Positions 1 to 64,000 of a DNA stretch of 64,000 nt are shown one piece after another. The notes below the pieces were generated by a model. It saw nothing but the letters and a program-made list of their open reading frames with translations, did not search any database and was not told where the DNA came from. Positions within the stretch are counted from its first letter, which is position 1, and each line of letters begins with the position of its first letter. Source of the stretch: Chitinophagaceae bacterium DXS (GTDB lineage: Bacteria; Bacteroidota; Bacteroidia; Chitinophagales; Chitinophagaceae); contig CP128386.1 of assembly GCA_030345135.1 (NCBI GenBank), positions 5,236,209-5,300,208 of the forward strand, in the 5' to 3' direction. Made by a program: the position numbers and the translations under genes.

Positions 1-260
1 TCCTGTTTCGATTTTTCGTAAACGCTCGTAATAAGTACGAATTACGAAGTACGAAGTACGTGGGTGCGATCCTGTTTCGATTTTTCGTAAACGCTCGTAC
101 TAAGTACGAATTACGAAGTACGAAGTACGTGGGTGCGATCCTGTTTCGATTTTTCGTAAACGCTCGTACTAAGTACGAATTACGAAGTACGTGGGTGCAG
201 GCTTGCTCAGTTTATTCGTAAACGCTCGTAATAAGTACGAATTACGAAGTACGAAAGACG
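1..260. repeat. 69-bp tandem repeat array (left arm of an inverted array pair)
   Basis: Copies start at 1, 70 and 139. The third is about 8 bp shorter, and a fourth at about 200 has a diverged first half. Each copy contains GTACGAATTACGAAGTACG, itself built from overlapping GTAC/TTCG palindromes. The reverse complement of this core is the backbone of the array at 441-874. The array touches the window edge, so its full length is unknown. No open frame of interest runs through it. Between this array and the next (261-440) the sequence is mostly unique, with degenerate core fragments near 345-385. Confidence 0.9.
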
Positions 261-440
261 CTGGAACTAGCGGTTGCGATCTACTCATTCATTCCGCTAC
301 TTAAAAATGAACAAGTCCAAATAACTCTAATCGACAGGGTTTGGCACTTCGTAACTCGTAATTATTTATAACTCGTACTTATACTAATTCATTCAATTAG
401 CTTGCCACAACTTCATATTTTAAACTGTTACAAGCAATCT

Positions 441-874
441 GCCTGCTGCACCAACGTACTTCGTACTTCGTAATTCGTACCTGGCAATTACCGTCAGCCT
501 ATTGCACCTTGCGTACTTCGTACTTCATAATTCGTACCTGGCAATTACCGTCAGCCTGTTGCACCTTGCGTACTTCGTACTTCGTAATTCGTACCTGGCA
601 ATTACCGTCAGCCTGTTGCACCTTGTGTACTTCGTAATTCGTACCTGGCAATTACCGTCAACCTGTTGCACCTTGCGTACTTCGTACTTCGTAATTCGTA
701 CCTGGCAATTACTGTCTGCCTGCTGCACCTTACGCACTTCGTACTTCGTAATTCGTACCTGGCAATTACCGTCAGCCTGTTGCACCTTGCGTACTTCGTA
801 CTTCGTAATTCGTACCTGGCAATTACCGTCAGCCTGTTGCACCTTGCGTACTTCGTACTTCGTAATTCGTACTT
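441..874. repeat. 57-bp tandem repeat array (right arm of the inverted pair)
   Basis: Eight copies have register points at 454, 511, 568, 625, 675, 732, 789 and 846. The period is 57 bp except for one 50-bp copy that lost 7 bp. Each copy carries CGTACTTCGTAATTCGTAC, the exact reverse complement of the core in the array at the window start, followed by a unique-looking spacer (CTGGCAATTACCGTCAGCC). Because 57 is divisible by three, several frames stay open across the array; these are by-products, not genes. The last copy forms the 3' end of the leftward GT9 gene. Confidence 0.92.
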
Positions 875-1884
875 AAAGGATTTATCATCTGCTTGCTGTT
901 TATCCTGTCCATCAATTCATACAGCTCATTAAACACGTTTTCAAGCGATGGCTTTTCGAGCCAATTAATGGTTGTATGAATTTGTTTGTTCATTGCTCCC
1001 CAGCGCCCGGGTTCGCCATCCATGCTTATGATCAGACTTGGCGTTCCGGTTGCAGCTGCAATATGCGATACGCCTGTGCAGTTTGCAATAAGCAGCGCCG
1101 CATGCCTGATGAGATAAGCCACTGCACCCAGGCTTGTCTTGCCGCTTACATCTATGGCCTTATGTTTCATACACTTCATTACTTCTTCCACAATGTATTG
1201 TTCGCTGGGCGTTCCTGTAATCAGCACGATGTATCCCTGTTCAATACAGTGGTCAGCAAGAATCGCGAAATCCTGTGGCGGCCATCGTCTCCAATCACCT
1301 CTTGAACCGGGATGAAGACATATATAACGTTTATCAATAACAGGCAGGTAAAGACTGTTGACTTCCTCAACATCGCCCGGCAGTTCAGGAAATTCCATAT
1401 AGGTTCCGCATGATGGGATACCCAGATGTTCCATTAGTTTTATGTGGCGGATCACTTCATGCTCTTTAGCCGGATATTCCGGAAACAATTGGTTGTCCGT
1501 TTTGCTCTCTTGGTTGTGAAAGCCGGCCAGATATCTGCAGTTCCACTCCTTCATCATATCATTTACCACGGTTCCGTTACCCTGCATCTGCAATACAAGA
1601 TCAAACTGCTCCTCACCGAGTCTTTGCAAAAAAGAACGGTAAGCTTGCTCATCATACAGTTGTTCGGGCAGTCCGGGATAACCGGGAAAATGAATAAACC
1701 CGTCAAAATAACCAGGGAACCGTTTAAGCAAGACTCCTGCCCACGGCAAGCCAAGCAACGTTATACGTGCATCAGGATAACTTTTGCGAAGTGCTCTCAG
1801 CGCAGGAATAACGCATAACATATCTCCCAGCTGCAAGGCCCTGAACACTGCAATCTTTTTTATTTTTTCTTGTGATAACAGCAT
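829..1884 (-). CDS. GT9-family glycosyltransferase (heptosyltransferase-like)
   Basis: The 351-residue cytosolic protein has the GT-B layout of ADP-heptose:LPS heptosyltransferases. The N-terminal Rossmann start reads IAVFRALQLGDMLCVIPALR. The nucleotide-sugar half carries LHPGSRGDWRRWP, TGTPSEQ and the GT9 hallmark HIAAATGTPSL. It is the last gene of a leftward set with the GT2 (13-bp gap) and the carbamoyltransferase, so it probably adds a heptose-like sugar to a surface glycan. The final 14 or so codons (STNYEVRSTQGATG) come from the 57-bp repeat and the stop codon lies inside a repeat unit, so the natural C-terminus appears to have been overwritten. Family assignment is firm; donor and acceptor are unknown. 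Confidence 0.88.
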   Translation of the reverse strand: MLLSQEKIKKIAVFRALQLGDMLCVIPALRALRKSYPDARITLLGLPWAGVLLKRFPGYFDGFIHFPGYPGLPEQLYDEQAYRSFLQRLGEEQFDLVLQMQGNGTVVNDMMKEWNCRYLAGFHNQESKTDNQLFPEYPAKEHEVIRHIKLMEHLGIPSCGTYMEFPELPGDVEEVNSLYLPVIDKRYICLHPGSRGDWRRWPPQDFAILADHCIEQGYIVLITGTPSEQYIVEEVMKCMKHKAIDVSGKTSLGAVAYLIRHAALLIANCTGVSHIAAATGTPSLIISMDGEPGRWGAMNKQIHTTINWLEKPSLENVFNELYELMDRINSKQMINPLSTNYEVRSTQGATG

Positions 1885-1897
1885 TGGAATAAATTTA

Positions 1898-2875
1898 TCA
1901 GAGAAACATCACCTTGAATTTAAATGAACCATAAAGCCGCCAGTATACAGATAAAAATGGAATGAGTATAGACGTGATGATCATCTCCAGCACGTGGCTA
2001 ATTGACTTTGATGTATGCCTGAGCCTTTTATAAGTGAACAACACTGCAAACACAAGCCAAAATGGAAAACCAGCCAGGAACAGCGTCATATTATTTGCAA
2101 GAATAGCTATAAGCATTACGGTTACGCTCAACCAGTTCATGTAAAATTTCCAGATTGTGGTGTTGTGCAACTTTATCCTGTACTTTTCAGGATGCAGTTT
2201 ATAAAGTAGTGCATTGTACATGCTTTTCCTTTGCTCTTTCAGGCTTATACCCCAACCCGCCGGCCTTACCGGATGGGTTACAACAGCGCCTTCGGCTTTA
2301 ACAATAGGAATGTTGTTACCCAACAGACGAAATTGTAGTTCACTGTCTTCACACCACGCCATTTTAAACTGTTCATTAAATCCATTCACTTGTTGCAATG
2401 CAGTTTTTGAACATGCACAGTTCGCAGTTATAAACTCAGCATTCTGCAGCAAAGTTGTGTTCCATTCATAATCGGTCGGGCGCCCGCATGCGGGCACTAT
2501 TACCTTCCCTGTAAAGCAAACAACAGAAGCTGCGGCCAGGTTATATGCTGCCCAGTATTCACTTACAAAACCTGATGAAGGTATACAGTCATCATCTGTA
2601 AAAACAATCAGCTCGCCCTGAGCATTTTTCCACCCAATATTTCTTGCGGCTGCGGGTCCGCCTTTTTCTTTTGGCGAAATGCAATGAAGAAATGTGTTGG
2701 TAAGAGAAAATGTCTGAACCAGGTTACATGCTTCTTCATCTTCGCCGTCCGTAACAACAATTACTTCATAATCATTTCGGTCAAAATCCTGGTTTATCAA
2801 AGCCTGTAAGCATTTGCTCAGCAACGGTGCACGCTTGTACGTGGGAACAACAACAGACACTTTAACTTCACTCAT
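1898..2875 (-). CDS. GT2-family glycosyltransferase with C-terminal membrane helices
   Basis: This is a 325-residue GT-A enzyme. The N-terminus VSVVVPTYKRAPLLSKCL is the classical GT2 opening. GGPAAARNIGW and the metal-binding TDDDC follow, with the likely catalytic-base motif WCEDSEL near residue 170. Two or three hydrophobic segments after residue 245 suggest anchoring at the inner-membrane face, where a lipid-linked acceptor would sit. It lies 13 bp from each neighbour, indicating one transcript with the carbamoyltransferase upstream and the GT9 downstream. The sugar specificity cannot be read from the sequence. Confidence 0.9.
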   Translation of the reverse strand: MSEVKVSVVVPTYKRAPLLSKCLQALINQDFDRNDYEVIVVTDGEDEEACNLVQTFSLTNTFLHCISPKEKGGPAAARNIGWKNAQGELIVFTDDDCIPSSGFVSEYWAAYNLAAASVVCFTGKVIVPACGRPTDYEWNTTLLQNAEFITANCACSKTALQQVNGFNEQFKMAWCEDSELQFRLLGNNIPIVKAEGAVVTHPVRPAGWGISLKEQRKSMYNALLYKLHPEKYRIKLHNTTIWKFYMNWLSVTVMLIAILANNMTLFLAGFPFWLVFAVLFTYKRLRHTSKSISHVLEMIITSILIPFLSVYWRLYGSFKFKVMFL

Positions 2876-2887
2876 TTGCGACTACTT

Positions 2888-4603
2888 TTATTTTTCCAGC
2901 AAAAACGAATTAATAACAAGGGCATCAAAAGGCGATGTCCAGAAACATTCAATCGCATCACGCGGGGAACAAACAATTGGTTCGCCACGGGTATTAAAAG
3001 ATGTATTGATTAATACAGGCACACCTGTAATTTTTTTGAATTCACTCAACAGATCATAGTAAGCCGGATGTTGACTTCTGTTTACCGTCTGTATCCTTGC
3101 AGTGCCGTCAACGTGTGTAACGGCAGGAATCTTTGCCGCTTTATCTTTCTTCACATTATATACAAACAGCATAAACGGTGAGTAACCTCCGTTCTGGAAC
3201 CATGTGGCCACATCTTCTTCCATAACAACCGGAGCTACAGGGCGGAAATCTTCGCGATCTTTTATTTCATTCAATTTTGCCTGCATGGATGCATTTAAAG
3301 GCGATGCCAGGATTGAGCGCCCACCAAGTGCACGCGGACCAAACTCCATCCTTCCCTGGTACCAGCCAATCACTTTATCGTCAGCGAGCAAAGCCGCTGT
3401 TTCCCTGGCAACATTGGTCATCTTTTTGTAACGCACTTTTGTCCATTTCAAAAAACTTTCTATCTCATCATCTTTGTATTCAGGCCCCAGGTAAGCATCC
3501 TGCATAACATAAGTTCGTTTGTTTGTAGTACGCGTATTAATATCTGTCCACATAGCAGCACCTAATGCCGTACCTGCATCGCCGGCCGCGGGTTGTACCC
3601 AGATTTGTTTGAATGCACTTTTATCGCGCAGCCTCGCATTCATCACGCAATTCAGTGCTACTCCGCCTGCAAGGCACAAATTTTCCATGCCGGTAGTCTC
3701 GTGTACCCAGTCTATAAGTTTTAACACAGTTTCTTCAAGTACCTGCTGTAATGAATGTGCAATATTGAAATGCTGTGCTTCAAAGGGCTCATTCCGTTTT
3801 CGTTGCGGACCGAAACAGGCTTCCAGATCAACGTCATTAATCGTGTAAGTTCCGTTGTCCGCAACATGGATCATTGAGCGGAACTGATGAACGTAGTCCG
3901 GCTTGCCGTAAGAAGCCAGCGCCATCACTTTATACTCGTCTGAAGAATGTAAAAAGCCAAGATGTGTTGTAATTTTTTCATACAACAAGCCAAGAGAATG
4001 AGGCATGTGTATTTCTTTCAGCAAGGTAAGCGTGTCGCCATCACCGGTGTAATAACTGGTAGTGGCACGTTCACCACGCCCGTCAATGGTAACAACAGCA
4101 GCCTTTTCAAAAGGTGACGGATAAAACGCACTTGCAGCATGTGCAATATGATGTGGCACAAAGTGCCAGGAAAAATCAGCGGGCTTTGTGCCCGCAAATC
4201 TTTTTTGCAGGTGGTGGGGATATCCGTCAATTAACTGTGCCGGAGCATTTACGATCTGCGATAGAAATAAGGGATCCCACTCAGAATAATCCTGCTCGTT
4301 ACGTGTTGAAGGTTCTGGTTGCAACGGCAAACTGATGTGACCGTTGTGACTTACATCTTTCAGTAATATGAAAGGATCGAATGAATAAGCTACATGATCA
4401 ACTTCCGACAGATGTATTCCGGCATAGTTCAAACAATAATCAATTGCATGAAATGGCAGCTCGTAGGTTGAAAAAGGGACCGGACGCTTTCCATGTTTAA
4501 TATGTGTAAATCTTTCCTCTTCTGCCGCGGCCAGCAGTTTTCCATCCTTGATAATACAAGCCGCTGAGTCGTGAAAAACTGCATTGATCCCAAGTGTATA
4601 CAT
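2888..4603 (-). CDS. NodU/CmcH-family carbamoyltransferase
   Basis: The enzyme transfers a carbamoyl group from carbamoyl phosphate, via carbamoyl-adenylate, to a hydroxyl of a sugar or antibiotic; here a glycan is the likely target given six sugar genes around it. The Kae1-like N-terminal domain shows GINAVFHDSAA, AAAEEERF, the metal-site motif HHIAHAA (about residue 151) and TIDGRGE. The YrdC-like C-terminal half shows GRMEFGPRALGGRSILA and TSFNTRGEPIV. At about 571 residues it has the usual family length. I start at the ATG that gives MYTLGINAVF; an ATG three codons upstream is also possible. It is the first gene of the leftward operon. Confidence 0.93.
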   Translation of the reverse strand: MYTLGINAVFHDSAACIIKDGKLLAAAEEERFTHIKHGKRPVPFSTYELPFHAIDYCLNYAGIHLSEVDHVAYSFDPFILLKDVSHNGHISLPLQPEPSTRNEQDYSEWDPLFLSQIVNAPAQLIDGYPHHLQKRFAGTKPADFSWHFVPHHIAHAASAFYPSPFEKAAVVTIDGRGERATTSYYTGDGDTLTLLKEIHMPHSLGLLYEKITTHLGFLHSSDEYKVMALASYGKPDYVHQFRSMIHVADNGTYTINDVDLEACFGPQRKRNEPFEAQHFNIAHSLQQVLEETVLKLIDWVHETTGMENLCLAGGVALNCVMNARLRDKSAFKQIWVQPAAGDAGTALGAAMWTDINTRTTNKRTYVMQDAYLGPEYKDDEIESFLKWTKVRYKKMTNVARETAALLADDKVIGWYQGRMEFGPRALGGRSILASPLNASMQAKLNEIKDREDFRPVAPVVMEEDVATWFQNGGYSPFMLFVYNVKKDKAAKIPAVTHVDGTARIQTVNRSQHPAYYDLLSEFKKITGVPVLINTSFNTRGEPIVCSPRDAIECFWTSPFDALVINSFLLEK

Positions 4604-4832
4604 ACACAACATTTAAAGACGTGAAACACATTCGCATCAAAATGCAGACCACACAAGCGTTTCATAAGACACTTATTTTAAAACAGACAAAATTGTGGAC
4701 AACCGGAGACATCTATGTGACTATGTAGAACACTTACTACAATGAATAACACCTTACACAGACAATTCAGGCGTAAATAAAGAATGGCACCATTTTAAAC
4801 AAGTGTAAGCATACTTGTTAACATACGACCAC
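4604..4832. promoter_or_regulatory. Divergent intergenic region of the glycan cluster
   Basis: This 229-bp gap separates the leftward carbamoyltransferase operon from the rightward glycosyltransferase operon, so it should hold both promoters. I could not pick out a convincing TTTG/TAnnTTTG pair on either strand. An imperfect dyad, CAAGTGTAAGCATACTTG at 4800-4817, is the only visible symmetry and could be an operator. The assignment rests on gene orientation only. Confidence 0.45.
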
Positions 4833-5825
4833 ATGAAGAACAGCAACCGTTTAAACATTTTTACATGGCACATTCATGGCAGCTATTTGTATTATCTTTC
4901 ACAGGGCGATTTCAACATTTATATTCCGGTAAAAGAAAATAAAGAAGAAGGCTATTATGGACGTGGAGAAACATTTCCTTTCAATGACAACGTTATAGAA
5001 GTTGAATCAGGTGATGTCAGGTTTCTACAACTGGATTGCATTTTATTTCAAACAAACGCCAATTATCTCGTAGATCAGTATGAGATACTAAGTGAAGAAC
5101 AACGAAAGTTACCGCGCATATATCTTGAACACGATCCACCACTAAAACAGCCTGCAGACACTAGGCATATTATGAACGACCCGGATGTATGCCTGGTTCA
5201 TGTAACACATTACAACAAGCTGATGTGGGACAACGGAGTTCCCATGGTCAGCGTAATTGAACATGGCATCACATCTTCTCCTGCCACCTACTCAGGTCAT
5301 CTCAACAAAGGCATTGTTGTTATAAACCACCTGTATCAACGCGGAAGAAAACTGGGCGCTGATATCTATGACGAAGTCCGCAAGCAGGTTCCGCTTGACC
5401 TGATCGGCATGGGCACAGAGGCGTATGGCGGATTAGGAGAAGTGCTGCATCCCGATATTCCTGCATTCATCGGCCAGTACAGGTTCTTCTTTAATCCCAT
5501 CCGTTATACAAGTCTTGGGCTTTCCTTCCTCGAAGCTATGATGATGGGCTTGCCGGTAGTGGCGCTTGCAACTACGGAATACAGCACTGTGATTGAAAAT
5601 GAGAAAAATGGCTTTGTTCATACAGACATTGATTACCTCGTGGATAAAATGAAACTGCTTTTGGATGAACCGCCACTTGCAGAAAAAATTGGATTAGCAG
5701 GAAAGCAGACAGTAGAACAGAAATATAATATTAACAGGTTCACAAAAGATTGGGAAACGCTTTTCCATTTTGTGATCGATAACACTAAAAGCAGCAATCA
5801 TGAAAAAAAGATTAGCATTTATTAG
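4833..5825 (+). CDS. Glycosyltransferase, GT-B fold (GT4-like)
   Basis: This protein of about 330 residues opens with a variant N-terminal half (IFTWHIHGSYLYYL) and ends with a recognisable GT4 C-terminal half (GLSFLEAMMMGLPVVA, then ENEKNGFV). In the usual E-x7-E motif the first Glu is absent (TSLGLSFLE), which is tolerated in some GT4 branches. The ATG is preferred over a TTG six codons upstream. The 3' end overlaps the next gene by 26 bp, implying translational coupling. It starts the rightward operon of GT, GT, GmhB-like phosphatase and GT9. Acceptor and donor are unknown. Confidence 0.85.
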   Translation: MKNSNRLNIFTWHIHGSYLYYLSQGDFNIYIPVKENKEEGYYGRGETFPFNDNVIEVESGDVRFLQLDCILFQTNANYLVDQYEILSEEQRKLPRIYLEHDPPLKQPADTRHIMNDPDVCLVHVTHYNKLMWDNGVPMVSVIEHGITSSPATYSGHLNKGIVVINHLYQRGRKLGADIYDEVRKQVPLDLIGMGTEAYGGLGEVLHPDIPAFIGQYRFFFNPIRYTSLGLSFLEAMMMGLPVVALATTEYSTVIENEKNGFVHTDIDYLVDKMKLLLDEPPLAEKIGLAGKQTVEQKYNINRFTKDWETLFHFVIDNTKSSNHEKKISIY

Positions 5826-7173
5826 TGACCATGCATCACCACTTGCCTTACTTGGAGGAGTTGACGCCGGTGGTCAGAATGTTTATGTAGCAGAGCTTGC
5901 CAAACAACTTACCTCGCTTGATTATGAAGTTGACATTTATACACGTAAGGATAACATTAGCCAGCAGGAAATCGTAGAATGGCAGCCTGGTATACGGGTT
6001 ATCCATATTAAAGCAGGTCCGGAAGCGTACGTGGAAAAAGAACAACTACTGCCCCACATGAACGAGTTCACCCATAACATGGTTTCCTTTATAAAACGAA
6101 ATGATGAAGACTACATGCTCATTCACGCCAACTTTTTCATGTCGGGATGGGTTGCTTCAGCACTAAAAAAAGAATTGAATATTCCTTATGTCATTACTTT
6201 TCACGCGCTGGGTCTTGTTCGTAAAATGCATCAGAAGGAAATGGATAAATTTCCTGAAAACAGGGCCGATATTGAAAAGTTTATCTGTCGCGATGCCGAC
6301 CATATTATAGCAGAATGTCCACAGGACAAAGATGACCTTGTTACCCTGTATAAGGCAGACCCGAAAAAGATCAGCATCATTCCCTGCGGTTTCAACACAA
6401 GTGAATTTCACCCGATAAATAAGTTGCATGCAAGAAAATTTCTACACTTAGAACCTTCAGAAAAAATCATACTTCAACTTGGAAGAATGGTTCCGCGGAA
6501 GGGGATTGACAATGTTATACGCGCCTTGGGTTTGCTTAGTAACAGCATTTACAGCGTAAAACTTGTGATTGTTGGCGGTGAAGGAGAAGATGTGGTATTT
6601 ACTAACTCACCGGAACGAAAAAGACTGCAACAGATAGCAGATGAAGCAGGCATTAGTGCCAACGTTGTTTTTGCAGGCCGCAAGAACAGGGATGTTTTGA
6701 AATATTATTACGCCGCCGCAGATATCTTTATTACAACTCCATGGTACGAACCCTTCGGCATAACTCCGTTAGAGGCTATGGCTTGCGGCACGCCAGTTAT
6801 CGGATCAGCGGTTGGGGGTATCAAGCACACTGTTAAAGACGGACACACAGGATTTCTCGTTCCTCCAAACGATGCAAAGGCATTGGCTGAAAAAATGGAA
6901 CTGCTGCTCAACGATAGCCTCTTACTGGAAAGTATGAGCTATAACGCTATAAAACGTGTAAATAAACGCTTTACCTGGACACAGGTAGCCCAAATGGCAG
7001 ACAGCGCCTATGCAACTATTTGCGCGCCGCAGTGGCTACCGGTTAGTGAAAAGGATGAAAAAACAGATCTGTTAGAAACCATTAAGCAACATATCAGGCT
7101 GCTTAGGGACGCAATTCTGCAGTCAATGATGGATATCCAACCTAAAAAAGAAATAAAACTAAGCGATGAATAA
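5800..7173 (+). CDS. GT4-family glycosyltransferase, sucrose-phosphate-synthase-like
   Basis: The 457-residue retaining glycosyltransferase carries the donor-loop signature GGVDAGGQNVYVAEL (about residues 19-33), found in sucrose-phosphate-synthase-like and mycothiol-type GT4 enzymes. Further motifs are RMVPRKGID and the E-x7-E motif EPFGITPLE (E317 and E325), followed by AMACGTPVIGSAVGG. The last 50 residues are a charged helical extension. It overlaps both neighbours (26 bp and 8 bp), so the four rightward genes are tightly co-translated. The pairing with a heptose phosphatase and GT9 suggests glycan assembly rather than sucrose synthesis. Confidence 0.9.
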   Translation: MKKRLAFISDHASPLALLGGVDAGGQNVYVAELAKQLTSLDYEVDIYTRKDNISQQEIVEWQPGIRVIHIKAGPEAYVEKEQLLPHMNEFTHNMVSFIKRNDEDYMLIHANFFMSGWVASALKKELNIPYVITFHALGLVRKMHQKEMDKFPENRADIEKFICRDADHIIAECPQDKDDLVTLYKADPKKISIIPCGFNTSEFHPINKLHARKFLHLEPSEKIILQLGRMVPRKGIDNVIRALGLLSNSIYSVKLVIVGGEGEDVVFTNSPERKRLQQIADEAGISANVVFAGRKNRDVLKYYYAAADIFITTPWYEPFGITPLEAMACGTPVIGSAVGGIKHTVKDGHTGFLVPPNDAKALAEKMELLLNDSLLLESMSYNAIKRVNKRFTWTQVAQMADSAYATICAPQWLPVSEKDEKTDLLETIKQHIRLLRDAILQSMMDIQPKKEIKLSDE

Positions 7174-7744
7174 AGCAGTATTTATTGACAAAGACGGCAC
7201 ACTCATTAAAGACGTTCCATACAATGTAAATCCTGAGCTGATCTTCTTAAATGATAACATAGCAGAAGTTCTGTCTATCCTAAGAGACAATGGATATTTA
7301 TTAATACTGGTCTCTAACCAGGCCGGAATAGCAAAAGGTTTTTTTAGTAAAGAGGAATTGATGATAGCCAGCTCAAAAATTATTGAACTGCTTGCCGAAG
7401 AGAGCGCTTACCTGGATGCTTACTATTATTGTCCACATCACCCGGAAGGGACGATGCCGGAATTTTCAGTTTCATGCAGCTGCAGAAAGCCTGCGCCGGG
7501 CATGTTGTTGATGGCCGCCAGGGAGCATAACATTGACCTGTCCCAATCATGGATGATCGGAGATATCCTGGACGATATGGAAGCAGGCAAACGCGCTGGT
7601 TGTAAGACGATCTTCTATAACAACGGAAATGAAACAGCATGGGAAATGAATGCTTTCAGAAAGCCGGACTACGTTATAAGTGATCTGCTGGAAGCCGCCG
7701 GTATTATTTATGGAAAACAAGAATACAGTGTCGGCAATTTTTAA
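7166..7744 (+). CDS. gmhB: D-glycero-D-manno-heptose 1,7-bisphosphate phosphatase-like HAD hydrolase
   Basis: This 192-residue HAD-IIIA phosphatase shows FIDKDGTLI, with the nucleophile D8 and general acid D10, motif II VSNQAGIAKG, and motif IV IGDILDDMEAG (D133, D136/D137). The GmhB-type zinc site is present: CPHH at C89/H91 and SCSCRKPAPGM at C104/C106. In GmhB this enzyme removes the C7 phosphate from heptose 1,7-bisphosphate in ADP- or GDP-heptose synthesis. It overlaps the upstream gene by 8 bp and lies 2 bp before a GT9, which supports a heptose role. The isomerase, kinase and nucleotidyltransferase of the pathway are not in the window. A histidinol-phosphate phosphatase role is less likely here. 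Confidence 0.87.
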   Translation: MNKAVFIDKDGTLIKDVPYNVNPELIFLNDNIAEVLSILRDNGYLLILVSNQAGIAKGFFSKEELMIASSKIIELLAEESAYLDAYYYCPHHPEGTMPEFSVSCSCRKPAPGMLLMAAREHNIDLSQSWMIGDILDDMEAGKRAGCKTIFYNNGNETAWEMNAFRKPDYVISDLLEAAGIIYGKQEYSVGNF

Positions 7745-7746
7745 CT

Positions 7747-8868
7747 ATGACAAACTGGAACACCTGCAGAAATGTATTATGTATAAGGGCAGACAACATG
7801 GGTGATGTTATTATGAGCGGGCCTGCAATAAGATCATTAAAACAACATCCGGGCTGTAAGATCACTTTGCTTACTTCTGCCGCGGGCAGTCTTATAGCAC
7901 CTTTCATGCCAGCAGTAGATGATGTGATGGTCGCCGATCTGCCATGGGTTCAAACAACAAAAGGCATTAATGCTGCAGCCTGCACACAACTGATAGCTGA
8001 TCTGAAAAGCAAAGAATTTGATGCAGTGATCATCTTTACGGTGTATAGCCAGTCCCCGCTCCCATCCGCGCTTATCGCATATATGGCCGGCATACCGCTC
8101 CGGCTTGCATACTGCAGAGAAAATCCGTATGGCTTACTAACAGACTGGGTGCCGGACAAAGAGCCTTATTGCAGTATCATGCACCAGGTGGAAAGGGATT
8201 TGTTGTTGCTCTCAAAAATCAACATCGGCATGAAACATGAAGCTTCCGCCGCTGTGCTCACTCTTGTCAACTTTCAAAATTATAAAGGCACACTGGATTC
8301 AAAGCTGCATCAGAAGGGCGTGTCCACTTTCAAAAAGTACATACTATTGCATGCGGGTGTGTCTGATGCAAAACGAACCTATCCGGTTGAAAAATGGCGT
8401 GAGCTTTTAAAGTTGCTCAGGGATCTTGAATACGAGATTATATTAACAGGTTCTGTATCAGAAAGAGCACTTGCCGGTGACATAATACATGACAGCAAAA
8501 CTTCCGGCATACACAACATAGCTGGCGAACTGAACATCGGTGAATGGATTTCACTTATCAGCAATGCAGCGCTTGTTGTTTCGGTCAACACATCCACCAT
8601 ACACATTGCAGCCGCGGTTAAAACACCTGTAATCGTGTTGTATGCGCTCACCAATCCGCAACATACACCATGGAACGCTATTTCAAAAGTGTTGCCTTAT
8701 TCCATAAGCAGCGATATGCAGAGTAAGAATGAGGTAATTCAGTATGTCAATAAAACTTATTATGGCACGTATGTGCCGGTTCCTGAACCTGCTGAGATTT
8801 TTATGCACGCTCAACAACTGCTGGGGGCGCGGTCGATAGAAAATTTTGCAGGCGTTGTATCTGTATAA
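7747..8868 (+). CDS. GT9-family glycosyltransferase (heptosyltransferase-like)
   Basis: This 373-residue GT-B protein starts with VLCIRADNMGDVIMSGPAIR, the GT9 N-terminal signature. Its second domain shows LLHAGVSDAKRTYPVEKWRE, LTGSVSERAL and VSVNTSTIHIAAAVKTPVI. It follows the GmhB-like phosphatase by 2 bp and ends the rightward operon. It is only distantly similar to the GT9 at the far end of the cluster, so the two probably add different residues. The substrate is inferred from family and context. Confidence 0.9.
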   Translation: MTNWNTCRNVLCIRADNMGDVIMSGPAIRSLKQHPGCKITLLTSAAGSLIAPFMPAVDDVMVADLPWVQTTKGINAAACTQLIADLKSKEFDAVIIFTVYSQSPLPSALIAYMAGIPLRLAYCRENPYGLLTDWVPDKEPYCSIMHQVERDLLLLSKINIGMKHEASAAVLTLVNFQNYKGTLDSKLHQKGVSTFKKYILLHAGVSDAKRTYPVEKWRELLKLLRDLEYEIILTGSVSERALAGDIIHDSKTSGIHNIAGELNIGEWISLISNAALVVSVNTSTIHIAAAVKTPVIVLYALTNPQHTPWNAISKVLPYSISSDMQSKNEVIQYVNKTYYGTYVPVPEPAEIFMHAQQLLGARSIENFAGVVSV

Positions 8869-8872
8869 AAAA

Positions 8873-8965
8873 GAATGAACCGGCAAAACCGGCCCATTCA
8901 TATGAAGAAAGCAGGAAAGCAATAGCAAATCAATTTTATTTGTTCAGGTCCGTGAGACACGGACC
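8873..8965. terminator. Two hairpins between convergent genes
   Basis: Directly after the GT9 stop a hairpin forms from GAATG (8873-8877) plus CCGG (8880-8883) pairing with CCGG (8889-8892) plus CATTC (8895-8899). A second, perfect 8-bp stem, GGTCCGTG-AGA-CACGGACC, spans 8947-8965. Neither is followed by a U-run, so these would be weak or factor-assisted terminators for the converging operon and SDR gene. A copy of CACGGACC recurs just after the second stem. Confidence 0.4.
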
Positions 8966-8997
8966 CGGGCCACGGACCCAGGCTTAAGCAATTACAG

Positions 8998-9885
8998 TTA
9001 CAAATCATTGCTTCCCGACCCTGCCGACGATTCTATATGCTCGCGCTCTTTCCGGGAAGCATCGTGTTCAGGCGATGTTCGTTTGGGATCATTTGACTGG
9101 CTCGGTTCCATCAGCTTTCGGGAACCTGAAGCTGCTGCAGCGTCAGACATCATATTGGATCTGAACACGTGCATTTTTGTTTTACCACCGGAAATGACTC
9201 TGTCTTCTCCCCGCATCAAAGCCTCATAACCGTCTTTTGCCACATCTGCGGGATCCTGCAGTTCCTGTTCTTTGTAAGCGACTGTATCTTCAGCGTGTGC
9301 CTTATGAAAAAAGTCCGTATCACTGGCTCCGGGCAATAACGCGGTTACCACTACATCAGTATCTTTCAGCTCATTCGCAAGCGATGCAGTAAAGGATAAC
9401 AAAAATGCTTTTGTTGCTGCGTACACAGAAAGCAATGGCATCGGTGTTTTTCCAGCCTCTGATGCAACCTGCAAAATGCGTCCTTCATTGCGTGTCACCA
9501 TGTCCTTAAGGAAGTACCAGGTCAGCGATACAAGAGAAGAAATATTCAACTGAATAATATCAAGCATGCGCTGAAGGTCTATATCCACAAACCTGCCCCA
9601 TTCTCCTTGTCCCGCATCATTAACAAGCGCATTTATATTAATGCCCATCTCAGTAACCTTATCATACACTTTTTTTGCACAGTCTTTTTCAAAGAGATCG
9701 CATTCAAAAGGTGTTACTTCAACGCCAAACTTATTTTTTATTTCAACAGTCACTTCATCCAGCCGCTCCTTACTTCGCGCAACCAGTACAAGATTATAAC
9801 CATCCCGGGCAAAGAGTTTTGAAAACTCGTAACCGAAACCACTTGTTGCACCGGTAATCAATGCATACTTATTTCTGTTTTCCAT
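8998..9885 (-). CDS. Short-chain dehydrogenase/reductase (SDR)
   Basis: The protein of about 295 residues has the classical SDR NAD(P)-binding motif TGATSGFG (residues 11-18), the active site S142 (QVASEAG) and Y155-x3-K159 (YAATK). The usual NNAG is VNDAG here. The core ends near residue 245, and a polar, probably disordered 45-residue tail follows (rich in S, D, E, K and R). I start at MENRNKYAL because the Rossmann strand begins at once; ATGs at 9900 and 9939 would add 5 or 18 residues. It faces the glycan operon convergently. Substrate unknown. Confidence 0.88.
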   Translation of the reverse strand: MENRNKYALITGATSGFGYEFSKLFARDGYNLVLVARSKERLDEVTVEIKNKFGVEVTPFECDLFEKDCAKKVYDKVTEMGININALVNDAGQGEWGRFVDIDLQRMLDIIQLNISSLVSLTWYFLKDMVTRNEGRILQVASEAGKTPMPLLSVYAATKAFLLSFTASLANELKDTDVVVTALLPGASDTDFFHKAHAEDTVAYKEQELQDPADVAKDGYEALMRGEDRVISGGKTKMHVFRSNMMSDAAAASGSRKLMEPSQSNDPKRTSPEHDASRKEREHIESSAGSGSNDL

Positions 9886-10315
9886 ATTTATGTCTGCCAT
9901 AAATGTTGTTTTTAAAGTACAGCATTGGCAAGCACTCAAATTGTGCCATAGTTATCCATAGGCTAAGTGTGAAACAGCTACAGGCCACATTGGGTAAACA
10001 GTCTACATTTCAAGAACGAATTGCATCCGGGCTACGCTGAATTATTTACCTCCTTTTTTATGGCAGGTATTTTGAGGCTCTTTTCTGACAGCGATTGGTA
10101 ATAACACTCTCTTCCCTGTGCCGCTTGATTTGCGCGATTATTTTGACGCAGTGTTGATTAATGTATAATGCTTTAAAAAGGTCTCCCTTTATCATTACAA
10201 CACATTCCGATCAGGCGGCATTTTTATTCATGTTAAATGAAATGGTATGTACATAAGTTTTCCGGATAACCACGGGCATCAAAAAAGCCCTTCGCCAGAA
10301 ACCGCCACAACAACA
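9886..10315. other. Intergenic region upstream of the ThDP enzyme gene
   Basis: This is a divergent gap between the SDR and the pyruvate-oxidase-like gene, so promoters for both should lie here. An AT-rich stretch around 10150-10180 (TTGATTAATGTATAATGC) resembles a promoter core but does not match the TTTG/TAnnTTTG pattern. A 23-codon in-frame extension upstream of the preferred ATG is polar and low in similarity to any fold. No other gene or repeat was seen. Confidence 0.4.
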
Positions 10316-12013
10316 ATGGCAACATTAAAGCAACAGACAGATTTCCAAGCTCAACCGGATGACACAACATCCGATATTATCGTTGATAAACTTATTGCCT
10401 GGAATGTTGAAGTTGTATTTGGCCTTGTTGGTGATGGCATTAATCCGTTGATGGAAGCGTTTCGCAAAAAGGAGGACAAGATCAGATTCATTACCGTAAG
10501 ACACGAAGAAGCAGCAGCATTTATGGCTTCCGGTTATTATAAATTCAGTGGCAAGCTTGGAGCCTGTATTGCAACAACAGGCCCCGGCGCTGTACATTTA
10601 CTCAACGGTCTTTACGATGCGGCGATGGAAGATGCGGCAGTCATAGCGATCACCGGTTCTACCTATCATGACCTTGCTGGAACATTTTACACACAGGAGA
10701 TTGATACCATTTCACTCTTTAAAAATATTGCAGTTTACAATCAGCAAATTACCGGGCCAACGCATGCGCAAACAATTGTAGACATTGCCTGCCGCACGGC
10801 ACTTTCCACTCCCGGTGTAACGCATATAACAGTTCCGGTAGACGTTCAGCAGATGCCGCTCGCCAAGGATAAACGATCCAGGAAATCAGGCATGCTCAAA
10901 GGCTCATCTACCTACCTGCCCAGGATAGTTGTGCCGGATGAACAGGAATTGGATATATTGGCAAGTATTCTTAATGATGGTGAATCAGTTATGATACTGG
11001 CCGGCCGCGGTGCGTTGAATGCCAGGGCCGAAATTGAACAGATCGCGGAAAAACTGGGCGCACCCGTAGCCAAAGCATTACTCGGCAAAGCGGTATTGCC
11101 CGATGATTCGCCTTACACAACAGGCGGCACCGGACGACTGGGAACATGGCCCTCGCAACAACTTATGAAGGAATGCGACACCCTTTTTATTATTGGAAGC
11201 ACCATGCCTCATCTCGAATATTATCCTGATCCGGAAAAAGCAAAAGCGGTACAGATCGATCGCAATCCCCAAAAGTTAGGCATGCGTTTTCCGATTGATG
11301 CGGGTGTAAGCGGAGATGTAAGGGCAACGCTTCAGGCCTTGATTCCAAGACTGAAAGATAATTCAGAGAAAAACTTTCTGAAGAAAGCACAACAGTTAAT
11401 GGCTGAATGGAAACAATGCATCAATAAAATGGAGATGCAAAAAACCTCACCCGTAAAACCGCCATTTCTTGTTGCGGAAGTAAGCAAGCTCCTGAAAGAA
11501 GATGCATTGATCTCAATAGACACAGGTGCACACACGGTTTTTACAGCAAGACATTTACAGATTACCGCACAACAGCAAATTGCAGTTTGCGGCAATCTCG
11601 CCAGCATGGCGCCGGGCCTGCCCTATGCAATTGCAGCGCAGATAGCTTTTCCTAAAAGTCAGTCTGTCGCAATGGTTGGTGATGGCAGCTTTACCATGCT
11701 GATGGGTGAATTGGCAACTGCCAGGATGTATAACCTGCCCGTAAAGATTATCATATTCAAAAACAACTCGCTGGCTATGGATAAGTTTGAACAGGAAGAG
11801 ATTGGCAATAAAGGTTTTGCAATACAACTTCAGCCTGTAGACTTTGCAAAAGTGGCTACAGCATTTGGCGTTGAAGGCTATGCCTGCAGCAATTCGGAAG
11901 AGTTGCCATCTGTATTGGAGAAGGCGTTTGCTTCAACCGAACCTGCAGTGATCGAAATATCCGTAGATCCCGACGAAGCACCGGATCCTCCTGAAAAGAT
12001 TATGAAGGGTTGA
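10316..12013 (+). CDS. Thiamine-diphosphate enzyme, pyruvate oxidase/quinone dehydrogenase-like
   Basis: This 565-residue three-domain ThDP enzyme belongs to the PoxB/pyruvate oxidase branch. The PYR domain has VVFGLVGDGINPLMEAF and RHEEAAAFMASGYYKF, whose Glu activates the cofactor. The central domain has GRGALNAR. The PP domain has VGDGSFTMLMGELATA and FKNN, the GDG-x24-NN cofactor motif. The reaction is probably oxidative decarboxylation of pyruvate to acetate or acetyl phosphate. The protein ends at VDPDEAPDPPEKIMKG and lacks the C-terminal lipid-binding tail of E. coli PoxB, so membrane activation may differ. The start at MATLKQQ is chosen over an ATG 23 codons upstream. Confidence 0.88.
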   Translation: MATLKQQTDFQAQPDDTTSDIIVDKLIAWNVEVVFGLVGDGINPLMEAFRKKEDKIRFITVRHEEAAAFMASGYYKFSGKLGACIATTGPGAVHLLNGLYDAAMEDAAVIAITGSTYHDLAGTFYTQEIDTISLFKNIAVYNQQITGPTHAQTIVDIACRTALSTPGVTHITVPVDVQQMPLAKDKRSRKSGMLKGSSTYLPRIVVPDEQELDILASILNDGESVMILAGRGALNARAEIEQIAEKLGAPVAKALLGKAVLPDDSPYTTGGTGRLGTWPSQQLMKECDTLFIIGSTMPHLEYYPDPEKAKAVQIDRNPQKLGMRFPIDAGVSGDVRATLQALIPRLKDNSEKNFLKKAQQLMAEWKQCINKMEMQKTSPVKPPFLVAEVSKLLKEDALISIDTGAHTVFTARHLQITAQQQIAVCGNLASMAPGLPYAIAAQIAFPKSQSVAMVGDGSFTMLMGELATARMYNLPVKIIIFKNNSLAMDKFEQEEIGNKGFAIQLQPVDFAKVATAFGVEGYACSNSEELPSVLEKAFASTEPAVIEISVDPDEAPDPPEKIMKG

Positions 12014-12020
12014 GGAAGCT

Positions 12021-12078
12021 TGCAGCTATCAGCTTTCAGCTTTCAGCTTTCAGCTATTAGCTATTAGCTCTTAGCTAC
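12021..12078. repeat. 7-bp simple repeat (AGCTTTC/AGCTATT)
   Basis: About eight imperfect heptamers of the type CAGCTTT or TAGCTAT sit just after the ThDP gene stop. A single similar element (AGCTGAAAGCT) occurs at about 31455 in another convergent gap. The sequence is AGCT-palindrome-rich and could form small hairpins. No coding role. Confidence 0.75.
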
Positions 12079-12172
12079 CAGGTAAAAGGCGTAAGGCATA
12101 AGGCGGATCGCATTAGCTTACGATCTTTCCATCTTACTTTCTTACTATCTTACTATCTTACATGTCTTTTTC

Positions 12173-12244
12173 TGGTCTTACGGTCTTACGGTCTTACGGT
12201 CTTACGGTCTTACGGTCTTACTGTCTTACGGTCTTACTGTCTTA
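12173..12244. repeat. Octamer tandem repeat GGTCTTAC
   Basis: About nine head-to-tail copies of GGTCTTAC/TGTCTTAC end three bases inside the stop region of the leftward kinase-like gene. A related array, read as GTAAGACC/GTAAGACA, ends just before the stop of another leftward kinase gene at 33246. Both fill convergent gaps. Copy number of such short repeats usually varies between strains. Confidence 0.85.
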
Positions 12245-14608
12245 TTCCGGAAAAAAGCAATGAAAAACAGATCCTGCTTTCGCTTTGCTTTCAGCCACAA
12301 CAAACCCTCCGTGCAGCTCCATGATTTTCCGGCATATTGCGAGCCCAATACCCGAGCCTTTATATTTTGTTTTGTCGTGAATACGGTAAAACGTTTCAAA
12401 TATTTTTTCTGATTCTTCCTGCGGAAAGCCAATACCGTTATCTTCTATAGAAATTACCTTGTACCATGTATCCTGGAGTGCCAGTGAAACAGGTAATGAG
12501 ACTCCGGATCTGCGATCAGCTTTTACCTGTATGATGGGCGGGCGTTCGGGATGGCGGAACTTGAATGCGTTATCAAATAGCTGTCCGAACAGGATAACCA
12601 GTAATTGCGGAAATCCGGTTATTGTTGGAAGTGCTTGCGATTTTATCTCTCCCACTATATCATTTATTCTGTCCTGTATGCCGGCTATTGCAGTTGACAT
12701 CACGTCATTTAAGTTAACGGATTCAGCCAAATTTCCCGCTGCATGTATGCCGGAGAACATAACGATATCATCAGTCAGTAACTTAAGTTTCTGTATTGCA
12801 CTCTGCGCCCTGCGAACATTGGCTTTACCTGCATCACTTAAATGCTTCGCATCTTTTGTAACAATAAATTCCAGGTTGGTATACAACGTTTGCAGCGTTT
12901 CTCTATACTGACTCGCGATAAGTGAATTAAATGTATTCAGTTCAGCATGAAGAGACTCCAACTTACGGTTCTTTACCACAAGGCTTTTATTCAACTCATA
13001 AATCTTGTCTTCTGCCTTCTTCCTTTGCGTTACATCCATTAAAGTGCCTACAAGTTTTTCTCTTGTGTTTTCCTTTATTAGCTGACCGACTGCATATATA
13101 TACCGTATCTCTCCTTCTGCAGTAAGCACGCGATATTCGTAACTGGATCTAAATGCGTCTTCCTCAGTCGGCCGCGTCAACGCCTGTAACATAATACGTT
13201 CCCTGTCTTCAGGATGTATGGCTGCCAGGAATTTTTCCAGGCCTGGCTCAAAAGAAAACGGCTCGTAACCCAACAATTTAAAAGTATTTTCAGCCCATAT
13301 CACCTGGCCGGATGTAAGATCCCATTGCCAGTTTCCTATACTCGCAATCTTTTCAGCCTGCCTGTCAATTTCCAGTTGAATCCTGACCTTTTCTTCCGCC
13401 TGTCTTTTTTCGTGAATGTCCTGCGTAAAGGAAATCATCTGGGTTGGGTTACCTTCGGCATCTCTCTTAAATACTTTTGTGCGGGTATTAAACCAGCGTA
13501 AGCTTCCATCGGCCATAACCAGGCGAAAATCCAGATCCTTCACTTCGTGGTCCTTCATCTGGTTGTTGTTCCTGAAATCGATGAACGCTTGTAAATCGTC
13601 CTTGTAAACAATCCTGTTAAGCAGATCTTCCAGCGTCATTCCATACAATTCTGCCATTTCAAGTCCGATCACATCTTTCACGGTATGATTGGAGTAGATC
13701 AGCCGTTGAGAAACAATGTCAGAGATAGAAATAAAGTCGGGCGTTATTTTGGAGATTTCTTCAATTAAACGCTTACTTTCTTTCAATTCCTCTTCTGCTT
13801 TTTTTCGCGCCGTAATTACTTCTGTTGTAGTAATTACCAGGTCTCCCAACTTTACGGCGTTGATACTGAACCATTCATCAATATCTCCATCTGCATAATA
13901 TTTTTCAATACTGATGCCGGTATCTGAAGCCATTGCATCTTTCAACATACTGATCACGCCTGTTGCTTCAGCATTCGGAAAAGCTTCCGTATATAACTTA
14001 CCTATCGGCTGTTTGTTTTTAGACACAGCCAATGCCGCTGCATTCATCATAAGAATTTCGAAATCACTTACCTCCCCTTGCCCGTTGTACACAGCCTTAT
14101 GGACAGTGATACAATGCGGCGAAGAATTAAAAACCGTTTGTAAAAGGTTCTTGTTGTGTTGTAATTCCCGCTCTTTTTTTAGCAGCTCGGTTATCGAATC
14201 ATCCGGTACCGGCATTTCATTAACCGGTTGAAGCACAACTAATATTGTTTCGCCGGATTTTGTAATGGAACTTTTCAGCAATGAACTACCGTCGCTTTTG
14301 TTAATAACATGTGTAGTAGTAACATTACCCGGATCTTCTGCAAGTTGTGCCACTGCAAGAAAAAGCGGATCACTGTTGTAGCGGGAAAAAAGATGATCAA
14401 TGTTGCCATCATACGTTGATAACAAACGCTGGGCAACGCCGTTGTGATACAGTGATTGAAAGCCATTAACACGTTCATCCGTTTCCCGTAACGGCTTAAG
14501 AAAAAGAACGCCGACGGGTATGGAATTAAGCACTCCCTGAAAAACACGACTGCTGAGCACGGATTGCAGTTCTTCAAAATCTGTCACAGAAAAAAAATCA
14601 ACATTCAT
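12242..14608 (-). CDS. PAS-rich histidine-kinase homologue lacking the phospho-acceptor His
   Basis: This soluble protein of about 788 residues has four PAS-type sensor domains (roughly 10-140, 150-270, 280-400 and 410-530), a helical DHp-like region and a GHKL ATPase domain. PAS linkers end in the usual DIHEKRQAEEK and DVTQRKKAED. The ATPase boxes look intact: N box LFDNAFKF, G1 DNGIGF, F box FETFYR and G2 GSGIGLAICRK. At the place of the H box the sequence is ASQYRETLQT, so the phospho-acceptor His is Gln (codon CAG, about residue 567). It should bind ATP but cannot autophosphorylate at the canonical site. I start at MNVDFFSV. It is divergent from an intact kinase at 15230. Confidence 0.88.
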   Translation of the reverse strand: MNVDFFSVTDFEELQSVLSSRVFQGVLNSIPVGVLFLKPLRETDERVNGFQSLYHNGVAQRLLSTYDGNIDHLFSRYNSDPLFLAVAQLAEDPGNVTTTHVINKSDGSSLLKSSITKSGETILVVLQPVNEMPVPDDSITELLKKERELQHNKNLLQTVFNSSPHCITVHKAVYNGQGEVSDFEILMMNAAALAVSKNKQPIGKLYTEAFPNAEATGVISMLKDAMASDTGISIEKYYADGDIDEWFSINAVKLGDLVITTTEVITARKKAEEELKESKRLIEEISKITPDFISISDIVSQRLIYSNHTVKDVIGLEMAELYGMTLEDLLNRIVYKDDLQAFIDFRNNNQMKDHEVKDLDFRLVMADGSLRWFNTRTKVFKRDAEGNPTQMISFTQDIHEKRQAEEKVRIQLEIDRQAEKIASIGNWQWDLTSGQVIWAENTFKLLGYEPFSFEPGLEKFLAAIHPEDRERIMLQALTRPTEEDAFRSSYEYRVLTAEGEIRYIYAVGQLIKENTREKLVGTLMDVTQRKKAEDKIYELNKSLVVKNRKLESLHAELNTFNSLIASQYRETLQTLYTNLEFIVTKDAKHLSDAGKANVRRAQSAIQKLKLLTDDIVMFSGIHAAGNLAESVNLNDVMSTAIAGIQDRINDIVGEIKSQALPTITGFPQLLVILFGQLFDNAFKFRHPERPPIIQVKADRRSGVSLPVSLALQDTWYKVISIEDNGIGFPQEESEKIFETFYRIHDKTKYKGSGIGLAICRKIMELHGGFVVAESKAKAGSVFHCFFPE

Positions 14609-14937
14609 ATACCAAATGCACGCACAGGTTTGCCGCATACATAGCTCTTTACAATTAATGTATCTGGTTTCTTAACATATAATTTTCAGGAAAAAACGTA
14701 CCAGCAAAACAGGTTGTTTTGTTGAGTAACCGCAAGGAGTGTATGTATCTGGTTCTGCGTAAAGCGTGAAGCCAAAAATATAGAAAAACACAAATGATAA
14801 AAAAAAGTGCATGATTTTTTTTGTAACGGTGAGCTTTTTCAGTTGCAATCTGCTTATGCAGACGTTTGTTCAATTGCATCAGAATCAAAAAATGCCTTGC
14901 CCGGAAAAAGCCCGAATACTATTTTTTCTATGTTTTC

Positions 14938-14968
14938 TTGGTTAATACAAAAAAAATAGATAGATTTG
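14938..14968 (+). promoter_or_regulatory. Candidate Bacteroidota-type promoter
   Basis: TTG at 14938-14940 lies 20 bp upstream of TAGATTTG at 14961-14968. This fits the sigma-ABfr consensus, TTTG-N19/20-TAnnTTTG, with transcription expected to begin a few bases after 14970. It is the only promoter in the window where both elements look acceptable. No coding start lies within 250 bp downstream, which points to an RNA product or a long leader. Confidence 0.45.
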
Positions 14969-14974
14969 TTAATA

Positions 14975-15212
14975 CAGGCTGTAGCTCATTTTGCAGCTTT
15001 GATAATACATCCCAATCAACTTTCCCGTCGTTGCTCAGACACACTTGCAACAATTTTCAACGGCAATCTATTTAAAGGAAATAATATAAAAACTGGTCGT
15101 GCTATTTAACGATTGCGGGAATAACTCCATTGAAGGAAAAGGCATATCCAGATAGTCACATATCAACATAGCAGAACAGAGCCGCTCCTTCATGGCAGCG
15201 GCTTTTTGTTTT
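14975..15212 (+). ncRNA. Candidate small RNA or kinase-gene leader RNA (about 240 nt)
   Basis: The segment runs from a plausible promoter to a strong intrinsic terminator and holds no convincing reading frame. Internal structure includes GCTGTAGCTCATTTTGCAGC near its 5' end. The terminator ends 18 bp before the ATG of the histidine kinase at 15230. The RNA is therefore either an independent small RNA or a leader whose terminator is conditionally read through into the kinase gene. I do not recognise an Rfam family in it (not an obvious 6S, SRP, tmRNA or RNase P RNA). The 5' end is a guess from promoter spacing. Confidence 0.4.
15180..15212 (+). terminator. Intrinsic terminator upstream of a kinase gene
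   Basis: A perfect 7-bp GC-rich stem, AGCCGCT (15180-15186) with AGCGGCT (15197-15203), has a 10-nt loop and is followed directly by TTTTGTTTT. It is a classical rho-independent terminator on the plus strand. No plus-strand protein gene lies between it and the ThDP gene 3.2 kb upstream, so it must serve an RNA or act as an attenuator. Confidence 0.8.
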
Positions 15213-15229
15213 AACAATTAATTTATCTG

Positions 15230-16294
15230 ATGAAAAAACATTTACTCATAACAGAAAATAAAATCAATTCCACAGGCATTCCTGTAAATGCCGCGGAGAA
15301 ATCAAACATAACGACTGAACTTGAAAATAATATTTTGCAAGCCGCTCCCCTATTGAATGTCACAAATTACGTACCTGTAATTGCTTGTGCCAGTTCTTCT
15401 GAACCTGTTTGCGACGGCGAAACTTCTACCGTCAACAAAATAAAGAAAATGAAAAATGTTGTATTAGCCGGTCACGATAAAACTTCGTTTGTCACAAACA
15501 GCGAAACGGAAAAATCCCCCGTGGATTCTTACAAAGACACTATTCGGCTTTTGACGCTTGAACTGGCGGAACAACGGAGAATTGCAAAAGATTGCCAGGA
15601 TATGCTGCAAAGAAAAAAAGATATTTTGTGTATTGCGAGCCATGAACTTAAAACGCCTGTAACTGCTATCCAGGGTTATGTGGACCTGTTGATTTTGCAG
15701 CAAAAAGATCTCACGGATGAATTTCTCCAAAGCTCGTTAAGGACAATAAAGCAACAGGTAAAAAATCTTACTTCCTTAATCAATAACCTGCTGGTTTCTT
15801 CTGAAAAAAAGCTTGACGAAACTGCATTTGGCAATTATAACGAGCTGATCCCTGTAGATATGCTTTTGGCTGAAATAACGAACTTTTTACAACCAACAAT
15901 CAAGCACAGGCTCATTCAGGTAGGGCAGTGCAGTGCTTCAATACTTGCGAATAAATGTAGCGTTAACAGGATTTTGCTGAACATTATTTCCAATGCTGTA
16001 AAATATTCGCCTGATGCAGACACAATTATCATTTCCTGTAAAGAAACGCCCGCGGAAGTTGTAATTGGAATTACAGATTTTGGGATCGGAATTGCACCTG
16101 AGCATCAAAAAAAAATATTTACAAAGTTTTACCGCGTAAAAAGTGCTGGCAGGCAGGACCCTCATTATCTGAACCTGGGTGTGGGCCTTTTTACTGCTAC
16201 AGAGCTGGTAAAAAAAATGAATGGAAAAATTTGGGTTGAAAGTGAGCCCTGCAAGGGTTCTACATTTTATATAAGTATTCCTAAAGCAAAATAA
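15230..16294 (+). CDS. Cytosolic sensor histidine kinase
   Basis: The 354-residue protein has no membrane segment and no clear PAS or GAF domain. Its first 100 residues are polar and unassigned. A coiled-coil linker (about 100-125) leads to the H box IASHELKTPVTAIQGY with H138. The ATPase domain shows the N box NIISNAVKYSP, G1 DFGIGIAPEH, the F box FTKFYR and G2 LGVGLFTATELV. The kinase is therefore probably active, with its signal entering through partners. It follows an intrinsic terminator by 18 bp and is divergent from the His-less kinase homologue at 12242. No cognate response regulator is adjacent. Confidence 0.9.
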   Translation: MKKHLLITENKINSTGIPVNAAEKSNITTELENNILQAAPLLNVTNYVPVIACASSSEPVCDGETSTVNKIKKMKNVVLAGHDKTSFVTNSETEKSPVDSYKDTIRLLTLELAEQRRIAKDCQDMLQRKKDILCIASHELKTPVTAIQGYVDLLILQQKDLTDEFLQSSLRTIKQQVKNLTSLINNLLVSSEKKLDETAFGNYNELIPVDMLLAEITNFLQPTIKHRLIQVGQCSASILANKCSVNRILLNIISNAVKYSPDADTIIISCKETPAEVVIGITDFGIGIAPEHQKKIFTKFYRVKSAGRQDPHYLNLGVGLFTATELVKKMNGKIWVESEPCKGSTFYISIPKAK

Positions 16295-16330
16295 GCGCTT
16301 TAATGCAATACGCAGGCGGCCATAAATTAA

Positions 16331-16600
16331 ATGCCTTGCATGTATATAGAACTTTCTTATCTGGAAAAGAAAATACGCGCCAATGTTATTTACAATTTCA
16401 GGCAGATGACGCGTATTATCCTGGTGAGGTTTGATAACCTGCCGGATGGCAAGGACAATGAGTTGTTTCTGTTTTTTGAAAATAACCAGTGGATTGCACC
16501 CTCAGACTTTAAAGAGTTCTATCCGGAAATGCTTGAGCAGATCATGCAAAAGCTAAAGAGTGTTTTTAACGAATTTCTTTTGACAAAGAAGACAATATAA
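16331..16600 (+). CDS. Small hypothetical protein
   Basis: This 89-residue protein of mixed alpha/beta character has strands such as IILVRFDN and ELFLFFENNQW, then a helical end rich in acidic and Lys residues. There is no signal peptide or membrane helix. It lies 36 bp after one kinase and 146 bp before another on the same strand, so it may be co-transcribed with them. No family recognised. The start could also be the Met three codons in. Confidence 0.55.
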   Translation: MPCMYIELSYLEKKIRANVIYNFRQMTRIILVRFDNLPDGKDNELFLFFENNQWIAPSDFKEFYPEMLEQIMQKLKSVFNEFLLTKKTI

Positions 16601-16746
16601 GCTTTAACAATTCAACACTCCTTCCATAGACCGCAAGAACCATTTTAACTCAAATTACATCTGCTCCTTTGAAAAATGAGCTATTGGCAAAAAGTGTTTT
16701 TCAACATTGCTGAAAATTTTAAAACAACCATTTATTAAAACAGAAC

Positions 16747-18762
16747 ATGCAACGAACAGTTTCAAATGGTAAGGAAGGTTATACGGATAAGTTTTTTTTA
16801 CCCAGGGATATCTCAATACAAAATCTGATAGATTACATGCCTATTGCCATTTATGCGTGCAGCCTGTCAGGACACATTATCTACTACAATAAGGCTGCGG
16901 AAAAACTTTGGGGATATAAACCCAAAGCCGGTGAAGACATGTGGTCTGGCTCGGCGAAATTATTCCTGCCTGACGGAGTTCCTCTTCCTATGGATAAATG
17001 GCCAATGACCATTGCTATACAACAAGGCATTTATTTGGAGGAGGAAGAAGTAGTTATTCAACAACCCGGCGGAACAAAGTTAAATGTGCTGGAACATCCT
17101 ATGCCGGTGTTTGACAGCGACGGAAAACTGTTATGCATAATCAATGTGTTGCTTGATGTAACGGAACAAAGAAAAAGCGAAACAAAGCAGGCAATGCTGG
17201 CTGCCATAGTAGAATCATCAGATGACGCTATTGTAAGCAAGTCGCTGAACGGCATCATCACCAGCTGGAATTTTGGCGCGCAGGAAATGTTTGGTTACGA
17301 GGAACAGGAAATAATTGGCAAACCGATTACTACCATTATTCCAGAGCAATACCGGATGGATGAACTGATGATATTGAACAAGATAAGAAACAATGAACAC
17401 GTTGAGCACTTTGAAACCTACCGGATAACAAAAGATGGCACATTAATTCCGGTGTCCCTTACCATTTCACCGATAACGGACAAAAGAGGAAATATCATCG
17501 GCGCATCAAAAATAGCCAGGAACATCAGTAAACAAAAAGAAGCGGAAAAAGCACTTCAGCACCATGCAGAAAACCTGGAAATAATGAACGGCATGGGCAA
17601 GGTGATTTCTCAAACACTGGATATTGATGTAATCCTGCAAACAGTGGCCGACTCCACCACGCGCCTTACGGGAGCTGCAATTGGTGCCTTCTTTTACAAT
17701 ACGGTAAATGACAAAAATGAGCCATACATGCTTTGCAGGCTAAGCGGGGCTGCCAAAGAAGCATTCGAAAATTTTGCCATACCGCGCAGCACGGCTGTTT
17801 TCAGCAGCACTTTTAACGGCGGTGCTACAATAAGATCTGACGATATTACGCACGATGAAAGATACGCCAGAAATATGCCTTTCAACGGAATGCCGGAGGG
17901 GCATTTACCTGTTGTGAGCTACCTTGCAGTACCGGTAGTGTCAAAAAACGGAAAAGTGACCGGTGGATTATTTTTCGGCCACCCTCAACCCGGCCGGTTT
18001 ACGAAGGAACATGAGGACCTTGTTTCTGCTATTGCCTTACATGCAGCGATAGCACTCGATAATGCCAAGCTGTATGCAGAAGTAACGAGACTGAGTGATA
18101 AAAAAGACGAATTCATCAGCCTTGCTAGCCATGAATTAAAAACGCCTATAACCAGCCTGAGCGGATTTCTTCAACTGATCGAGGAATCGCTCGATGATGG
18201 TGACGAAAATAAAAAATTCATGAAGATCGCCCTGGCACAGGTGAAAAAACTTTCGGATCTCATTTCTGATCTGCTTGATGTATCAAAAGTTAAAGCCGGC
18301 AAGCTGCCTTTGTCATTCAGCCATTTTGATCTTGTGCAACTAACAAAGGAAGTAGTTACCCAATTTCAGTATTCGGTGAGATCGCATGCTGTTCAATTGG
18401 ATTGCAAACTGGAAAAGGTCATGGTACACGGCGACAGACAACGCATCGAGCAGGTGATCATTAACCTGCTTGCCAATGCGGTTAAATATTCTCCCGGGGC
18501 AGCCGAGGTCAAAGTACTGGTAACAGGAAATAATGCAACTGCCTCTGTGTCCGTTCAGGATTTTGGAATTGGCATAGCGCCGGAATTACATCAGCATATA
18601 TTTTCACGTTTTTTCCGGATTGAAGATGAAGCCAACAAACCAGGTCTTGGAATTGGTCTTTATATCTGCAAGGAAATTATACAACGTCACAGCGGCCGCC
18701 TCTGGTTAAGCAGCGTGCCTTCTGTAGGATCAATCTTTGGATTTGATATACCAGCTGCGTAA
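16747..18762 (+). CDS. PAS-PAS-GAF hybrid-input histidine kinase
   Basis: The 671-residue soluble kinase has PAS 1 (about 20-140, ending VTEQRKSE) and PAS 2 (about 145-270, ending ISKQKEAEKA). A GAF domain follows (about 290-440; VSYLAVPVVSKNGKVTGGLFFG). The DHp H box is LASHELKTPITSL with H462. The ATPase domain shows LLANAVKYSP, DFGIGIAPEL, FSRFFRIED and LGIGLYICKEII. All kinase motifs are intact. Its stop codon is only 3 bp from the stop of the converging His-less kinase homogue, so the two transcripts must overlap at their 3' ends. No adjacent regulator gene. Confidence 0.92.
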   Translation: MQRTVSNGKEGYTDKFFLPRDISIQNLIDYMPIAIYACSLSGHIIYYNKAAEKLWGYKPKAGEDMWSGSAKLFLPDGVPLPMDKWPMTIAIQQGIYLEEEEVVIQQPGGTKLNVLEHPMPVFDSDGKLLCIINVLLDVTEQRKSETKQAMLAAIVESSDDAIVSKSLNGIITSWNFGAQEMFGYEEQEIIGKPITTIIPEQYRMDELMILNKIRNNEHVEHFETYRITKDGTLIPVSLTISPITDKRGNIIGASKIARNISKQKEAEKALQHHAENLEIMNGMGKVISQTLDIDVILQTVADSTTRLTGAAIGAFFYNTVNDKNEPYMLCRLSGAAKEAFENFAIPRSTAVFSSTFNGGATIRSDDITHDERYARNMPFNGMPEGHLPVVSYLAVPVVSKNGKVTGGLFFGHPQPGRFTKEHEDLVSAIALHAAIALDNAKLYAEVTRLSDKKDEFISLASHELKTPITSLSGFLQLIEESLDDGDENKKFMKIALAQVKKLSDLISDLLDVSKVKAGKLPLSFSHFDLVQLTKEVVTQFQYSVRSHAVQLDCKLEKVMVHGDRQRIEQVIINLLANAVKYSPGAAEVKVLVTGNNATASVSVQDFGIGIAPELHQHIFSRFFRIEDEANKPGLGIGLYICKEIIQRHSGRLWLSSVPSVGSIFGFDIPAA

Positions 18763-18765
18763 TTT

Positions 18766-19965
18766 TCAGGCAGGGCCATTTTCTCCTGAAGTGGCCTGGC
18801 TTCCGCCATCTTCATCCATTAAGCTAAGGCAGCAATGAAAGGCAGATCCTTTGCCCGGCTGGCTTTCTACTTCTATAAAACCGCCATGTGCTTCAACAAT
18901 CTTCCGGCTTATTGTGAGGCCTATGCCGGAGCCTGGGTATTCTTTGCGGGGATGGATCTTTTCGAACAACATAAAGATCTTATCAGCATCTTCCTGCGCA
19001 AAACCAATACCGTTATCCCTAACTGTTATACACAAATACGCTTTCAGGTTTGTTCCATCTCCTCCTTTATCCTGTTGGCGTTCCACATTAGCAGCAGATA
19101 TGGTTATCTTTGGAATGTTGCCATCCTGCTGAAATTTGAGGGCGTTGTCAATAAGATTATAGAGCAGATATTGCAACATTTGCCTCGAGCCATACATAAC
19201 AGGCAGATCATGTGCTTCAATAACCGCCTGCCTGGCTGCTATTTTCTGACGCAGCGATTCCAATACGCGTTGCAATACTTCATTCAGATCAAATCTTTCG
19301 AGTTCATTTCCTATGCTGTTGGCTGCAGAAAAAGCGAGTATGTCATCCAGCAAAAGATTCATTTTAGTTAGTGAAGACTGCATGCGGCGCAAACCGGCTT
19401 TTCCATGATTGGTAAGATTGGCTCCTTCACTCCGCACCAGTAGTTCCAGCGAAGTATACAGTTTCTTAACGGGTTCTTTAAGATCAGTACTTGTTATTGA
19501 TGTAAACGTTGCCAGTTCGGCCGTTGTTTTTTCCAGTTGTTGATACTGTTTTTTCAACAACTCATTCAGCTTGTGCAACTGTTGTTCAGCTTTTATCCTG
19601 TGCGCCACATCATGCATAATATTCATCACCCCTATCCGCTTACCGTCTTCATCCTCAAGCGGAATAAAATGATTCTCGTAATAATCACGGTTGAATTTTC
19701 CCTCGGCGGCTGGTATAAAAGACTTTATTCCATCCATTGCAAGCCTGAAACCGCTCATTATCTCTTCATCCTGTTCTAATTGAGGAAACACTTTCAGCAG
19801 GTTCTTCCCCAGCACCTCATCACGTAATATTCCCGATAAAATTTCTGTTGTTTTATTCCAGGCAATTATTTTCCAATCAGTATCTATGGCCATCAACCTG
19901 TCTATGCTGGCATCATTCATCATTTCAGCAATGTTGGCACTGATTTCATTCATTTTATCTAACAT
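18766..19965 (-). CDS. PAS histidine-kinase homologue lacking the phospho-acceptor His
   Basis: This protein of about 399 residues has one N-terminal PAS domain (about 10-125; AIDTDWKIIAWNKTTEILSG), a helical DHp-like segment and a GHKL ATPase domain. The H box reads SITSTDLKEPVKK, so His is replaced by Thr (about residue 160), while the rest of the box stays close to the SHDLKEPLR form. ATPase boxes look complete: NLIDNALKF, DNGIGFAQED, FMLFEKIH and GSGIGLTISRKI. The DHp and ATPase halves are clearly paralogous to the protein at 12242. The start at MLDKMNEIS is preferred over an ATG 16 codons upstream. Confidence 0.87.
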   Translation of the reverse strand: MLDKMNEISANIAEMMNDASIDRLMAIDTDWKIIAWNKTTEILSGILRDEVLGKNLLKVFPQLEQDEEIMSGFRLAMDGIKSFIPAAEGKFNRDYYENHFIPLEDEDGKRIGVMNIMHDVAHRIKAEQQLHKLNELLKKQYQQLEKTTAELATFTSITSTDLKEPVKKLYTSLELLVRSEGANLTNHGKAGLRRMQSSLTKMNLLLDDILAFSAANSIGNELERFDLNEVLQRVLESLRQKIAARQAVIEAHDLPVMYGSRQMLQYLLYNLIDNALKFQQDGNIPKITISAANVERQQDKGGDGTNLKAYLCITVRDNGIGFAQEDADKIFMLFEKIHPRKEYPGSGIGLTISRKIVEAHGGFIEVESQPGKGSAFHCCLSLMDEDGGSQATSGENGPA

Positions 19966-20360
19966 AGCTTTCCCGTTTAAAACATCGTAAATATAACATG
20001 CTTTAACCTCCACGGCTACGGTTCTAAAATTAACTGAGAAACATTAGGGGCGTATGGTGCAACAGGCTGCCCCACTTACATTACAAAAAACAATGCTGCA
20101 ACAAAGGTAAAATGTTTGTTCAATTTTTTAGGGGTATTTATGCAGCAAAAGCACAATATTGTTCAGCTGAGGACGTTTGCCGGTGTTGTGCTATTTTAAA
20201 ATGCTGATTTTCTAAAAATATTCTTACCAAATGACATTGAGCTAAAGCCGGCAATGAATCTTTTAGGATAACCTGAACCTACCTCTGTGCAACGCTGCGT
20301 CTTCTCCTTGAACGCTGTGTAACCGTATTTTTCATTTATACCGAAACGGCCGAAGATAGT
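19966..20360. other. Intergenic region with a dispersed-repeat copy
   Basis: This 395-bp gap contains a copy (about 20194-20245) of a dispersed element of the type AAAATGCTGATTTTC, then CTTACCAAATGACATTGAG. A longer version with a hairpin insert lies at 30931-31027. Around 20290-20325 is a fragment of the CTGTG/GCGTCTTCTCC type also seen near 20945, 29100 and 30825. No gene was found. Confidence 0.6.
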
Positions 20361-20612
20361 TTATCTAAACCCCTTAATATGCTCAAAAATAACAGCGCTC
20401 AACCGTTGCTCACTTTTGCCTGTTGTATTTGGAAATGGCGTTCGTTCTCCTTCTGAAAAAGTATTATCACACTCTTTTCCTAATAAACTATCAAGTTTGT
20501 GATTCATGATCCGCACATGCAGCCTCGCACCGTCTCCTGTTTCACGCCGGCGCAAAATGGCAAAATATTCTTTGCCTTCAAATTCAAATGAAAAACTTGT
20601 TACATCACTCAT
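20361..20612 (-). CDS. Small conserved-looking hypothetical protein
   Basis: The 83-residue protein has a regular beta-rich first half (FSFEFEGKEYFAILRRRETG, then LHVRIMNHKLDSLLG) and an amphipathic end (RLSAVIFEHIKGF). There is no signal peptide. The layout of alternating strands followed by a C-terminal helix looks like a small folded domain rather than chance. It stands alone between long non-coding stretches. Function unknown. Confidence 0.6.
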   Translation of the reverse strand: MSDVTSFSFEFEGKEYFAILRRRETGDGARLHVRIMNHKLDSLLGKECDNTFSEGERTPFPNTTGKSEQRLSAVIFEHIKGFR

Positions 20613-21226
20613 ACAACACTATTTAAAATTGAAGGAAAAATGCATTTTAAGTGGCTCAACTAAAATGCCAAAGGCGGAACTTTTTTATAGTGCGCCGTAC
20701 GCTCTCAAATGCAGTTTCACAAGTCACATATGCTCAATCAAGATTGCCGCAGCCCGCTTCTCCTTCTACAAAGTGTGTAAGTTTTTTCCAATTTTTAGGG
20801 AATTATATGCGCAGTTTCAACCCGGCCGCAAGCGTCGATTTTAATATTCGTTTTGCAGAACCAATATTATGAGTTTTCTTGGGTTTTTCTTTCGTTATAT
20901 ATTCCGTCAGAAAGAGACAACCAGATGCCATAGGTATTGTCGTTGCGGCGCCGCTTCTCCGCGTTCTCTGCGTGAAAAGTTTTGAATTATTCTGGCACGA
21001 TATTTTGAGTATATTAATCAGAAAAACGGTGATTCCTGACAACCCAAATTCATCCCGAAAGAGATAATAGAAGTTAACAGGATAAGCGTTTACGGGCTGT
21101 ACGGCATTTTTTGTTGTACAGCTTTTTTTTACATGAAACAACAATGCCCCCTTGCTCCCGTTCCGGTTAAAATAAAATGCTTCCCTCATCATATTTTTCG
21201 CAATTTAGCTATTGAAAAAGCTGGCC
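20613..21226. other. Intergenic region, no gene seen
   Basis: This 614-bp divergent gap lies between the small protein and the lipoprotein gene. Open frames on both strands here lack starts in good context, have irregular composition and are not convincing. Around 20945-20985 is a GCTTCTCCGCGTTCTCTGCGTG segment typical of the dispersed fragments in this window. TACGGGCTGTAC and GTTGTACAGC near 21090-21122 form a weak dyad, which may be a terminator remnant. Confidence 0.5.
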
Positions 21227-21832
21227 ATGAAAAAGCTCATTCCCTTTGCATTAATGCTGGCTACATTATCCGCTTGCACTAATCCGAACACACAAAATCA
21301 GTCTGATAGCGTCGGGAACGGCACCACCGAAGACAGTTTACAGGGAAAAATTTCCGGAACGCTAAATGACACAACATCACTTATCAACAAAACTGCGGCG
21401 CTGGTAAAAACAACGCTATCCGATCTATACAAAGAGGATTTAGCTAAAAATGTGGTTGATACAGCCAGTCGAAAATTTATTTTCTCTGAACAGGATCTGA
21501 ACGGCGACGGAAAGAATGAAATATTTGTTGGAACAACAGGCCCCTATTTTTGCGGCTCCGGGGGGTGTACCATTTTATTGCTGGAAAGCGACGGCAAACT
21601 GATTAACCGGTTTACGGTAATCGGTTATCCTGTGTTTGTTACAAGCGAAAAAACAAACGGATGGAACAATCTTGTTGTATCCAGCGACAATAAAAAAAGA
21701 CTTCTTAAATTTGATGGAAAGAAATATCCGGAAAATCCATCTGCGCAGCCAGTCTATTCTAAAACTGTAAACGATCAGCTACCCCGCGCGCTTGATATGG
21801 ATAATGATCAAAACAGGTGGTTTACTTTTTGA
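21227..21832 (+). CDS. Predicted lipoprotein
   Basis: The protein of about 201 residues has a Lys-start signal and lipobox: MKKLIPFALMLATLSAC, with C17 as the likely lipidated residue. An Asp/Gly loop, DLNGDGKNEIFVG, resembles a calcium-binding or FG-GAP-type loop. A CGSGGC pair follows, then beta strands ending in LVVSSDNKKRLLKFDG. It is probably a periplasm-facing or surface lipoprotein. The ATG is preferred to a TTG five codons upstream because it starts the signal peptide correctly. Function unknown. Confidence 0.8.
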   Translation: MKKLIPFALMLATLSACTNPNTQNQSDSVGNGTTEDSLQGKISGTLNDTTSLINKTAALVKTTLSDLYKEDLAKNVVDTASRKFIFSEQDLNGDGKNEIFVGTTGPYFCGSGGCTILLLESDGKLINRFTVIGYPVFVTSEKTNGWNNLVVSSDNKKRLLKFDGKKYPENPSAQPVYSKTVNDQLPRALDMDNDQNRWFTF

Positions 21833-21902
21833 GTCGGCGTTCAATGTATCTTTCTAGCACGATAAAACCGGTTTTTCAAAGCTTAGGCGTTACCAATCAG
21901 TA

Positions 21903-21910
21903 TATATTTG
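21903..21910 (+). promoter_or_regulatory. Candidate -7 element upstream of the CheB-CheR-kinase gene
   Basis: TATATTTG matches the TAnnTTTG element of Bacteroidota promoters and would place a start about 135 nt before the fusion gene. No good TTTG was found 19-21 bp upstream, so the assignment is weak. Confidence 0.3.
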
Positions 21911-22051
21911 CATGAACAATGATGCGTTATGCGGGTCTGGCTGATAAATGCTGCGTAGGATAAAAATGGGCTAACATACTCATTGCAGCTTGTGTTTGAA
22001 CGACACAATTTTATTTACTAAATGCTCATACTTTACAGAGCTTTGAACATT

Positions 22052-25000
22052 ATGAAATCGTCTGATCAATCTAACGAAGGAAACGAATCCGAAATCAACA
22101 AGCCGGAACGGCATGGCTTTCTAATAGCAGGTGTAGGCGCCTCCGCGGGCGGCATTCTTGCACTGAAAAATTTCTTCGCGCATGTTCCTGCCGACTCGGG
22201 CATTGCATATGTGGTGATATTGCACTTATCTCCTGATCATGACAGCAAGCTTGCAGAGGTATTGCAACAAACGGCAAAGATCCCCGTATCCCAGGTTACT
22301 GAAAAGACAACCGTAAAACCGAACAGGGTATATGTTGTACCGCCCAACCAGCATCTGTCAATGAAGAATGACGAGATAATCGTTAGTCAGAATATGCAGG
22401 TGGCTGACCGCAGGGCGCCCATTGATATATTTTTCAGAACACTGGCAGAATCCCAGGGGGCCAACGCCGTATGTGTAGTTTTATCGGGTACCGGTGCCAA
22501 TGGGTCTATGGGCCTTAAGCATATAAAAGAAAAGGGAGGTGCCGCTTTTGTTCAGAACCCGAGAGAGGCTGAGTTTAATGAAATGCCCCGTAACGCCATT
22601 TCAACCGATATGGTGGATGCCATTTTACCTGTTGCAGAAATTCCAGGGAAAATACTGGCCTACAAAAATAATCTGGGCACGGTTCATATTTCAATTGATG
22701 CAGGCAAACGGCCGGAAGACCAGCAGAATGCGTTAAGAGAGATTTTTACACAGTTAAGAATAAAAACAGGTCACGATTTTACCAATTACAAACGCCCAAC
22801 ACTCATCCGCCGGATAGAGCGCCGTATAACGGTAAAAAACCTGCCGGACCTGCAATCGTATGCCACATACATTCAGCAACATCCGGAAGAAACAACTGCC
22901 TTGTTAAAAGATCTGCTCATTTCTGTGACAAATTTTTTCCGTGATAAAAAAGCATTTGAAGCCATTCAGGCCGAAGTTCTTCCACCGATCATCCATCAGA
23001 AAAACGCCGAAGAACAGGTAAGGATTTGGGTAGCAGGATGCGCAACGGGCGAAGAGGCGTACTCAATGGCTATCATGTGTGCTGAGCAAACGCTGAATGT
23101 TATTGATGCTCCCAAGATCCAGATCTTTGCAACGGATATAGATGAGGATGCAATAGCGCATGCACGTGAGGGTTTTTATACCATTAACGATGCGGCAGAT
23201 GTATCAGCCGAAAGGCTAAGACGTTTCTTTAATAAGGAGGGCGACGGTTACCGGGTTAGAAGGGAAATAAGGGAAATGGTGCTTTTTGCCAATCACAATT
23301 TTATTAAGGATCCTCCGTTCTCGCACCTGGACCTGGTGGCTTGCCGCAACGTGCTGATCTATCTGAACCGGTCCGCCCAGGAGCGTGTACTGGAAACATT
23401 TCACTTTGCACTGAACCCTGAAGGTTACCTGTTTCTTGGCACATCCGAATCTGCCGATGGAATGAATAACCTTTACACTATTTATAGCAGGGAGCATCAC
23501 ATCTTCAAAAGCAGGCAGGTAAGCATGAGGGCTTATCCTGTACCGGACTCCGTACCAATGCTCCGCATTGAACAATCGACTGCACTTGAAAGTGCTAAAG
23601 AAAAGAATCACAGAACACTGGAACGCATTACATATGGAGATCTGCATCTGCGATTGTTGGAACAGTATGCACCACCCTCTGTAGTGATCAATGAAGAATA
23701 TGACATCGTTCACCTCTCCGACCGGATTTCACCTTATCTGCAACTCGGTGGCGGGGAGCCTTCACAAAACCTGTTGAAATTAGTACGACAGGAATTAAGG
23801 CTTGAATTGCGTTCAGCATTGTACCAGGCCATTCAGCAAAGAACAGCCGTTGATGCAAAAGGCCTTCGCGTAAAAATTGAAAACCGGATTGAAACCATCA
23901 ATCTGCATGTCCGGCCCGTGCTGCGTGATAAAGATATAGCAAGGGGCTTCATACTGGTAATTTTTGAAAAAACTGAAGAGGAACCCGATAACAAAGAAAT
24001 AGTCATATCATCAGAGCTGGCAGTATCGCAACACCTGGAAGAAGAACTGATGCGGTTGAAATCCCAGCTCCGCAGTTCCAATGAACAACACGAGTTTCAG
24101 GCTGAAGAATTAAAGGCATCAAATGAAGAGTTGCAGGCAATGAATGAGGAGTTGCGTTCTGCAGCGGAAGAACTGGAAACAAGCAAGGAAGAGCTGCAAT
24201 CCATGAACGAAGAATTGAGGACGGTAAACCAGGAATTGAAGGTAAAGATTGAAGAAACCAGCTTTACCAGCAATAACCTGCAAAACCTGATCAATTCAGC
24301 AAACATAGGAACGATCTTCCTGGACAGAAGCCTGCGAATAGCGCTTTTCACCCCTGCTATACGTGAGATCTTCAATCTTATTCCTGCTGATTATGGCAGG
24401 CCTCTTTCCGATATAACACACAAGTTAGAATACAATTACCTGCTGGATGATGCTGATACCGTGTTGGAAAAATTGAATACCATTGAACGGGAGGTAACTA
24501 CTGCAGATGGCCGCGATTATATTATGCGTGTACTGCCCTATCGGACCACTGAAGATCAGATTAACGGCGTAGTGATCACTTTTATTGATATACATACCCG
24601 CAAGCAGGCGGAAGAAGCGTTAAGGCAGTCTGAAAGAAAATACCGGACACTGTTCAACTCTATTGATGAAGGCTTTAGTACAGTGGAAGTGATCTTTAAT
24701 GAAACACAAACACCTGTTGACTACCGGTTTATTGTTGTAAATCCGGCGTTTGAAAGACAAACCGGGTTAAATAATGCGGTTGGAAAAAGAATTCGTGAGA
24801 TTGCTCCCCTGCACGAAAGTTTTTGGTTTGAAATATTCGGCAAAGTAGCCCTGACCGGCGAACCGCAACGATTTGAAAATCATTCGCGGGAACAGGGACA
24901 CTATTATGATGTGTATGCCTTCCGCATAGGAGAACCATCGGAGCGGCTTGTGGGAGTTTTGTTTAATGACATTACCGAACGCAAAAAAGCAGAAAAAGTT

Positions 25001-27055
25001 TTACATAACAGTGCTGTTCACCACACCTTTTTATTAAAGCTGAACGATGCCTTGCGTAATGTGACTGATGCCGGCGAAATAATGTCGAAATCAGCCATGC
25101 TGCTGGGGAACCACCTGCTTGCAGACAATGTGGGCTATGCTGAAATGGATACTAAAGGAGAGCAATTAACCATTCAAAACGATTGGGTGTACGAGCAAAT
25201 GCCAAGCCTGGCAGGAACTTATAACCTGAACAATTTCGGCGAACTGGGAAAAAAATTTCAATCAGGCCACACTATCATTAGCAGGGAAGCATCCCTGGAT
25301 GACCGCAAAGATCTTGCCGCCGGTTTTCAATCTACTCAGCTGGCAACAAGTGTTATTACTCCTTTGAATAAAAGTGGCAAACTGGTTTCAATTCTGTTTG
25401 TACATCAAAAAAATGCCAGGGAGTGGACGGAAGAAGAAGTTAAAATAATTGAAGAGGTCGCCAACCGCACATGGCTTTTTGTTAAACAGGCCCGTACGGA
25501 AGAAAACCTTCGCCAAAGTGAGGCGCAAACAGCATTTTTATTAAAGTTTAATGACAGGGTGCGCGGTGCAGACCCTCATACCGTGTTATCTACTGCATTG
25601 CAAATGCTTGGGGAACACCTGAATGTATCACGGGTCGGTTATGGCGAAGTGAATAAAGATCAACAGCATGTAAGTGTTGAAATGGATTGGACCAACGGTA
25701 GCCTGCCCCATATGGAAGGAGCCGTAGACATTTCAGCATTCAGTTCTTCGGCACTGGAAAAGTTCCATTCAAATCTTTCATGGAGCAGGGAAAATGGCGT
25801 CGTTTCCAGGGCTACAAATGAGGTTGCCTTGCCTGAAGTATCGGACGCCACTGCGGCCGCATATGTTCCGGTTGTAAAGAAGGGAAGCTGGGTTGCACTG
25901 CTATTTGTCCATCATGCCCAACCCAGAGCCTGGACCTCGTTTGAAACAGATTTGATGAGGGAGGTAGCGGACCGCACCATGAGCGCCATTGAAAGAGCAA
26001 AAATTCAGACAGAACTGATTGAAAGTGAAGAGCGCGTGAGGCTCGCGACGGATGTTGCAAAAATGTTCTCCTGGGAATACGATTTTAAAACAAAGACCAT
26101 CAAGTATTCTGAAAATACTGCTCGTATTACCGGGTTGCAGCCCCACGAAAATTTTGACGAAAATATCCGGTTCATTCACCGGGATGATCAATCTCTGATT
26201 ACAAAAAACATTGAGTTAGCCATCAGAACAAATGGCAGGTTCGATTTTGAGATAAGACTTAAGCGCGGCGAAGCACGATCTGAATGGTACAGGATTTCCG
26301 GCGCTGTGATTAAGGACAGGACGGACAAACCTCTTCGCGCGGTGGGCGTAGCTCAAAACATAACGGAACAAAAAGCATTACAACAACAAAAAGATGATTT
26401 TATAGGTATTGCCAGCCATGAATTAAAAACGCCTGTAACAAGCATTAAAACTTATACCGAGGTATTGCAGGAATTGTTTGAAAAGGCAAAGGACATGGAA
26501 AAAGCAGACCTGATGCATAAGCTGGATGAGCAGGTGGATCGTCTTACCGAATTGATAAAAGCCTTACTCGACACAACCAAGATTGCGGAAGGGCAATTAC
26601 CTCTCATTAAAGAAAGACTTGATCTGAATACTGTATTAAGTGAAGAAATTCATGAGCTTACTGCAGTGGCAAACAAGCACCACATTGTATTTAATCCGGG
26701 CAAAATAAAACCAGTTGAGATAGACCGTGAGCGCATTAACCAGGTTATCAGCAATCTTGTAACAAATGCAATTAAATACTCGCCTGAAGGCAGTGAAATT
26801 GTAGTTACATCGGAGGAATATCAAAAAGGCGTAAAAGTGACCATTCGTGATCAAGGAATAGGTATTGCGCCGGAGCTTCTTGAAAAGGTATTTGAACGGT
26901 TTTTCCGTGTAAATAATTCACAGGTTAACACGTTTCCGGGGATGGGACTGGGACTTTATATCACGGCCGGGATAATCAACAGGCATAATGGTACGGTTCA
27001 TGTGGAAAGTAAAGTTGGGGAAGGTTCCATATTTTACTTTACACTGCCCTATTAA
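22052..27055 (+). CDS. CheB-CheR-PAS-GAF-histidine kinase fusion
   Basis: This soluble 1667-residue multidomain protein has, in order: CheB methylesterase (about 20-205), CheR methyltransferase (about 225-490), a PAS-like segment (about 535-650), and a long coiled coil built on EELQAMNEELR-type heptads (about 655-760). Two PAS domains, two tandem GAF domains (about 990-1320), another PAS and a histidine kinase follow. CheB has Ser31 (GASAGG) and His58 (LHLSPDH), but the catalytic Asp of the GMGxDG motif is Asn150 (GTGANGS). CheR has WVAGCATGEEAYS and CRNVLIYLN. The kinase has H1456 (ASHELKTPVTSI) and complete N/G boxes. The ATG at MKSSDQ is preferred over one ten codons upstream. The next gene is a receiver protein 15 bp away. 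Confidence 0.93.
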   Translation: MKSSDQSNEGNESEINKPERHGFLIAGVGASAGGILALKNFFAHVPADSGIAYVVILHLSPDHDSKLAEVLQQTAKIPVSQVTEKTTVKPNRVYVVPPNQHLSMKNDEIIVSQNMQVADRRAPIDIFFRTLAESQGANAVCVVLSGTGANGSMGLKHIKEKGGAAFVQNPREAEFNEMPRNAISTDMVDAILPVAEIPGKILAYKNNLGTVHISIDAGKRPEDQQNALREIFTQLRIKTGHDFTNYKRPTLIRRIERRITVKNLPDLQSYATYIQQHPEETTALLKDLLISVTNFFRDKKAFEAIQAEVLPPIIHQKNAEEQVRIWVAGCATGEEAYSMAIMCAEQTLNVIDAPKIQIFATDIDEDAIAHAREGFYTINDAADVSAERLRRFFNKEGDGYRVRREIREMVLFANHNFIKDPPFSHLDLVACRNVLIYLNRSAQERVLETFHFALNPEGYLFLGTSESADGMNNLYTIYSREHHIFKSRQVSMRAYPVPDSVPMLRIEQSTALESAKEKNHRTLERITYGDLHLRLLEQYAPPSVVINEEYDIVHLSDRISPYLQLGGGEPSQNLLKLVRQELRLELRSALYQAIQQRTAVDAKGLRVKIENRIETINLHVRPVLRDKDIARGFILVIFEKTEEEPDNKEIVISSELAVSQHLEEELMRLKSQLRSSNEQHEFQAEELKASNEELQAMNEELRSAAEELETSKEELQSMNEELRTVNQELKVKIEETSFTSNNLQNLINSANIGTIFLDRSLRIALFTPAIREIFNLIPADYGRPLSDITHKLEYNYLLDDADTVLEKLNTIEREVTTADGRDYIMRVLPYRTTEDQINGVVITFIDIHTRKQAEEALRQSERKYRTLFNSIDEGFSTVEVIFNETQTPVDYRFIVVNPAFERQTGLNNAVGKRIREIAPLHESFWFEIFGKVALTGEPQRFENHSREQGHYYDVYAFRIGEPSERLVGVLFNDITERKKAEKVLHNSAVHHTFLLKLNDALRNVTDAGEIMSKSAMLLGNHLLADNVGYAEMDTKGEQLTIQNDWVYEQMPSLAGTYNLNNFGELGKKFQSGHTIISREASLDDRKDLAAGFQSTQLATSVITPLNKSGKLVSILFVHQKNAREWTEEEVKIIEEVANRTWLFVKQARTEENLRQSEAQTAFLLKFNDRVRGADPHTVLSTALQMLGEHLNVSRVGYGEVNKDQQHVSVEMDWTNGSLPHMEGAVDISAFSSSALEKFHSNLSWSRENGVVSRATNEVALPEVSDATAAAYVPVVKKGSWVALLFVHHAQPRAWTSFETDLMREVADRTMSAIERAKIQTELIESEERVRLATDVAKMFSWEYDFKTKTIKYSENTARITGLQPHENFDENIRFIHRDDQSLITKNIELAIRTNGRFDFEIRLKRGEARSEWYRISGAVIKDRTDKPLRAVGVAQNITEQKALQQQKDDFIGIASHELKTPVTSIKTYTEVLQELFEKAKDMEKADLMHKLDEQVDRLTELIKALLDTTKIAEGQLPLIKERLDLNTVLSEEIHELTAVANKHHIVFNPGKIKPVEIDRERINQVISNLVTNAIKYSPEGSEIVVTSEEYQKGVKVTIRDQGIGIAPELLEKVFERFFRVNNSQVNTFPGMGLGLYITAGIINRHNGTVHVESKVGEGSIFYFTLPY

Positions 27056-27070
27056 GCCAGGAAACGCCTT

Positions 27071-27424
27071 ATGATACACATTGCTATTGCAGAAGATAAT
27101 CCCGGAATTCAACAGGCCTTACAACTATGCCTGGAGCAGTCCGGTTTCAGGGTCTCTATTTACGGTAACGGAGAACACCTGATAAAAGACGATCTGGATC
27201 TGCCAGACTTATTTATTCTTGACAAACAACTTTCCGGAATAAATGGGCTTGATATATGCCGTCATTTAAAACTTAAAGCGACTACCAGGAACATTCCTGT
27301 GATCATGCTTTCCGCCGATCCATATATAGCCGGACTGGCCAGAACGGCGGGCGCGGATGACTATCTTGAAAAACCATTTACCATTCAAAGACTTCGCGAA
27401 ATGATAGCCAAGCATACTGCCTGA
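27071..27424 (+). CDS. Single-domain response regulator
   Basis: The 117-residue CheY-type receiver has the acidic pocket E8/D9 (IAEDN), phospho-acceptor D51 (LFILDKQLSGI), the switch Ser in VIMLSAD and the conserved Lys in LEKPF. There is no output domain. It lies 15 bp after the CheB-CheR-kinase gene and is its likely phosphorylation partner. Output would be through protein contact, or through feedback on the kinase. Confidence 0.92.
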   Translation: MIHIAIAEDNPGIQQALQLCLEQSGFRVSIYGNGEHLIKDDLDLPDLFILDKQLSGINGLDICRHLKLKATTRNIPVIMLSADPYIAGLARTAGADDYLEKPFTIQRLREMIAKHTA

Positions 27425-27697
27425 TATTAGTATTTCCCCATTTTTATTAAGTCATTGATGTCGCAGGTGAAACATTCTGATGCGGAAGTTTAACTCAACA
27501 TTTTTACAACAACTGCCACTTAATAATTATCATGCTCCATTGGCTAAGTTTTTGAGGTAATTACACTACCTGACAGCAGATCAATGGCTTGATTACCCCC
27601 ATTCTTTAAGAAGCAATTACCCATCTTACGCAACATACAAAGCCTGGTAAAAATTGGATGCTGAGTGGATTTTCAGGCATGGTTTAAATGTTATGAC

Positions 27698-28756
27698 ATG
27701 GCAAAAAAAAATATTATCGTAATCGGTGCTTCTGCAGGGGGATATGACGCTCTTCTCAAACTTCTTGGAGGATTGCAGGAAGATATTGATGCTGCTATTT
27801 TTATTGTATGGCACATGTCCCCTGAAATAAAAGGGTTCTTGCCAAATGCAATTAACAAAGTAACAAAATTGATTGCAGCAAATGCAACAGACAGGGAGGC
27901 AATAACAACAGGTCACATTTACGTAGCTCCTCCGGACAGGCACCTTATTGTAGAGCATGGCCGCATGAGAATAACAAAGGGACCAAAAGAAAACAGGTTC
28001 AGGCCTGCCGTCGATCCGCTTTTCCGGTCTGCGGCATATAGCTATGGCCCACGTGTTATTGGCATAATATTATCCGGAGCATTAGATGATGGTACCGCGG
28101 GGCTGTGGGCAATAAAAGAACAGGGCGGCACAGCCATTGTACAGGATCCTAATGAAGCTGAAGTAAAGTCTATGCCTGAAAATGCGCTTCAGCAGGTTAA
28201 CGTTGATTATTGTTTGCCGGTGTCAGAAATGCCTGAACTGCTATACCGGTTAACACAGGAATCAGCAGCAGTTGATAACGGTAACCAGACAATCAATCCG
28301 ATCATGGAACGTGAAGTACAGATTGCAACAGAGGGAGAAGCTGCGTTAACGAATGTGACTCCTATTGGAGTACCGACAAATATTACCTGCCCGGAATGCA
28401 GTGGAGTACTTTCCGCAATTATCGAAAATGACCGCGTACGTTACCGGTGTCACACGGGTCATGCTTTTTCGGCAGACAGCCTGTTAGCTTCTGTTGGTGA
28501 AACCATTGAGAAAAATTTATGGCAGGTGGTAAGAAGCATTAAAGAAAGCATTTTCCTACTCAACCACATCGGAGATCATTTTGCGGAAGCCAACAATCCG
28601 CGCCTTGCCGCACTTTACTTCAACAAAAGCAAAGAAGCTTCCAAACGTGTGAAATTGGTTCAGCAAGCCTTGCAAACACATGAGCACATGACAACGGAAT
28701 CAATCGAATACGAAGCCGAAAAACCTAAGGGCTCACCTGTCGGCAGCAATGAATAA
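27698..28756 (+). CDS. Stand-alone CheB-type methylesterase with C-terminal zinc-ribbon-like region
   Basis: This 352-residue protein lacks a receiver domain. The CheB catalytic set is complete: Ser12 (GASAGG), His39 (VWHMSPE) and Asp131 (SGALDDGT). After the catalytic domain (about 1-185) comes a region with CPECSG and RCHTGHAFSAD, a probable metal-binding knuckle, then a helical tail. It demethylates or deamidates protein glutamates. No chemoreceptor, CheA or CheW is in the window, so the target is probably another signalling protein. The ATG at MAKKNIIV is chosen over a GTG eleven codons upstream. Confidence 0.88.
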   Translation: MAKKNIIVIGASAGGYDALLKLLGGLQEDIDAAIFIVWHMSPEIKGFLPNAINKVTKLIAANATDREAITTGHIYVAPPDRHLIVEHGRMRITKGPKENRFRPAVDPLFRSAAYSYGPRVIGIILSGALDDGTAGLWAIKEQGGTAIVQDPNEAEVKSMPENALQQVNVDYCLPVSEMPELLYRLTQESAAVDNGNQTINPIMEREVQIATEGEAALTNVTPIGVPTNITCPECSGVLSAIIENDRVRYRCHTGHAFSADSLLASVGETIEKNLWQVVRSIKESIFLLNHIGDHFAEANNPRLAALYFNKSKEASKRVKLVQQALQTHEHMTTESIEYEAEKPKGSPVGSNE

Positions 28757-29299
28757 CAGCATGCTATAACAAACAGATAAAGACGTAGCTGTTGTGTTTA
28801 TTTTTCCGTATGAAGAATTGGAACACCATTGCGGTCATCGTTTTTAAAAACGGTGTATCGTCCCTCCTATCGTGCAAGACAGATTGGGATGTTGCGATTT
28901 TTTTCATTACCGTTCCGCCTGCCCGATCAGTTCATACGGGCTTTAGCGAACGGAAACATAGGCCTAACAACATGGCTTTAGCCACAGGTTATAATGTTGG
29001 GCTAAAGCCTTGTTTAAATTCAGTTCACTATCCGTCGGTTAAAACCGACCGCATTGAATGAAAATAAACTCCTCTATACCCGATTTGTGATTTTTTGCTC
29101 TGTGGCACTCCGTGTCTACTTCTGCCTTTCCTGTGTAATAATAAAATACAGTTACGCAGAGACACAAGGAGCTACACGGCGAATGGCTTCAGATCTTCCA
29201 AACGAATTGTGATTAGACAATAACTCTGTCCCCAAAGTTGACGACGCATACTAAACTAAACCACATTGAATTGCCTATAAACCTTCTGTACGTTTGCTC
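28757..29299. repeat. Intergenic palindrome cluster
   Basis: This 543-bp gap has no gene but several perfect inverted repeats: CGTTTTTAAAAACG (28839-28852); GGCTTTAGCC (28974-28983) with GGCTAAAGCC (29000-29009); and GTCGGTTAAAACCGAC (29034-29049). A partial CGGGCTTTAGCG at about 28937 precedes the second pair. Around 29098-29185 are CTCCGTGTCT and GCAGAGACACAAGGAG fragments in roughly opposite orientation. The set looks like a composite, structure-forming dispersed intergenic repeat rather than a promoter region. Confidence 0.65.
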
Positions 29300-29716
29300 T
29301 TAAGACAATTTATTTTTCCCCTTTGTTAACCTCTGCTCAACAACGGCCCTGCGTTTAAGAAGGGAGAGAATGAAACGGTCCTGGCTTACCGGTATTCCTT
29401 TGGTATCTATAAGCTGCAATGATCGCGCTAGTGATAGGCTCGTGCGGGCAATGTGTCTATGCGCTTTGGTCCATGCTTTTTGCTTTGCCACGAGGCCTTC
29501 CTTATAATTCCTGATGACGCTGTTAATCACCTGCATCTCTTTTTTGTACGCCTTCATACGGCGCAATACCACCAGCAGACGGGATATTATCCGCCGGTCT
29601 GACGGTGACTGCCTGTACAAACCTTCATAATGGCGGGCTACATCAGTAAGTTCGGCCTCCTCTTCCATTTGTCGTGCCTGCGCAAGCGTTTCGGAGTTTA
29701 TTGCTTGTTTTGCCAT
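29300..29716 (-). CDS. Hypothetical helical protein
   Basis: The 138-residue protein is all-helical and Lys/Arg-rich. It contains a TPR-like pair (ELTDVARHYEGLYRQSPSDR, then VVLRRMKAYKKEMQVINS), with conserved-looking Leu/Ala spacing. There is no signal peptide or membrane helix. Basic content suggests nucleic-acid or partner-protein binding, but no family is recognised. It is separated from the acidic-protein operon by that operon's terminator. Confidence 0.65.
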   Translation of the reverse strand: MAKQAINSETLAQARQMEEEAELTDVARHYEGLYRQSPSDRRIISRLLVVLRRMKAYKKEMQVINSVIRNYKEGLVAKQKAWTKAHRHIARTSLSLARSLQLIDTKGIPVSQDRFILSLLKRRAVVEQRLTKGKNKLS

Positions 29717-29800
29717 GGTGTTATAATATCAATGTGCATACCAAATAGTTGCCGGATTTTAGATCAGCGTGATTAGCGTATCGCATCCAAAGAACCGGCA

Positions 29801-29828
29801 AACAAAAAATGCTTTCAAATGAAAGCAT
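29801..29828 (-). terminator. Intrinsic terminator of the acidic-protein operon
   Basis: A perfect 8-bp stem, ATGCTTTC (29809-29816) with GAAAGCAT (29821-29828), has a 4-nt loop. On the minus strand it is followed by TTTTTGTTT, about 60 nt after the stop of the acidic protein gene. The plus strand has CTTTTG after the stem, so it may work weakly in both directions. Confidence 0.78.
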
Positions 29829-29888
29829 CTTTTGTTGAACACTCACAACATAAAAACTACAAACAACCTGAATTCTCAAAAAGCAAGG

Positions 29889-30263
29889 TTAAATGATTTT
29901 TTCTTTGTCACCGGGCTCAGCCTTACCTTCATTTTTTGGCCCCTTTGATTTACCCCATTCAATGTCATCTGCATCATCCTCTGAAATATCATTCTCTTCA
30001 AGATCCGCTTCATCCAGAACAGGTTCATCGTCATCTTCTGCGCCGCCCTCTTCGCTGTCAACATCCTCATCTTCCTCAGAAAGATCGTCTTCCCCGAGGT
30101 CATCTTCATCTTCATCTAACAAGTCATCGCTACCTTCTCTTTTATCCTGCTCACTGTCTATATCCTGATCTTCACCGGTACTACTGTTTACAACAGAATC
30201 GTCAGTATTGAGATTTTTCTTAGGATCATTACTCTGTGGTGTGTTTGTGGGATTTTTTTTCAT
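29889..30263 (-). CDS. Highly acidic, disordered small protein
   Basis: In this 124-residue protein about half the residues between positions 25 and 105 are Asp or Glu (for example DEDEDDLGEDDLSEEDED). It has no hydrophobic core, Cys or aromatic cluster apart from one Trp, and no signal peptide. It resembles intrinsically disordered acidic proteins that buffer cations or mimic nucleic acid. It shares a 30-bp gap with a small membrane protein gene upstream and ends at a strong terminator. The reverse strand also stays open here through codon bias; that frame is not a gene. Confidence 0.7.
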   Translation of the reverse strand: MKKNPTNTPQSNDPKKNLNTDDSVVNSSTGEDQDIDSEQDKREGSDDLLDEDEDDLGEDDLSEEDEDVDSEEGGAEDDDEPVLDEADLEENDISEDDADDIEWGKSKGPKNEGKAEPGDKEKII

Positions 30264-30293
30264 AATATAAATTTTTCTTTGTGTTAAAAACGG

Positions 30294-30548
30294 TTATTTT
30301 TCGTGATTATCTCCCTGATCGTGTCCACTGGTTTTAACGAGTTTATTATAAATACCCAGTAACAAAAATGGAGCGGCCCATTGCCCGAAAAAAAGCGCAG
30401 CATGCGGCTTTTTAAAACACTTTAATGTCAAAGAAATGCCCATGGCTGCCAAGGCTGCAACCAGGTATGCAGTAGACGGAATAAGCGCGGTCTTATCTTC
30501 AATTTCTTCGGTCAAAGGGCCTTCCTGATAAACTGAATTTTCTATCAT
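30294..30548 (-). CDS. Small two-helix membrane protein
   Basis: The 84-residue protein has two predicted membrane helices (TAYLVAALAAMGISLTL and AALFFGQWAAPFLLLGIY) and charged termini ending in a His/Asp-rich tail. It is probably an inner-membrane protein with both ends on one side. It lies 30 bp upstream of the acidic protein gene on the same strand, so the two are probably one transcript. No family recognised. Confidence 0.65.
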   Translation of the reverse strand: MIENSVYQEGPLTEEIEDKTALIPSTAYLVAALAAMGISLTLKCFKKPHAALFFGQWAAPFLLLGIYNKLVKTSGHDQGDNHEK

Positions 30549-31072
30549 AAAGTATTATTTTTAATTGAACGAATAGCAGTCTTTAATGGCTGTGACCGCT
30601 TGTTCAAATAAATCAAACCGCATTCCAGTAGAAGATGATCGTTTGATTATTGCCTGTTAACAGCTGAAAGTGAAATATAGGATGCTGTGCTGGAGTCAAA
30701 ATATCCCCTTGCAATTGCTCAACTGTTTATTTGTTCCCCATTTTATGCCGGTAAATCTCAAAAAAGAAGTTTTGGCATGATCCGCTTCGCTAAAACTAAC
30801 TTTTTGTTACATAGGCGAAACAGCCGGAGAAGACGCAGCGTTGCACAGAGAATATGCTTCCATGCAGCACGGCAGCAGAGGTCTCCCGAATATTGACCTG
30901 ATCGTGATACCTTATACGAGTTGCATTCGGCCAGCTCCTAACTAAATGACATTGTATTCAAAATGCTGATTTTCATGAACAGGAAGCTCGGCTGGAGCTT
31001 TAAATGTTCTTAACTAAATGACGTTGGGCTTTTTGTGCACGGTTATTGTGCCGAACATAAAAACCTATTTTT
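30549..31072. repeat. Intergenic region with a hairpin-bearing dispersed repeat
   Basis: The segment 30931-31027 holds one and a half copies of an element ending CTTAACTAAATGACGTTGGG. The full copy starts AAAATGCTGATTTTC and carries a perfect hairpin, AAGCTC-GGCTG-GAGCTT. The half copy before it shares CTAACTAAATGACATTG. The relative at 20194-20245 lacks the hairpin. Around 30815-30860 is a GAGAAGACGCAGCGTTGCACAGAG fragment of the dispersed family. No gene was found. Confidence 0.6.
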
Positions 31073-31309
31073 ATGAGTATTGTAAAAGTCATAGAAGTAA
31101 TCTCATCATCCGAAACAGGATTTGATGACGCCATAAAAAACGCTGTTGCCGAAACATCAAAAACAGTAAGAAACATCGACTCAATTTATGTCAAGGATTT
31201 TAAGGTGCATGTGAAAGACGGCAGTATAAGTTCGTACGGTGTTATTTGCAAGGTATCCTTCAGGGTTGAACCTGGACAAAGCAAGGTAGAGGCGTCTTTG
31301 CCGCATTGA
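31073..31309 (+). CDS. Dodecin-family protein
   Basis: This 78-residue protein has the dodecin fold pattern: MSIVKVIEVISSSETGFDDA, then a helix with AVAETSKTV, then two long strands (DSIYVKDFKVHV and SYGVICKVSFRVE). Dodecins form 12-mers that store flavin or related ligands. The flavin-stacking Trp of archaeal and many bacterial dodecins is absent (SIYVKDF instead), so this may belong to a branch that binds another ligand or a metal. It is monocistronic, with no intrinsic terminator visible. Confidence 0.88.
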   Translation: MSIVKVIEVISSSETGFDDAIKNAVAETSKTVRNIDSIYVKDFKVHVKDGSISSYGVICKVSFRVEPGQSKVEASLPH

Positions 31310-31466
31310 GTTGAGTTTAAAATGTCAACCAAAAATTAAATGTCAAAAGTAAAAAATCAAAAGGCAAAACATTGGCCTTGAAGAGCAAACATGTTATTAT
31401 AAACTCTTAATAACTGGAAGTTTTGAATGTTGATTTTTTACTTTTGGTTTTATAGCTGAAAGCTGA

Positions 31467-31910
31467 TTATAAAGCATCCATGTATTTTTGCCTATGATCA
31501 AGATCAGCATCAAGCGTTTGCAGCTGATCATCAATTAAGCTCCGGGTAACCTCATCGAGCAGATCATTTTGCAGGGCATATTCATAAGTATTTTTAAGCG
31601 TTGCCTGTTCCGTTTCGCAGGATGCAAGAAATGGCTGGCGGGGCGTAGCATCAAACTGTTTTTGTTCATTTTTCCAATGTTGATATACAGGTCCGGGTTT
31701 ACCAATGGTAACACCATCCAGCGTGCTTTTCTGCGCATCGAGATCATACTGAAAAAGACGACTTTCTTCCATCATATTCGCCATTATTTTTCTTAGATCA
31801 AGATCCAGGTTATCTGAGTGCTGCAGCACATGTAAATAGTTTGTTATCCGGTTTTCATGAATCATGCTTAGATCATGCAATAACTCTGAGATATTCTGAC
31901 GCTGTTTCAT
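31467..31910 (-). CDS. PA2169-type four-helix-bundle protein (DUF2383-like)
   Basis: This 147-residue soluble helical protein contains ISELLHDLSMIHENRITNYL, a middle helix with HWKNEQKQFD, CETEQATLKNTYEYAL and a final helix. The pattern fits the ferritin-like four-helix family containing DUF2383 that is common in stress-associated loci. Some conserved Glu/His pairs could bind metal, but no full di-iron set is clear. Its neighbours are a dodecin gene and a repeat-filled gap. Confidence 0.75.
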   Translation of the reverse strand: MKQRQNISELLHDLSMIHENRITNYLHVLQHSDNLDLDLRKIMANMMEESRLFQYDLDAQKSTLDGVTIGKPGPVYQHWKNEQKQFDATPRQPFLASCETEQATLKNTYEYALQNDLLDEVTRSLIDDQLQTLDADLDHRQKYMDAL

Positions 31911-31984
31911 ATTAGGCGTTTTTATTTAGTAACAATTATGTTGCCATCCAGTAAACATTGCAAATCCGTGATCGCGCAGGGGTT

Positions 31985-32405
31985 TAAAGTTACGAATAAG
32001 ACGAATGGGAAACGCGAAGAGGGATTGAAACACGGAGACACGAGGACAGGAGAAACACGGAGAGGTTGGGAGACACGAACGACACAAAGAAGTAGGAAGA
32101 ATTTTGCCACGAAGACTCGAAGGACAGAAAGGAGCACAAAGAATTTTTAAGAAGCGCTAAAGCGCTGAAAGGGCGAATTGGAAACACGGAGACACATGGA
32201 CACGGAGAAACACGGAGAAGGTCGGAAACACGAAGACGCGAAGGACACAAAGGGGCACGAAGAATTTTAAGAAGGCACTAATGCGCTGAAAAAGGACACA
32301 AAGATTATGCTGGCAGGAAGAATTTGCCACGAAGACGCGAAGGAAGCAAAGGGGCACAAAGATTTTTTAAGAAGGCGCTGAAGCGCTGAGAAGAGCACAA
32401 AGATT
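31985..32405. repeat. GA-rich mosaic repeat region
   Basis: About three degenerate units of 110-170 bp are built from recurring words on the plus strand: GAAACACGGAGACAC, GCCACGAAGACGCGAAGGA, GGGCACAAAGATTTTTTAAG and AAGCGCTGAAAG. Small palindromes (AGCGCTAAAGCGCT near 32152) occur at unit ends. The strand is strongly purine-rich. Single words of the same kind occur near 20290, 20945, 29100 and 30825. Reading frames that cross it in either strand are by-products. Confidence 0.8.
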
Positions 32406-32584
32406 TATGCAATTATGTTATTACAGTTTACTGATGTTGAGAGAAAGTTTTTGTAAGGACATTGAAATATATGATCGCCTCCGGTATTTCGAAGTGGCCT
32501 AAATTTGCCGTTAAACTATTGGCTGAAAAGGATTTCGATTTAATAGGTTCAAATTCTGTTCGGACAAAATATAAATAACAAACT

Positions 32585-33148
32585 ATGAAATTTCGTTACC
32601 AAACCGTTTGCTGCCTCACTGTTCTTATGCTGGCTTTCGTTTTTACATCAAAAGCGCAGGATTATGTGTCTGCCACAAATCCCGCACGTACGGGCAGAGC
32701 ACCGGGTGTGCAGGTAAAAGCAGTTGACACCAGCGGATCTACAAAAACTTATGTGTTGATTTTTTCGAAGGGCGACGAAGTGGTTTCGGGTCTGACAGAA
32801 TTCGCGCAAAAATACCAGGTAAAAAGTGCGCATTATACCGGCATTGGCGATGCGACTACAGCCAAAGTTGGCTGGTATGATTATGAACGTAAAATGTTTA
32901 AGATCATTCCCCTGAATGAACCTGCTGAAATTACTTCATTGATAGGTGACATTGCGATGTTTAACGGAAAGCCTGTAGCACATTCACATATAAACCTGGC
33001 TACATCAGACGGAACCAGTCATGGCGGTCACTTACTGGAAGCTTTTATCGGCCCTACACTGGAAGTTTTTGTGACTGTTCATCCCGTTGCGCTGAATAAA
33101 AAATTGAACAAAGAGTTTGAAGCAGGCGTGATAGACCCGTCTTTGTAG
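32585..33148 (+). CDS. Secreted PPC/DUF296-domain protein
   Basis: The 187-residue protein has a signal peptide (LTVLMLAFVFTSKAQ|DY) and then a PPC (DUF296) domain: KTYVLIFSKGDEVVSGL, SAHYTGIGDATTAKVGWYD, and the metal-type motif HSHINLAT followed by GGHLLEAFIGPTLEVFVT. PPC domains are often named DNA-binding because of plant AT-hook proteins. The export signal here argues for a periplasmic or surface role, possibly ligand or metal binding. A TAAATTTG element at 32500-32507 could be its -7 box. It is followed by an octamer repeat array. Confidence 0.85.
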   Translation: MKFRYQTVCCLTVLMLAFVFTSKAQDYVSATNPARTGRAPGVQVKAVDTSGSTKTYVLIFSKGDEVVSGLTEFAQKYQVKSAHYTGIGDATTAKVGWYDYERKMFKIIPLNEPAEITSLIGDIAMFNGKPVAHSHINLATSDGTSHGGHLLEAFIGPTLEVFVTVHPVALNKKLNKEFEAGVIDPSL

Positions 33149-33154
33149 GAAGAG

Positions 33155-33245
33155 CGTAAGACATGTAAGACATGTAAGACAGTAAGACCGTAAGACAGTA
33201 AGACCGTAAGACATGTAAGACAGTGAAAAAATAGTAAGAGAGTAA
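33155..33245. repeat. Octamer tandem repeat GTAAGACA/GTAAGACC
   Basis: About nine copies of GTAAGACN, some with a 2-bp insert (ATGTAAGAC), fill the convergent gap between the PPC protein and a leftward kinase gene. It is the reverse complement of the GGTCTTAC array found at the end of another kinase gene. It probably arises by strand slippage. Confidence 0.85.
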
Positions 33246-35324
33246 TTACTTAGAGGGAAGGGAGAAACTGAATGTGGATCCTCTTCCTTCTTCGCTTTGA
33301 ACATTTATATTTCCACCGTGGCGGTTTATTATTTGCGAGCTTATGTATAAACCCAGGCCCATTCCGGAAAAGTTTTGGTTTTTGACATTGTTCACCCTGT
33401 AAAAACGCTCAAATACACGGTATTGCTCACTCTTTGATATACCAATTCCGTAGTCCTGAACGCTAACTGTTACATTGTTGTTTTCATCTGTTCGTGTTGA
33501 CACAACTATCTCACCACCATCTGGCGAGTATTTTATTGCATTACTCACCAGATTGGTGACTACCTGTCCGATGCGTTCTTTGTCAACAACAACAGGTTTA
33601 AGTTCTCCGGCATTAAACAATATTTTGTGAATAGCAGAAATGCGTTTTAGCTCCTCCAGGCGTTCTGTTATCAGTGCATTCAAATCTGCTTCTTCCACAA
33701 ACAACTGGAGCTGCCCCTCGGATATTTTTCCAGTATCCAGAAGATCTTTGGTGAGACTCGTAAGCCTGTCAATTTGTTTATGCAGTTTTTTCATGAGTGT
33801 TGCACTCATCCTGTCCCCTGTTTCTTCAAATGCCTCCATCATTATCTCGGCATAGGTTTTCATACTGGTGATGGGTGTTTTGAGCTCATGGCTGGCAATT
33901 CCTATAAATTCATCTTTTTGCTTTAAAAGCTGTTTTAAATGCACTTCATTTTTTCGCAGTGCATTTTCAGCCTCTGTTCTTTCATTCAGCTCTGTATCCC
34001 GTGAAATAATGATCGCGGCTGCATGTGCCACTATCCCCGCCAGCTCCAGTTCCCTGGCCGTTGGGTTCCGGGGTTCTTCGAAATACATGGCAAATGTGCC
34101 TACAACGGGCCCCCCGGCAGTTCGTACCGGAAACGACCAGGAAGCACGGTAATTGTGTTTGCGCGCAATTGGCAGCCATGGTTCCCAAACTGGGTCAAGC
34201 TCTACATCGGGCGTAATTACCGTCTCTCCCGTATGCATTGCCAGGCCGCAGGCCAGTGATTCAGGGCCTACTTTAAATCCGTTTATATCATGACCATATT
34301 CCTCAGACATACCTGCAACAAGGTGCAGCCCCTGTCCTCCCTGCGGGATCAGATAAAAAGATGCTCTCGCCTCACCGCTTGTTTGAGCTGTAACAGTATG
34401 GATCAGGGCCTCTAATGACGTAGCGAGTGATTGTCCGCTCATCGCTGCCTGAAATGCCTCTTTCTGCCCATTCAGCCAGGCTTCACTTTCATGCAAGGCC
34501 TTTTCGGCCTGTTTGCGTTCTGTAATATCCGTAAACACATTAATGGCTCCGATAAGTTTTCCGTTTGCATCAAAGAGCGGATCAATGTTTACATTTACCA
34601 CCAGCCGCAGGCCCGAAGGTTGCTCCACCACCAGTTCAAGATCCCTTACAGTGCGGCCTTCCAATATCGCATCTGCCATCGGACATGACTCGTGCATAAG
34701 TAATATCCCATCCTGCGACCACATTCTGAATGATCCGGAGAATTTTTCCTGCACATCATTTAATTTCGGTTCCCTGCCCCATAATTCTGCTGCGCGGCGG
34801 TTAAAGAAAGTGATCCGTCCCTCAGCATCACAGGTATAAACCGCTGCAGGCATCAATGACAAAAGTTGGCGCATTCGTCCCTGGCTATCACGCAAAGCTT
34901 CTTCAGCCAATTTCTGCTCTATAATGTCTGCGGCCTGCCTCGCAAGCACATCAAATAAATTGAGCTCCCTGACTGAAGGCTGATGCTTTTTCTTCCAATG
35001 CGTAGAGATCATTCCCAGCGGTTTGCCTGATCTGCTCACAAGTGGTGTTGATTGCATGGCAATAATACCAGACAAACGATAAGCTTCATGATCAGCCCCA
35101 CCTATTTCAATTTCAACATCATCCACATCTGCAAATACTATCCGCTCGCCCTTTGCCAGTGCCAGCCCGCATGAGGTTGTTGAATCGATGTTTATCCGCC
35201 GCCATGTTTCAGCGGACTGCGGATGAAATCCTTTGTGGGTTAACAATAGTAACTCGTTTGTTTTGGGATCCACCGTCTGTATACTCGCTGTGTCAGCATG
35301 CATAATATTAATGGCTGATTCCAT
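33246..35324 (-). CDS. GAF-PAS-GAF histidine kinase, downstream half of a stop-split gene
   Basis: The 692-residue product starts inside a GAF domain (ESAINIMHADTASIQ), then has a PAS (about 150-270, ending TDITERKQAEKA), a GAF (about 300-450) and a complete kinase. The H box is IASHELKTPITSM with H479. The ATPase domain shows NLVSNAIKYSP, DYGIGISKSE, FERFYRVNN and GMGLGLYISSQII. The reading frame is continuous with the upstream gene apart from one TAA, and the ATG used here is only 9 bp beyond that stop. Re-initiation could make this half as a separate kinase lacking the upstream PAS and GAF. Confidence 0.88.
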   Translation of the reverse strand: MESAINIMHADTASIQTVDPKTNELLLLTHKGFHPQSAETWRRINIDSTTSCGLALAKGERIVFADVDDVEIEIGGADHEAYRLSGIIAMQSTPLVSRSGKPLGMISTHWKKKHQPSVRELNLFDVLARQAADIIEQKLAEEALRDSQGRMRQLLSLMPAAVYTCDAEGRITFFNRRAAELWGREPKLNDVQEKFSGSFRMWSQDGILLMHESCPMADAILEGRTVRDLELVVEQPSGLRLVVNVNIDPLFDANGKLIGAINVFTDITERKQAEKALHESEAWLNGQKEAFQAAMSGQSLATSLEALIHTVTAQTSGEARASFYLIPQGGQGLHLVAGMSEEYGHDINGFKVGPESLACGLAMHTGETVITPDVELDPVWEPWLPIARKHNYRASWSFPVRTAGGPVVGTFAMYFEEPRNPTARELELAGIVAHAAAIIISRDTELNERTEAENALRKNEVHLKQLLKQKDEFIGIASHELKTPITSMKTYAEIMMEAFEETGDRMSATLMKKLHKQIDRLTSLTKDLLDTGKISEGQLQLFVEEADLNALITERLEELKRISAIHKILFNAGELKPVVVDKERIGQVVTNLVSNAIKYSPDGGEIVVSTRTDENNNVTVSVQDYGIGISKSEQYRVFERFYRVNNVKNQNFSGMGLGLYISSQIINRHGGNINVQSEEGRGSTFSFSLPSK

Positions 35325-35336
35325 CAGCGCTTCTTA
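35325..35336 (-). other. In-frame TAA that splits a kinase gene
   Basis: Read on the minus strand the codons are GAA GCG CTT TAA GAA GCG CTG ATG GAA, giving IEAL-stop-EALMESAINIM. The residues on both sides keep the linker pattern seen in intact relatives, where a Tyr commonly sits at this place as I recall the family. TAT or TAC to TAA is a single substitution. There is no frameshift. Confidence 0.85.
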
Positions 35337-36413
35337 AAGCGCTTCTATATTATTCTCTTCAATAACGCGGTTACTGAATTGCTGCAGTTTTTTTGTATCC
35401 TCAAGCTCCCTTGTCAGTAGCTCTTCAGCCTTCGCTCTTTCTACGGCTTCCCAGGTACGTTCGGCCACCTCCTGTACCAGATCAATTTCGCTTTGTTTCC
35501 ATCTTCTTGGTTTAATGTTGTGGACCGCCAAAATTGCCACCCACTCACCTTTTTTCACCAACGGCACGGCAATATAAGCCCCTTTGTTTGCTAAGGCCAG
35601 CACGGCGCGTTCTGCACCGGAAATGACAGGGTCGGTTGTTGTATCATAAGATACCTGTACTTTTCCCGCACAATACCCGTCTACCATACATTCACCAAAA
35701 TCCTGGTGCCGGAATTTTCCCGTCATCGCCGGAAGTCCGTCGCCATAGCTGTGATTGATATACACATAATCTCCAACTACTTCGCCGTAATGTGATTGAT
35801 TTGCTTTCAGGTGTTCACCTAAAAGATCAGCAGCAACAGCCTGCACCTGCACGGCATCTCCAATTTGACGAAGGGCCTCGTTCAACTTAATTAAAAATGC
35901 GTGTCGATCCTCAGCCTTTTTTCTTTCAGTGATATCGTTGAAAAATACCGCTACCTGTTTTTTTTCCGGTTTATCAATGGGAACAGCAAATACCTCGTAC
36001 CATACGCCACCGATGAGATTGCTTGCTTCATTTTCAAAATGAACGGATTTACCTGTCTTCACAACATCACCATATATCTGAAACCAATGTTCTTCCTGGC
36101 CCGGCTCCAGCTCCTTTATTGTTTTGCCAATGGCATTTTGAAGGCCCGTTTGTTTTTCAAACACCGGATTTGTTTCAAGAAAACGGTAGTCTATTGCTGT
36201 ACCTGCATCGTCAAACAATACTTCAATAATACAGAACCCCTGTTCCATATTATTGAATAATGTAAGGTATTTATTAGTGGTATTCTGTTTCGCTTCAATT
36301 TGAATAGGAACCTGTCCCATATTAAACCGGTAGTTTTCTCCTCCTAATTGCTGCTCCCGCTGACCATTTACGGCGCTTTCCCTGGTATGTTGCAGAAAAT
36401 CGTCACTGTTCAT
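35334..36413 (-). CDS. PAS-GAF sensor fragment, upstream half of a stop-split kinase gene
   Basis: The 359-residue product has a PAS domain (about 45-165; YRFLETNPVFEKQTGLQNAIG, ending DITERKKAED), a GAF domain (about 175-330; GAYIAVPLVKKGEWVAILAV) and a coiled-coil linker ending NRVIEENNIEAL. It has no output domain. It is paralogous to the PAS-GAF part of the CheB-CheR-kinase fusion. Three codons after its stop the same frame re-opens as a kinase. It is either the N-terminal part of one broken 1055-residue kinase or a free sensor protein co-translated with its kinase. Confidence 0.82.
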   Translation of the reverse strand: MNSDDFLQHTRESAVNGQREQQLGGENYRFNMGQVPIQIEAKQNTTNKYLTLFNNMEQGFCIIEVLFDDAGTAIDYRFLETNPVFEKQTGLQNAIGKTIKELEPGQEEHWFQIYGDVVKTGKSVHFENEASNLIGGVWYEVFAVPIDKPEKKQVAVFFNDITERKKAEDRHAFLIKLNEALRQIGDAVQVQAVAADLLGEHLKANQSHYGEVVGDYVYINHSYGDGLPAMTGKFRHQDFGECMVDGYCAGKVQVSYDTTTDPVISGAERAVLALANKGAYIAVPLVKKGEWVAILAVHNIKPRRWKQSEIDLVQEVAERTWEAVERAKAEELLTRELEDTKKLQQFSNRVIEENNIEAL

Positions 36414-36790
36414 AATACTTCAAAATTTGTTCGTGTAAGTTAGTAAAAGCCCGCGCATTTGTAGAAGAACCGGTTATTGAAAATAGTAATGCTTTTCCGG
36501 GAAAACCTATTCTTTTTTGACGCTCAGGATCTATATTGCATACAGTCGAAATAAAACAAAAAACAAGCGACCGGCGCGATAATATACCTGTGCACAAAGA
36601 ATGTACGATCGTTAGCGGAACAGACTATCGGGCATTAGAACCAGGACTAAAGCGGGCATATATTAAAAAGCAAAACTGTACTCCCGGGCCGGAAAGTACA
36701 GCTGCCATCAAACATTTTCCAACCGAAGATGAAAATACCTGCAAAATATAAATTGAGCGATGTAAAAAGAGTCTACATCAGGCTCAGGTA
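36414..36790. other. Intergenic region, no gene seen
   Basis: This 377-bp gap lies upstream of the split kinase gene. A plus-strand open frame of about 70 codons has unconvincing composition and no supporting context. No repeat or clear hairpin was found. The kinase promoter is expected here. Confidence 0.4.
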
Positions 36791-37099
36791 TCAAGCTGAA
36801 ACGATGCCGGTTTGTGTGTTTACCAGCCATCGAAAAACAGATACTTCACTTTTAATATCTATCGGCAATTTTTCTCTCAGGATCTTTTCCAGTAGTTTCA
36901 CTTCTTTCAGACTTACCTGTTGAACTGCCTGAGCAAAATAATTGATCATGTATAAAATATGGTTTCCATTGTAACGGTCAAACGAGCGACGGGTAGGTTC
37001 CTGCACCTCAAATTCACTCCGCTCTGCTAAATTTTCATCCCAGGAATAATCGGCTTCAGAAAGATCTTCTTTTTTAAAACCTAAAGTATTTTGATTCAT
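36791..37099 (-). CDS. Small hypothetical protein
   Basis: The 102-residue protein has an acidic, aromatic N-terminus (DLSEADYSWDENLAERSEFE), then a helical middle (GNHILYMINYFAQAVQQVSL) and a Lys-rich helix (EVKLLEKILREKLP). There is no signal peptide or membrane helix. The composition is consistent with a real folded protein. It is divergent from the cold-shock gene. No family recognised. Confidence 0.55.
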   Translation of the reverse strand: MNQNTLGFKKEDLSEADYSWDENLAERSEFEVQEPTRRSFDRYNGNHILYMINYFAQAVQQVSLKEVKLLEKILREKLPIDIKSEVSVFRWLVNTQTGIVSA

Positions 37100-37487
37100 A
37101 TTGTTAAATTAAATGTTCGTTTTACGGACGTGGACAGATTAAGAAATTAAGGCTGAATAAAAATGCTAAAGGGTAATTGACTTAACAGAAAGCAATTTGT
37201 AACGAAAAGAGCGTGCTATTTCAGAAAGCTGCTTTATAGAGATAGTCTATTTTTCAACGCGGCTGTTAATCTTTAAAGTATATACTAAAGGCATTGTTAT
37301 TTTAGCGACATTTGCATTTTTACCGACAGCATTCACTCTCTTAATCGCGGCCTAAAAAAGGACTGGCACGCAGTTTCATATATCGTATCGGGCTCTTGTG
37401 CATTATGTTGTAACTACCGCATCCTATGTGTGGCAGAATATTGTTACAGCATGGCCTGATTAATATTTTAAAATAATCACAAACATT
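37100..37487. other. Divergent intergenic region upstream of the cold-shock gene
   Basis: This 388-bp gap holds the promoter and probably a long leader of the cold-shock-domain gene, as is usual for such genes. TTAATCTTTAAAGTATATACT near 37268 is AT-rich, but no consensus promoter pair is clear. No gene or repeat was seen. Confidence 0.4.
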
Positions 37488-37946
37488 ATGAGTAAAAGCA
37501 AAGAATCATTTAGTAAGAAAGAAAAGGAAAAGAAAAGAATGCAAAAAAAGCAAATGAAAGAAACCAAAAAACTTGAGCGCATGGCTAACAATGATAAAGG
37601 CAAAACGCTTGACGAAATGTATGCTTATGTTGATGAGTTTGGCAACCTGACTTCCACTCCTCCACAGGATCGTCCCAACAAAGAATTAAGGGTAAATAGA
37701 AATTTACCTGCAGCAACAGGCGGGAACAGCCATAATGAGCAAAAACCGAGAAAAGGAATAGTAACTTTTTTTAACGCGGCAAAAGGTTTTGGATTTATCA
37801 GGGATCTGCAGACTAATGAAAGAATATTTATGCACTTTTCGTCATTAACAGAACAGGTAGAGCAGGATATGGAAGTCACATTCGAAGTTCAACACAGTAC
37901 GCGCGGATTAACGGCTGCAAAGGTTAAACCGGTGACCGGTAATTAA
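37488..37946 (+). CDS. Cold-shock-domain protein with Lys-rich N-terminal extension
   Basis: The 152-residue protein opens with a basic, disordered tail (about 1-35, with KKEKEKKRMQKKQMKETKK) and a linker, and carries a C-terminal cold-shock domain (about 86-150). RNP1 is KGFGFI and RNP2 is RIFMHFSSL. The Lys-rich tail should add non-specific RNA affinity. Its probable role is RNA chaperoning. An 18-bp perfect palindrome lies 30 bp after the stop. An RRM protein gene is about 1.2 kb away. Confidence 0.9.
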   Translation: MSKSKESFSKKEKEKKRMQKKQMKETKKLERMANNDKGKTLDEMYAYVDEFGNLTSTPPQDRPNKELRVNRNLPAATGGNSHNEQKPRKGIVTFFNAAKGFGFIRDLQTNERIFMHFSSLTEQVEQDMEVTFEVQHSTRGLTAAKVKPVTGN

Positions 37947-37975
37947 CAGACTGGAAAACCCGGCAAAACGCTTTT

Positions 37976-37993
37976 AATAAAGAGCTCTTTATT
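37976..37993. terminator. Perfect 18-bp palindrome after the cold-shock gene
   Basis: AATAAAGAGCTCTTTATT is a perfect palindrome 30 bp downstream of the stop. As RNA it gives a short AU-rich stem with only a minimal loop and no long U-run, so it is a weak terminator at best. It could instead be a protein-binding site. From here to 38487 (about 490 bp) no gene or repeat was found. Confidence 0.35.
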
Positions 37994-38487
37994 CAATCTG
38001 CATTGATCAATTTGTGTGCGTGACGACGATCATTAGCAGTGCGATGCATAATAAACGCGGGGCATAATCAATCACAAGCACATCGTTCCGCCACAATGCT
38101 GCACGTTCTTTCAGCACAGATAAACAAGCTTAAAGTTGAGCATGTTTTGAATTGGCAACTTGCATTGAGATTGCATTACAATACTTGTTGAGTTAAGTTT
38201 AAATGCTTGTCGAAGTTTAAAAACAACAGCAGCGGACAGGTTAGTTATTTTATCATTATAAGCTTTACACCGGAACTATGCATTTAAAAATGTCATTTTC
38301 GTAAACAGGCTCCAGCTATTTACAAGTTACCTAATAAAAAATGAAACCATTTTATATTCGCATTAAAATATTCATTTTTGAGCATTGCATGTTGCTGCTT
38401 CCAAAGCCGATACGGACTTTATCCACCAGCGTTTAATTAATCCCGGTTATCGATTATTATCCTTACCTTACTCGATCAAAGTATATA

Positions 38488-38769
38488 ATGAGCTCACTGG
38501 ACTCTGTAATAACGTTTATTGATGTTAACGCTATGACCATTCGATTGTTTGAGCTCAATACGCATATTCCGGAAGGGACGATTGAAAAGCATCAACAAGA
38601 TCTGACAGATCTTTCCAACACTGACATCAACAATATCATCACCAGGTATGGCTCACAATTTATTGAGCTCGGTTTTTCCATACTGGAAATAGATGATGGC
38701 ATGCATAAAGATTACATTATTATTGAGAGAGATCTGAATGCTTTATTTTTTGGCAGCTTTGATTACTGA
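38488..38769 (+). CDS. Small hypothetical protein
   Basis: The 93-residue acidic protein begins SSLDSVITFIDVNAMTIRLF and contains a helical centre with alternating Asp/Asn (LSNTDINNIITRYG) and a strand ending LEIDDGMHKDYIIIERD. No signal peptide. Its 3' end may overlap the following gene by 32 bp if that gene uses its first ATG. No family recognised. Confidence 0.5.
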   Translation: MSSLDSVITFIDVNAMTIRLFELNTHIPEGTIEKHQQDLTDLSNTDINNIITRYGSQFIELGFSILEIDDGMHKDYIIIERDLNALFFGSFDY

Positions 38770-39073
38770 TATCCGGTTGAATATTCTTGCCAACCGCATT
38801 AAATCTAAAAAACAACAGATGATGAATCGAATGTGCGATGATTTTGTGATTTTCCATGACTTTGAAAAGCTGAATGTTCATGTTACTTACACTTCAACCA
38901 AAGCCATATTTACTATTTCTACAAGAGGAAAAAGTGAGTATTCAATTTACAGAGCAAAAGATGGTGCTGGTAAAAAAATATGGATATCAGCAGAATTGCC
39001 GGGTTTACCGGACCTGCTTATTTCAACCCTTGGAGAACTTATAGACGAGTACTTAAAAGGACGGGCCAAATAA
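38738..39073 (+). CDS. Small hypothetical protein
   Basis: The product is 111 residues from the first ATG, or 84 from the ATG pair at 38819-38824 (MMNRMCDDFVIFHDF), which avoids the overlap and is more likely. The core has strands VHVTYTSTKAIFTIST and KKIWISAELPG and a C-terminal helix. It is probably co-transcribed with the preceding gene and ends at a bidirectional terminator. Function unknown. Confidence 0.5.
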   Translation: MLYFLAALITDIRLNILANRIKSKKQQMMNRMCDDFVIFHDFEKLNVHVTYTSTKAIFTISTRGKSEYSIYRAKDGAGKKIWISAELPGLPDLLISTLGELIDEYLKGRAK

Positions 39074-39124
39074 TAGATACAACAATGCCCTGTATGCCCT
39101 GCGTTAAACTACACAAAGATAGAA

Positions 39125-39158
39125 AAGGATTGCCTGTAATTGGCAACCCTTCTTTTAT
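39125..39158. terminator. Bidirectional intrinsic terminator
   Basis: AAGGATTGCC (39125-39134) pairs with GGCAACCCTT (39142-39151) with one mismatch and a 7-nt loop. The plus strand continues CTTTTATT, and the minus strand is followed by TTTTCTATCTTT. It sits between the hypothetical gene pair and the converging RRM gene, and its plus-strand tail reaches the RRM stop. Confidence 0.75.
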
Positions 39159-39445
39159 TAATCTTTCCAGGGGCTGCGTGCACGTGTAAAACCACTATTC
39201 TGTGTTTTTTCCCGTGCAACTGAAACAGAAATTCGTCTGCCCTGAACTTCCTGCTCATTTAATGATTGGATAGCTTTTCTACCTTCTTCATCAGAAGACA
39301 TTTCTACAAAGGCAAAGCCCCGGGAATCTCCGGTGAATTTATCGGTAATGACTCTGACTGAACTAACCTGTCCATGCTTGGCAAAAAGATTTTTCAGATC
39401 AGACTCTGTGACCTGGAATCCCAGGTTAGAAACGTAAATGTTCAT
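39158..39445 (-). CDS. RRM-type RNA-binding protein
   Basis: The 95-residue protein is a single RNA recognition motif. RNP2 is IYVSNL (residues 3-8) and RNP1 is RGFAFVEM (about 43-50). It has the glycine/arginine-containing short tail usual for bacterial and cyanobacterial RRM proteins. Such proteins are typically cold-induced and bind mRNA. The nearby cold-shock-domain gene fits that theme. Confidence 0.93.
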   Translation of the reverse strand: MNIYVSNLGFQVTESDLKNLFAKHGQVSSVRVITDKFTGDSRGFAFVEMSSDEEGRKAIQSLNEQEVQGRRISVSVAREKTQNSGFTRARSPWKD

Positions 39446-39803
39446 AATAATTTCTTTAAATGATTAAAACATGATTCTGGGAGAAAGCAAAGAGGATAAG
39501 AAGAATAATTGTTACCGGAAAGTAATAGGTATAATTCGAATGCAGAATGGCCTTATCAGAAAATCATGAACAATGAAGATAGACAAATATCCTCAGCGGA
39601 AATGTTAATTATAAAACAGACTTCCATCCCGGGTAATTAACAATGTTGCAAAACCAAAATTGCTTCCGTTACAATTTACCGTTATTGGAATATTGGTAAA
39701 AGCCCACGCTTCCACGCAGGAAACATTAATAACAATCATTTTATCGCAAGCTTAATTATTCGCAATAGCGCAAAGCCGTGTTGCCGGAAGACATCCGGCC
39801 CCA
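39446..39803. other. Intergenic region with a hairpin after the ankyrin gene
   Basis: GCCGGA-AGACA-TCCGGC (39783-39799) forms a perfect 6-bp stem directly after the stop of the leftward ankyrin gene. No U-run follows, so it is a weak terminator. The remainder is the leader and promoter region of the RRM gene, with no further gene or repeat seen. Confidence 0.45.
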
Positions 39804-40661
39804 TTATTTGCAACTTACCAAAAACGCTTCTATCGCTGCATACCTGCTTTTATCCAGCTCATTACCTTCTTTTTGCATGTGTTGTGCCCAACCAAGCGGT
39901 ATGCCACCATAAATCCGGTCCCTGGCAGAAAGATCCGCGCCGGCATTCACAAGTATTTTTACCGCATCTAAAGAAGCAGAAAACACAGCCTGGTGCAAAG
40001 CTGATGCATGATGATGAAAACCGCTGGAAGCATCCAGGTAAGCGTTTACATTTGCACCAGAAGCAATGAGCAGTTTCAACATATCTGCCTTTCCATAAAA
40101 TGCCGCCGCCACCAATGCTATCTCTAAATCTTTTGAAGAAGCAGTTTCTAAAAGGCGTGGCACCTCATCCATTATGTCAAGACAAATCGCTGTCGCTAAT
40201 GTTAGCTCTCCTCCTCTTTTTAAAAGATGTTTTGCAGCGTCTGTATTTCCATGTGCAAGGGCGCCATGACCATTGCCAGGCGCAGCACCTGCATCAAGCA
40301 AAAGATCCATCAATTCAATTTGTACACCGCATTCACGTGGAATGCGGCCAGTAACAACCAGTCCAAGCGCATAGCCGGTCTGGAACGTAAAACTTTCATC
40401 TGCATATTGCCGCGCGAAGTGAATGAGTAAACTGGCAATTTCAACGATATTGGCAGGTAATCTTTCGTGACGGATAGGATTGTCCGCTACAAACCAAAGG
40501 AGATACGGATCTCTGAAATAGCCACCGGCAGGATAATCCAAACGGGTACCAACAATGTGTGGGTTCATATTAAGCAAACGTTCCAATAACACAACATCTC
40601 CATGATCGATCGCTTCCACAGCCTGGCGGAACAATTCATTTTTGATCTCAGTGTTTTGCAT
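39804..40661 (-). CDS. Ankyrin-repeat protein
   Basis: This 285-residue soluble repeat protein has recognisable ankyrin units: IELMDLLLDAGAAPGNGHGAL, then HGNTDAAKHLLKRGGEL, AAFYGKADMLKLLIASGANVNAY and ALHQAVFSASLDAVKILVNAGADLSARD. The N-terminal 100 residues are a more divergent helical start. Its role should be protein-protein binding. It is the last of three leftward genes, 55 bp after the NYN protein, so the pair may be co-transcribed. Confidence 0.87.
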   Translation of the reverse strand: MQNTEIKNELFRQAVEAIDHGDVVLLERLLNMNPHIVGTRLDYPAGGYFRDPYLLWFVADNPIRHERLPANIVEIASLLIHFARQYADESFTFQTGYALGLVVTGRIPRECGVQIELMDLLLDAGAAPGNGHGALAHGNTDAAKHLLKRGGELTLATAICLDIMDEVPRLLETASSKDLEIALVAAAFYGKADMLKLLIASGANVNAYLDASSGFHHHASALHQAVFSASLDAVKILVNAGADLSARDRIYGGIPLGWAQHMQKEGNELDKSRYAAIEAFLVSCK

Positions 40662-40716
40662 ATATGATCAGGTTATATGAGCCCCGGGGACTAAAAAAAC
40701 ATGCTGCAGCCCATCG

Positions 40717-41457
40717 TTATTTTAGTTTCAGGTAAATATGTTTGACATTGTTAGCTCCGGTAATACGTTCATCAATGATAAACTTTTGCGTGCTTTTTAT
40801 TAATGGTAATAATTTTGGATACCCATAGTTTCTTGGGTCAAAATCGGGTTTCTTTTTAAGAATAAAACTGCCTAAATTTCCCAGGAATGCCCAGCCGGTT
40901 TCATCTGCTATGTCCGCCACACTTTCAGTTATAAGGGTAACAATTTCCTTTTCAATTTTCTTTGATGCTTTGGCGCTCGTTTTTCCTTTGTTTGTGGTTG
41001 AAACAGTTGATACTGCTTCTTTTTCCAGCTTCAATATTTCAATATAGATAAATTTGTCACAAGCAGTTATGAAAGGTTGTGGCGTTTTCTTTTCTCCGAA
41101 TCCTATTACAGTCATTCCCGCCTCTCTTAACCGTATTGCTAATCTTGTAAAATCACTGTCACTCGAAACAATACAAAAACCATCCACTTTCCCTGAATAT
41201 AGTATATCCATCGCATCAATGATCAATGCACTGTCGCTGGAGTTTTTGCCCGAGGTATAGCTATATTGCTGAATGGGAGTAATGGCATTTTCAAGCAAAA
41301 TGTTCTTCCATCCCGAAACGGTAGGCTTCGTCCAGTCAGCATAAATTCTTTTAATAGTTGGTATACCGTTCTTCGCAATCTCTTCAAGCATTTCCTTAAT
41401 ATTTGCGTAAGGCACGTTGTCCGCGTCAATTAAAACGGCAAGTCTGTTTTCATCCAT
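40717..41457 (-). CDS. NYN-domain nuclease with C-terminal LOTUS/OST-HTH-like domain
   Basis: The protein of about 246 residues has an N-terminal NYN (PIN-like) domain with LAVLIDADNVPY (D11, D13), NSSDSALIIDAMDILY and IVSSDSDFTRLA (D100, D102), the acidic residues expected for a metal-dependent ribonuclease. A basic linker (about 155-165) leads to a LOTUS-like region (about 165-246; WAFLGNLGSFILKKKPDFDP). The pairing is typical of RNA-targeting proteins of the LabA/MARF1 type. I start at MDENRLAVL; an upstream ATG would add 30 residues without similarity to the fold. Confidence 0.87.
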   Translation of the reverse strand: MDENRLAVLIDADNVPYANIKEMLEEIAKNGIPTIKRIYADWTKPTVSGWKNILLENAITPIQQYSYTSGKNSSDSALIIDAMDILYSGKVDGFCIVSSDSDFTRLAIRLREAGMTVIGFGEKKTPQPFITACDKFIYIEILKLEKEAVSTVSTTNKGKTSAKASKKIEKEIVTLITESVADIADETGWAFLGNLGSFILKKKPDFDPRNYGYPKLLPLIKSTQKFIIDERITGANNVKHIYLKLK

Positions 41458-41612
41458 AGTTTCTCTTATTTTAGAAATAGTCTGATTGAATGCTGATTGA
41501 TAACGGCTCTGCCCTGGCAAAAAACTTCTGATGCGGTGAAGTATCACCAGCCCTGAACCATCACTAAATTAACACTTAAAAATCAGGGAAAAATGCCAGG
41601 GCCGAAATAAGC

Positions 41613-42326
41613 TCATATATCAAAAGTCGCAATAACCGGGACATGATCGCTGTACCTCATCCAAAACTCATAGTCTCCAATTTCCACAGCACTAAGATGC
41701 TTGAGCATATCAACAGATGCAAAGCAATAATCAACATGATAAGGTTTGTTCTTATGCCTGTACATATAAAGCGTTGGATGTTGTTCTTTACCTTGTATCT
41801 GATTAAAATGCGTATGATAAACGCTATATATTTTCTTCTTTTCCAATTGCTTCACTACAGTGGAATGATTGCCTTCTCTCCCCGGTTTGTCCCAAATGGT
41901 ATTGCTGTTAAAATCCCCGATTAAGATTGTCCGTTTGCTTCTGATTGCATTCTGGTAGTGATGCAGCGCTTTCCATACCTGGGTTACATAGTGCCCATCC
42001 GGATCTGCCGGATTATTTGCCCAGATAGCAAAAAGCGTAAAATCAATAAGTCCTCCGGACACAGCTATTGGAATAATGATTTTAAAGTTATTGTTATGCA
42101 CGTCTAACACTTTAAACCTAAAGTCACAATAGGAAAATATACCCAGTCCTTTGTTTTGATTTTGTCCAAACCATAATATGTCCGCTGGTTTTGGCGTATC
42201 GCTGTTAAACTGCAATTTATCGGGGTGTTCACATTCCGGAATAACAATGATGTCGGGCTGATGCACCAGGATCATGTCAGCCTTTTTTCTGAAAGCCATG
42301 TTACAATTCCATGTAATAATCTTCAT
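41613..42326 (-). CDS. Endonuclease/exonuclease/phosphatase (EEP) family protein
   Basis: This protein of about 237 residues has EEP catalytic motifs in order: ITWNCNM (Asn), IVIPECEHP (metal Glu), LIGDFNSNTIW (Asp/Asn), HVDYCFAS and YSDHVPVIATF (Asp-His). Members cleave phosphodiesters in nucleic acids, nucleotides or phospholipids. There is no signal peptide when started at MKIITWNCN, so it is probably cytosolic; an upstream ATG adds 40 unrelated residues. It is co-directional with the NYN protein after a 155-bp gap. Confidence 0.87.
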   Translation of the reverse strand: MKIITWNCNMAFRKKADMILVHQPDIIVIPECEHPDKLQFNSDTPKPADILWFGQNQNKGLGIFSYCDFRFKVLDVHNNNFKIIIPIAVSGGLIDFTLFAIWANNPADPDGHYVTQVWKALHHYQNAIRSKRTILIGDFNSNTIWDKPGREGNHSTVVKQLEKKKIYSVYHTHFNQIQGKEQHPTLYMYRHKNKPYHVDYCFASVDMLKHLSAVEIGDYEFWMRYSDHVPVIATFDI

Positions 42327-42485
42327 TATCCGGGGAGATTTTGAAACTGTATTTGCAAGATGATCGAAGATAGCAAAACAAGTAACAATATAAAGCGACG
42401 ACCAGGTGATGCTTCGCCCGGTTATCTCCTTGCTAACGTGCTGCAAGTATCAGTCTGGTGATTGCTAACGGTCTGGCATTGATGT

Positions 42486-42549
42486 TGTATGAAGTGCTGG
42501 CATTATAAATAAAACCCGCCGATGTGAAAAATCCATCCCATAACAAACC
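42486..42549 (-). pseudogene. Relic fragment of an outer-membrane transporter gene
   Basis: This 64-bp segment matches 46426-46489, inside the transporter-like gene, at 57 of 64 positions by my count, in the same orientation. Both copies contain GGCATTATAAATAAAAC and AAATCCATCCCATA. No extended reading frame surrounds it. It looks like what is left of a duplicated and deleted paralogue just upstream of the GH13 gene. Confidence 0.75.
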
Positions 42550-42664
42550 TCAAAGAAAAAGATGGTCACGCATCTTGACACGGCCAAATCCAATAGATAC
42601 TTTTAAGGTACAGAACTAAGCAGATTCGGTGCATCTGTATCTTTCTACCTTATAAAAGCTACTT

Positions 42665-44407
42665 ATGAAACAACGATTGTATTTAGTTGCATGCAGCTTG
42701 TTTTTATTGTGTTCACCAAATGGGTATGGTCAGGCAGACGCCTCAGGAGAAGCTGATCGAAAATGGTGGAAAGAAGCGATCGTTTACCAAATTTACCCGC
42801 GTAGTTTTAAAGATAGTGATGGAGATGGTATTGGGGATTTGAAAGGTATCATTTCCAAACTGGATTATATCAAAAGCCTTGGTGTTAATGTGGTTTGGTT
42901 AAATCCCATTTATAGCTCACCGAATGACGACAACGGCTACGACGTGAGCGACTATCGCAACATTATGAAAGATTTTGGAACGATGCAGGATTTTGATTCA
43001 CTGCTGGCTGGTATGCACAGGAAGGGAATAAAACTGGTAATGGACCTGGTGGTAAACCATAGCAGTGATGAGCATGAGTGGTTTAAGCAAAGCCGCGCTT
43101 CAAGGGATAACCCTTATCGAAATTACTACCACTGGTGGAATGCTGAAAATGGCAAACCACCTTACCGTTATAGTCTGTTTGATGTGAACCATGATGCGTG
43201 GAAATATGATTCGCTTACCAATGCATATTACCTGCACTATTTCTCTCGAAAACAGCCTGATCTTAACTGGGAAAATGCCAGGTTACGGCAGGAGGTCTAT
43301 GACATAATGAAATTCTGGGCAAATAAAGGTATTGATGGTTTCAGACTGGATGCCTTTCAATTCGTCGCAAAGGACACAACGTTCCCTGCATTTCCGCCGG
43401 GATTTGAAAAAAAATTTACGCTGTGGTATGCCATGCAGGGAAACTTACATGGTTATTTGCAGGAAATGTACAAGGAAGTCTTTAGCAAATACGATGTAAT
43501 GAGTGTGGCTGAAGGAGCTGGTAATTCATTTACGGATGCACACAACCTTGTAGATACAAACCGACATGAACTTAACATGGCCTATGCTTTTGAAGGGGTT
43601 GACATTGCCAAACCCGAGGGATATGACCTGCTGCATTTTAAAGAGGTTTTCAGCCGTTGGGACAGCGCGTTTGCAGACCAGGGATGGCTTTCGATTTTTT
43701 TGGCCAACCATGACCAGGCAAGGTTGGTAAGCAGATTTGGAAATGACAGTGCGCCATTTCGCGAACGTTCATCTAAAATGTTAGCCACTTTTATTTTAAC
43801 TATGAGGGGCACACCTTATTATTACAATGGTGACGAACTTGGAATGACGAATGCTGGTTTTAAAAGCATTGAGGAATACAGGGATGTGCAAACGCTTAAT
43901 CAATATCAGCATGAAAAAGCAACTGCGGGAGACCTGCAGAAATACCTGCAGCGGGCTGGTTTTGAAAGCAGGGATAACGGACGCACACCGTTCCAGTGGA
44001 ATAATTCGCCTAACGCGGGCTTCACAAAGGGTACACCGTGGATAAAAGTAAATGCCAACTATAGCAGTATTAATGCAGCGGCAGAAGAGAAAGATGCCAA
44101 TAGTTGTCTGAATTATTTCAGAAGTCTTGTAAGGCTGCGGACGAGCAATCCGTGTCTTGTTTATGGAAAATATATCTTGCTTGACAAAGATAATCCCAGC
44201 GTATATGCCTATGTAAGAGAATTGCACGGACAAAAAATGCTTGTAATACTCAACTTCAGCGCAACAAATGCACATACTGCGACAGGACTTAATCTGGCAA
44301 AAGCAAAACTACTTTTATCCAACTACATTAGCACTGCTAGTACAATTACTCAAGATGGCGGTATAGAATTGCGGCCTTATGAAGCTGCTGTTTATGAACT
44401 GAAATGA
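42665..44407 (+). CDS. Secreted GH13 alpha-glucosidase (oligo-1,6-glucosidase-like)
   Basis: The 580-residue protein has a signal peptide (about 1-23, LFLLCSPNGYGQA). The GH13 barrel follows: WWKEAIVYQIYPRSFKDSDG, the calcium-type loop DSDGDGIGDL and MDLVVNHSSDEHEWF. The catalytic set is GFRLDAFQ (nucleophile D229), VAEGAG (acid/base E283) and NHDQARL (D350). GTPYYYNGDELGM and a C-terminal beta domain complete the fold. It hydrolyses terminal alpha-1,4 or alpha-1,6 glucosides in the periplasm or outside. It is transcribed towards the 180-bp repeat array. No SusCD pair is adjacent. Confidence 0.93.
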   Translation: MKQRLYLVACSLFLLCSPNGYGQADASGEADRKWWKEAIVYQIYPRSFKDSDGDGIGDLKGIISKLDYIKSLGVNVVWLNPIYSSPNDDNGYDVSDYRNIMKDFGTMQDFDSLLAGMHRKGIKLVMDLVVNHSSDEHEWFKQSRASRDNPYRNYYHWWNAENGKPPYRYSLFDVNHDAWKYDSLTNAYYLHYFSRKQPDLNWENARLRQEVYDIMKFWANKGIDGFRLDAFQFVAKDTTFPAFPPGFEKKFTLWYAMQGNLHGYLQEMYKEVFSKYDVMSVAEGAGNSFTDAHNLVDTNRHELNMAYAFEGVDIAKPEGYDLLHFKEVFSRWDSAFADQGWLSIFLANHDQARLVSRFGNDSAPFRERSSKMLATFILTMRGTPYYYNGDELGMTNAGFKSIEEYRDVQTLNQYQHEKATAGDLQKYLQRAGFESRDNGRTPFQWNNSPNAGFTKGTPWIKVNANYSSINAAAEEKDANSCLNYFRSLVRLRTSNPCLVYGKYILLDKDNPSVYAYVRELHGQKMLVILNFSATNAHTATGLNLAKAKLLLSNYISTASTITQDGGIELRPYEAAVYELK

Positions 44408-44424
44408 TGGTTCCGCTTTTCCTT

Positions 44425-46190
44425 CTGTCCCTCCTTAACGATGACCGCCGTTGTTACGTGTGTAGGGATGGAAATGCGCGCGGCATACCAACAACATAGT
44501 TGGGGAGTTAATGGTGAAAGTGTAACAGCGTAATGGGGTTGTTGGTACGCCTGGCACAAGGCTTAGCTGCATACCAACAACGGCGGGCAGCACTATGTTT
44601 CACCTTCTGTCGCACCTTTACGATGACCGCCGTTGTTGCGTGTGTAGGGATGGAGGCGTGCGCGGCACATCGACAACATAATTGGGAATTAATGGTAAAA
44701 ATGTAGCAGCATCATACGTTGTTGGTACGCCTGACACAAGGCTTAGCTGCATACCAACAACGGCGGGCAGCACTATGTTTCACCTTCTGTCGCACCTTTA
44801 CGATGATCGCCGTTGTTGCGTGTGTAGGGATGAAATGTGCGGGGCACACCAACAAGATAGTTGGGAATTAATGGTGAAAGTGTCACAGCGTAATGGGGTT
44901 GTTGATACGCCTGGCACAAGGCTTAGCTGCATACCAACAACGGCGGGCAGCACTATGTCTCACCTTCTGTCGCACCTTTAAGGTGACCGCCGTTGTTGCG
45001 TGTGTAGGGATGGAAATGCGCGCGGCATATCAACAACATAGTTGGAAATTATTGGTGAAAGTGTAGCAGCGTCATAGGTTGTTGGTACGCCTGACACAAG
45101 GCTTAGCTGCATACCAACAACGGCGGGCAGCTCTCTGTTTTATCTTCTGTCGCACCTTTACGATGATCGCCGTTGTTGCGTGTGTAGGGATGGAAATGAG
45201 CAAGGCACACCAACAACATAGTTGGGGAGTTAATGGTGAAGGCGTAACAGCGCCATAAGTTGTTGGTACGCCTGACACAAGGCTCAGCTGCATACCAACA
45301 ACGGCGGGCAGCTCTCTGTTTTACCTTCTGTCGCACCTTTACGATAACCGCCGTTGTTGCGTGTGTAGGGATGGAAATGAGCAAGGCACACCAACAACAT
45401 AGTTGGGGAGTTAATGGTGAAGGCGTAACAGCGCCATAGGTTGTTGGTACGCTGACACAAGGCTCAGCTGTATACCAACAACGGCGGATAGCTCTCTGTT
45501 TCGCCTTCTGTCGCACTTTTACGATGATCGCCGTTGTTGCGTGTGCAGGGATGGAAATGTGCAAGGCACATCAACAACGTAGTGGAAATTAATGGTGAAA
45601 GTGTAGCAGCGTCATAAGTTGTTGGTACGCCCGACACAAGGCTTAGCTACATACCAACAACGGCGGGCAGCTCTCTGTTTTACCTTCTCTCGCACCTTTA
45701 CGATAACCGCCGTTGTTGCGTGTGCAGGGAGGTGAATGAGCAAGGCACACCAACAACATAGTTGAAGTGTAGCAGCGTCATAGGTTGTTGGTACGCCTGA
45801 CACAACGCTTTGCTGCATACCAACAACGGAGGGCAGCACTATGTTTCACCTTCTGTCGCACCTTTACGATGATCGCCGTTGTTGCGTGTGTAGGGATGGA
45901 AATGTGCAAGGCACACCAACAACATAGTTGGGAATTAATGGTAAAAATGTAGCAGCATCATAGGTTGTTGGTACGCCTGGCACAACGCTTAGCTGCATAC
46001 CAACAACGGCGGGCAGCTCTCTGTTTTACCTTCTCTCGCACCTTTACGATGATCGCCGTTGTTGCGTGTGTAGGGGTGAAATGTGCGGGGCACACCAACA
46101 ACATAGTTGGGAATTAATGGTGAAAGTGTAACAGCGTTATAGGTTGTTGGTACGCCCGACACAAGGCTTAGCTGCATACCAATTGCGGGG
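44425..46190. repeat. Array of about ten 180-bp palindrome-rich repeats
   Basis: The motif GTTGTTGGTA marks units at 44538, 44718, 44898, 45078, 45259, 45440, 45618, 45784, 45964 and 46143. Periods are 180, 180, 180, 181, 181, 178, 166, 180 and 179 bp. Each unit has nested inverted repeats: GTTGTTGGTA with TACCAACAAC about 25 bp on; CAACAACGGCGG with CCGCCGTTGTTG about 40 bp on; and CCAAC-AACATA-GTTGG. Units differ by scattered substitutions, so the array is not brand-new. It fills the convergent gap between the glucosidase and transporter genes. Since 180 is a multiple of three, frames stay open, but none looks like a gene. Confidence 0.93.
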
Positions 46191-46204
46191 AATTTTCCAC
46201 GGCT

Positions 46205-46987
46205 TCAATGTACCTGCCGTTTTCTTGAAGTGTTAAATCCCCACGTACCATTAACCGCGAAATAATTTTTGGGGGCAGCAGATGAAATACCCGCGCCTGC
46301 GGTGACCCCAAACTGTATCAGATCATTCACTACATAGGCCAGGCTCGCATCAAGATTATTTTGTGGCAGGTCGTGGTTAATGAACCCGAAACACTCTGCT
46401 GTAATCATCCATTTCTTGTTAAAGGTGTATGCAGTGTTGGCATTATAAATAAAACTGGGCGATGTGGAAAATCCATCCCATAGCAAACCGCCGCTCAATC
46501 CGAATATCCATTTATCATGAACAGCCTCTTGTATGTTTACCTGCACTATAGGCGCAAGATGATCGATTGTAAATTCTTTTGTGGCCAGGAAAGGGATCGC
46601 CAATTGTGTAGAAACGATAATGGAAGGCGTATTATAAGTATCCCGCAGCACCTGGTAATTGGCACCGATCAGAACAGGCTCTATTCCTGAAGTATTTTTT
46701 TGCAGTGAATATGATTTTTCTGCTGTCGTGATCAAACTCATCTCTGTGTTTACCTCTAAGCGATCGCTGAGTGCATAATGCAGCTCCAGGTCAGGATAAG
46801 TGATCGTCGTCAATTGCGAATCAACAGCCTCTCTCCCAAACTCCCACTCTGCCTGAAAATCATTTTTATTTAACGCGAACTGGCTTTCGGACTTATATCG
46901 CCTTCCTTTTTTGATGTGCTTTTTTACCTGCGCCTGGGCGCTGATGGTAAAGCAAAGCATCAAAAGGAAGATTATCGCATTTCTCAT
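46205..46987 (-). CDS. Outer-membrane beta-barrel protein, transporter (MetA-pathway) type
   Basis: The 260-residue protein has a signal peptide (ending SAQAQ). It then alternates amphipathic strands (DLELHYALSDRLEVNTEMSLI, ESVL-type hairpins, FGLSGGLLWDGFSTS, NANTAYTFNKKWMITAE) and ends with a strand near ASLAYVVNDLIQFGVTAG. This fits the small outer-membrane family annotated as putative transporters of the phenol-degradation meta pathway (PF13557-like). Function is uncertain. The last unit of the 180-bp array ends 15 bp from its stop, and a 64-bp relic of a second copy lies upstream of the glucosidase gene. Confidence 0.7.
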   Translation of the reverse strand: MRNAIIFLLMLCFTISAQAQVKKHIKKGRRYKSESQFALNKNDFQAEWEFGREAVDSQLTTITYPDLELHYALSDRLEVNTEMSLITTAEKSYSLQKNTSGIEPVLIGANYQVLRDTYNTPSIIVSTQLAIPFLATKEFTIDHLAPIVQVNIQEAVHDKWIFGLSGGLLWDGFSTSPSFIYNANTAYTFNKKWMITAECFGFINHDLPQNNLDASLAYVVNDLIQFGVTAGAGISSAAPKNYFAVNGTWGFNTSRKRQVH

Positions 46988-47186
46988 AAGTTTGGAAGTT
47001 AGTCGAAATATTTCTTCTTCACAAAGTCTCCATCAAAACCCCGTGCAAATCCCTGAAATTGCGTTTAGGAGAACAAATAAAATTCTTGAGAGGGTGAGCC
47101 TCCTCCAATTTCGCAAAGTCCCTACCATGTGCCTATGGCTTAAAAGGAAACTTTGCCGAGAAGTTCATGATGTTAAGAATTCAAAC

Positions 47187-47540
47187 TTACTTGTTAAATA
47201 ACCAAAAACCAATTGCTATAAAAGCCGAAAACAGAAAAATGCTATAAACAAGACTGTATAAAAATCCTTTCTGAATTGTCTTCTTTTTTTTGTTTGACAG
47301 AAAACCGATAAAGGAACATAAGTACAAAATGAAAATAAAAATATTAACAATCAGAAAGGAAAAACATATTCTAAATACAACCTGATCAAATATCCCGCCA
47401 TTGTCAATAAAGCTCACCTTGAGTAGTAAATAATCATAACCAACCTCTCCTATTTTTCTTATTACATAAAATAGTACCAGGGAAAACACGATAAAAAGCG
47501 CTAAGACAGTTTGCGTTAAATATTTAATCTTAATTTTCAT
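47187..47540 (-). CDS. Small membrane protein, AT-rich
   Basis: The 117-residue protein has three membrane helices (LALFIVFSLVLFYVI; ICFSFLIVNIFIFILYLCSF; SLVYSIFLFSAFIAIGFWLF) and a Lys-rich loop (NKKKKTIQKG). Ile, Phe and Lys are enriched, and the DNA is visibly more AT-rich than its neighbours, which suggests separate origin. A single copy of the 180-bp repeat stands just upstream of its start. The 200 bp after its stop hold nothing recognisable. No family recognised. Confidence 0.6.
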   Translation of the reverse strand: MKIKIKYLTQTVLALFIVFSLVLFYVIRKIGEVGYDYLLLKVSFIDNGGIFDQVVFRICFSFLIVNIFIFILYLCSFIGFLSNKKKKTIQKGFLYSLVYSIFLFSAFIAIGFWLFNK

Positions 47541-47574
47541 TTTCCCAAACTTGGGTTATTTCAATTTCGCTTAG

Positions 47575-47765
47575 GTGGAAGTTAATGGCGAAAGTTTAGC
47601 AGCGTAATACGTTGTTGGTACGCTTTACACAATCCTTCGCTGCATACCAAACAACGGCGGGCAGTACTCTGCTTTACCTTCTGTCGCACCTTTACGATGA
47701 CCGCCGTTGTTGCGTGTGTAGGCATGGAAATGTGCGCGGCACACCAACATAGTTTGGAGTTATAA
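47575..47765. repeat. Single copy of the 180-bp repeat
   Basis: One complete unit (GTTGTTGGTA at 47611) has all three inverted repeats and fills the gap between the small membrane protein start and the creatininase-family stop. The variant CGCTTTACACAATCC in the first loop matches the units at 48848 and 49384 rather than the large array, so two sub-families exist. Confidence 0.9.
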
Positions 47766-47772
47766 TGAACAT

Positions 47773-48651
47773 CTATTTTCGCTTTTTCACCCGGTCATAA
47801 AACTCTTTCTGCAGCATCAATGTTTTATTGTCGCTCTTAATAGCTTTAACTGCGTCAATCAGCTGGCTGATCGTATGATCCGCTATTACTTTACCGAGTG
47901 TTGCTGTGGCTTTATCCCCTTCACCTGCATAATGATTGGGATAATCGGCATACCACCAGATGCCGGTATACACGTTTGGTATTGATAACCGGTTCTGATT
48001 TTTGCCGGATTCATTTTTGGCGCTGTCTAATTGCACCAGGTCGGGGCGAAAATACAATACTTCTGATGTTTCTTTTTCGCCGGCATGCTGGTCGCCTGCG
48101 GCATCTGAACGACGTAAGGCGGCTACCTGTCTGTTAAAAGCAGAATCTGAGGAGGGCTGGAAAAAATACACAGCATAGTTTCTCTCTCTTTCAAGCCTTG
48201 TTTGTATAAAATATTTTATCAGCTCAGGATTGCCACCGTGGCCATTTATAATGATGATTTTATTAAATCCATTCCTCGCAATTTCATCGCAGGTGCTTTC
48301 CAACAGGTCCCATACCACTCTTTCCGGTAAAGCGAATACACCGGGTTGGTGTTTGGCTTCATTTATCTGTCCGTAAAAATAATCGGGGAACACTACAGCG
48401 TATTCCTTTTGCGTGGCCCGTAAAGCGTACTCACGCACACGGATCAGGTCGCTACCCATAGGTACATGCGGGCCATGTTTTTCCAATATGCCAATAGGAA
48501 GAATACAGGTTTTATTGCTTTTGGTTAAAGCGTTGTCCCAATCGGCCGCTGTTATTTCATCCCAGCGTGCGGGCAGCTTTTGAGCGGTTGCTTGCTGGCT
48601 CATTAAAATAACAAAGCCCAACGCAAACAAGAAGCTTGGAATTCTTTTCAT
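47773..48651 (-). CDS. Exported creatininase-family hydrolase
   Basis: The protein of about 292 residues has a signal peptide (MKRIPSFLFALGFVILMSQQATAQ). The metal-dependent amidohydrolase fold of creatininase/MftE/FAPy deformylases follows: LPIGILEKHGPHVPMGSD (Glu and His ligands), the Asp region of FPDYFYGQIN, IIINGHGGNPE (His) and AGEKETSEVL (Glu). It probably cleaves a small cyclic or linear amide in the periplasm; the substrate is unknown. An ATG 16 codons upstream would spoil the signal peptide. Copies of the 180-bp repeat flank it on both sides. Confidence 0.88.
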   Translation of the reverse strand: MKRIPSFLFALGFVILMSQQATAQKLPARWDEITAADWDNALTKSNKTCILPIGILEKHGPHVPMGSDLIRVREYALRATQKEYAVVFPDYFYGQINEAKHQPGVFALPERVVWDLLESTCDEIARNGFNKIIIINGHGGNPELIKYFIQTRLERERNYAVYFFQPSSDSAFNRQVAALRRSDAAGDQHAGEKETSEVLYFRPDLVQLDSAKNESGKNQNRLSIPNVYTGIWWYADYPNHYAGEGDKATATLGKVIADHTISQLIDAVKAIKSDNKTLMLQKEFYDRVKKRK

Positions 48652-48788
48652 TAACAGTCGTTTTAACAAATATAATAAAGGCAAGGGAAAGAGGCGCACA
48701 ACGTTCCGGGCTTTGCGGTGGCGGCGGCGTAGTATTAGGTTAGTTAAGGTTTATTACAAAAGTTTAATAAATTTTTTTTCTCCGACAA

Positions 48789-49530
48789 GTATTGGCACAC
48801 CAACAACATTGTTGGGAGTTAATAGTGACTGTGTAGCAGCGCAATAGGTCGTTGGTACGCTTTACACAATCCTTCGCTGCATACCAACGGCGGCCAGCTC
48901 TCTGTTTTACCTTCTGTCACACCGTTACGATGATCGCCGCTGTTGGGTGTGTAGGGATGGAAATGTGCAAGGCACACTAACAACATTGTTGGGAGTTAAT
49001 GGTGAAAGTGTAACAGCGAAATAGGTTGTTGGTACCCCTAACGCGGGGCTTAGCTGCATACCAACAACGGCGGGCAGCTCTCGGTTTTACCTTCTGTCGC
49101 ACCGTTACGGTGACCGCCATTGTTGCGTGTGTAGGGATGGCAATGTGCAAGGCACACCAACAACACAGTGGGGAGTTAATGGCGAAAGTGTAGCAGCGAA
49201 ATTGGTTGTTGGTACGCCTAACACAAGGCTTGGCTGCATACCAACAACGGCGGGCAGCTCTCTGTTTTATCTTCTGTCGCACCTTACGATAACGACCGTT
49301 GTTGCGTGTGTAGCGATGGAAATGCGCAAGGCTCACCAACAACATTGTTGGGAGTTAATGGTGAAAGCGTAGCGCCGCAATGAGTTGTTGGTACGCTTTA
49401 CACAATCCTTAGCTGCATATCAACAACGGCGCGCAGCTCTCTGTTTTACCTTCTGTCGCACCGTTACGATGACCGCCGTTGTTGCGTGTGTAGGGATGGC
49501 AATGTGCAAGGCACACCAACAACACAGTGT
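48789..49530. repeat. Four copies of the 180-bp repeat
   Basis: Units are marked by G(T/C)CGTTGGTA-like or GTTGTTGGTA motifs at 48848, 49025, 49205 and 49384 (periods 177, 180 and 179 bp). The same nested inverted repeats are present. The array lies between the creatininase gene start and the beta-propeller gene stop. From 48700 to 48788 the gap is plain AT-rich DNA with AATTTTTTTTC, probably the creatininase promoter side. Confidence 0.92.
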
Positions 49531-49619
49531 GAGTTGCAAAAAATCCCTGCCGTATAATGCGACAAGGATTTCTGCACATTTTATATAAACCGATTAAATA
49601 CCCAAACAGGAACCATTCA

Positions 49620-52070
49620 CTACTTCGTTCCCCTTATCACCGCCGAAGTTTTTTTCCATTTGTCATCGGGGTTAACTAACAGGGCCCCGGCATTTTGCGG
49701 GCCGGTTACGGAGGCAATTTTTACGGCAACAGTCTTATCATCTTCCTGTGTTCTGCTGTTTACAGTAACTACTTTCAGCACGGTTTCAGCATTGTCACAT
49801 TCACCAAGCATTTTTACCATATCGCCCTCCAGTATTACAAAGTCTTTACCGAGTGAAGCAGTGGAAGATTCATCTATGCCGAAGAATACTTTAATGTCAT
49901 CTCCTGTGCAGTTCGTCAGAACATTCCCGTCTTCTTTTGTAAGTACTATTCTAAACATGGATGATGGTGTTGTAGCGGAACGGTTTCTGTCGGCAAGTTT
50001 CATAATGCCGACATACGCAGGCTGATCAATGATATACTGCATCCTTGTTAAGGAGCTTGCACCACCTTCGAAGCCAATTATGCTTTCATTGGCTGTTTTG
50101 GCGCCGGTTAGTTCCAGTATCACACTTTTCTTCAGTTCGTAGCTATTATCGTCTTTCACCTTTACCTGCAACGTTCCCTCGCTTCTACCGGTATCAATGG
50201 TAAAGAGCGGCTTTGTAGAAGCCACAAAATCAGTACCCGGCATTGCTGAGCCGCTGCCGAAGTTGTAAGCTATATTAAGCGGTGAACCTGTTTTATTGAT
50301 CAGTGGCGAATTGTCCTGTTTAAAAATACCGGCATAAAAGTTTACAGGCTGCAAGTCTTTTTCTGTACCATCCTTACCGCCAACAAACTTGAGCATGGCA
50401 GGCTGATCAATGATCGACACCGTTGCTTTTGCCTTTGTGATATAGGCATTTTGAGGCTTTGAAAGCTCAACGCCAAACACCTCTTTTCCTTCCAGTAAAT
50501 TATCGCTTAATAAAGGAACCTGGATAGTCTGTGTAATGGAAGATCCGGGAAAATAATCTGATGGAACAAAAAATAATGATCCTTCAGTTTGAACATAATC
50601 TTCCTTAAGCGAGGCTGAACCATTGCTGGATGCATAGTTAACCGTTACAGGGCTTCTTATGCCTTTCTTGCGCAAAAATCCGGTGAGTGTTACGGTGAGT
50701 GAGGCGGTGGATATTCCATTAACCGGTTCCGAAACGGTAACGTCGTTTATTACAAGACCATGCGTGATCTTAATCAAACGGCCCCCATCTTCCAAACCAC
50801 CACCTCCGGCAATCACTTCGCCGGAAGGTGTTTGTTCAAGCACATTGAGCACTGCATCGCCATAATTGCCGAAAGTCTTATTGAACATCTGTCTTCCGAA
50901 CGGATCATATTTTAAAAGGTTATAGCCTTTTGATGATAACGCATATACTTCACCATCCTCTGTCAGCAGCATTTTGCCTATGGACAAATCAACAGCATTA
51001 TCGTACATCACGGCCCCATCTCCTCTTAGCTTAACCATTTTACCTTGTGATTTACCAAGCTCACCAACTGCAACCACTTCTCCCGCAGTGCCCATTTTTA
51101 AAGCATGAAATGCACCGCTGAAAGTCTTGTTATAGATCTCTGTTCCATCCGGTCTTAATTGCACAATTCTGCCCTGTTCGTATTCCTCTGCGCAGGCAAC
51201 CACGCGGCCGTCATTGTTTACATAGACATCAGAAAACCTGCCATCGGCAGTACTGTATGGTTTGTCATAAATTACCTGGCCATCCTCTCCGCGCAGTTTC
51301 GCTATGCGGCAAGGGTTGCCGGTACCGTAGGCGCCGCCGCCGACAGCCAGCACATTGTCATCACTCAACAATACAACTTTAGCGAACGATGCACCATTGC
51401 GAGCCAGTTCTACATCAAATACAATATCTCCCTTTTGAGAAATTTTGGTAATTCGTGCACGGCCTTCCATATCACCCACATCGCCGCCAACAGCAACTAT
51501 ATCACCATCTTCAGTTAATGCTGCATCAAAGAAAACATTGTGTGTGCCAAACGCCTTGTCAAAGATCACATCACCTTTTGCTGTGAATTTTACTATTCGT
51601 GCACTGGAAGGTTTGCTGCCGTCTGTGCCGATAGCAATATAATTGTTAGATGAATCAACAATGATCCTGGTAAAATATCCGCCCGTTTTCTGCCCGATAC
51701 TTTTATCGAAGATGATGTCTCCTTTTGACGTCAGTTTGGTGATCCGTGAATTGCCAACGCCGATCGTTCCTCCGCCAACTGCTACCAGGTTTCCGTTCCT
51801 GTCGGCAGTTATATCATTATAGAAAGAAATACCTCCTTTGGTAATTACTTTATTAAAAAGTACATCGCCACTGCGGTTGCATTTGGTTATAATACCTTCC
51901 TGACCTCCGCCCACTGCCAGAATATTTTCTTCATCGTCAATAACAATCACTTTTTTGTATTGGTTTCCTTTTTCAGCAAGGCTTTTGTTGAATACAGATG
52001 GCATCTCCTGCGCGTAAAGGCTGTTGCAAAGGAAAGGCAACAATAAAGAGACGAGGTATGTTTTTTTCAT
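49620..52070 (-). CDS. Secreted beta-propeller protein with Calx-beta domains
   Basis: The 816-residue protein has a signal peptide (LVSLLLPFLCNSLYAQ). Residues about 30-430 hold eight or so repeats of 45-50 residues with the pattern NILAVGG...RITKLTSKGDIIFDK, a delta-60/SBBP-like propeller. Residues about 440-560 and 570-700 are Calx-beta-like (GSASLKEDYVQTEGSLFF; GSAMPGTDFVAST). The last segment is another related beta domain (STASLGKDFVILEG). There is no CHU_C or Por-type sorting domain. It is the last gene of the leftward PorP-containing set, 49 bp after the OmpA lipoprotein, and is probably a surface or periplasmic partner of the giant adhesin. Confidence 0.8.
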   Translation of the reverse strand: MKKTYLVSLLLPFLCNSLYAQEMPSVFNKSLAEKGNQYKKVIVIDDEENILAVGGGQEGIITKCNRSGDVLFNKVITKGGISFYNDITADRNGNLVAVGGGTIGVGNSRITKLTSKGDIIFDKSIGQKTGGYFTRIIVDSSNNYIAIGTDGSKPSSARIVKFTAKGDVIFDKAFGTHNVFFDAALTEDGDIVAVGGDVGDMEGRARITKISQKGDIVFDVELARNGASFAKVVLLSDDNVLAVGGGAYGTGNPCRIAKLRGEDGQVIYDKPYSTADGRFSDVYVNNDGRVVACAEEYEQGRIVQLRPDGTEIYNKTFSGAFHALKMGTAGEVVAVGELGKSQGKMVKLRGDGAVMYDNAVDLSIGKMLLTEDGEVYALSSKGYNLLKYDPFGRQMFNKTFGNYGDAVLNVLEQTPSGEVIAGGGGLEDGGRLIKITHGLVINDVTVSEPVNGISTASLTVTLTGFLRKKGIRSPVTVNYASSNGSASLKEDYVQTEGSLFFVPSDYFPGSSITQTIQVPLLSDNLLEGKEVFGVELSKPQNAYITKAKATVSIIDQPAMLKFVGGKDGTEKDLQPVNFYAGIFKQDNSPLINKTGSPLNIAYNFGSGSAMPGTDFVASTKPLFTIDTGRSEGTLQVKVKDDNSYELKKSVILELTGAKTANESIIGFEGGASSLTRMQYIIDQPAYVGIMKLADRNRSATTPSSMFRIVLTKEDGNVLTNCTGDDIKVFFGIDESSTASLGKDFVILEGDMVKMLGECDNAETVLKVVTVNSRTQEDDKTVAVKIASVTGPQNAGALLVNPDDKWKKTSAVIRGTK

Positions 52071-52119
52071 GTTGGTTATTTATTATCTAAAATTTCAGTA
52101 TGCTTAAGTTGTGTGTATT

Positions 52120-53952
52120 TTATTCTTTTTCAAAAATGGTTATTTCGCATCGCCTGTTTTCGCCCTGCAGCTTGATACATTCGGCCTTGTTTACATAGGT
52201 GTCGCATGTTATTTTAAAATTGTCTGCACCATGCGCATTGGCAATGACCTGGTTCTCCGGAACACCTCCTTTAACCAGGTACTGTTTTACACTTTCGCTT
52301 CTTTTGCGGGATAGCAGCATATTGTAGTTCCAGCCACCTATTCCGTCGGTATAACCATCAATTTGTATGATGTATTTTTGGGTAGAATAATTTGTAATAA
52401 TGTCTTGCAGGTAAGGTATGTCTTCATTCTTTAGATTGGATTTATTGAAATCAAAATGCATCAGGTAAGAAGGCATTACACGTTTAACAGTCACATCGGA
52501 AGGTGTTTCTTCTGTTATGATCCTTGTATCCTTAACTGTTTTTTCTTTCTTTTTCTCCAGTGGTTTGTATCCCAACTCTACCAACGGATGTGTAAGCATA
52601 TCCAGTTTGTAGATCCTGTCTTTCAGGTTATTGCCTGGCCGGTCAGAAGCCAGGTAAAAAACATTCTGATCCGGAAGAAACACAGGGTTTACATCGTCGT
52701 ACTGTGTATTCACCGGGTAAGGCAAATGCGCAACTACAGGAGTGTCATTTTTCAGATGGGCTACATAAATATCCTGAGAGCCGTAGCCTTCCTGTCCGTT
52801 TGATGAGAACAATAAACTATCCCCCTTAAATACCTGCGGAAACAGTTCATCACCGTTAGTGTTGATCTGCGGACCAAGATTAACTGCCGCACCCCATTCT
52901 TTCTTTTCATTGTTCCAATCCGCATAATAAATATCACTTCCGCCATAGCCACCTGGCATATTGGACGCAAAATACAGGCGTTTTGCATCAGCAGATAACG
53001 AAGGGTGCATAAAGGAATATTCGGAAGACTTCTTTCCCGCCCAGTGTGATATTCGTTCGGGAGATGACCATTTGCCTGTGTTGGCATTGTACTGTGCTGT
53101 TGCAAGTTGCAGCTCATTTACAACAAGCGTGTTCAATGTTTTTTCGTTACTTATTTTACCATACCTGTTCGTGGTATAGATAATTGATTTTTCATTGTTA
53201 TAGAAGACGGCCGGTCCGCTTTGAAGCGTGTAATCCAGTGACCTGTTAAATTCCGAAAGTCCTTTTTTATCCTGGTAATACATTTTGGAATTAACATACA
53301 AGGTCTTTGCCCTGTTCTCAGTTACATAATTGGCAAGAAACACGATACCATCCTTGTATGGCGAGGCACCGTATTGGTAACCCCTTACAGATACATTCAG
53401 CCTTACCATTTCGGCATGTCCGCCAAGGTCCTCCAGGCCATATCTGCCGAGTGTATCAAACCGCTGCGTAAGAAAACTTTCATATTTATTGATTGAAGAA
53501 CAACGATTTTTAAACCGGGTGTCTGACATGAGATCTCTGAACCTCGCAGCCACCAGGTGTGCTTTTGTGATGGCTCCGCAACGGCACAATATATCGAGAT
53601 AGTTGTTTACATCCTTCGCTATAAGGCCTTCCAGCAGGTTGTCTTCAATAACGTCTGCATACAAAGACTGGGCCTTTTCAAACTGGCGCGTTTCATAATA
53701 AACCCTTGCCAGTTGCAATTTGGCCAGGTGAATCTTAAGTGGTTTCGCCTTTTTATCGTTTACGATGTTTCCGTATTTTTTGATGGCATTTTCATATTCC
53801 TGGATCTTGAAATAGTAATCACCGGAAAGGCTTGCTTTGTCAGTGGTGTTACCTGTCAGCGGTTCTAACGCCGGCTGCGCCATCCGTACATTGCAAGCTG
53901 CAATTATGCCGGATGCCATTGCTAACAAAACAATTTTTCTTGTTTTTTTCAT
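52120..53952 (-). CDS. OmpA-family lipoprotein with PD40 repeats
   Basis: The 610-residue protein has a lipobox (MASGIIAAC, C20). A TPR-like region follows (about 40-130; DYYFKIQEYENAIKKYG, RVYYETRQFEKAQSLY), then a PD40/WD40-like propeller (about 190-455; LYFASNMPGGYGGSDIYYAD). The C-terminal OmpA peptidoglycan-binding domain (about 500-605) has FDFNKSNL and DGYTDGIGGWNYNMLLSRKR. This architecture is the usual companion of PorP/SprF in Bacteroidota, linking an outer-membrane barrel to the cell wall. It follows the PorP gene by 41 bp on the same strand. Confidence 0.92.
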   Translation of the reverse strand: MKKTRKIVLLAMASGIIAACNVRMAQPALEPLTGNTTDKASLSGDYYFKIQEYENAIKKYGNIVNDKKAKPLKIHLAKLQLARVYYETRQFEKAQSLYADVIEDNLLEGLIAKDVNNYLDILCRCGAITKAHLVAARFRDLMSDTRFKNRCSSINKYESFLTQRFDTLGRYGLEDLGGHAEMVRLNVSVRGYQYGASPYKDGIVFLANYVTENRAKTLYVNSKMYYQDKKGLSEFNRSLDYTLQSGPAVFYNNEKSIIYTTNRYGKISNEKTLNTLVVNELQLATAQYNANTGKWSSPERISHWAGKKSSEYSFMHPSLSADAKRLYFASNMPGGYGGSDIYYADWNNEKKEWGAAVNLGPQINTNGDELFPQVFKGDSLLFSSNGQEGYGSQDIYVAHLKNDTPVVAHLPYPVNTQYDDVNPVFLPDQNVFYLASDRPGNNLKDRIYKLDMLTHPLVELGYKPLEKKKEKTVKDTRIITEETPSDVTVKRVMPSYLMHFDFNKSNLKNEDIPYLQDIITNYSTQKYIIQIDGYTDGIGGWNYNMLLSRKRSESVKQYLVKGGVPENQVIANAHGADNFKITCDTYVNKAECIKLQGENRRCEITIFEKE

Positions 53953-53993
53953 TGGTATTGTTTTTTCCTTTGTTCTTCAAAACCTTTTATAAA

Positions 53994-54917
53994 CTAAAAA
54001 TATCTTGGGGTTACTACACGGTTGCTTTTGTCGTTGGCGAGCCTGAAATTGATCATAAGCTCATGCGAACCATATTGAATCTGTGACATTGTTTTACCAT
54101 AATTGTAATCATATGAATAACCTGCCTGCAGGTTTGGTGTAATCTGCAATTGCAGAATGCCGGTGACTGTTTTAGATGAGCGCCATGAAATGCCGCCCCA
54201 TAAAGTGCCTGCAAACAAAGCGTTCAGATTGAGATCAACCTGCAAGGGTGATCCATTCACATATTTAAGCAAGACATTGGGCTTTAGTTTTACATTTTCG
54301 CTAATGTCGTACAGGTATGCTGCCTGCAGGTAATAGTGAGATTTTCGCTGGATGGTATACACCTGGTTCTTTACAGTTGAAAGACTTTGAAATGTGGGTG
54401 ATGACAATCCAAGAAAGAAACGTGGTGAAAACAACATAAAACCGAATCCCACATCGGTTTTTGTATACTTTTTATTATCGTGATAAACCGGATCTTCTGT
54501 ATTAAAAATTGTATTGTCTTCCCTGTAAAAACTTTGTCCCAAACGCAAACCCATACCCAAAAACAATTCTTCACCGATGGTTACTTTTTGCCCTATGTTA
54601 AACGCAACAGATGTCTGGTTGATATTGCCGATCTTATCATAACAAAGCAACCCGCCCATGTTGGTTCCGGTTGATTGAAACGGCGTGCTGAAAGTAAAGG
54701 ATCCGGTTCTCGGCGCACCTTCAAGACCAACCCACTGGTTGCGCAATACAGCAGTTACACTGGTCGCCTCATCCATAGTAGGATAAGCCGGGTTGATCAT
54801 CGTTCCGTTAAACATATATTGCGAGTATAGTGGATCTTCCTGCGCATACAAATGGCAGGTTCCCATAAGGCTAACCGTTATGCATGCCAGGAAAATAAAT
54901 ACTTGTTTGCTTTTCAT
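53994..54917 (-). CDS. PorP/SprF-family type IX secretion membrane protein
   Basis: The 307-residue outer-membrane barrel has a signal peptide (ACITVSLMGTCHLYAQ) and the PorP/SprF start DPLYSQYMFNGTMINPAYPT. RNQWVGLEGAPRTGSFTFSTP and repeated amphipathic strands follow up to the end. PorP/SprF proteins help secrete or anchor a partner adhesin with a CHU_C-type C-terminus through T9SS. The giant CHU_C protein lies directly upstream (57-bp gap), which fits a dedicated adhesin-anchor pair. Confidence 0.95.
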   Translation of the reverse strand: MKSKQVFIFLACITVSLMGTCHLYAQEDPLYSQYMFNGTMINPAYPTMDEATSVTAVLRNQWVGLEGAPRTGSFTFSTPFQSTGTNMGGLLCYDKIGNINQTSVAFNIGQKVTIGEELFLGMGLRLGQSFYREDNTIFNTEDPVYHDNKKYTKTDVGFGFMLFSPRFFLGLSSPTFQSLSTVKNQVYTIQRKSHYYLQAAYLYDISENVKLKPNVLLKYVNGSPLQVDLNLNALFAGTLWGGISWRSSKTVTGILQLQITPNLQAGYSYDYNYGKTMSQIQYGSHELMINFRLANDKSNRVVTPRYF

Positions 54918-54974
54918 GTTTGGATCATTTCATATGTACAATTAAAATCGCATCACTTCTTGTTTCGCCCCTTC

Positions 54975-57900
54975 CTATTTCTGTAATCTCAGATAGCCGC
55001 TGAACCGTTGCCTTCGTTCTTCTCCGGGCTTAAGATCTTCCGGAGGAACAGTAATGTTGATGACATAGAAGTACACACCATCGGGCACTCGTGTTGATAC
55101 TGCTTTATTGCCACGGCCGTCAAAGCGTCTGCTGCTGTTGTCATATTTTGTCACACTGTAAACAACCTCGCCCCAGCGGTTAAAGATGGTAACATCATTA
55201 TCACCACCAGCCTTAACGCCGGTATAATGTTCTATGCCTTCTATTCTGAAATAATCGTTGATGCCGTCACCATTATCTGAAATGAGTTGATTTACATTTA
55301 TGCGTCCGGGCCTGATCAACACAACACCATTTTTTACAGTAAAGCCCTGTTTATTGCCTTTGATCGTCAGTTTAAGTTCTTCTTTCGATTTGGATTCTGC
55401 CGCAACATTAAACGTTCCTTCACCGTTACCAGCCAGTATTGTTCCAATCGCATCCATATCGTAATCGACATTGCTAATTGTTGTACCTGCTGCTTCTGCC
55501 AGGTTCACAGCAATGTCGTAGGATGTGGTTATCCCTTCCGGAAGACGTAGGTATATGTCCGTCTTTCCTTTGCCATAGATAGTGTCATTGCCAATGGTTA
55601 TAACAGCATTTTCAGGATGCAGGGAAGTTGAATCATGCACCAGCACCGAACCATCTGTTACTTTAAAGGTGCTGTTCTCAGCATGCAGATTCAGTACATG
55701 GTCAAGGTCAAGAATATGATTATCTACTGTATTCACCATGAACTGCGCATTGTTACGTCCCGCACCTATGCTCACTGTTGCCGGCAGCGTGTAATCCTCC
55801 CTGCGTATAGTAGTTCCGTTGCCTGCAGACAAGCTGAATGAAAAATCGTCAGGCAAATTAACTCCTTCGGGATAGCTGATGGTCAACGCTGCGGTCTGCC
55901 CTTCCCATATTTCTGCTTTACTTGTTGTGATCTTTAATACCGGCCGTTCATGCACAATCACATTAACGGGCATTAAAGGCGAAGAACAACCGACATTGGA
56001 TGTACCGCTGATGTAATAAATGAACTTACCAGGGCCGCCAATGGCTGAAGCCTTTTGCTGTGTTATTTCATTCTTGCTTTCGTTGTAGTAAGTATATGCG
56101 ATGTCCGGCGTGCTGCCGTTTACAACATCAGGCTTAATGATACTAACTGTATAAGGATCATATACAGCTGCCGGATCCGTGATATTCACTACTGGCAATG
56201 CATACCGTTTTACATTAACAGTGCCGGTTACTGACGGGCATCCGGTTGTTCTATCTGTTGCCGTTATCTTATAATCGCCCGCAATAACGATGGCAGATAC
56301 ATTTGCCAGAGGACTGTTCATCACATCTGTAAAGGCATAGTTGTAAGCGGCTGTATCATAATTGGCAATTGACTTTACAAGGTTAACTGTACCATTTACA
56401 CCACACATAACTACGTTGCCATTGTTGTTGAGATCCACAACCGGTTGTTTGTAAATGGTTACCGGAATTGTTGCTGCATCTGAGCTACACAGGGTTGTTT
56501 TATTTGTAGCGATCACCAAGTAGTTACTGCTTGCAGCAACTGATGCCGGTGCCGGTACTACGTTACCTGCTGCATCTTTAAACTCGTAGCTGAATACAGC
56601 ACTATTATAGTTTTTTACCTGTTGTGCCAGGTTGATGGTGGCAGGAGCGCATATTGGCTGCGGAGTTGCTGTAACGGCCTGCGGCTTGGGATGTATAGTG
56701 GCAACTATTGCAACTGCGGGTGATATACAACCTGTTATTTTATTTTCGGCGGTTGCATTATATGTACCGCTGCCGGCAATAACTGTTGCATCATTAACAA
56801 TAGCATTACCTGCGTCTCTGAATACGTACAGGTAGTTATCAGGATCATAATTGCTGACAGATGCCGTAACATCTATAGTTTCCGGCGCGCATACCGGTTG
56901 CGGCTGCACTATGGTAATTTGTGGCGTTATATTTATAACAACATCAACACCTTTTACTTCGGACCAGCAGCCGTTCACTTTACCGCGGATATAATACCTT
57001 CCACTCGTATTTACTGCGGCAGGGTTTAGCAGGTAAACAGTATTGTTAGCGGGGTTGTCCACCAGTGCCGTACTGTCTGAAGAATATACAAATGTCATTC
57101 CCATACTGCTGCCGCTCGTTACCGCTCTTGCAGTAAGATTTATGGCAGATGGCGTGCACACTGCTGCCGGAGTTGTTATGTTTAACTCAGCTTTCGGCTT
57201 AACAGCAATAGCCAGCACTCTTGCGTTGCCCGGCGCATTCTCACAAACGGAGATCGTATTGCTAACCGTAACGTAGAACGTTGTATCTACAGTAAGCGTA
57301 GTTGTCAGATAGCTGTTGCCGGTATAGAATTGGTTAGTCAGGGCAGCATCAGTATACCAGTTATATACCGGATTAGTGATGTTGCTTGCAGGCTGTAGTA
57401 CCGTGCTGCTGTTAAAACAAACAGGATTTACTCCATTGATAGTGACATCTGCATTACCAGCAACAGATGAACCTGCGGTAAGTGTGTAACCTGTGCTTAA
57501 CACGCTTGAGCAACCGCCATTACCCGCTGTAACCTGGTAGGTTCCGGTTGATGTAGCATTGTAAACATTGCTGGTGGCCCCGGCTATCAATGCACCATTA
57601 ACATACCACTGGTAGCTTGTAGCACCTACAATACTGCTTGCAGTAAGTTTAACGCTATGACCTCCGGTACATACGATGTGCGTTGTACCAGAAATAGCCG
57701 GAGCTTCCGGAGCCTGCGCCCCACCGTCATCTATCGTCATTTCATCGCTCACCGTTGTGCAAGTACCGCTTTCGGTAACAGCTACCCTGTAGGTTCCCGA
57801 TTTTGTAGTATTTAAAATGCGGTTTACTCCTCCGGCGATGGCCTCATCATTATAATACCACTGATAGCTCACGCCAGTAACATCTGCTGTAAGTGTAATA

Positions 57901-60900
57901 CTACCATTGGCGCAAATAGTTGATGAAGAGCTTGCTATTACAGGCTTTTGAGGAGCCGTGCCGGATGAAGATGAAAGCACCACTTCGTTACTGATAGTGC
58001 TGCATGGATTTTCGATGATGGAAACCCTGTAAGAACCAGCCTGCGTTGCCACGTAACTGCGAGCTGTAGCACCGGTTATTGCCCAACCATTCCTGAACCA
58101 TTGGTAACCCGAGGCGGTGATGCTTGAAACCAGCAGAACGCTGCCGTTTGCACATATTATATTTCCGCTTTGCAGGATAGCTGGCTGGGCCGGTGCTGTT
58201 CCGCTACCCTGGCTGATGGCTAAAACGTCGCTGATGTTTGTGCAATTGCCTCCAACATCAGTAATCGCTACACGGTAGTTTCCTGCCGCTGTTGCTATAT
58301 AAGTTTGCTGGGTTGCCCCGGCTATTGGGAATGAATTGAGGTACCACTGGTAATTAAAACCGGATCCTGTGCTTGCAGTAAGCATCACACTGCCACCTGT
58401 ACACACTGTATTACTACCAGCCTGAACAGATGGTTTGGCTGGAGCTGTACCTGTGCTACCTGTAAGCGCAAGCGGATCGCTGGTATTTATACATCCGCCA
58501 CCATCTTTGGCTTCAATAATATATGTTCCCGCCTGCACTGCAACAATGCTTTGGGTTGTGGCGCCTGGTATTGTAGCACCATCGAGATACCATACATAGT
58601 TAATACCTGTTGTTATGCCGTTGCCCATATCGGCTGTCAACAATACCTCACCGTTAGTGCAGACGACATTGCCGCTTTGAAGCGCTATCGGTTTTGCAAC
58701 ACCTTTGCCTCCGTTGGCGGTAATAGACAATGCATCACTTACACTGCTGCAACCACCTGCTTCCAATACCTGCACAATATAACTTCCAGCAGAATTAACT
58801 ACCAAAGTGCGGGCGATTGCACCATTTATTGCAACACCGTCTTTAAACCACTGGTAACTGTTCCCCGCGGTTGATGAACGCAATAGTATGCTGCTGGCCG
58901 TGCCGCACAGCACCGTACCATTGCTTTCTATAGCTGGCCGTGCCGGCGCTGTTCCACTACCAGATGTAACAACGGATGCATCACTTATGTTAGAGCAAGT
59001 ACTGCCACCGGCTTGCACGCGAACTGTGTAATTGCCACCTGACATGGCTGTATATATGTGTTCTGTAGCGCCAACAATTGCTGCACCATCTTTATACCAC
59101 TGGTAAGTGATCCCTGCAGTAAGATCTGTGTTGAGCAATATGCTTCCTCCTGCACAGAGTAACTGGCTACTGGCCGTTATCACCGGCCTTGCAGGAGCTA
59201 CGCCTGAGCTGCTGATAAGATTGACAGCTGCGCTGGAGTCTGAATGGCAGCTAAATCCGGTTACTATAGTAGTAACCTTGTATGTTCCGGCTGCGAATGC
59301 AAAATAAGTGGATGCTGTGGCACCGGCGATAGCTGTACCATCCTTATACCATTGATAACCTGTGGTTCCCGATGTACCAGTGGCTGCCAGCATGATCTGT
59401 GCACCGCTGCAAAGATCCTGTGATCCGCCAGGCGATACCGATGGCGCCGCAGGTCTGTCTATCACAGTTACATTAACAGGCATGCTTACGCCGTAACAAC
59501 CATTTGTATTGACCACTTTAACGGTATAAGCTCCTGTTGCAGTAGCCGTATAAGTATTTTGAATAGCACCCGGAACAGGCGCACCATCTTTATACCATGC
59601 ATAACTGCTTCCTGACGGCGCTGTGAGCATCAGGGATAAATTATTGCAAAAGCTTGTAGAGCCACTATATGTAATGGCATTGCCGATATTGGCGCCATTG
59701 ATAACCGTACTTGCCTGGCTAACAGTAAAGCCTGTTGAAGCACCATTTACCTTCAATGTAAAATTGGATGATAAGGCTTGTGCACACAAAGCCGACACCG
59801 TAACATCTGAAACCGAATTGCTGTTCGTGGGAATGGTAATGGTATTAGATGATAAAGAATAATCAACACTTGCCGTTAAGCCTGTTCCGGCAGCTGCCAG
59901 GTTAATTGTAAGAGGGTAACTGGCAACAATGCCTGCAGGTAGTGATGCGGTGATATTACCTTTCGCTCCTCCCCTGTCAAGGTTACCCCGTGTTACGGAC
60001 AGGGTGATGATATTATTACCCGCCAAAGTCTGGTCCTTAATGGTAATTACAGACCGGGTTGCACCGGACGCAAACGTATAGCCGCCGGATAAAACACCGC
60101 CGCTTACATCAACAGCTTCGTCGCTTTCAATAATGTTATCTGTTTTGGCATCTACCGTAAAGGTTACTGAATTGGTATTTGCCGGAATGGTAATGCTGTT
60201 TACTGCATTTCCCGGCGTCAAATGATAGTCGGTACCTGCAGCTGCACTTCCTGCAATCACTAACGGTACTACTATTGGCGAAACGGAAGTGATGCCCGTT
60301 GGAAGGCTCACTTTTACTGTCGCACCGGCACCTTCATCTATCGTTGTTGTGGCTGGTGTTATGCTGATTTGTTTATTCAGAGGATTGGTACCTGTCTGAT
60401 CTTTTATCGTTACAGTAGAGATATTTTTACCGGATACATAAGTATAACCAGCAGAAAGTGTTCCTCCTGTAATGATCACTGTTTCATCGCCCTCAATAAG
60501 GTTATCTGTTTTGGCATCTACCGTAAAGGTTACTGAATTGGTATTTGCCGGAATGGTAACGGTTGTTGGATTTATGCCATAGTCAGCCCCGGAAGCAGCT
60601 GTTCCGCCAGAGCCAATGGATACAGAGATTGCAGTACTTGATGTAATACCTGCTGGTAAACTCACTGTTATAGTAGTGCTTGCACCTTCATTTACATCAA
60701 CGGTTGTTGGTGTGATACTGATTTGTTTATTGGTTGCGGTACCTGTCTGATCTTTGATGGTTATGGTAGATACGTCTTTGGCTGGTACCCAGGTGTAACC
60801 CGATGGCAGTGTTCCGCCTGTAATTACTACAGTTTCATCACTCTCAATGATGTTGTCTGTTTTGGCATCTACTGTAAAGGCTACGGAATTGGTATTGGCC

Positions 60901-63900
60901 GGAATAGTAATACTTGTTGTTGCGGTTGCCGGGGTTAAGGCATAATCAGCAGTCGCAATTGCAGTTCCACTTACGCCAAGGGGAACAGTAATTGCAGAAG
61001 ACGATGTGACGCCTGCCGGGAGACTGACTGTAACCGGCACGCTTGCACCTTCATTCACATTTGACGATGTAGGTGCGATGCTGATCTGCTTATTAAGCGG
61101 GTTTATTCCTGTCTGATCTTTTATCGTAACGGTAGATACATTTTTACTGGTCGCATAAGTATAACCTGCCGGCAACGTTCCGCCTGTTATGATCACCGTT
61201 TCGTCGCCTTCAATTACAAAATCTGTTTTAGCATTTACTGTGAAACTTACCGAGTTTGTATTTGCCGGAATCGTCACGCTTGTTGGAATCAGATCATAAT
61301 CGGCGCTGGAAGTAGCTGTTCCGCTAACACTAATGGGTACCGTGATGGCCGCGCTGGATGTGATACCTGCCGGTAGACTGACCGTTATAGAAGTGCTTGT
61401 TCCTTCATTTACATTAAGGGCTGTTGGCGTTATGCTGATCTGCTTATTGGTTACAGAGCCCGTTTGATCTTTGATAGTTACAACAACCGCATCTTTACCA
61501 GTTGCATAAGCATATCCTGTTGGAAGCGTTCCACCTGTGATAGTCACTGTTTCGTCGCTTTCAATAATATTATCTGTCTTTGCATTTACTGCGAAGGCGA
61601 CAGAATTGGAACCCGCAGGAATGGTGACTGTTGATGAAATCAAATCATAATCAACACTGGAAACAGCTGTTCCGCTAACACTCACTGGTACAGAGATGGA
61701 AGCACTTGACGTGATACCAGCAGGCAGGCTTACTATTATAGTGGCGCTCGCTCCTTCATTCACATTGGCTGTTGCAGGTGTAATGCTGATCTGCTTATTG
61801 GTTACGGTACCTGTCTGATCTTTTATCGTAACAGTCGATGCACCTTTACCAGTTGCATAACTATAACCTGCTGGCAGCGTTCCACCTGTTACAATCACAG
61901 TTTCGTCGCTCTCAATAATGTTATCAGTTTTTGCATTAACGGGGAAGGTTACTGAATTAGAACCCGCCGGAATGGTAACGGCTGAAGGAATTAAATCATA
62001 ATCAGTACTGGAAGCAGCTGTTCCGCCAGTACTAACGGATACAGCAATTGCAGCACTGGACGTGATACCGGCTGGCAGGCTGACTGTAATAGTAGCGCTT
62101 GCTCCTTCGTTTACATCAACTGTTGCGGGTGAAATGCTGATCTGCTTATTTGCCACTGTACCTGTCTGATCTTTGATGGTTACGGTAGAAGTATTTTTGC
62201 CGCTGGCATAAGTATAACCGGCTGGCAACGTTCCGCCTGCTATGGTTACTGTTTCGTCACTTTCAATAATGATATCAGTTTTTGCATTAACCGGGAAGGT
62301 TATTGAATTAGAACCTGCCGGAATAGTGACGGTTGTAGGAAGTAAATCATAATCAGTATTGGAAGTAGCTGTTCCGCCGGCACTGATGGGTACAGCGATT
62401 GCTGCACTTGACGTAATACCTGCCGGCAGGCTGACAGTTATGGTAATACCGGCCCCTTCATTCACATCAGCTGTTGACGGTGTAATACTGATCTGTTTAT
62501 TGGCTACCGTGCCTGTCTGGTCCTTTATCGTTACAGTAGCTACATCTTTTCCGGTTGCATAAGTATAACCAGCTGGCAACGTTCCGCCTGTTATAATTAC
62601 TGTTTCGTCACTCTCAATAATATTATCAGTCTTTGCATTAACGGGGAAGGTTACTGAATTGGAACCTGCGGGAATAGTAACGGTTGTTGGAAGTAAGTCA
62701 TAATCTGCAACGGAAGCTGCTGTTCCACCAGTACTAATGGATATGGGGATCACAGCGCTTGACGTGATACCTGCGGGCAGGCTGACAGTTACTGTAGTAC
62801 CCGCACCTTCATTCACATCAATTGTTGTTGGGCTGATACTCATCTGCTTATTAGCAACTGTACCTGTCTGGTCTTTTATTGTTACGCTGGAAAGGTTTTT
62901 GCCCGAAACGTATGTATAGCCTCCGGGCAGCGTTCCGCCGGTGATGGTCACTGTTTCATCACTCTCGATAATATTATCCGTTTTTGCGTCGACGGTAAAC
63001 GTTACTGAATTGGATCCTGCCGGAATGGTAATGCCGGCAGAGGCTCCTGTTGGTGTCAGATCATAATCTGTATTTAAAATTGCAGTTCCGCTTATTGTGA
63101 GAGGAACAGTAATTGCTGATGTGGATGTGATTCCTGTTGGCAGGCTGACTGTAATAGTAGCGCTTGCACCTTCGTTTACATTTGCAGATGCTGATGCGAT
63201 GCTGATCTGCATATTGGTAGCAGTACCAGTCTGATCTTTGATGGTAACAACAGCTGCATTTTTACCGGCTACATATGCATAACCTGTTGGCAACGCTCCG
63301 CCTGTTATGGTGACAGTTTCGTCGCTTTCAATAATGTTATCCGTTTTTGCATCAACAGTGAAAGTCACGGAGTTGGCATTTGCGGGAATAGTTACACCGG
63401 CAGATGCTCCTGTTGGAGTCAGATCATAATCCGTATTTAAGATTGCGGTTCCACTTATGGCCAGAGGAATGTTGAGGGCAGAACTGGATGTAATGCCCGT
63501 AGGCAGACTAACCGTGATAGTAGTACTGGCGCCTTCATTCACATCAACAGTTGTCGGGTTGATACTGATCTGCTTATTGGCCGTTGTGCCTGTCTGGTCT
63601 TTTATTGTAACAGTAGAAACATTTTTGCCTGTAACGTAGGTGTAACTACCAGGCAGCGTTCCACCTGTTATGATCGCGGTTTCATCGGCTTCGATAATGT
63701 TATCCGTTTTTGCATCAACCGCAAAGGTCACAGCGTTGGCACCAGCAGGAATGGTAACGCCGGTTTCCGCAGTTGCCGGATTTAAGCCATAATCCGTGTT
63801 TACAATTGCAGTTCCACTCATGGCAAGAGGAACATTGATAGCTGAAGTGGATGTAATGCCAGCGGGCAAACTAACCGTTACAATAACGCTTGATCCTTCG

Positions 63901-64000
63901 CTCACATTTGCAGATGCGGATGCAATGCTAATCTGCGTGTTGAGCGGGTTTGTGCCTGTCTGATCTTTAATGGTTACAGTAGAAGCATCTTTACCGGTTA
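54975..64000 (-). CDS. Giant Calx-beta/Ig-like adhesin with CHU_C C-terminal domain (5' partial)
   Basis: At least 3008 codons are visible; the frame stays open through the window edge, so the true start and signal peptide lie outside. From the N-terminal side there are about eleven Calx-beta-like repeats of 117-122 residues (hallmarks DVNEGAS, TVTIKDQTGT, DNIIESDETV) and a divergent twelfth. About a dozen Ig/PKD-like repeats follow with the pattern YQWYKDG...IAGAT...YTVRV and C-x5-7 pairs. Next is a stretch of repeats of the type CAPATINL...Y...F.D, then two more Calx-beta units. The C-terminal gliding-motility domain has ISDNGDGINDYF, VTIFNRWGEVVY, FDGRGN, VPDGVYFYV and FSGYLRL. It is predicted as a T9SS-exported cell-surface adhesin working with the adjacent PorP/SprF. 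A GTG at 63905 is not a credible start. Confidence 0.93.
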   Translation of the reverse strand, partial: TGKDASTVTIKDQTGTNPLNTQISIASASANVSEGSSVIVTVSLPAGITSTSAINVPLAMSGTAIVNTDYGLNPATAETGVTIPAGANAVTFAVDAKTDNIIEADETAIITGGTLPGSYTYVTGKNVSTVTIKDQTGTTANKQISINPTTVDVNEGASTTITVSLPTGITSSSALNIPLAISGTAILNTDYDLTPTGASAGVTIPANANSVTFTVDAKTDNIIESDETVTITGGALPTGYAYVAGKNAAVVTIKDQTGTATNMQISIASASANVNEGASATITVSLPTGITSTSAITVPLTISGTAILNTDYDLTPTGASAGITIPAGSNSVTFTVDAKTDNIIESDETVTITGGTLPGGYTYVSGKNLSSVTIKDQTGTVANKQMSISPTTIDVNEGAGTTVTVSLPAGITSSAVIPISISTGGTAASVADYDLLPTTVTIPAGSNSVTFPVNAKTDNIIESDETVIITGGTLPAGYTYATGKDVATVTIKDQTGTVANKQISITPSTADVNEGAGITITVSLPAGITSSAAIAVPISAGGTATSNTDYDLLPTTVTIPAGSNSITFPVNAKTDIIIESDETVTIAGGTLPAGYTYASGKNTSTVTIKDQTGTVANKQISISPATVDVNEGASATITVSLPAGITSSAAIAVSVSTGGTAASSTDYDLIPSAVTIPAGSNSVTFPVNAKTDNIIESDETVIVTGGTLPAGYSYATGKGASTVTIKDQTGTVTNKQISITPATANVNEGASATIIVSLPAGITSSASISVPVSVSGTAVSSVDYDLISSTVTIPAGSNSVAFAVNAKTDNIIESDETVTITGGTLPTGYAYATGKDAVVVTIKDQTGSVTNKQISITPTALNVNEGTSTSITVSLPAGITSSAAITVPISVSGTATSSADYDLIPTSVTIPANTNSVSFTVNAKTDFVIEGDETVIITGGTLPAGYTYATSKNVSTVTIKDQTGINPLNKQISIAPTSSNVNEGASVPVTVSLPAGVTSSSAITVPLGVSGTAIATADYALTPATATTSITIPANTNSVAFTVDAKTDNIIESDETVVITGGTLPSGYTWVPAKDVSTITIKDQTGTATNKQISITPTTVDVNEGASTTITVSLPAGITSSTAISVSIGSGGTAASGADYGINPTTVTIPANTNSVTFTVDAKTDNLIEGDETVIITGGTLSAGYTYVSGKNISTVTIKDQTGTNPLNKQISITPATTTIDEGAGATVKVSLPTGITSVSPIVVPLVIAGSAAAGTDYHLTPGNAVNSITIPANTNSVTFTVDAKTDNIIESDEAVDVSGGVLSGGYTFASGATRSVITIKDQTLAGNNIITLSVTRGNLDRGGAKGNITASLPAGIVASYPLTINLAAAGTGLTASVDYSLSSNTITIPTNSNSVSDVTVSALCAQALSSNFTLKVNGASTGFTVSQASTVINGANIGNAITYSGSTSFCNNLSLMLTAPSGSSYAWYKDGAPVPGAIQNTYTATATGAYTVKVVNTNGCYGVSMPVNVTVIDRPAAPSVSPGGSQDLCSGAQIMLAATGTSGTTGYQWYKDGTAIAGATASTYFAFAAGTYKVTTIVTGFSCHSDSSAAVNLISSSGVAPARPVITASSQLLCAGGSILLNTDLTAGITYQWYKDGAAIVGATEHIYTAMSGGNYTVRVQAGGSTCSNISDASVVTSGSGTAPARPAIESNGTVLCGTASSILLRSSTAGNSYQWFKDGVAINGAIARTLVVNSAGSYIVQVLEAGGCSSVSDALSITANGGKGVAKPIALQSGNVVCTNGEVLLTADMGNGITTGINYVWYLDGATIPGATTQSIVAVQAGTYIIEAKDGGGCINTSDPLALTGSTGTAPAKPSVQAGSNTVCTGGSVMLTASTGSGFNYQWYLNSFPIAGATQQTYIATAAGNYRVAITDVGGNCTNISDVLAISQGSGTAPAQPAILQSGNIICANGSVLLVSSITASGYQWFRNGWAITGATARSYVATQAGSYRVSIIENPCSTISNEVVLSSSSGTAPQKPVIASSSSTICANGSITLTADVTGVSYQWYYNDEAIAGGVNRILNTTKSGTYRVAVTESGTCTTVSDEMTIDDGGAQAPEAPAISGTTHIVCTGGHSVKLTASSIVGATSYQWYVNGALIAGATSNVYNATSTGTYQVTAGNGGCSSVLSTGYTLTAGSSVAGNADVTINGVNPVCFNSSTVLQPASNITNPVYNWYTDAALTNQFYTGNSYLTTTLTVDTTFYVTVSNTISVCENAPGNARVLAIAVKPKAELNITTPAAVCTPSAINLTARAVTSGSSMGMTFVYSSDSTALVDNPANNTVYLLNPAAVNTSGRYYIRGKVNGCWSEVKGVDVVINITPQITIVQPQPVCAPETIDVTASVSNYDPDNYLYVFRDAGNAIVNDATVIAGSGTYNATAENKITGCISPAVAIVATIHPKPQAVTATPQPICAPATINLAQQVKNYNSAVFSYEFKDAAGNVVPAPASVAASSNYLVIATNKTTLCSSDAATIPVTIYKQPVVDLNNNGNVVMCGVNGTVNLVKSIANYDTAAYNYAFTDVMNSPLANVSAIVIAGDYKITATDRTTGCPSVTGTVNVKRYALPVVNITDPAAVYDPYTVSIIKPDVVNGSTPDIAYTYYNESKNEITQQKASAIGGPGKFIYYISGTSNVGCSSPLMPVNVIVHERPVLKITTSKAEIWEGQTAALTISYPEGVNLPDDFSFSLSAGNGTTIRREDYTLPATVSIGAGRNNAQFMVNTVDNHILDLDHVLNLHAENSTFKVTDGSVLVHDSTSLHPENAVITIGNDTIYGKGKTDIYLRLPEGITTSYDIAVNLAEAAGTTISNVDYDMDAIGTILAGNGEGTFNVAAESKSKEELKLTIKGNKQGFTVKNGVVLIRPGRINVNQLISDNGDGINDYFRIEGIEHYTGVKAGGDNDVTIFNRWGEVVYSVTKYDNSSRRFDGRGNKAVSTRVPDGVYFYVINITVPPEDLKPGEERRQRFSGYLRLQK
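60000..64000. repeat. Coding tandem repeat, period about 351-366 bp
   Basis: Eleven full DNA repeats and a partial one encode the Calx-beta units. The anchor (C)CTGTCTG(A/G)TC recurs near 60390, 60740, 61107, 61458, 61807, 62159, 62511, 62863, 63225, 63589 and 63954. Some segments are identical between units: 59 bp at 60135-60193 equal 60501-60559. Such identity favours unequal recombination and length variation. Confidence 0.88.

Follow-up and report, generated by a model that had tools for sequence, protein, structure and literature searches.

Histidine kinase homologues without the phospho-acceptor histidine in Chitinophagaceae: candidate ATP-dependent regulators of single-domain receivers

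Kinase and phosphatase activities of HisKA proteins depend on different positions of the H-box, the residue at H+1 from the phospho-acceptor histidine being required for the kinase only, and the one at H+4 for the phosphatase only (PMC3510030). In CrdS, the H371A mutant retains phosphatase activity (half-life of the phosphorylated response regulator 2.6 min, versus 53.5 without enzyme), E372A resembles the wild type, and P376A, which affects the H+5 Pro, is strongly reduced in phosphatase activity (PMC3510030). The bacteriophytochrome DrBphP has no kinase activity and dephosphorylates its own response regulator in an ATP-dependent manner; this activity requires the Glu at H+4, where Gln is tolerated but Asp, Thr and Asn are not (PMC8292422). 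Few bacterial pseudo-histidine kinases are understood. The best case is DivL of Caulobacter crescentus, a PAS-containing histidine kinase (HK) homologue without acceptor His that binds ATP weakly; it binds DivK~P and controls CckA, without kinase or phosphatase activity of its own (PMC4211667). A last relevant arrangement is that of CheA3 and CheA4 of Rhodobacter sphaeroides, in which acceptor and ATP-binding functions are carried by separate proteins. Split kinases of this kind are found in Rhodobacter, and at most 1.7% of HKs are estimated to have such potential (PMC3591291).

We analysed a stretch of 64,000 nucleotides from the single-contig genome of Chitinophagaceae bacterium DXS, hereafter the window, which encodes two HK homologues without acceptor His. 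Both genes are on the minus strand, the plus-strand translations being riddled with stops. Their features, in window coordinates, are the following.

18766-19965, minus strand: P0002, His-less HK homologue 1, 399 aa, PAS, degenerate DHp and CA domains, clade A
19597-19911, minus strand: PAS domain of P0002, residues 19-123 (PAS_4, 50.5 bits)
19315-19518, minus strand: degenerate DHp of P0002, with Thr160 in place of His, Asp161 (H+1), Glu164 (H+4), Pro165 (H+5) and the clade-invariant Tyr170 and Glu174
19486-19488, minus strand: codon ACT (Thr160), phospho-acceptor position of P0002
18823-19185, minus strand: HATPase_c of P0002 (2e-22), N, G1, F and G2 boxes intact, landmark residues invariant
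12242-14608, minus strand: P0001, His-less HK homologue 2, 788 aa, three Pfam PAS domains, degenerate DHp and CA, clade B
12743-12946, minus strand: degenerate DHp of P0001, with Ser566 in place of His, Gln567 (H+1), Glu570 (H+4), Thr571 (H+5, canonically Pro) and the clade-invariant Tyr576 and Glu580
12911-12913, minus strand: codon AGT (Ser566), phospho-acceptor position of P0001
12248-12604, minus strand: HATPase_c of P0001 (7.8e-20), intact

An earlier note on this DNA had described the DHp and ATPase halves of the two proteins as related and their N, G1, F and G2 boxes as intact. Both observations hold: the proteins are 37% identical over 303 aa spanning linker, DHp and CA, and the alignment places the landmark residues of the boxes in both. 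The Pfam HisKA domain is absent from P0001 and sub-threshold in P0002 (19.5 bits versus a cut-off of 26.9). The AlphaFold2 model of P0002 has a PAS-DHp-CA fold (mean pLDDT 83) and that of the P0001 core a DHp-CA fold (pLDDT 81). A Foldseek search with the P0002 model returned histidine kinases, phytochromes, including plant phytochrome A, and DivL, and none of the NCBIfam models for specific kinases scored above its cut-off. The closest solved sequence matches are bacteriophytochromes (6.6e-32 and 4.9e-22). The HK domain of RpBphP2 (PDB 8f71) and DrBphP (8sgk/8avv) share with the window proteins the DHp-CA fold and the Glu at H+4, but bacteriophytochromes carry a bilin photosensory module where the window proteins carry PAS, no bilin module being found in them, and DrBphP keeps its acceptor, H532, with His533 at H+1. 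DivL (4q20) has the same HK fold and a weak sequence match (4.5e-12). It belongs to a separate lineage, with Tyr at the His site, and orthology is not indicated, phytochrome HK domains scoring 114 bits versus 49 bits for DivL.

At the acceptor site, the earlier note had read Thr in P0002, which is correct, and Gln in P0001, which is displaced by one residue: the P0001 motif 'IASQYRETL' aligns to the canonical 'ASHDLQEPL', so that Ser566 occupies the His site and Gln567 the position of the H+1 acid. In P0002 only the His is replaced, H+1, H+4 and H+5 being retained, while P0001 has lost the H+5 Pro as well. Neither protein thus has in its H-box the His of a functional HisKA kinase, and both have at H+4 a residue compatible with phosphatase activity (T/N, or E/Q in the phytochrome type). 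Two objections raised in the earlier note can be answered here. A sequencing error is very unlikely, as ACT and AGT are each at least two substitutions away from CAC or CAT, and a His is retained in each of the 33 further kinase homologues that the genome was found to encode (28 by alignment, 5 by H-box motif). As to a nearby substitute, no alternative conserved His exists in the DHp of the clade, the commonest such column having His in 10 of 35 His-less rows; an invariant His downstream of the G2 box sits in the CA domain, not in the DHp.

Relatives were searched in the family (396 genomes in the last search), the order and the phylum; about 40 relatives stood above a gap in the scores. His-less relatives are present in more than 30 other genomes. 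In a tree computed without the His column, they fall in two clades, distributed over many genera of one bacterial family: clade A (22 rows, support 100/99) includes P0002, and clade B (16 rows, support 100/96) includes P0001. The check proposed in the earlier note, a DHp alignment of all homologues, thus groups the His-less members into two conserved clades, whose ATP boxes are intact. Of the family genomes sampled, about 10% carry a member of clade A or B, and the sole relative found outside the family by the order and phylum searches, L179, is His-bearing. The window genome is the only sampled one that has both clades. A scan of genome contigs with P0002 as query gave one distant match only. 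On this phylogeny the P0001/P0002 pair is best described as members of two anciently split clades, not as recent duplicates. The grouping of A with B has a support of 75/23 and at least four state changes are needed at the His site, so that His may have been lost once or more than once; in genus g86, a His is nested within clade A, accompanied by Asn at H+1. A literature search, with most subscription journals outside its coverage, returned no paper on such a His-less group.

Among the 38 core members (A and B), the His site is occupied by Asn in 23, Thr in 5, His in 4, Ser in 2, and Ala, Arg, Gly and Lys in one each; with the four basal relatives, which bring the set to 42, the counts become N 23, H 7, T 5, S 2 and others 5. 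In three of the four His-bearing core members H+1 is Asn, and His and acid occur together in L176 alone. The H+1 position of the 42-member set is D in 16, N in 10, E in 8, K in 6 and Q in 2. The ATP site presents a very different picture, since the landmark residues N, D, G, G, F, G and L are found in 42/42, and some secondary positions in 38-41/42. Site rates, estimated for the 38 clade members and for 38 canonical relatives and expressed as percentiles, follow the same division. In the clades the His site lies at the 50th percentile, versus the 2nd in canonical relatives, and H+1 at the 54th, versus the 3rd, whereas ATP-site residues are slow in both sets (0-6th versus 0-8th). H+4 is at the 27th percentile versus the 14th in canonical relatives (E 32, D 5, H 1; n = 38). 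Two DHp residues have become invariant in the clades: H+10 Tyr (41st percentile in canonical relatives, 4th in the clades) and H+14 Glu (66th to 2nd). The H+8 Lys, present in 38/38 canonical relatives, is variable among clade members, which could mean that docking has been lost, not re-specified. Clade B no longer has the H+5 Pro, and in several of its members H+4 is Asp. Measurable close pairs give dN/dS of about 0.06-0.16, these ratios being rough with synonymous change near saturation.

Since the acceptor drifts while the ATP landmarks are static, new DHp residues are invariant and dN/dS is low, we infer that P0001 and P0002 are selected pseudo-kinases with a changed function, in agreement with the earlier note, which had favoured selection over decay on the basis of the two sequences. 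Neutral decay or sequencing error would account for the loss of a catalytic residue considered alone; we give it almost no weight, given two well-supported clades across many genera, codons at least two substitutions from His, full-length ORFs, an invariant ATP site and the dN/dS values above.

The genes around P0001 and P0002 offer indications of what the proteins may act upon.

15230-16294, plus strand: His-bearing canonical HK (SHELKTP), lying between the genes of P0001 and P0002
16747-18762, plus strand: His-bearing canonical PAS/GAF HK (SHELKTP), convergent with P0002 and 3 bp from its stop, candidate partner
22022-27055, plus strand: CheB-CheR-PAS-GAF HK with His (IASHELKTPVTS), kinase-core relatives at 12/37 clade loci versus 0/19 and 0/20 control loci
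27071-27421, plus strand: RR1-type single-domain receiver, candidate partner (PF00072, 70 bits; tree support 96/98)
27665-28756, plus strand: CheB methylesterase, recurrent neighbour (PF01339, 193 bits)

We compared 37 clade loci with 19 canonical-HK loci and 20 random loci. RR1 was present at 15/37 clade loci (0/19 and 0/20 in the controls), and a second receiver type, RR2, at 20/37 (2/19 and 0/20). HKs of the SHELKTP type were found at 12/37 clade loci, with 0/19 and 0/20 in the controls. CheB (10/37, versus 3/19 and 0/20) and a YciE-like gene (13/37, versus 3/19 and 0/20) were also recurrent, and repeated gene orders include kinase - RR1 - pseudo-kinase. Receiver adjacency by itself is probably an ancestral trait, because receivers are common beside canonical relatives too, 14 of 38 having a single-domain receiver within 400 bp. 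This control weakens adjacency as a proof of partnership, so that receiver lineages were compared instead; the RR2 queries having been drawn from the pseudo-kinase loci themselves, the receiver tree is a better test than the locus counts.

In this tree, RR1 is a group of 19 rows (96/98) made of the window receiver, neighbours of clade A and of basal His-bearing relatives, one clade B locus and one other locus. RR2 comprises 20 rows (81/88), all from pseudo-kinase loci within the tree, the receivers associated with A and with B lying mostly apart, and has invariant phosphorylation residues (DDD, D, S, K). RR2 is not exclusive to pseudo-kinases, as RR2-like receivers also occur without one nearby: only two of 11 extra RR2-like loci have a relative next to the receiver, His-less in L272 and His-bearing in L275. 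RR2 was not found in the window genome (best match 60 bits, versus at least 101 for RR2-placed members) and was rejected as the partner there. The putative partner in this genome is RR1, encoded about 7 kb away and on the strand opposite to the pseudo-kinase genes.

From these elements, we propose, with a probability of about 0.42, that both genes encode kinase-dead proteins which, depending on ATP, dephosphorylate a single-domain receiver or read its phosphorylated state. A HisKA ancestor of bacteriophytochrome type (HDLxEP) would have lost autophosphorylation while still able to dimerise, to bind ATP and, probably, to dock receivers. The PAS domain would sense an intracellular signal; this signal and the ATP in the CA domain would jointly set the conformation of the DHp, which would bind the phosphorylated single-domain receiver and dephosphorylate it via the conserved H+4 Glu, the phosphate coming from a separate neighbouring His-bearing kinase of the SHELKTP type. 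For both proteins, ATP binding, dimerisation, docking and phosphatase action are predictions from their residues. What is kept (H+4 Glu, ATP site) and what is lost (His, H+1 acid) match the division between kinase and phosphatase determinants, most cleanly in clade A, and an ATP-dependent phosphatase as in DrBphP would explain why the ATP site is retained without acceptor. Acceptor loss should nevertheless carry a phosphatase cost, because His enhances this activity. The proposal is stronger for clade A, where the H+5 Pro is kept. Clade B may only bind and report the phosphorylated receiver, as DivL does, because the H+5 Pro is lost and Asp occupies H+4 in several members; both count against phosphatase activity, since Asp abolishes that of DrBphP and P376A strongly lowers that of CrdS.

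The main rival to the phosphatase is such a reader throughout, which would bind the phosphorylated receiver unchanged and allosterically switch a neighbouring canonical kinase. We hold it to be rather unlikely, even though the same cast, a pseudo-HK, a single-domain receiver and a canonical HK, is clustered here, though the newly fixed H+10 Tyr and H+14 Glu would be in keeping with a modified binding surface or with a locked DHp, and though clade B has lost the H+5 Pro and, partly, the H+4 Glu. DivL is a poor ATP binder that can dispense with its ATPase domain, whereas ATP-site residues are here among the slowest-evolving; the H+4 Glu, largely retained, is unneeded by a pure reader, and the substitutes at the His site (N/T/S/A/G/K/R) differ from the Tyr of DivL. 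A less probable alternative is that the intact CA phosphorylates in trans the His of a His-bearing partner, as CheA4 does on CheA3. A fully conserved ATP site without acceptor and canonical HKs encoded next door would agree with it, but these HKs own HATPase domains themselves, and no acceptor-bearing partner without a working ATP site was seen among the neighbours of the two genes. Further, CheA3 and CheA4 belong to the CheA family, the H+1 acid is here relaxed as well, and clade A and B proteins, both His-less, cannot serve each other. No partner with a matching DHp is found either: the nearest other kinases of the genome are about 24-35% identical in the core, hence no positive evidence for heterodimers with them.

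Ser/Thr protein kinases with an HK fold have been proposed for phytochromes and are known in the mitochondrial PDK/BCKDK family. That P0001 and P0002 phosphorylate an external protein in this way is more doubtful still: the ATP site is intact, the His site is often Asn, Thr or Ser, and plant phytochrome A is among the Foldseek matches, yet there is no conserved substrate gene, the His-site substitutes are too varied for a new acceptor, and the catalytic acid has no recurrent substitute (D, N, E, K or Q at H+1). The earlier note had suggested an ATP-gated allosteric partner or a sink for heterodimers. A P0001/P0002 heterodimer was rejected as a general mechanism, the two copies coming from anciently split clades that co-occur in one sampled genome, neither with a His. 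A receiver-directed role, as phosphatase or phospho-reader, fits the residues and the gene neighbourhood better than an ATP-gated regulator.

Extending the proposal to the family, clades A and B might form a class of ATP-dependent receiver phosphatases or phospho-readers, derived from phytochrome-type kinases, that discarded the acceptor His and travel with their own receivers; we advance this tentatively, as an unlikely generalisation at this stage. The new DHp surface of such a class would comprise the H+10 Tyr, the H+14 Glu and two residues of helix 2.

The two genes are probably dedicated regulators, not broken genes, and most likely ATP-dependent 'off switches' of receivers. The clades bring many natural proteins that have an ATP site and the presumed phosphatase residue, without acceptor or kinase base, in which the two HK activities would have been separated by natural selection. 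They would be ready-made kinase-minus proteins for testing the role of ATP in receiver dephosphorylation. These results also suggest that kinase activity should not be assumed for His-less HK homologues annotated as 'sensor histidine kinase'.

A cysteine in the CA domain's final beta strand ('FxCYFP'; C378 of P0002, the 399-aa His-less homologue of clade A) is found in the alignment in 40 of the 42 members of the set comprising pseudo-kinase clades A and B and four basal relatives, where most canonical relatives have Ile or Val. The three members from genus g86 (L159, L169 and L172) carry the phospho-acceptor His although they lie inside His-less clade A; their H+1 residue is Asn, and this His is probably a reversion without restoration of the kinase base.

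A further His-less member, missed because it fell outside the score cut-off, was found in genome G077 (L272:6156-7358, +). In its motif, ISSSNIKQP, the His site is Ser, H+1 is Asn and H+4 is Gln. Upstream of it lie genes for a kinase-like protein of 1352 aa and for a short receiver, and beyond it, on the opposite strand, one for a receiver resembling the single-domain lineage RR2. In another family of the same class, Asn ('ASNNLLEPVNKIYMF') takes the place of the acceptor His in a CheB-CheR-PAS-HATPase protein (L179:10256-13459, +), apparently a separate loss of His; its neighbour is a relative of clade A that does carry the His.

In the window, the 12242-14608 gene (P0001, clade B) is convergent with that of a thiamine-pyrophosphate enzyme (10247-12013, +; 3/3 TPP-enzyme domains). 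Farther along, a 2976-aa protein (54975-63905, -) with Calx-beta and Ig-like domains ends in a CHU_C type IX secretion signal domain, and PorP/SprF-like, OmpA-PD40 and Calx-beta genes adjoin it (49620-54917).

One gene recurs near the pseudo-kinases, at 13 of 37 clade loci versus 3 of 19 canonical-kinase loci and 0 of 20 random loci:

Putative YciE-like gene present: loci L155, L156, L159, L163-L167, L169, L179, L183, L186, L187

By its sequence the gene is putatively YciE-like; its recurrence hints that the pseudo-kinase locus is a stress-response locus.
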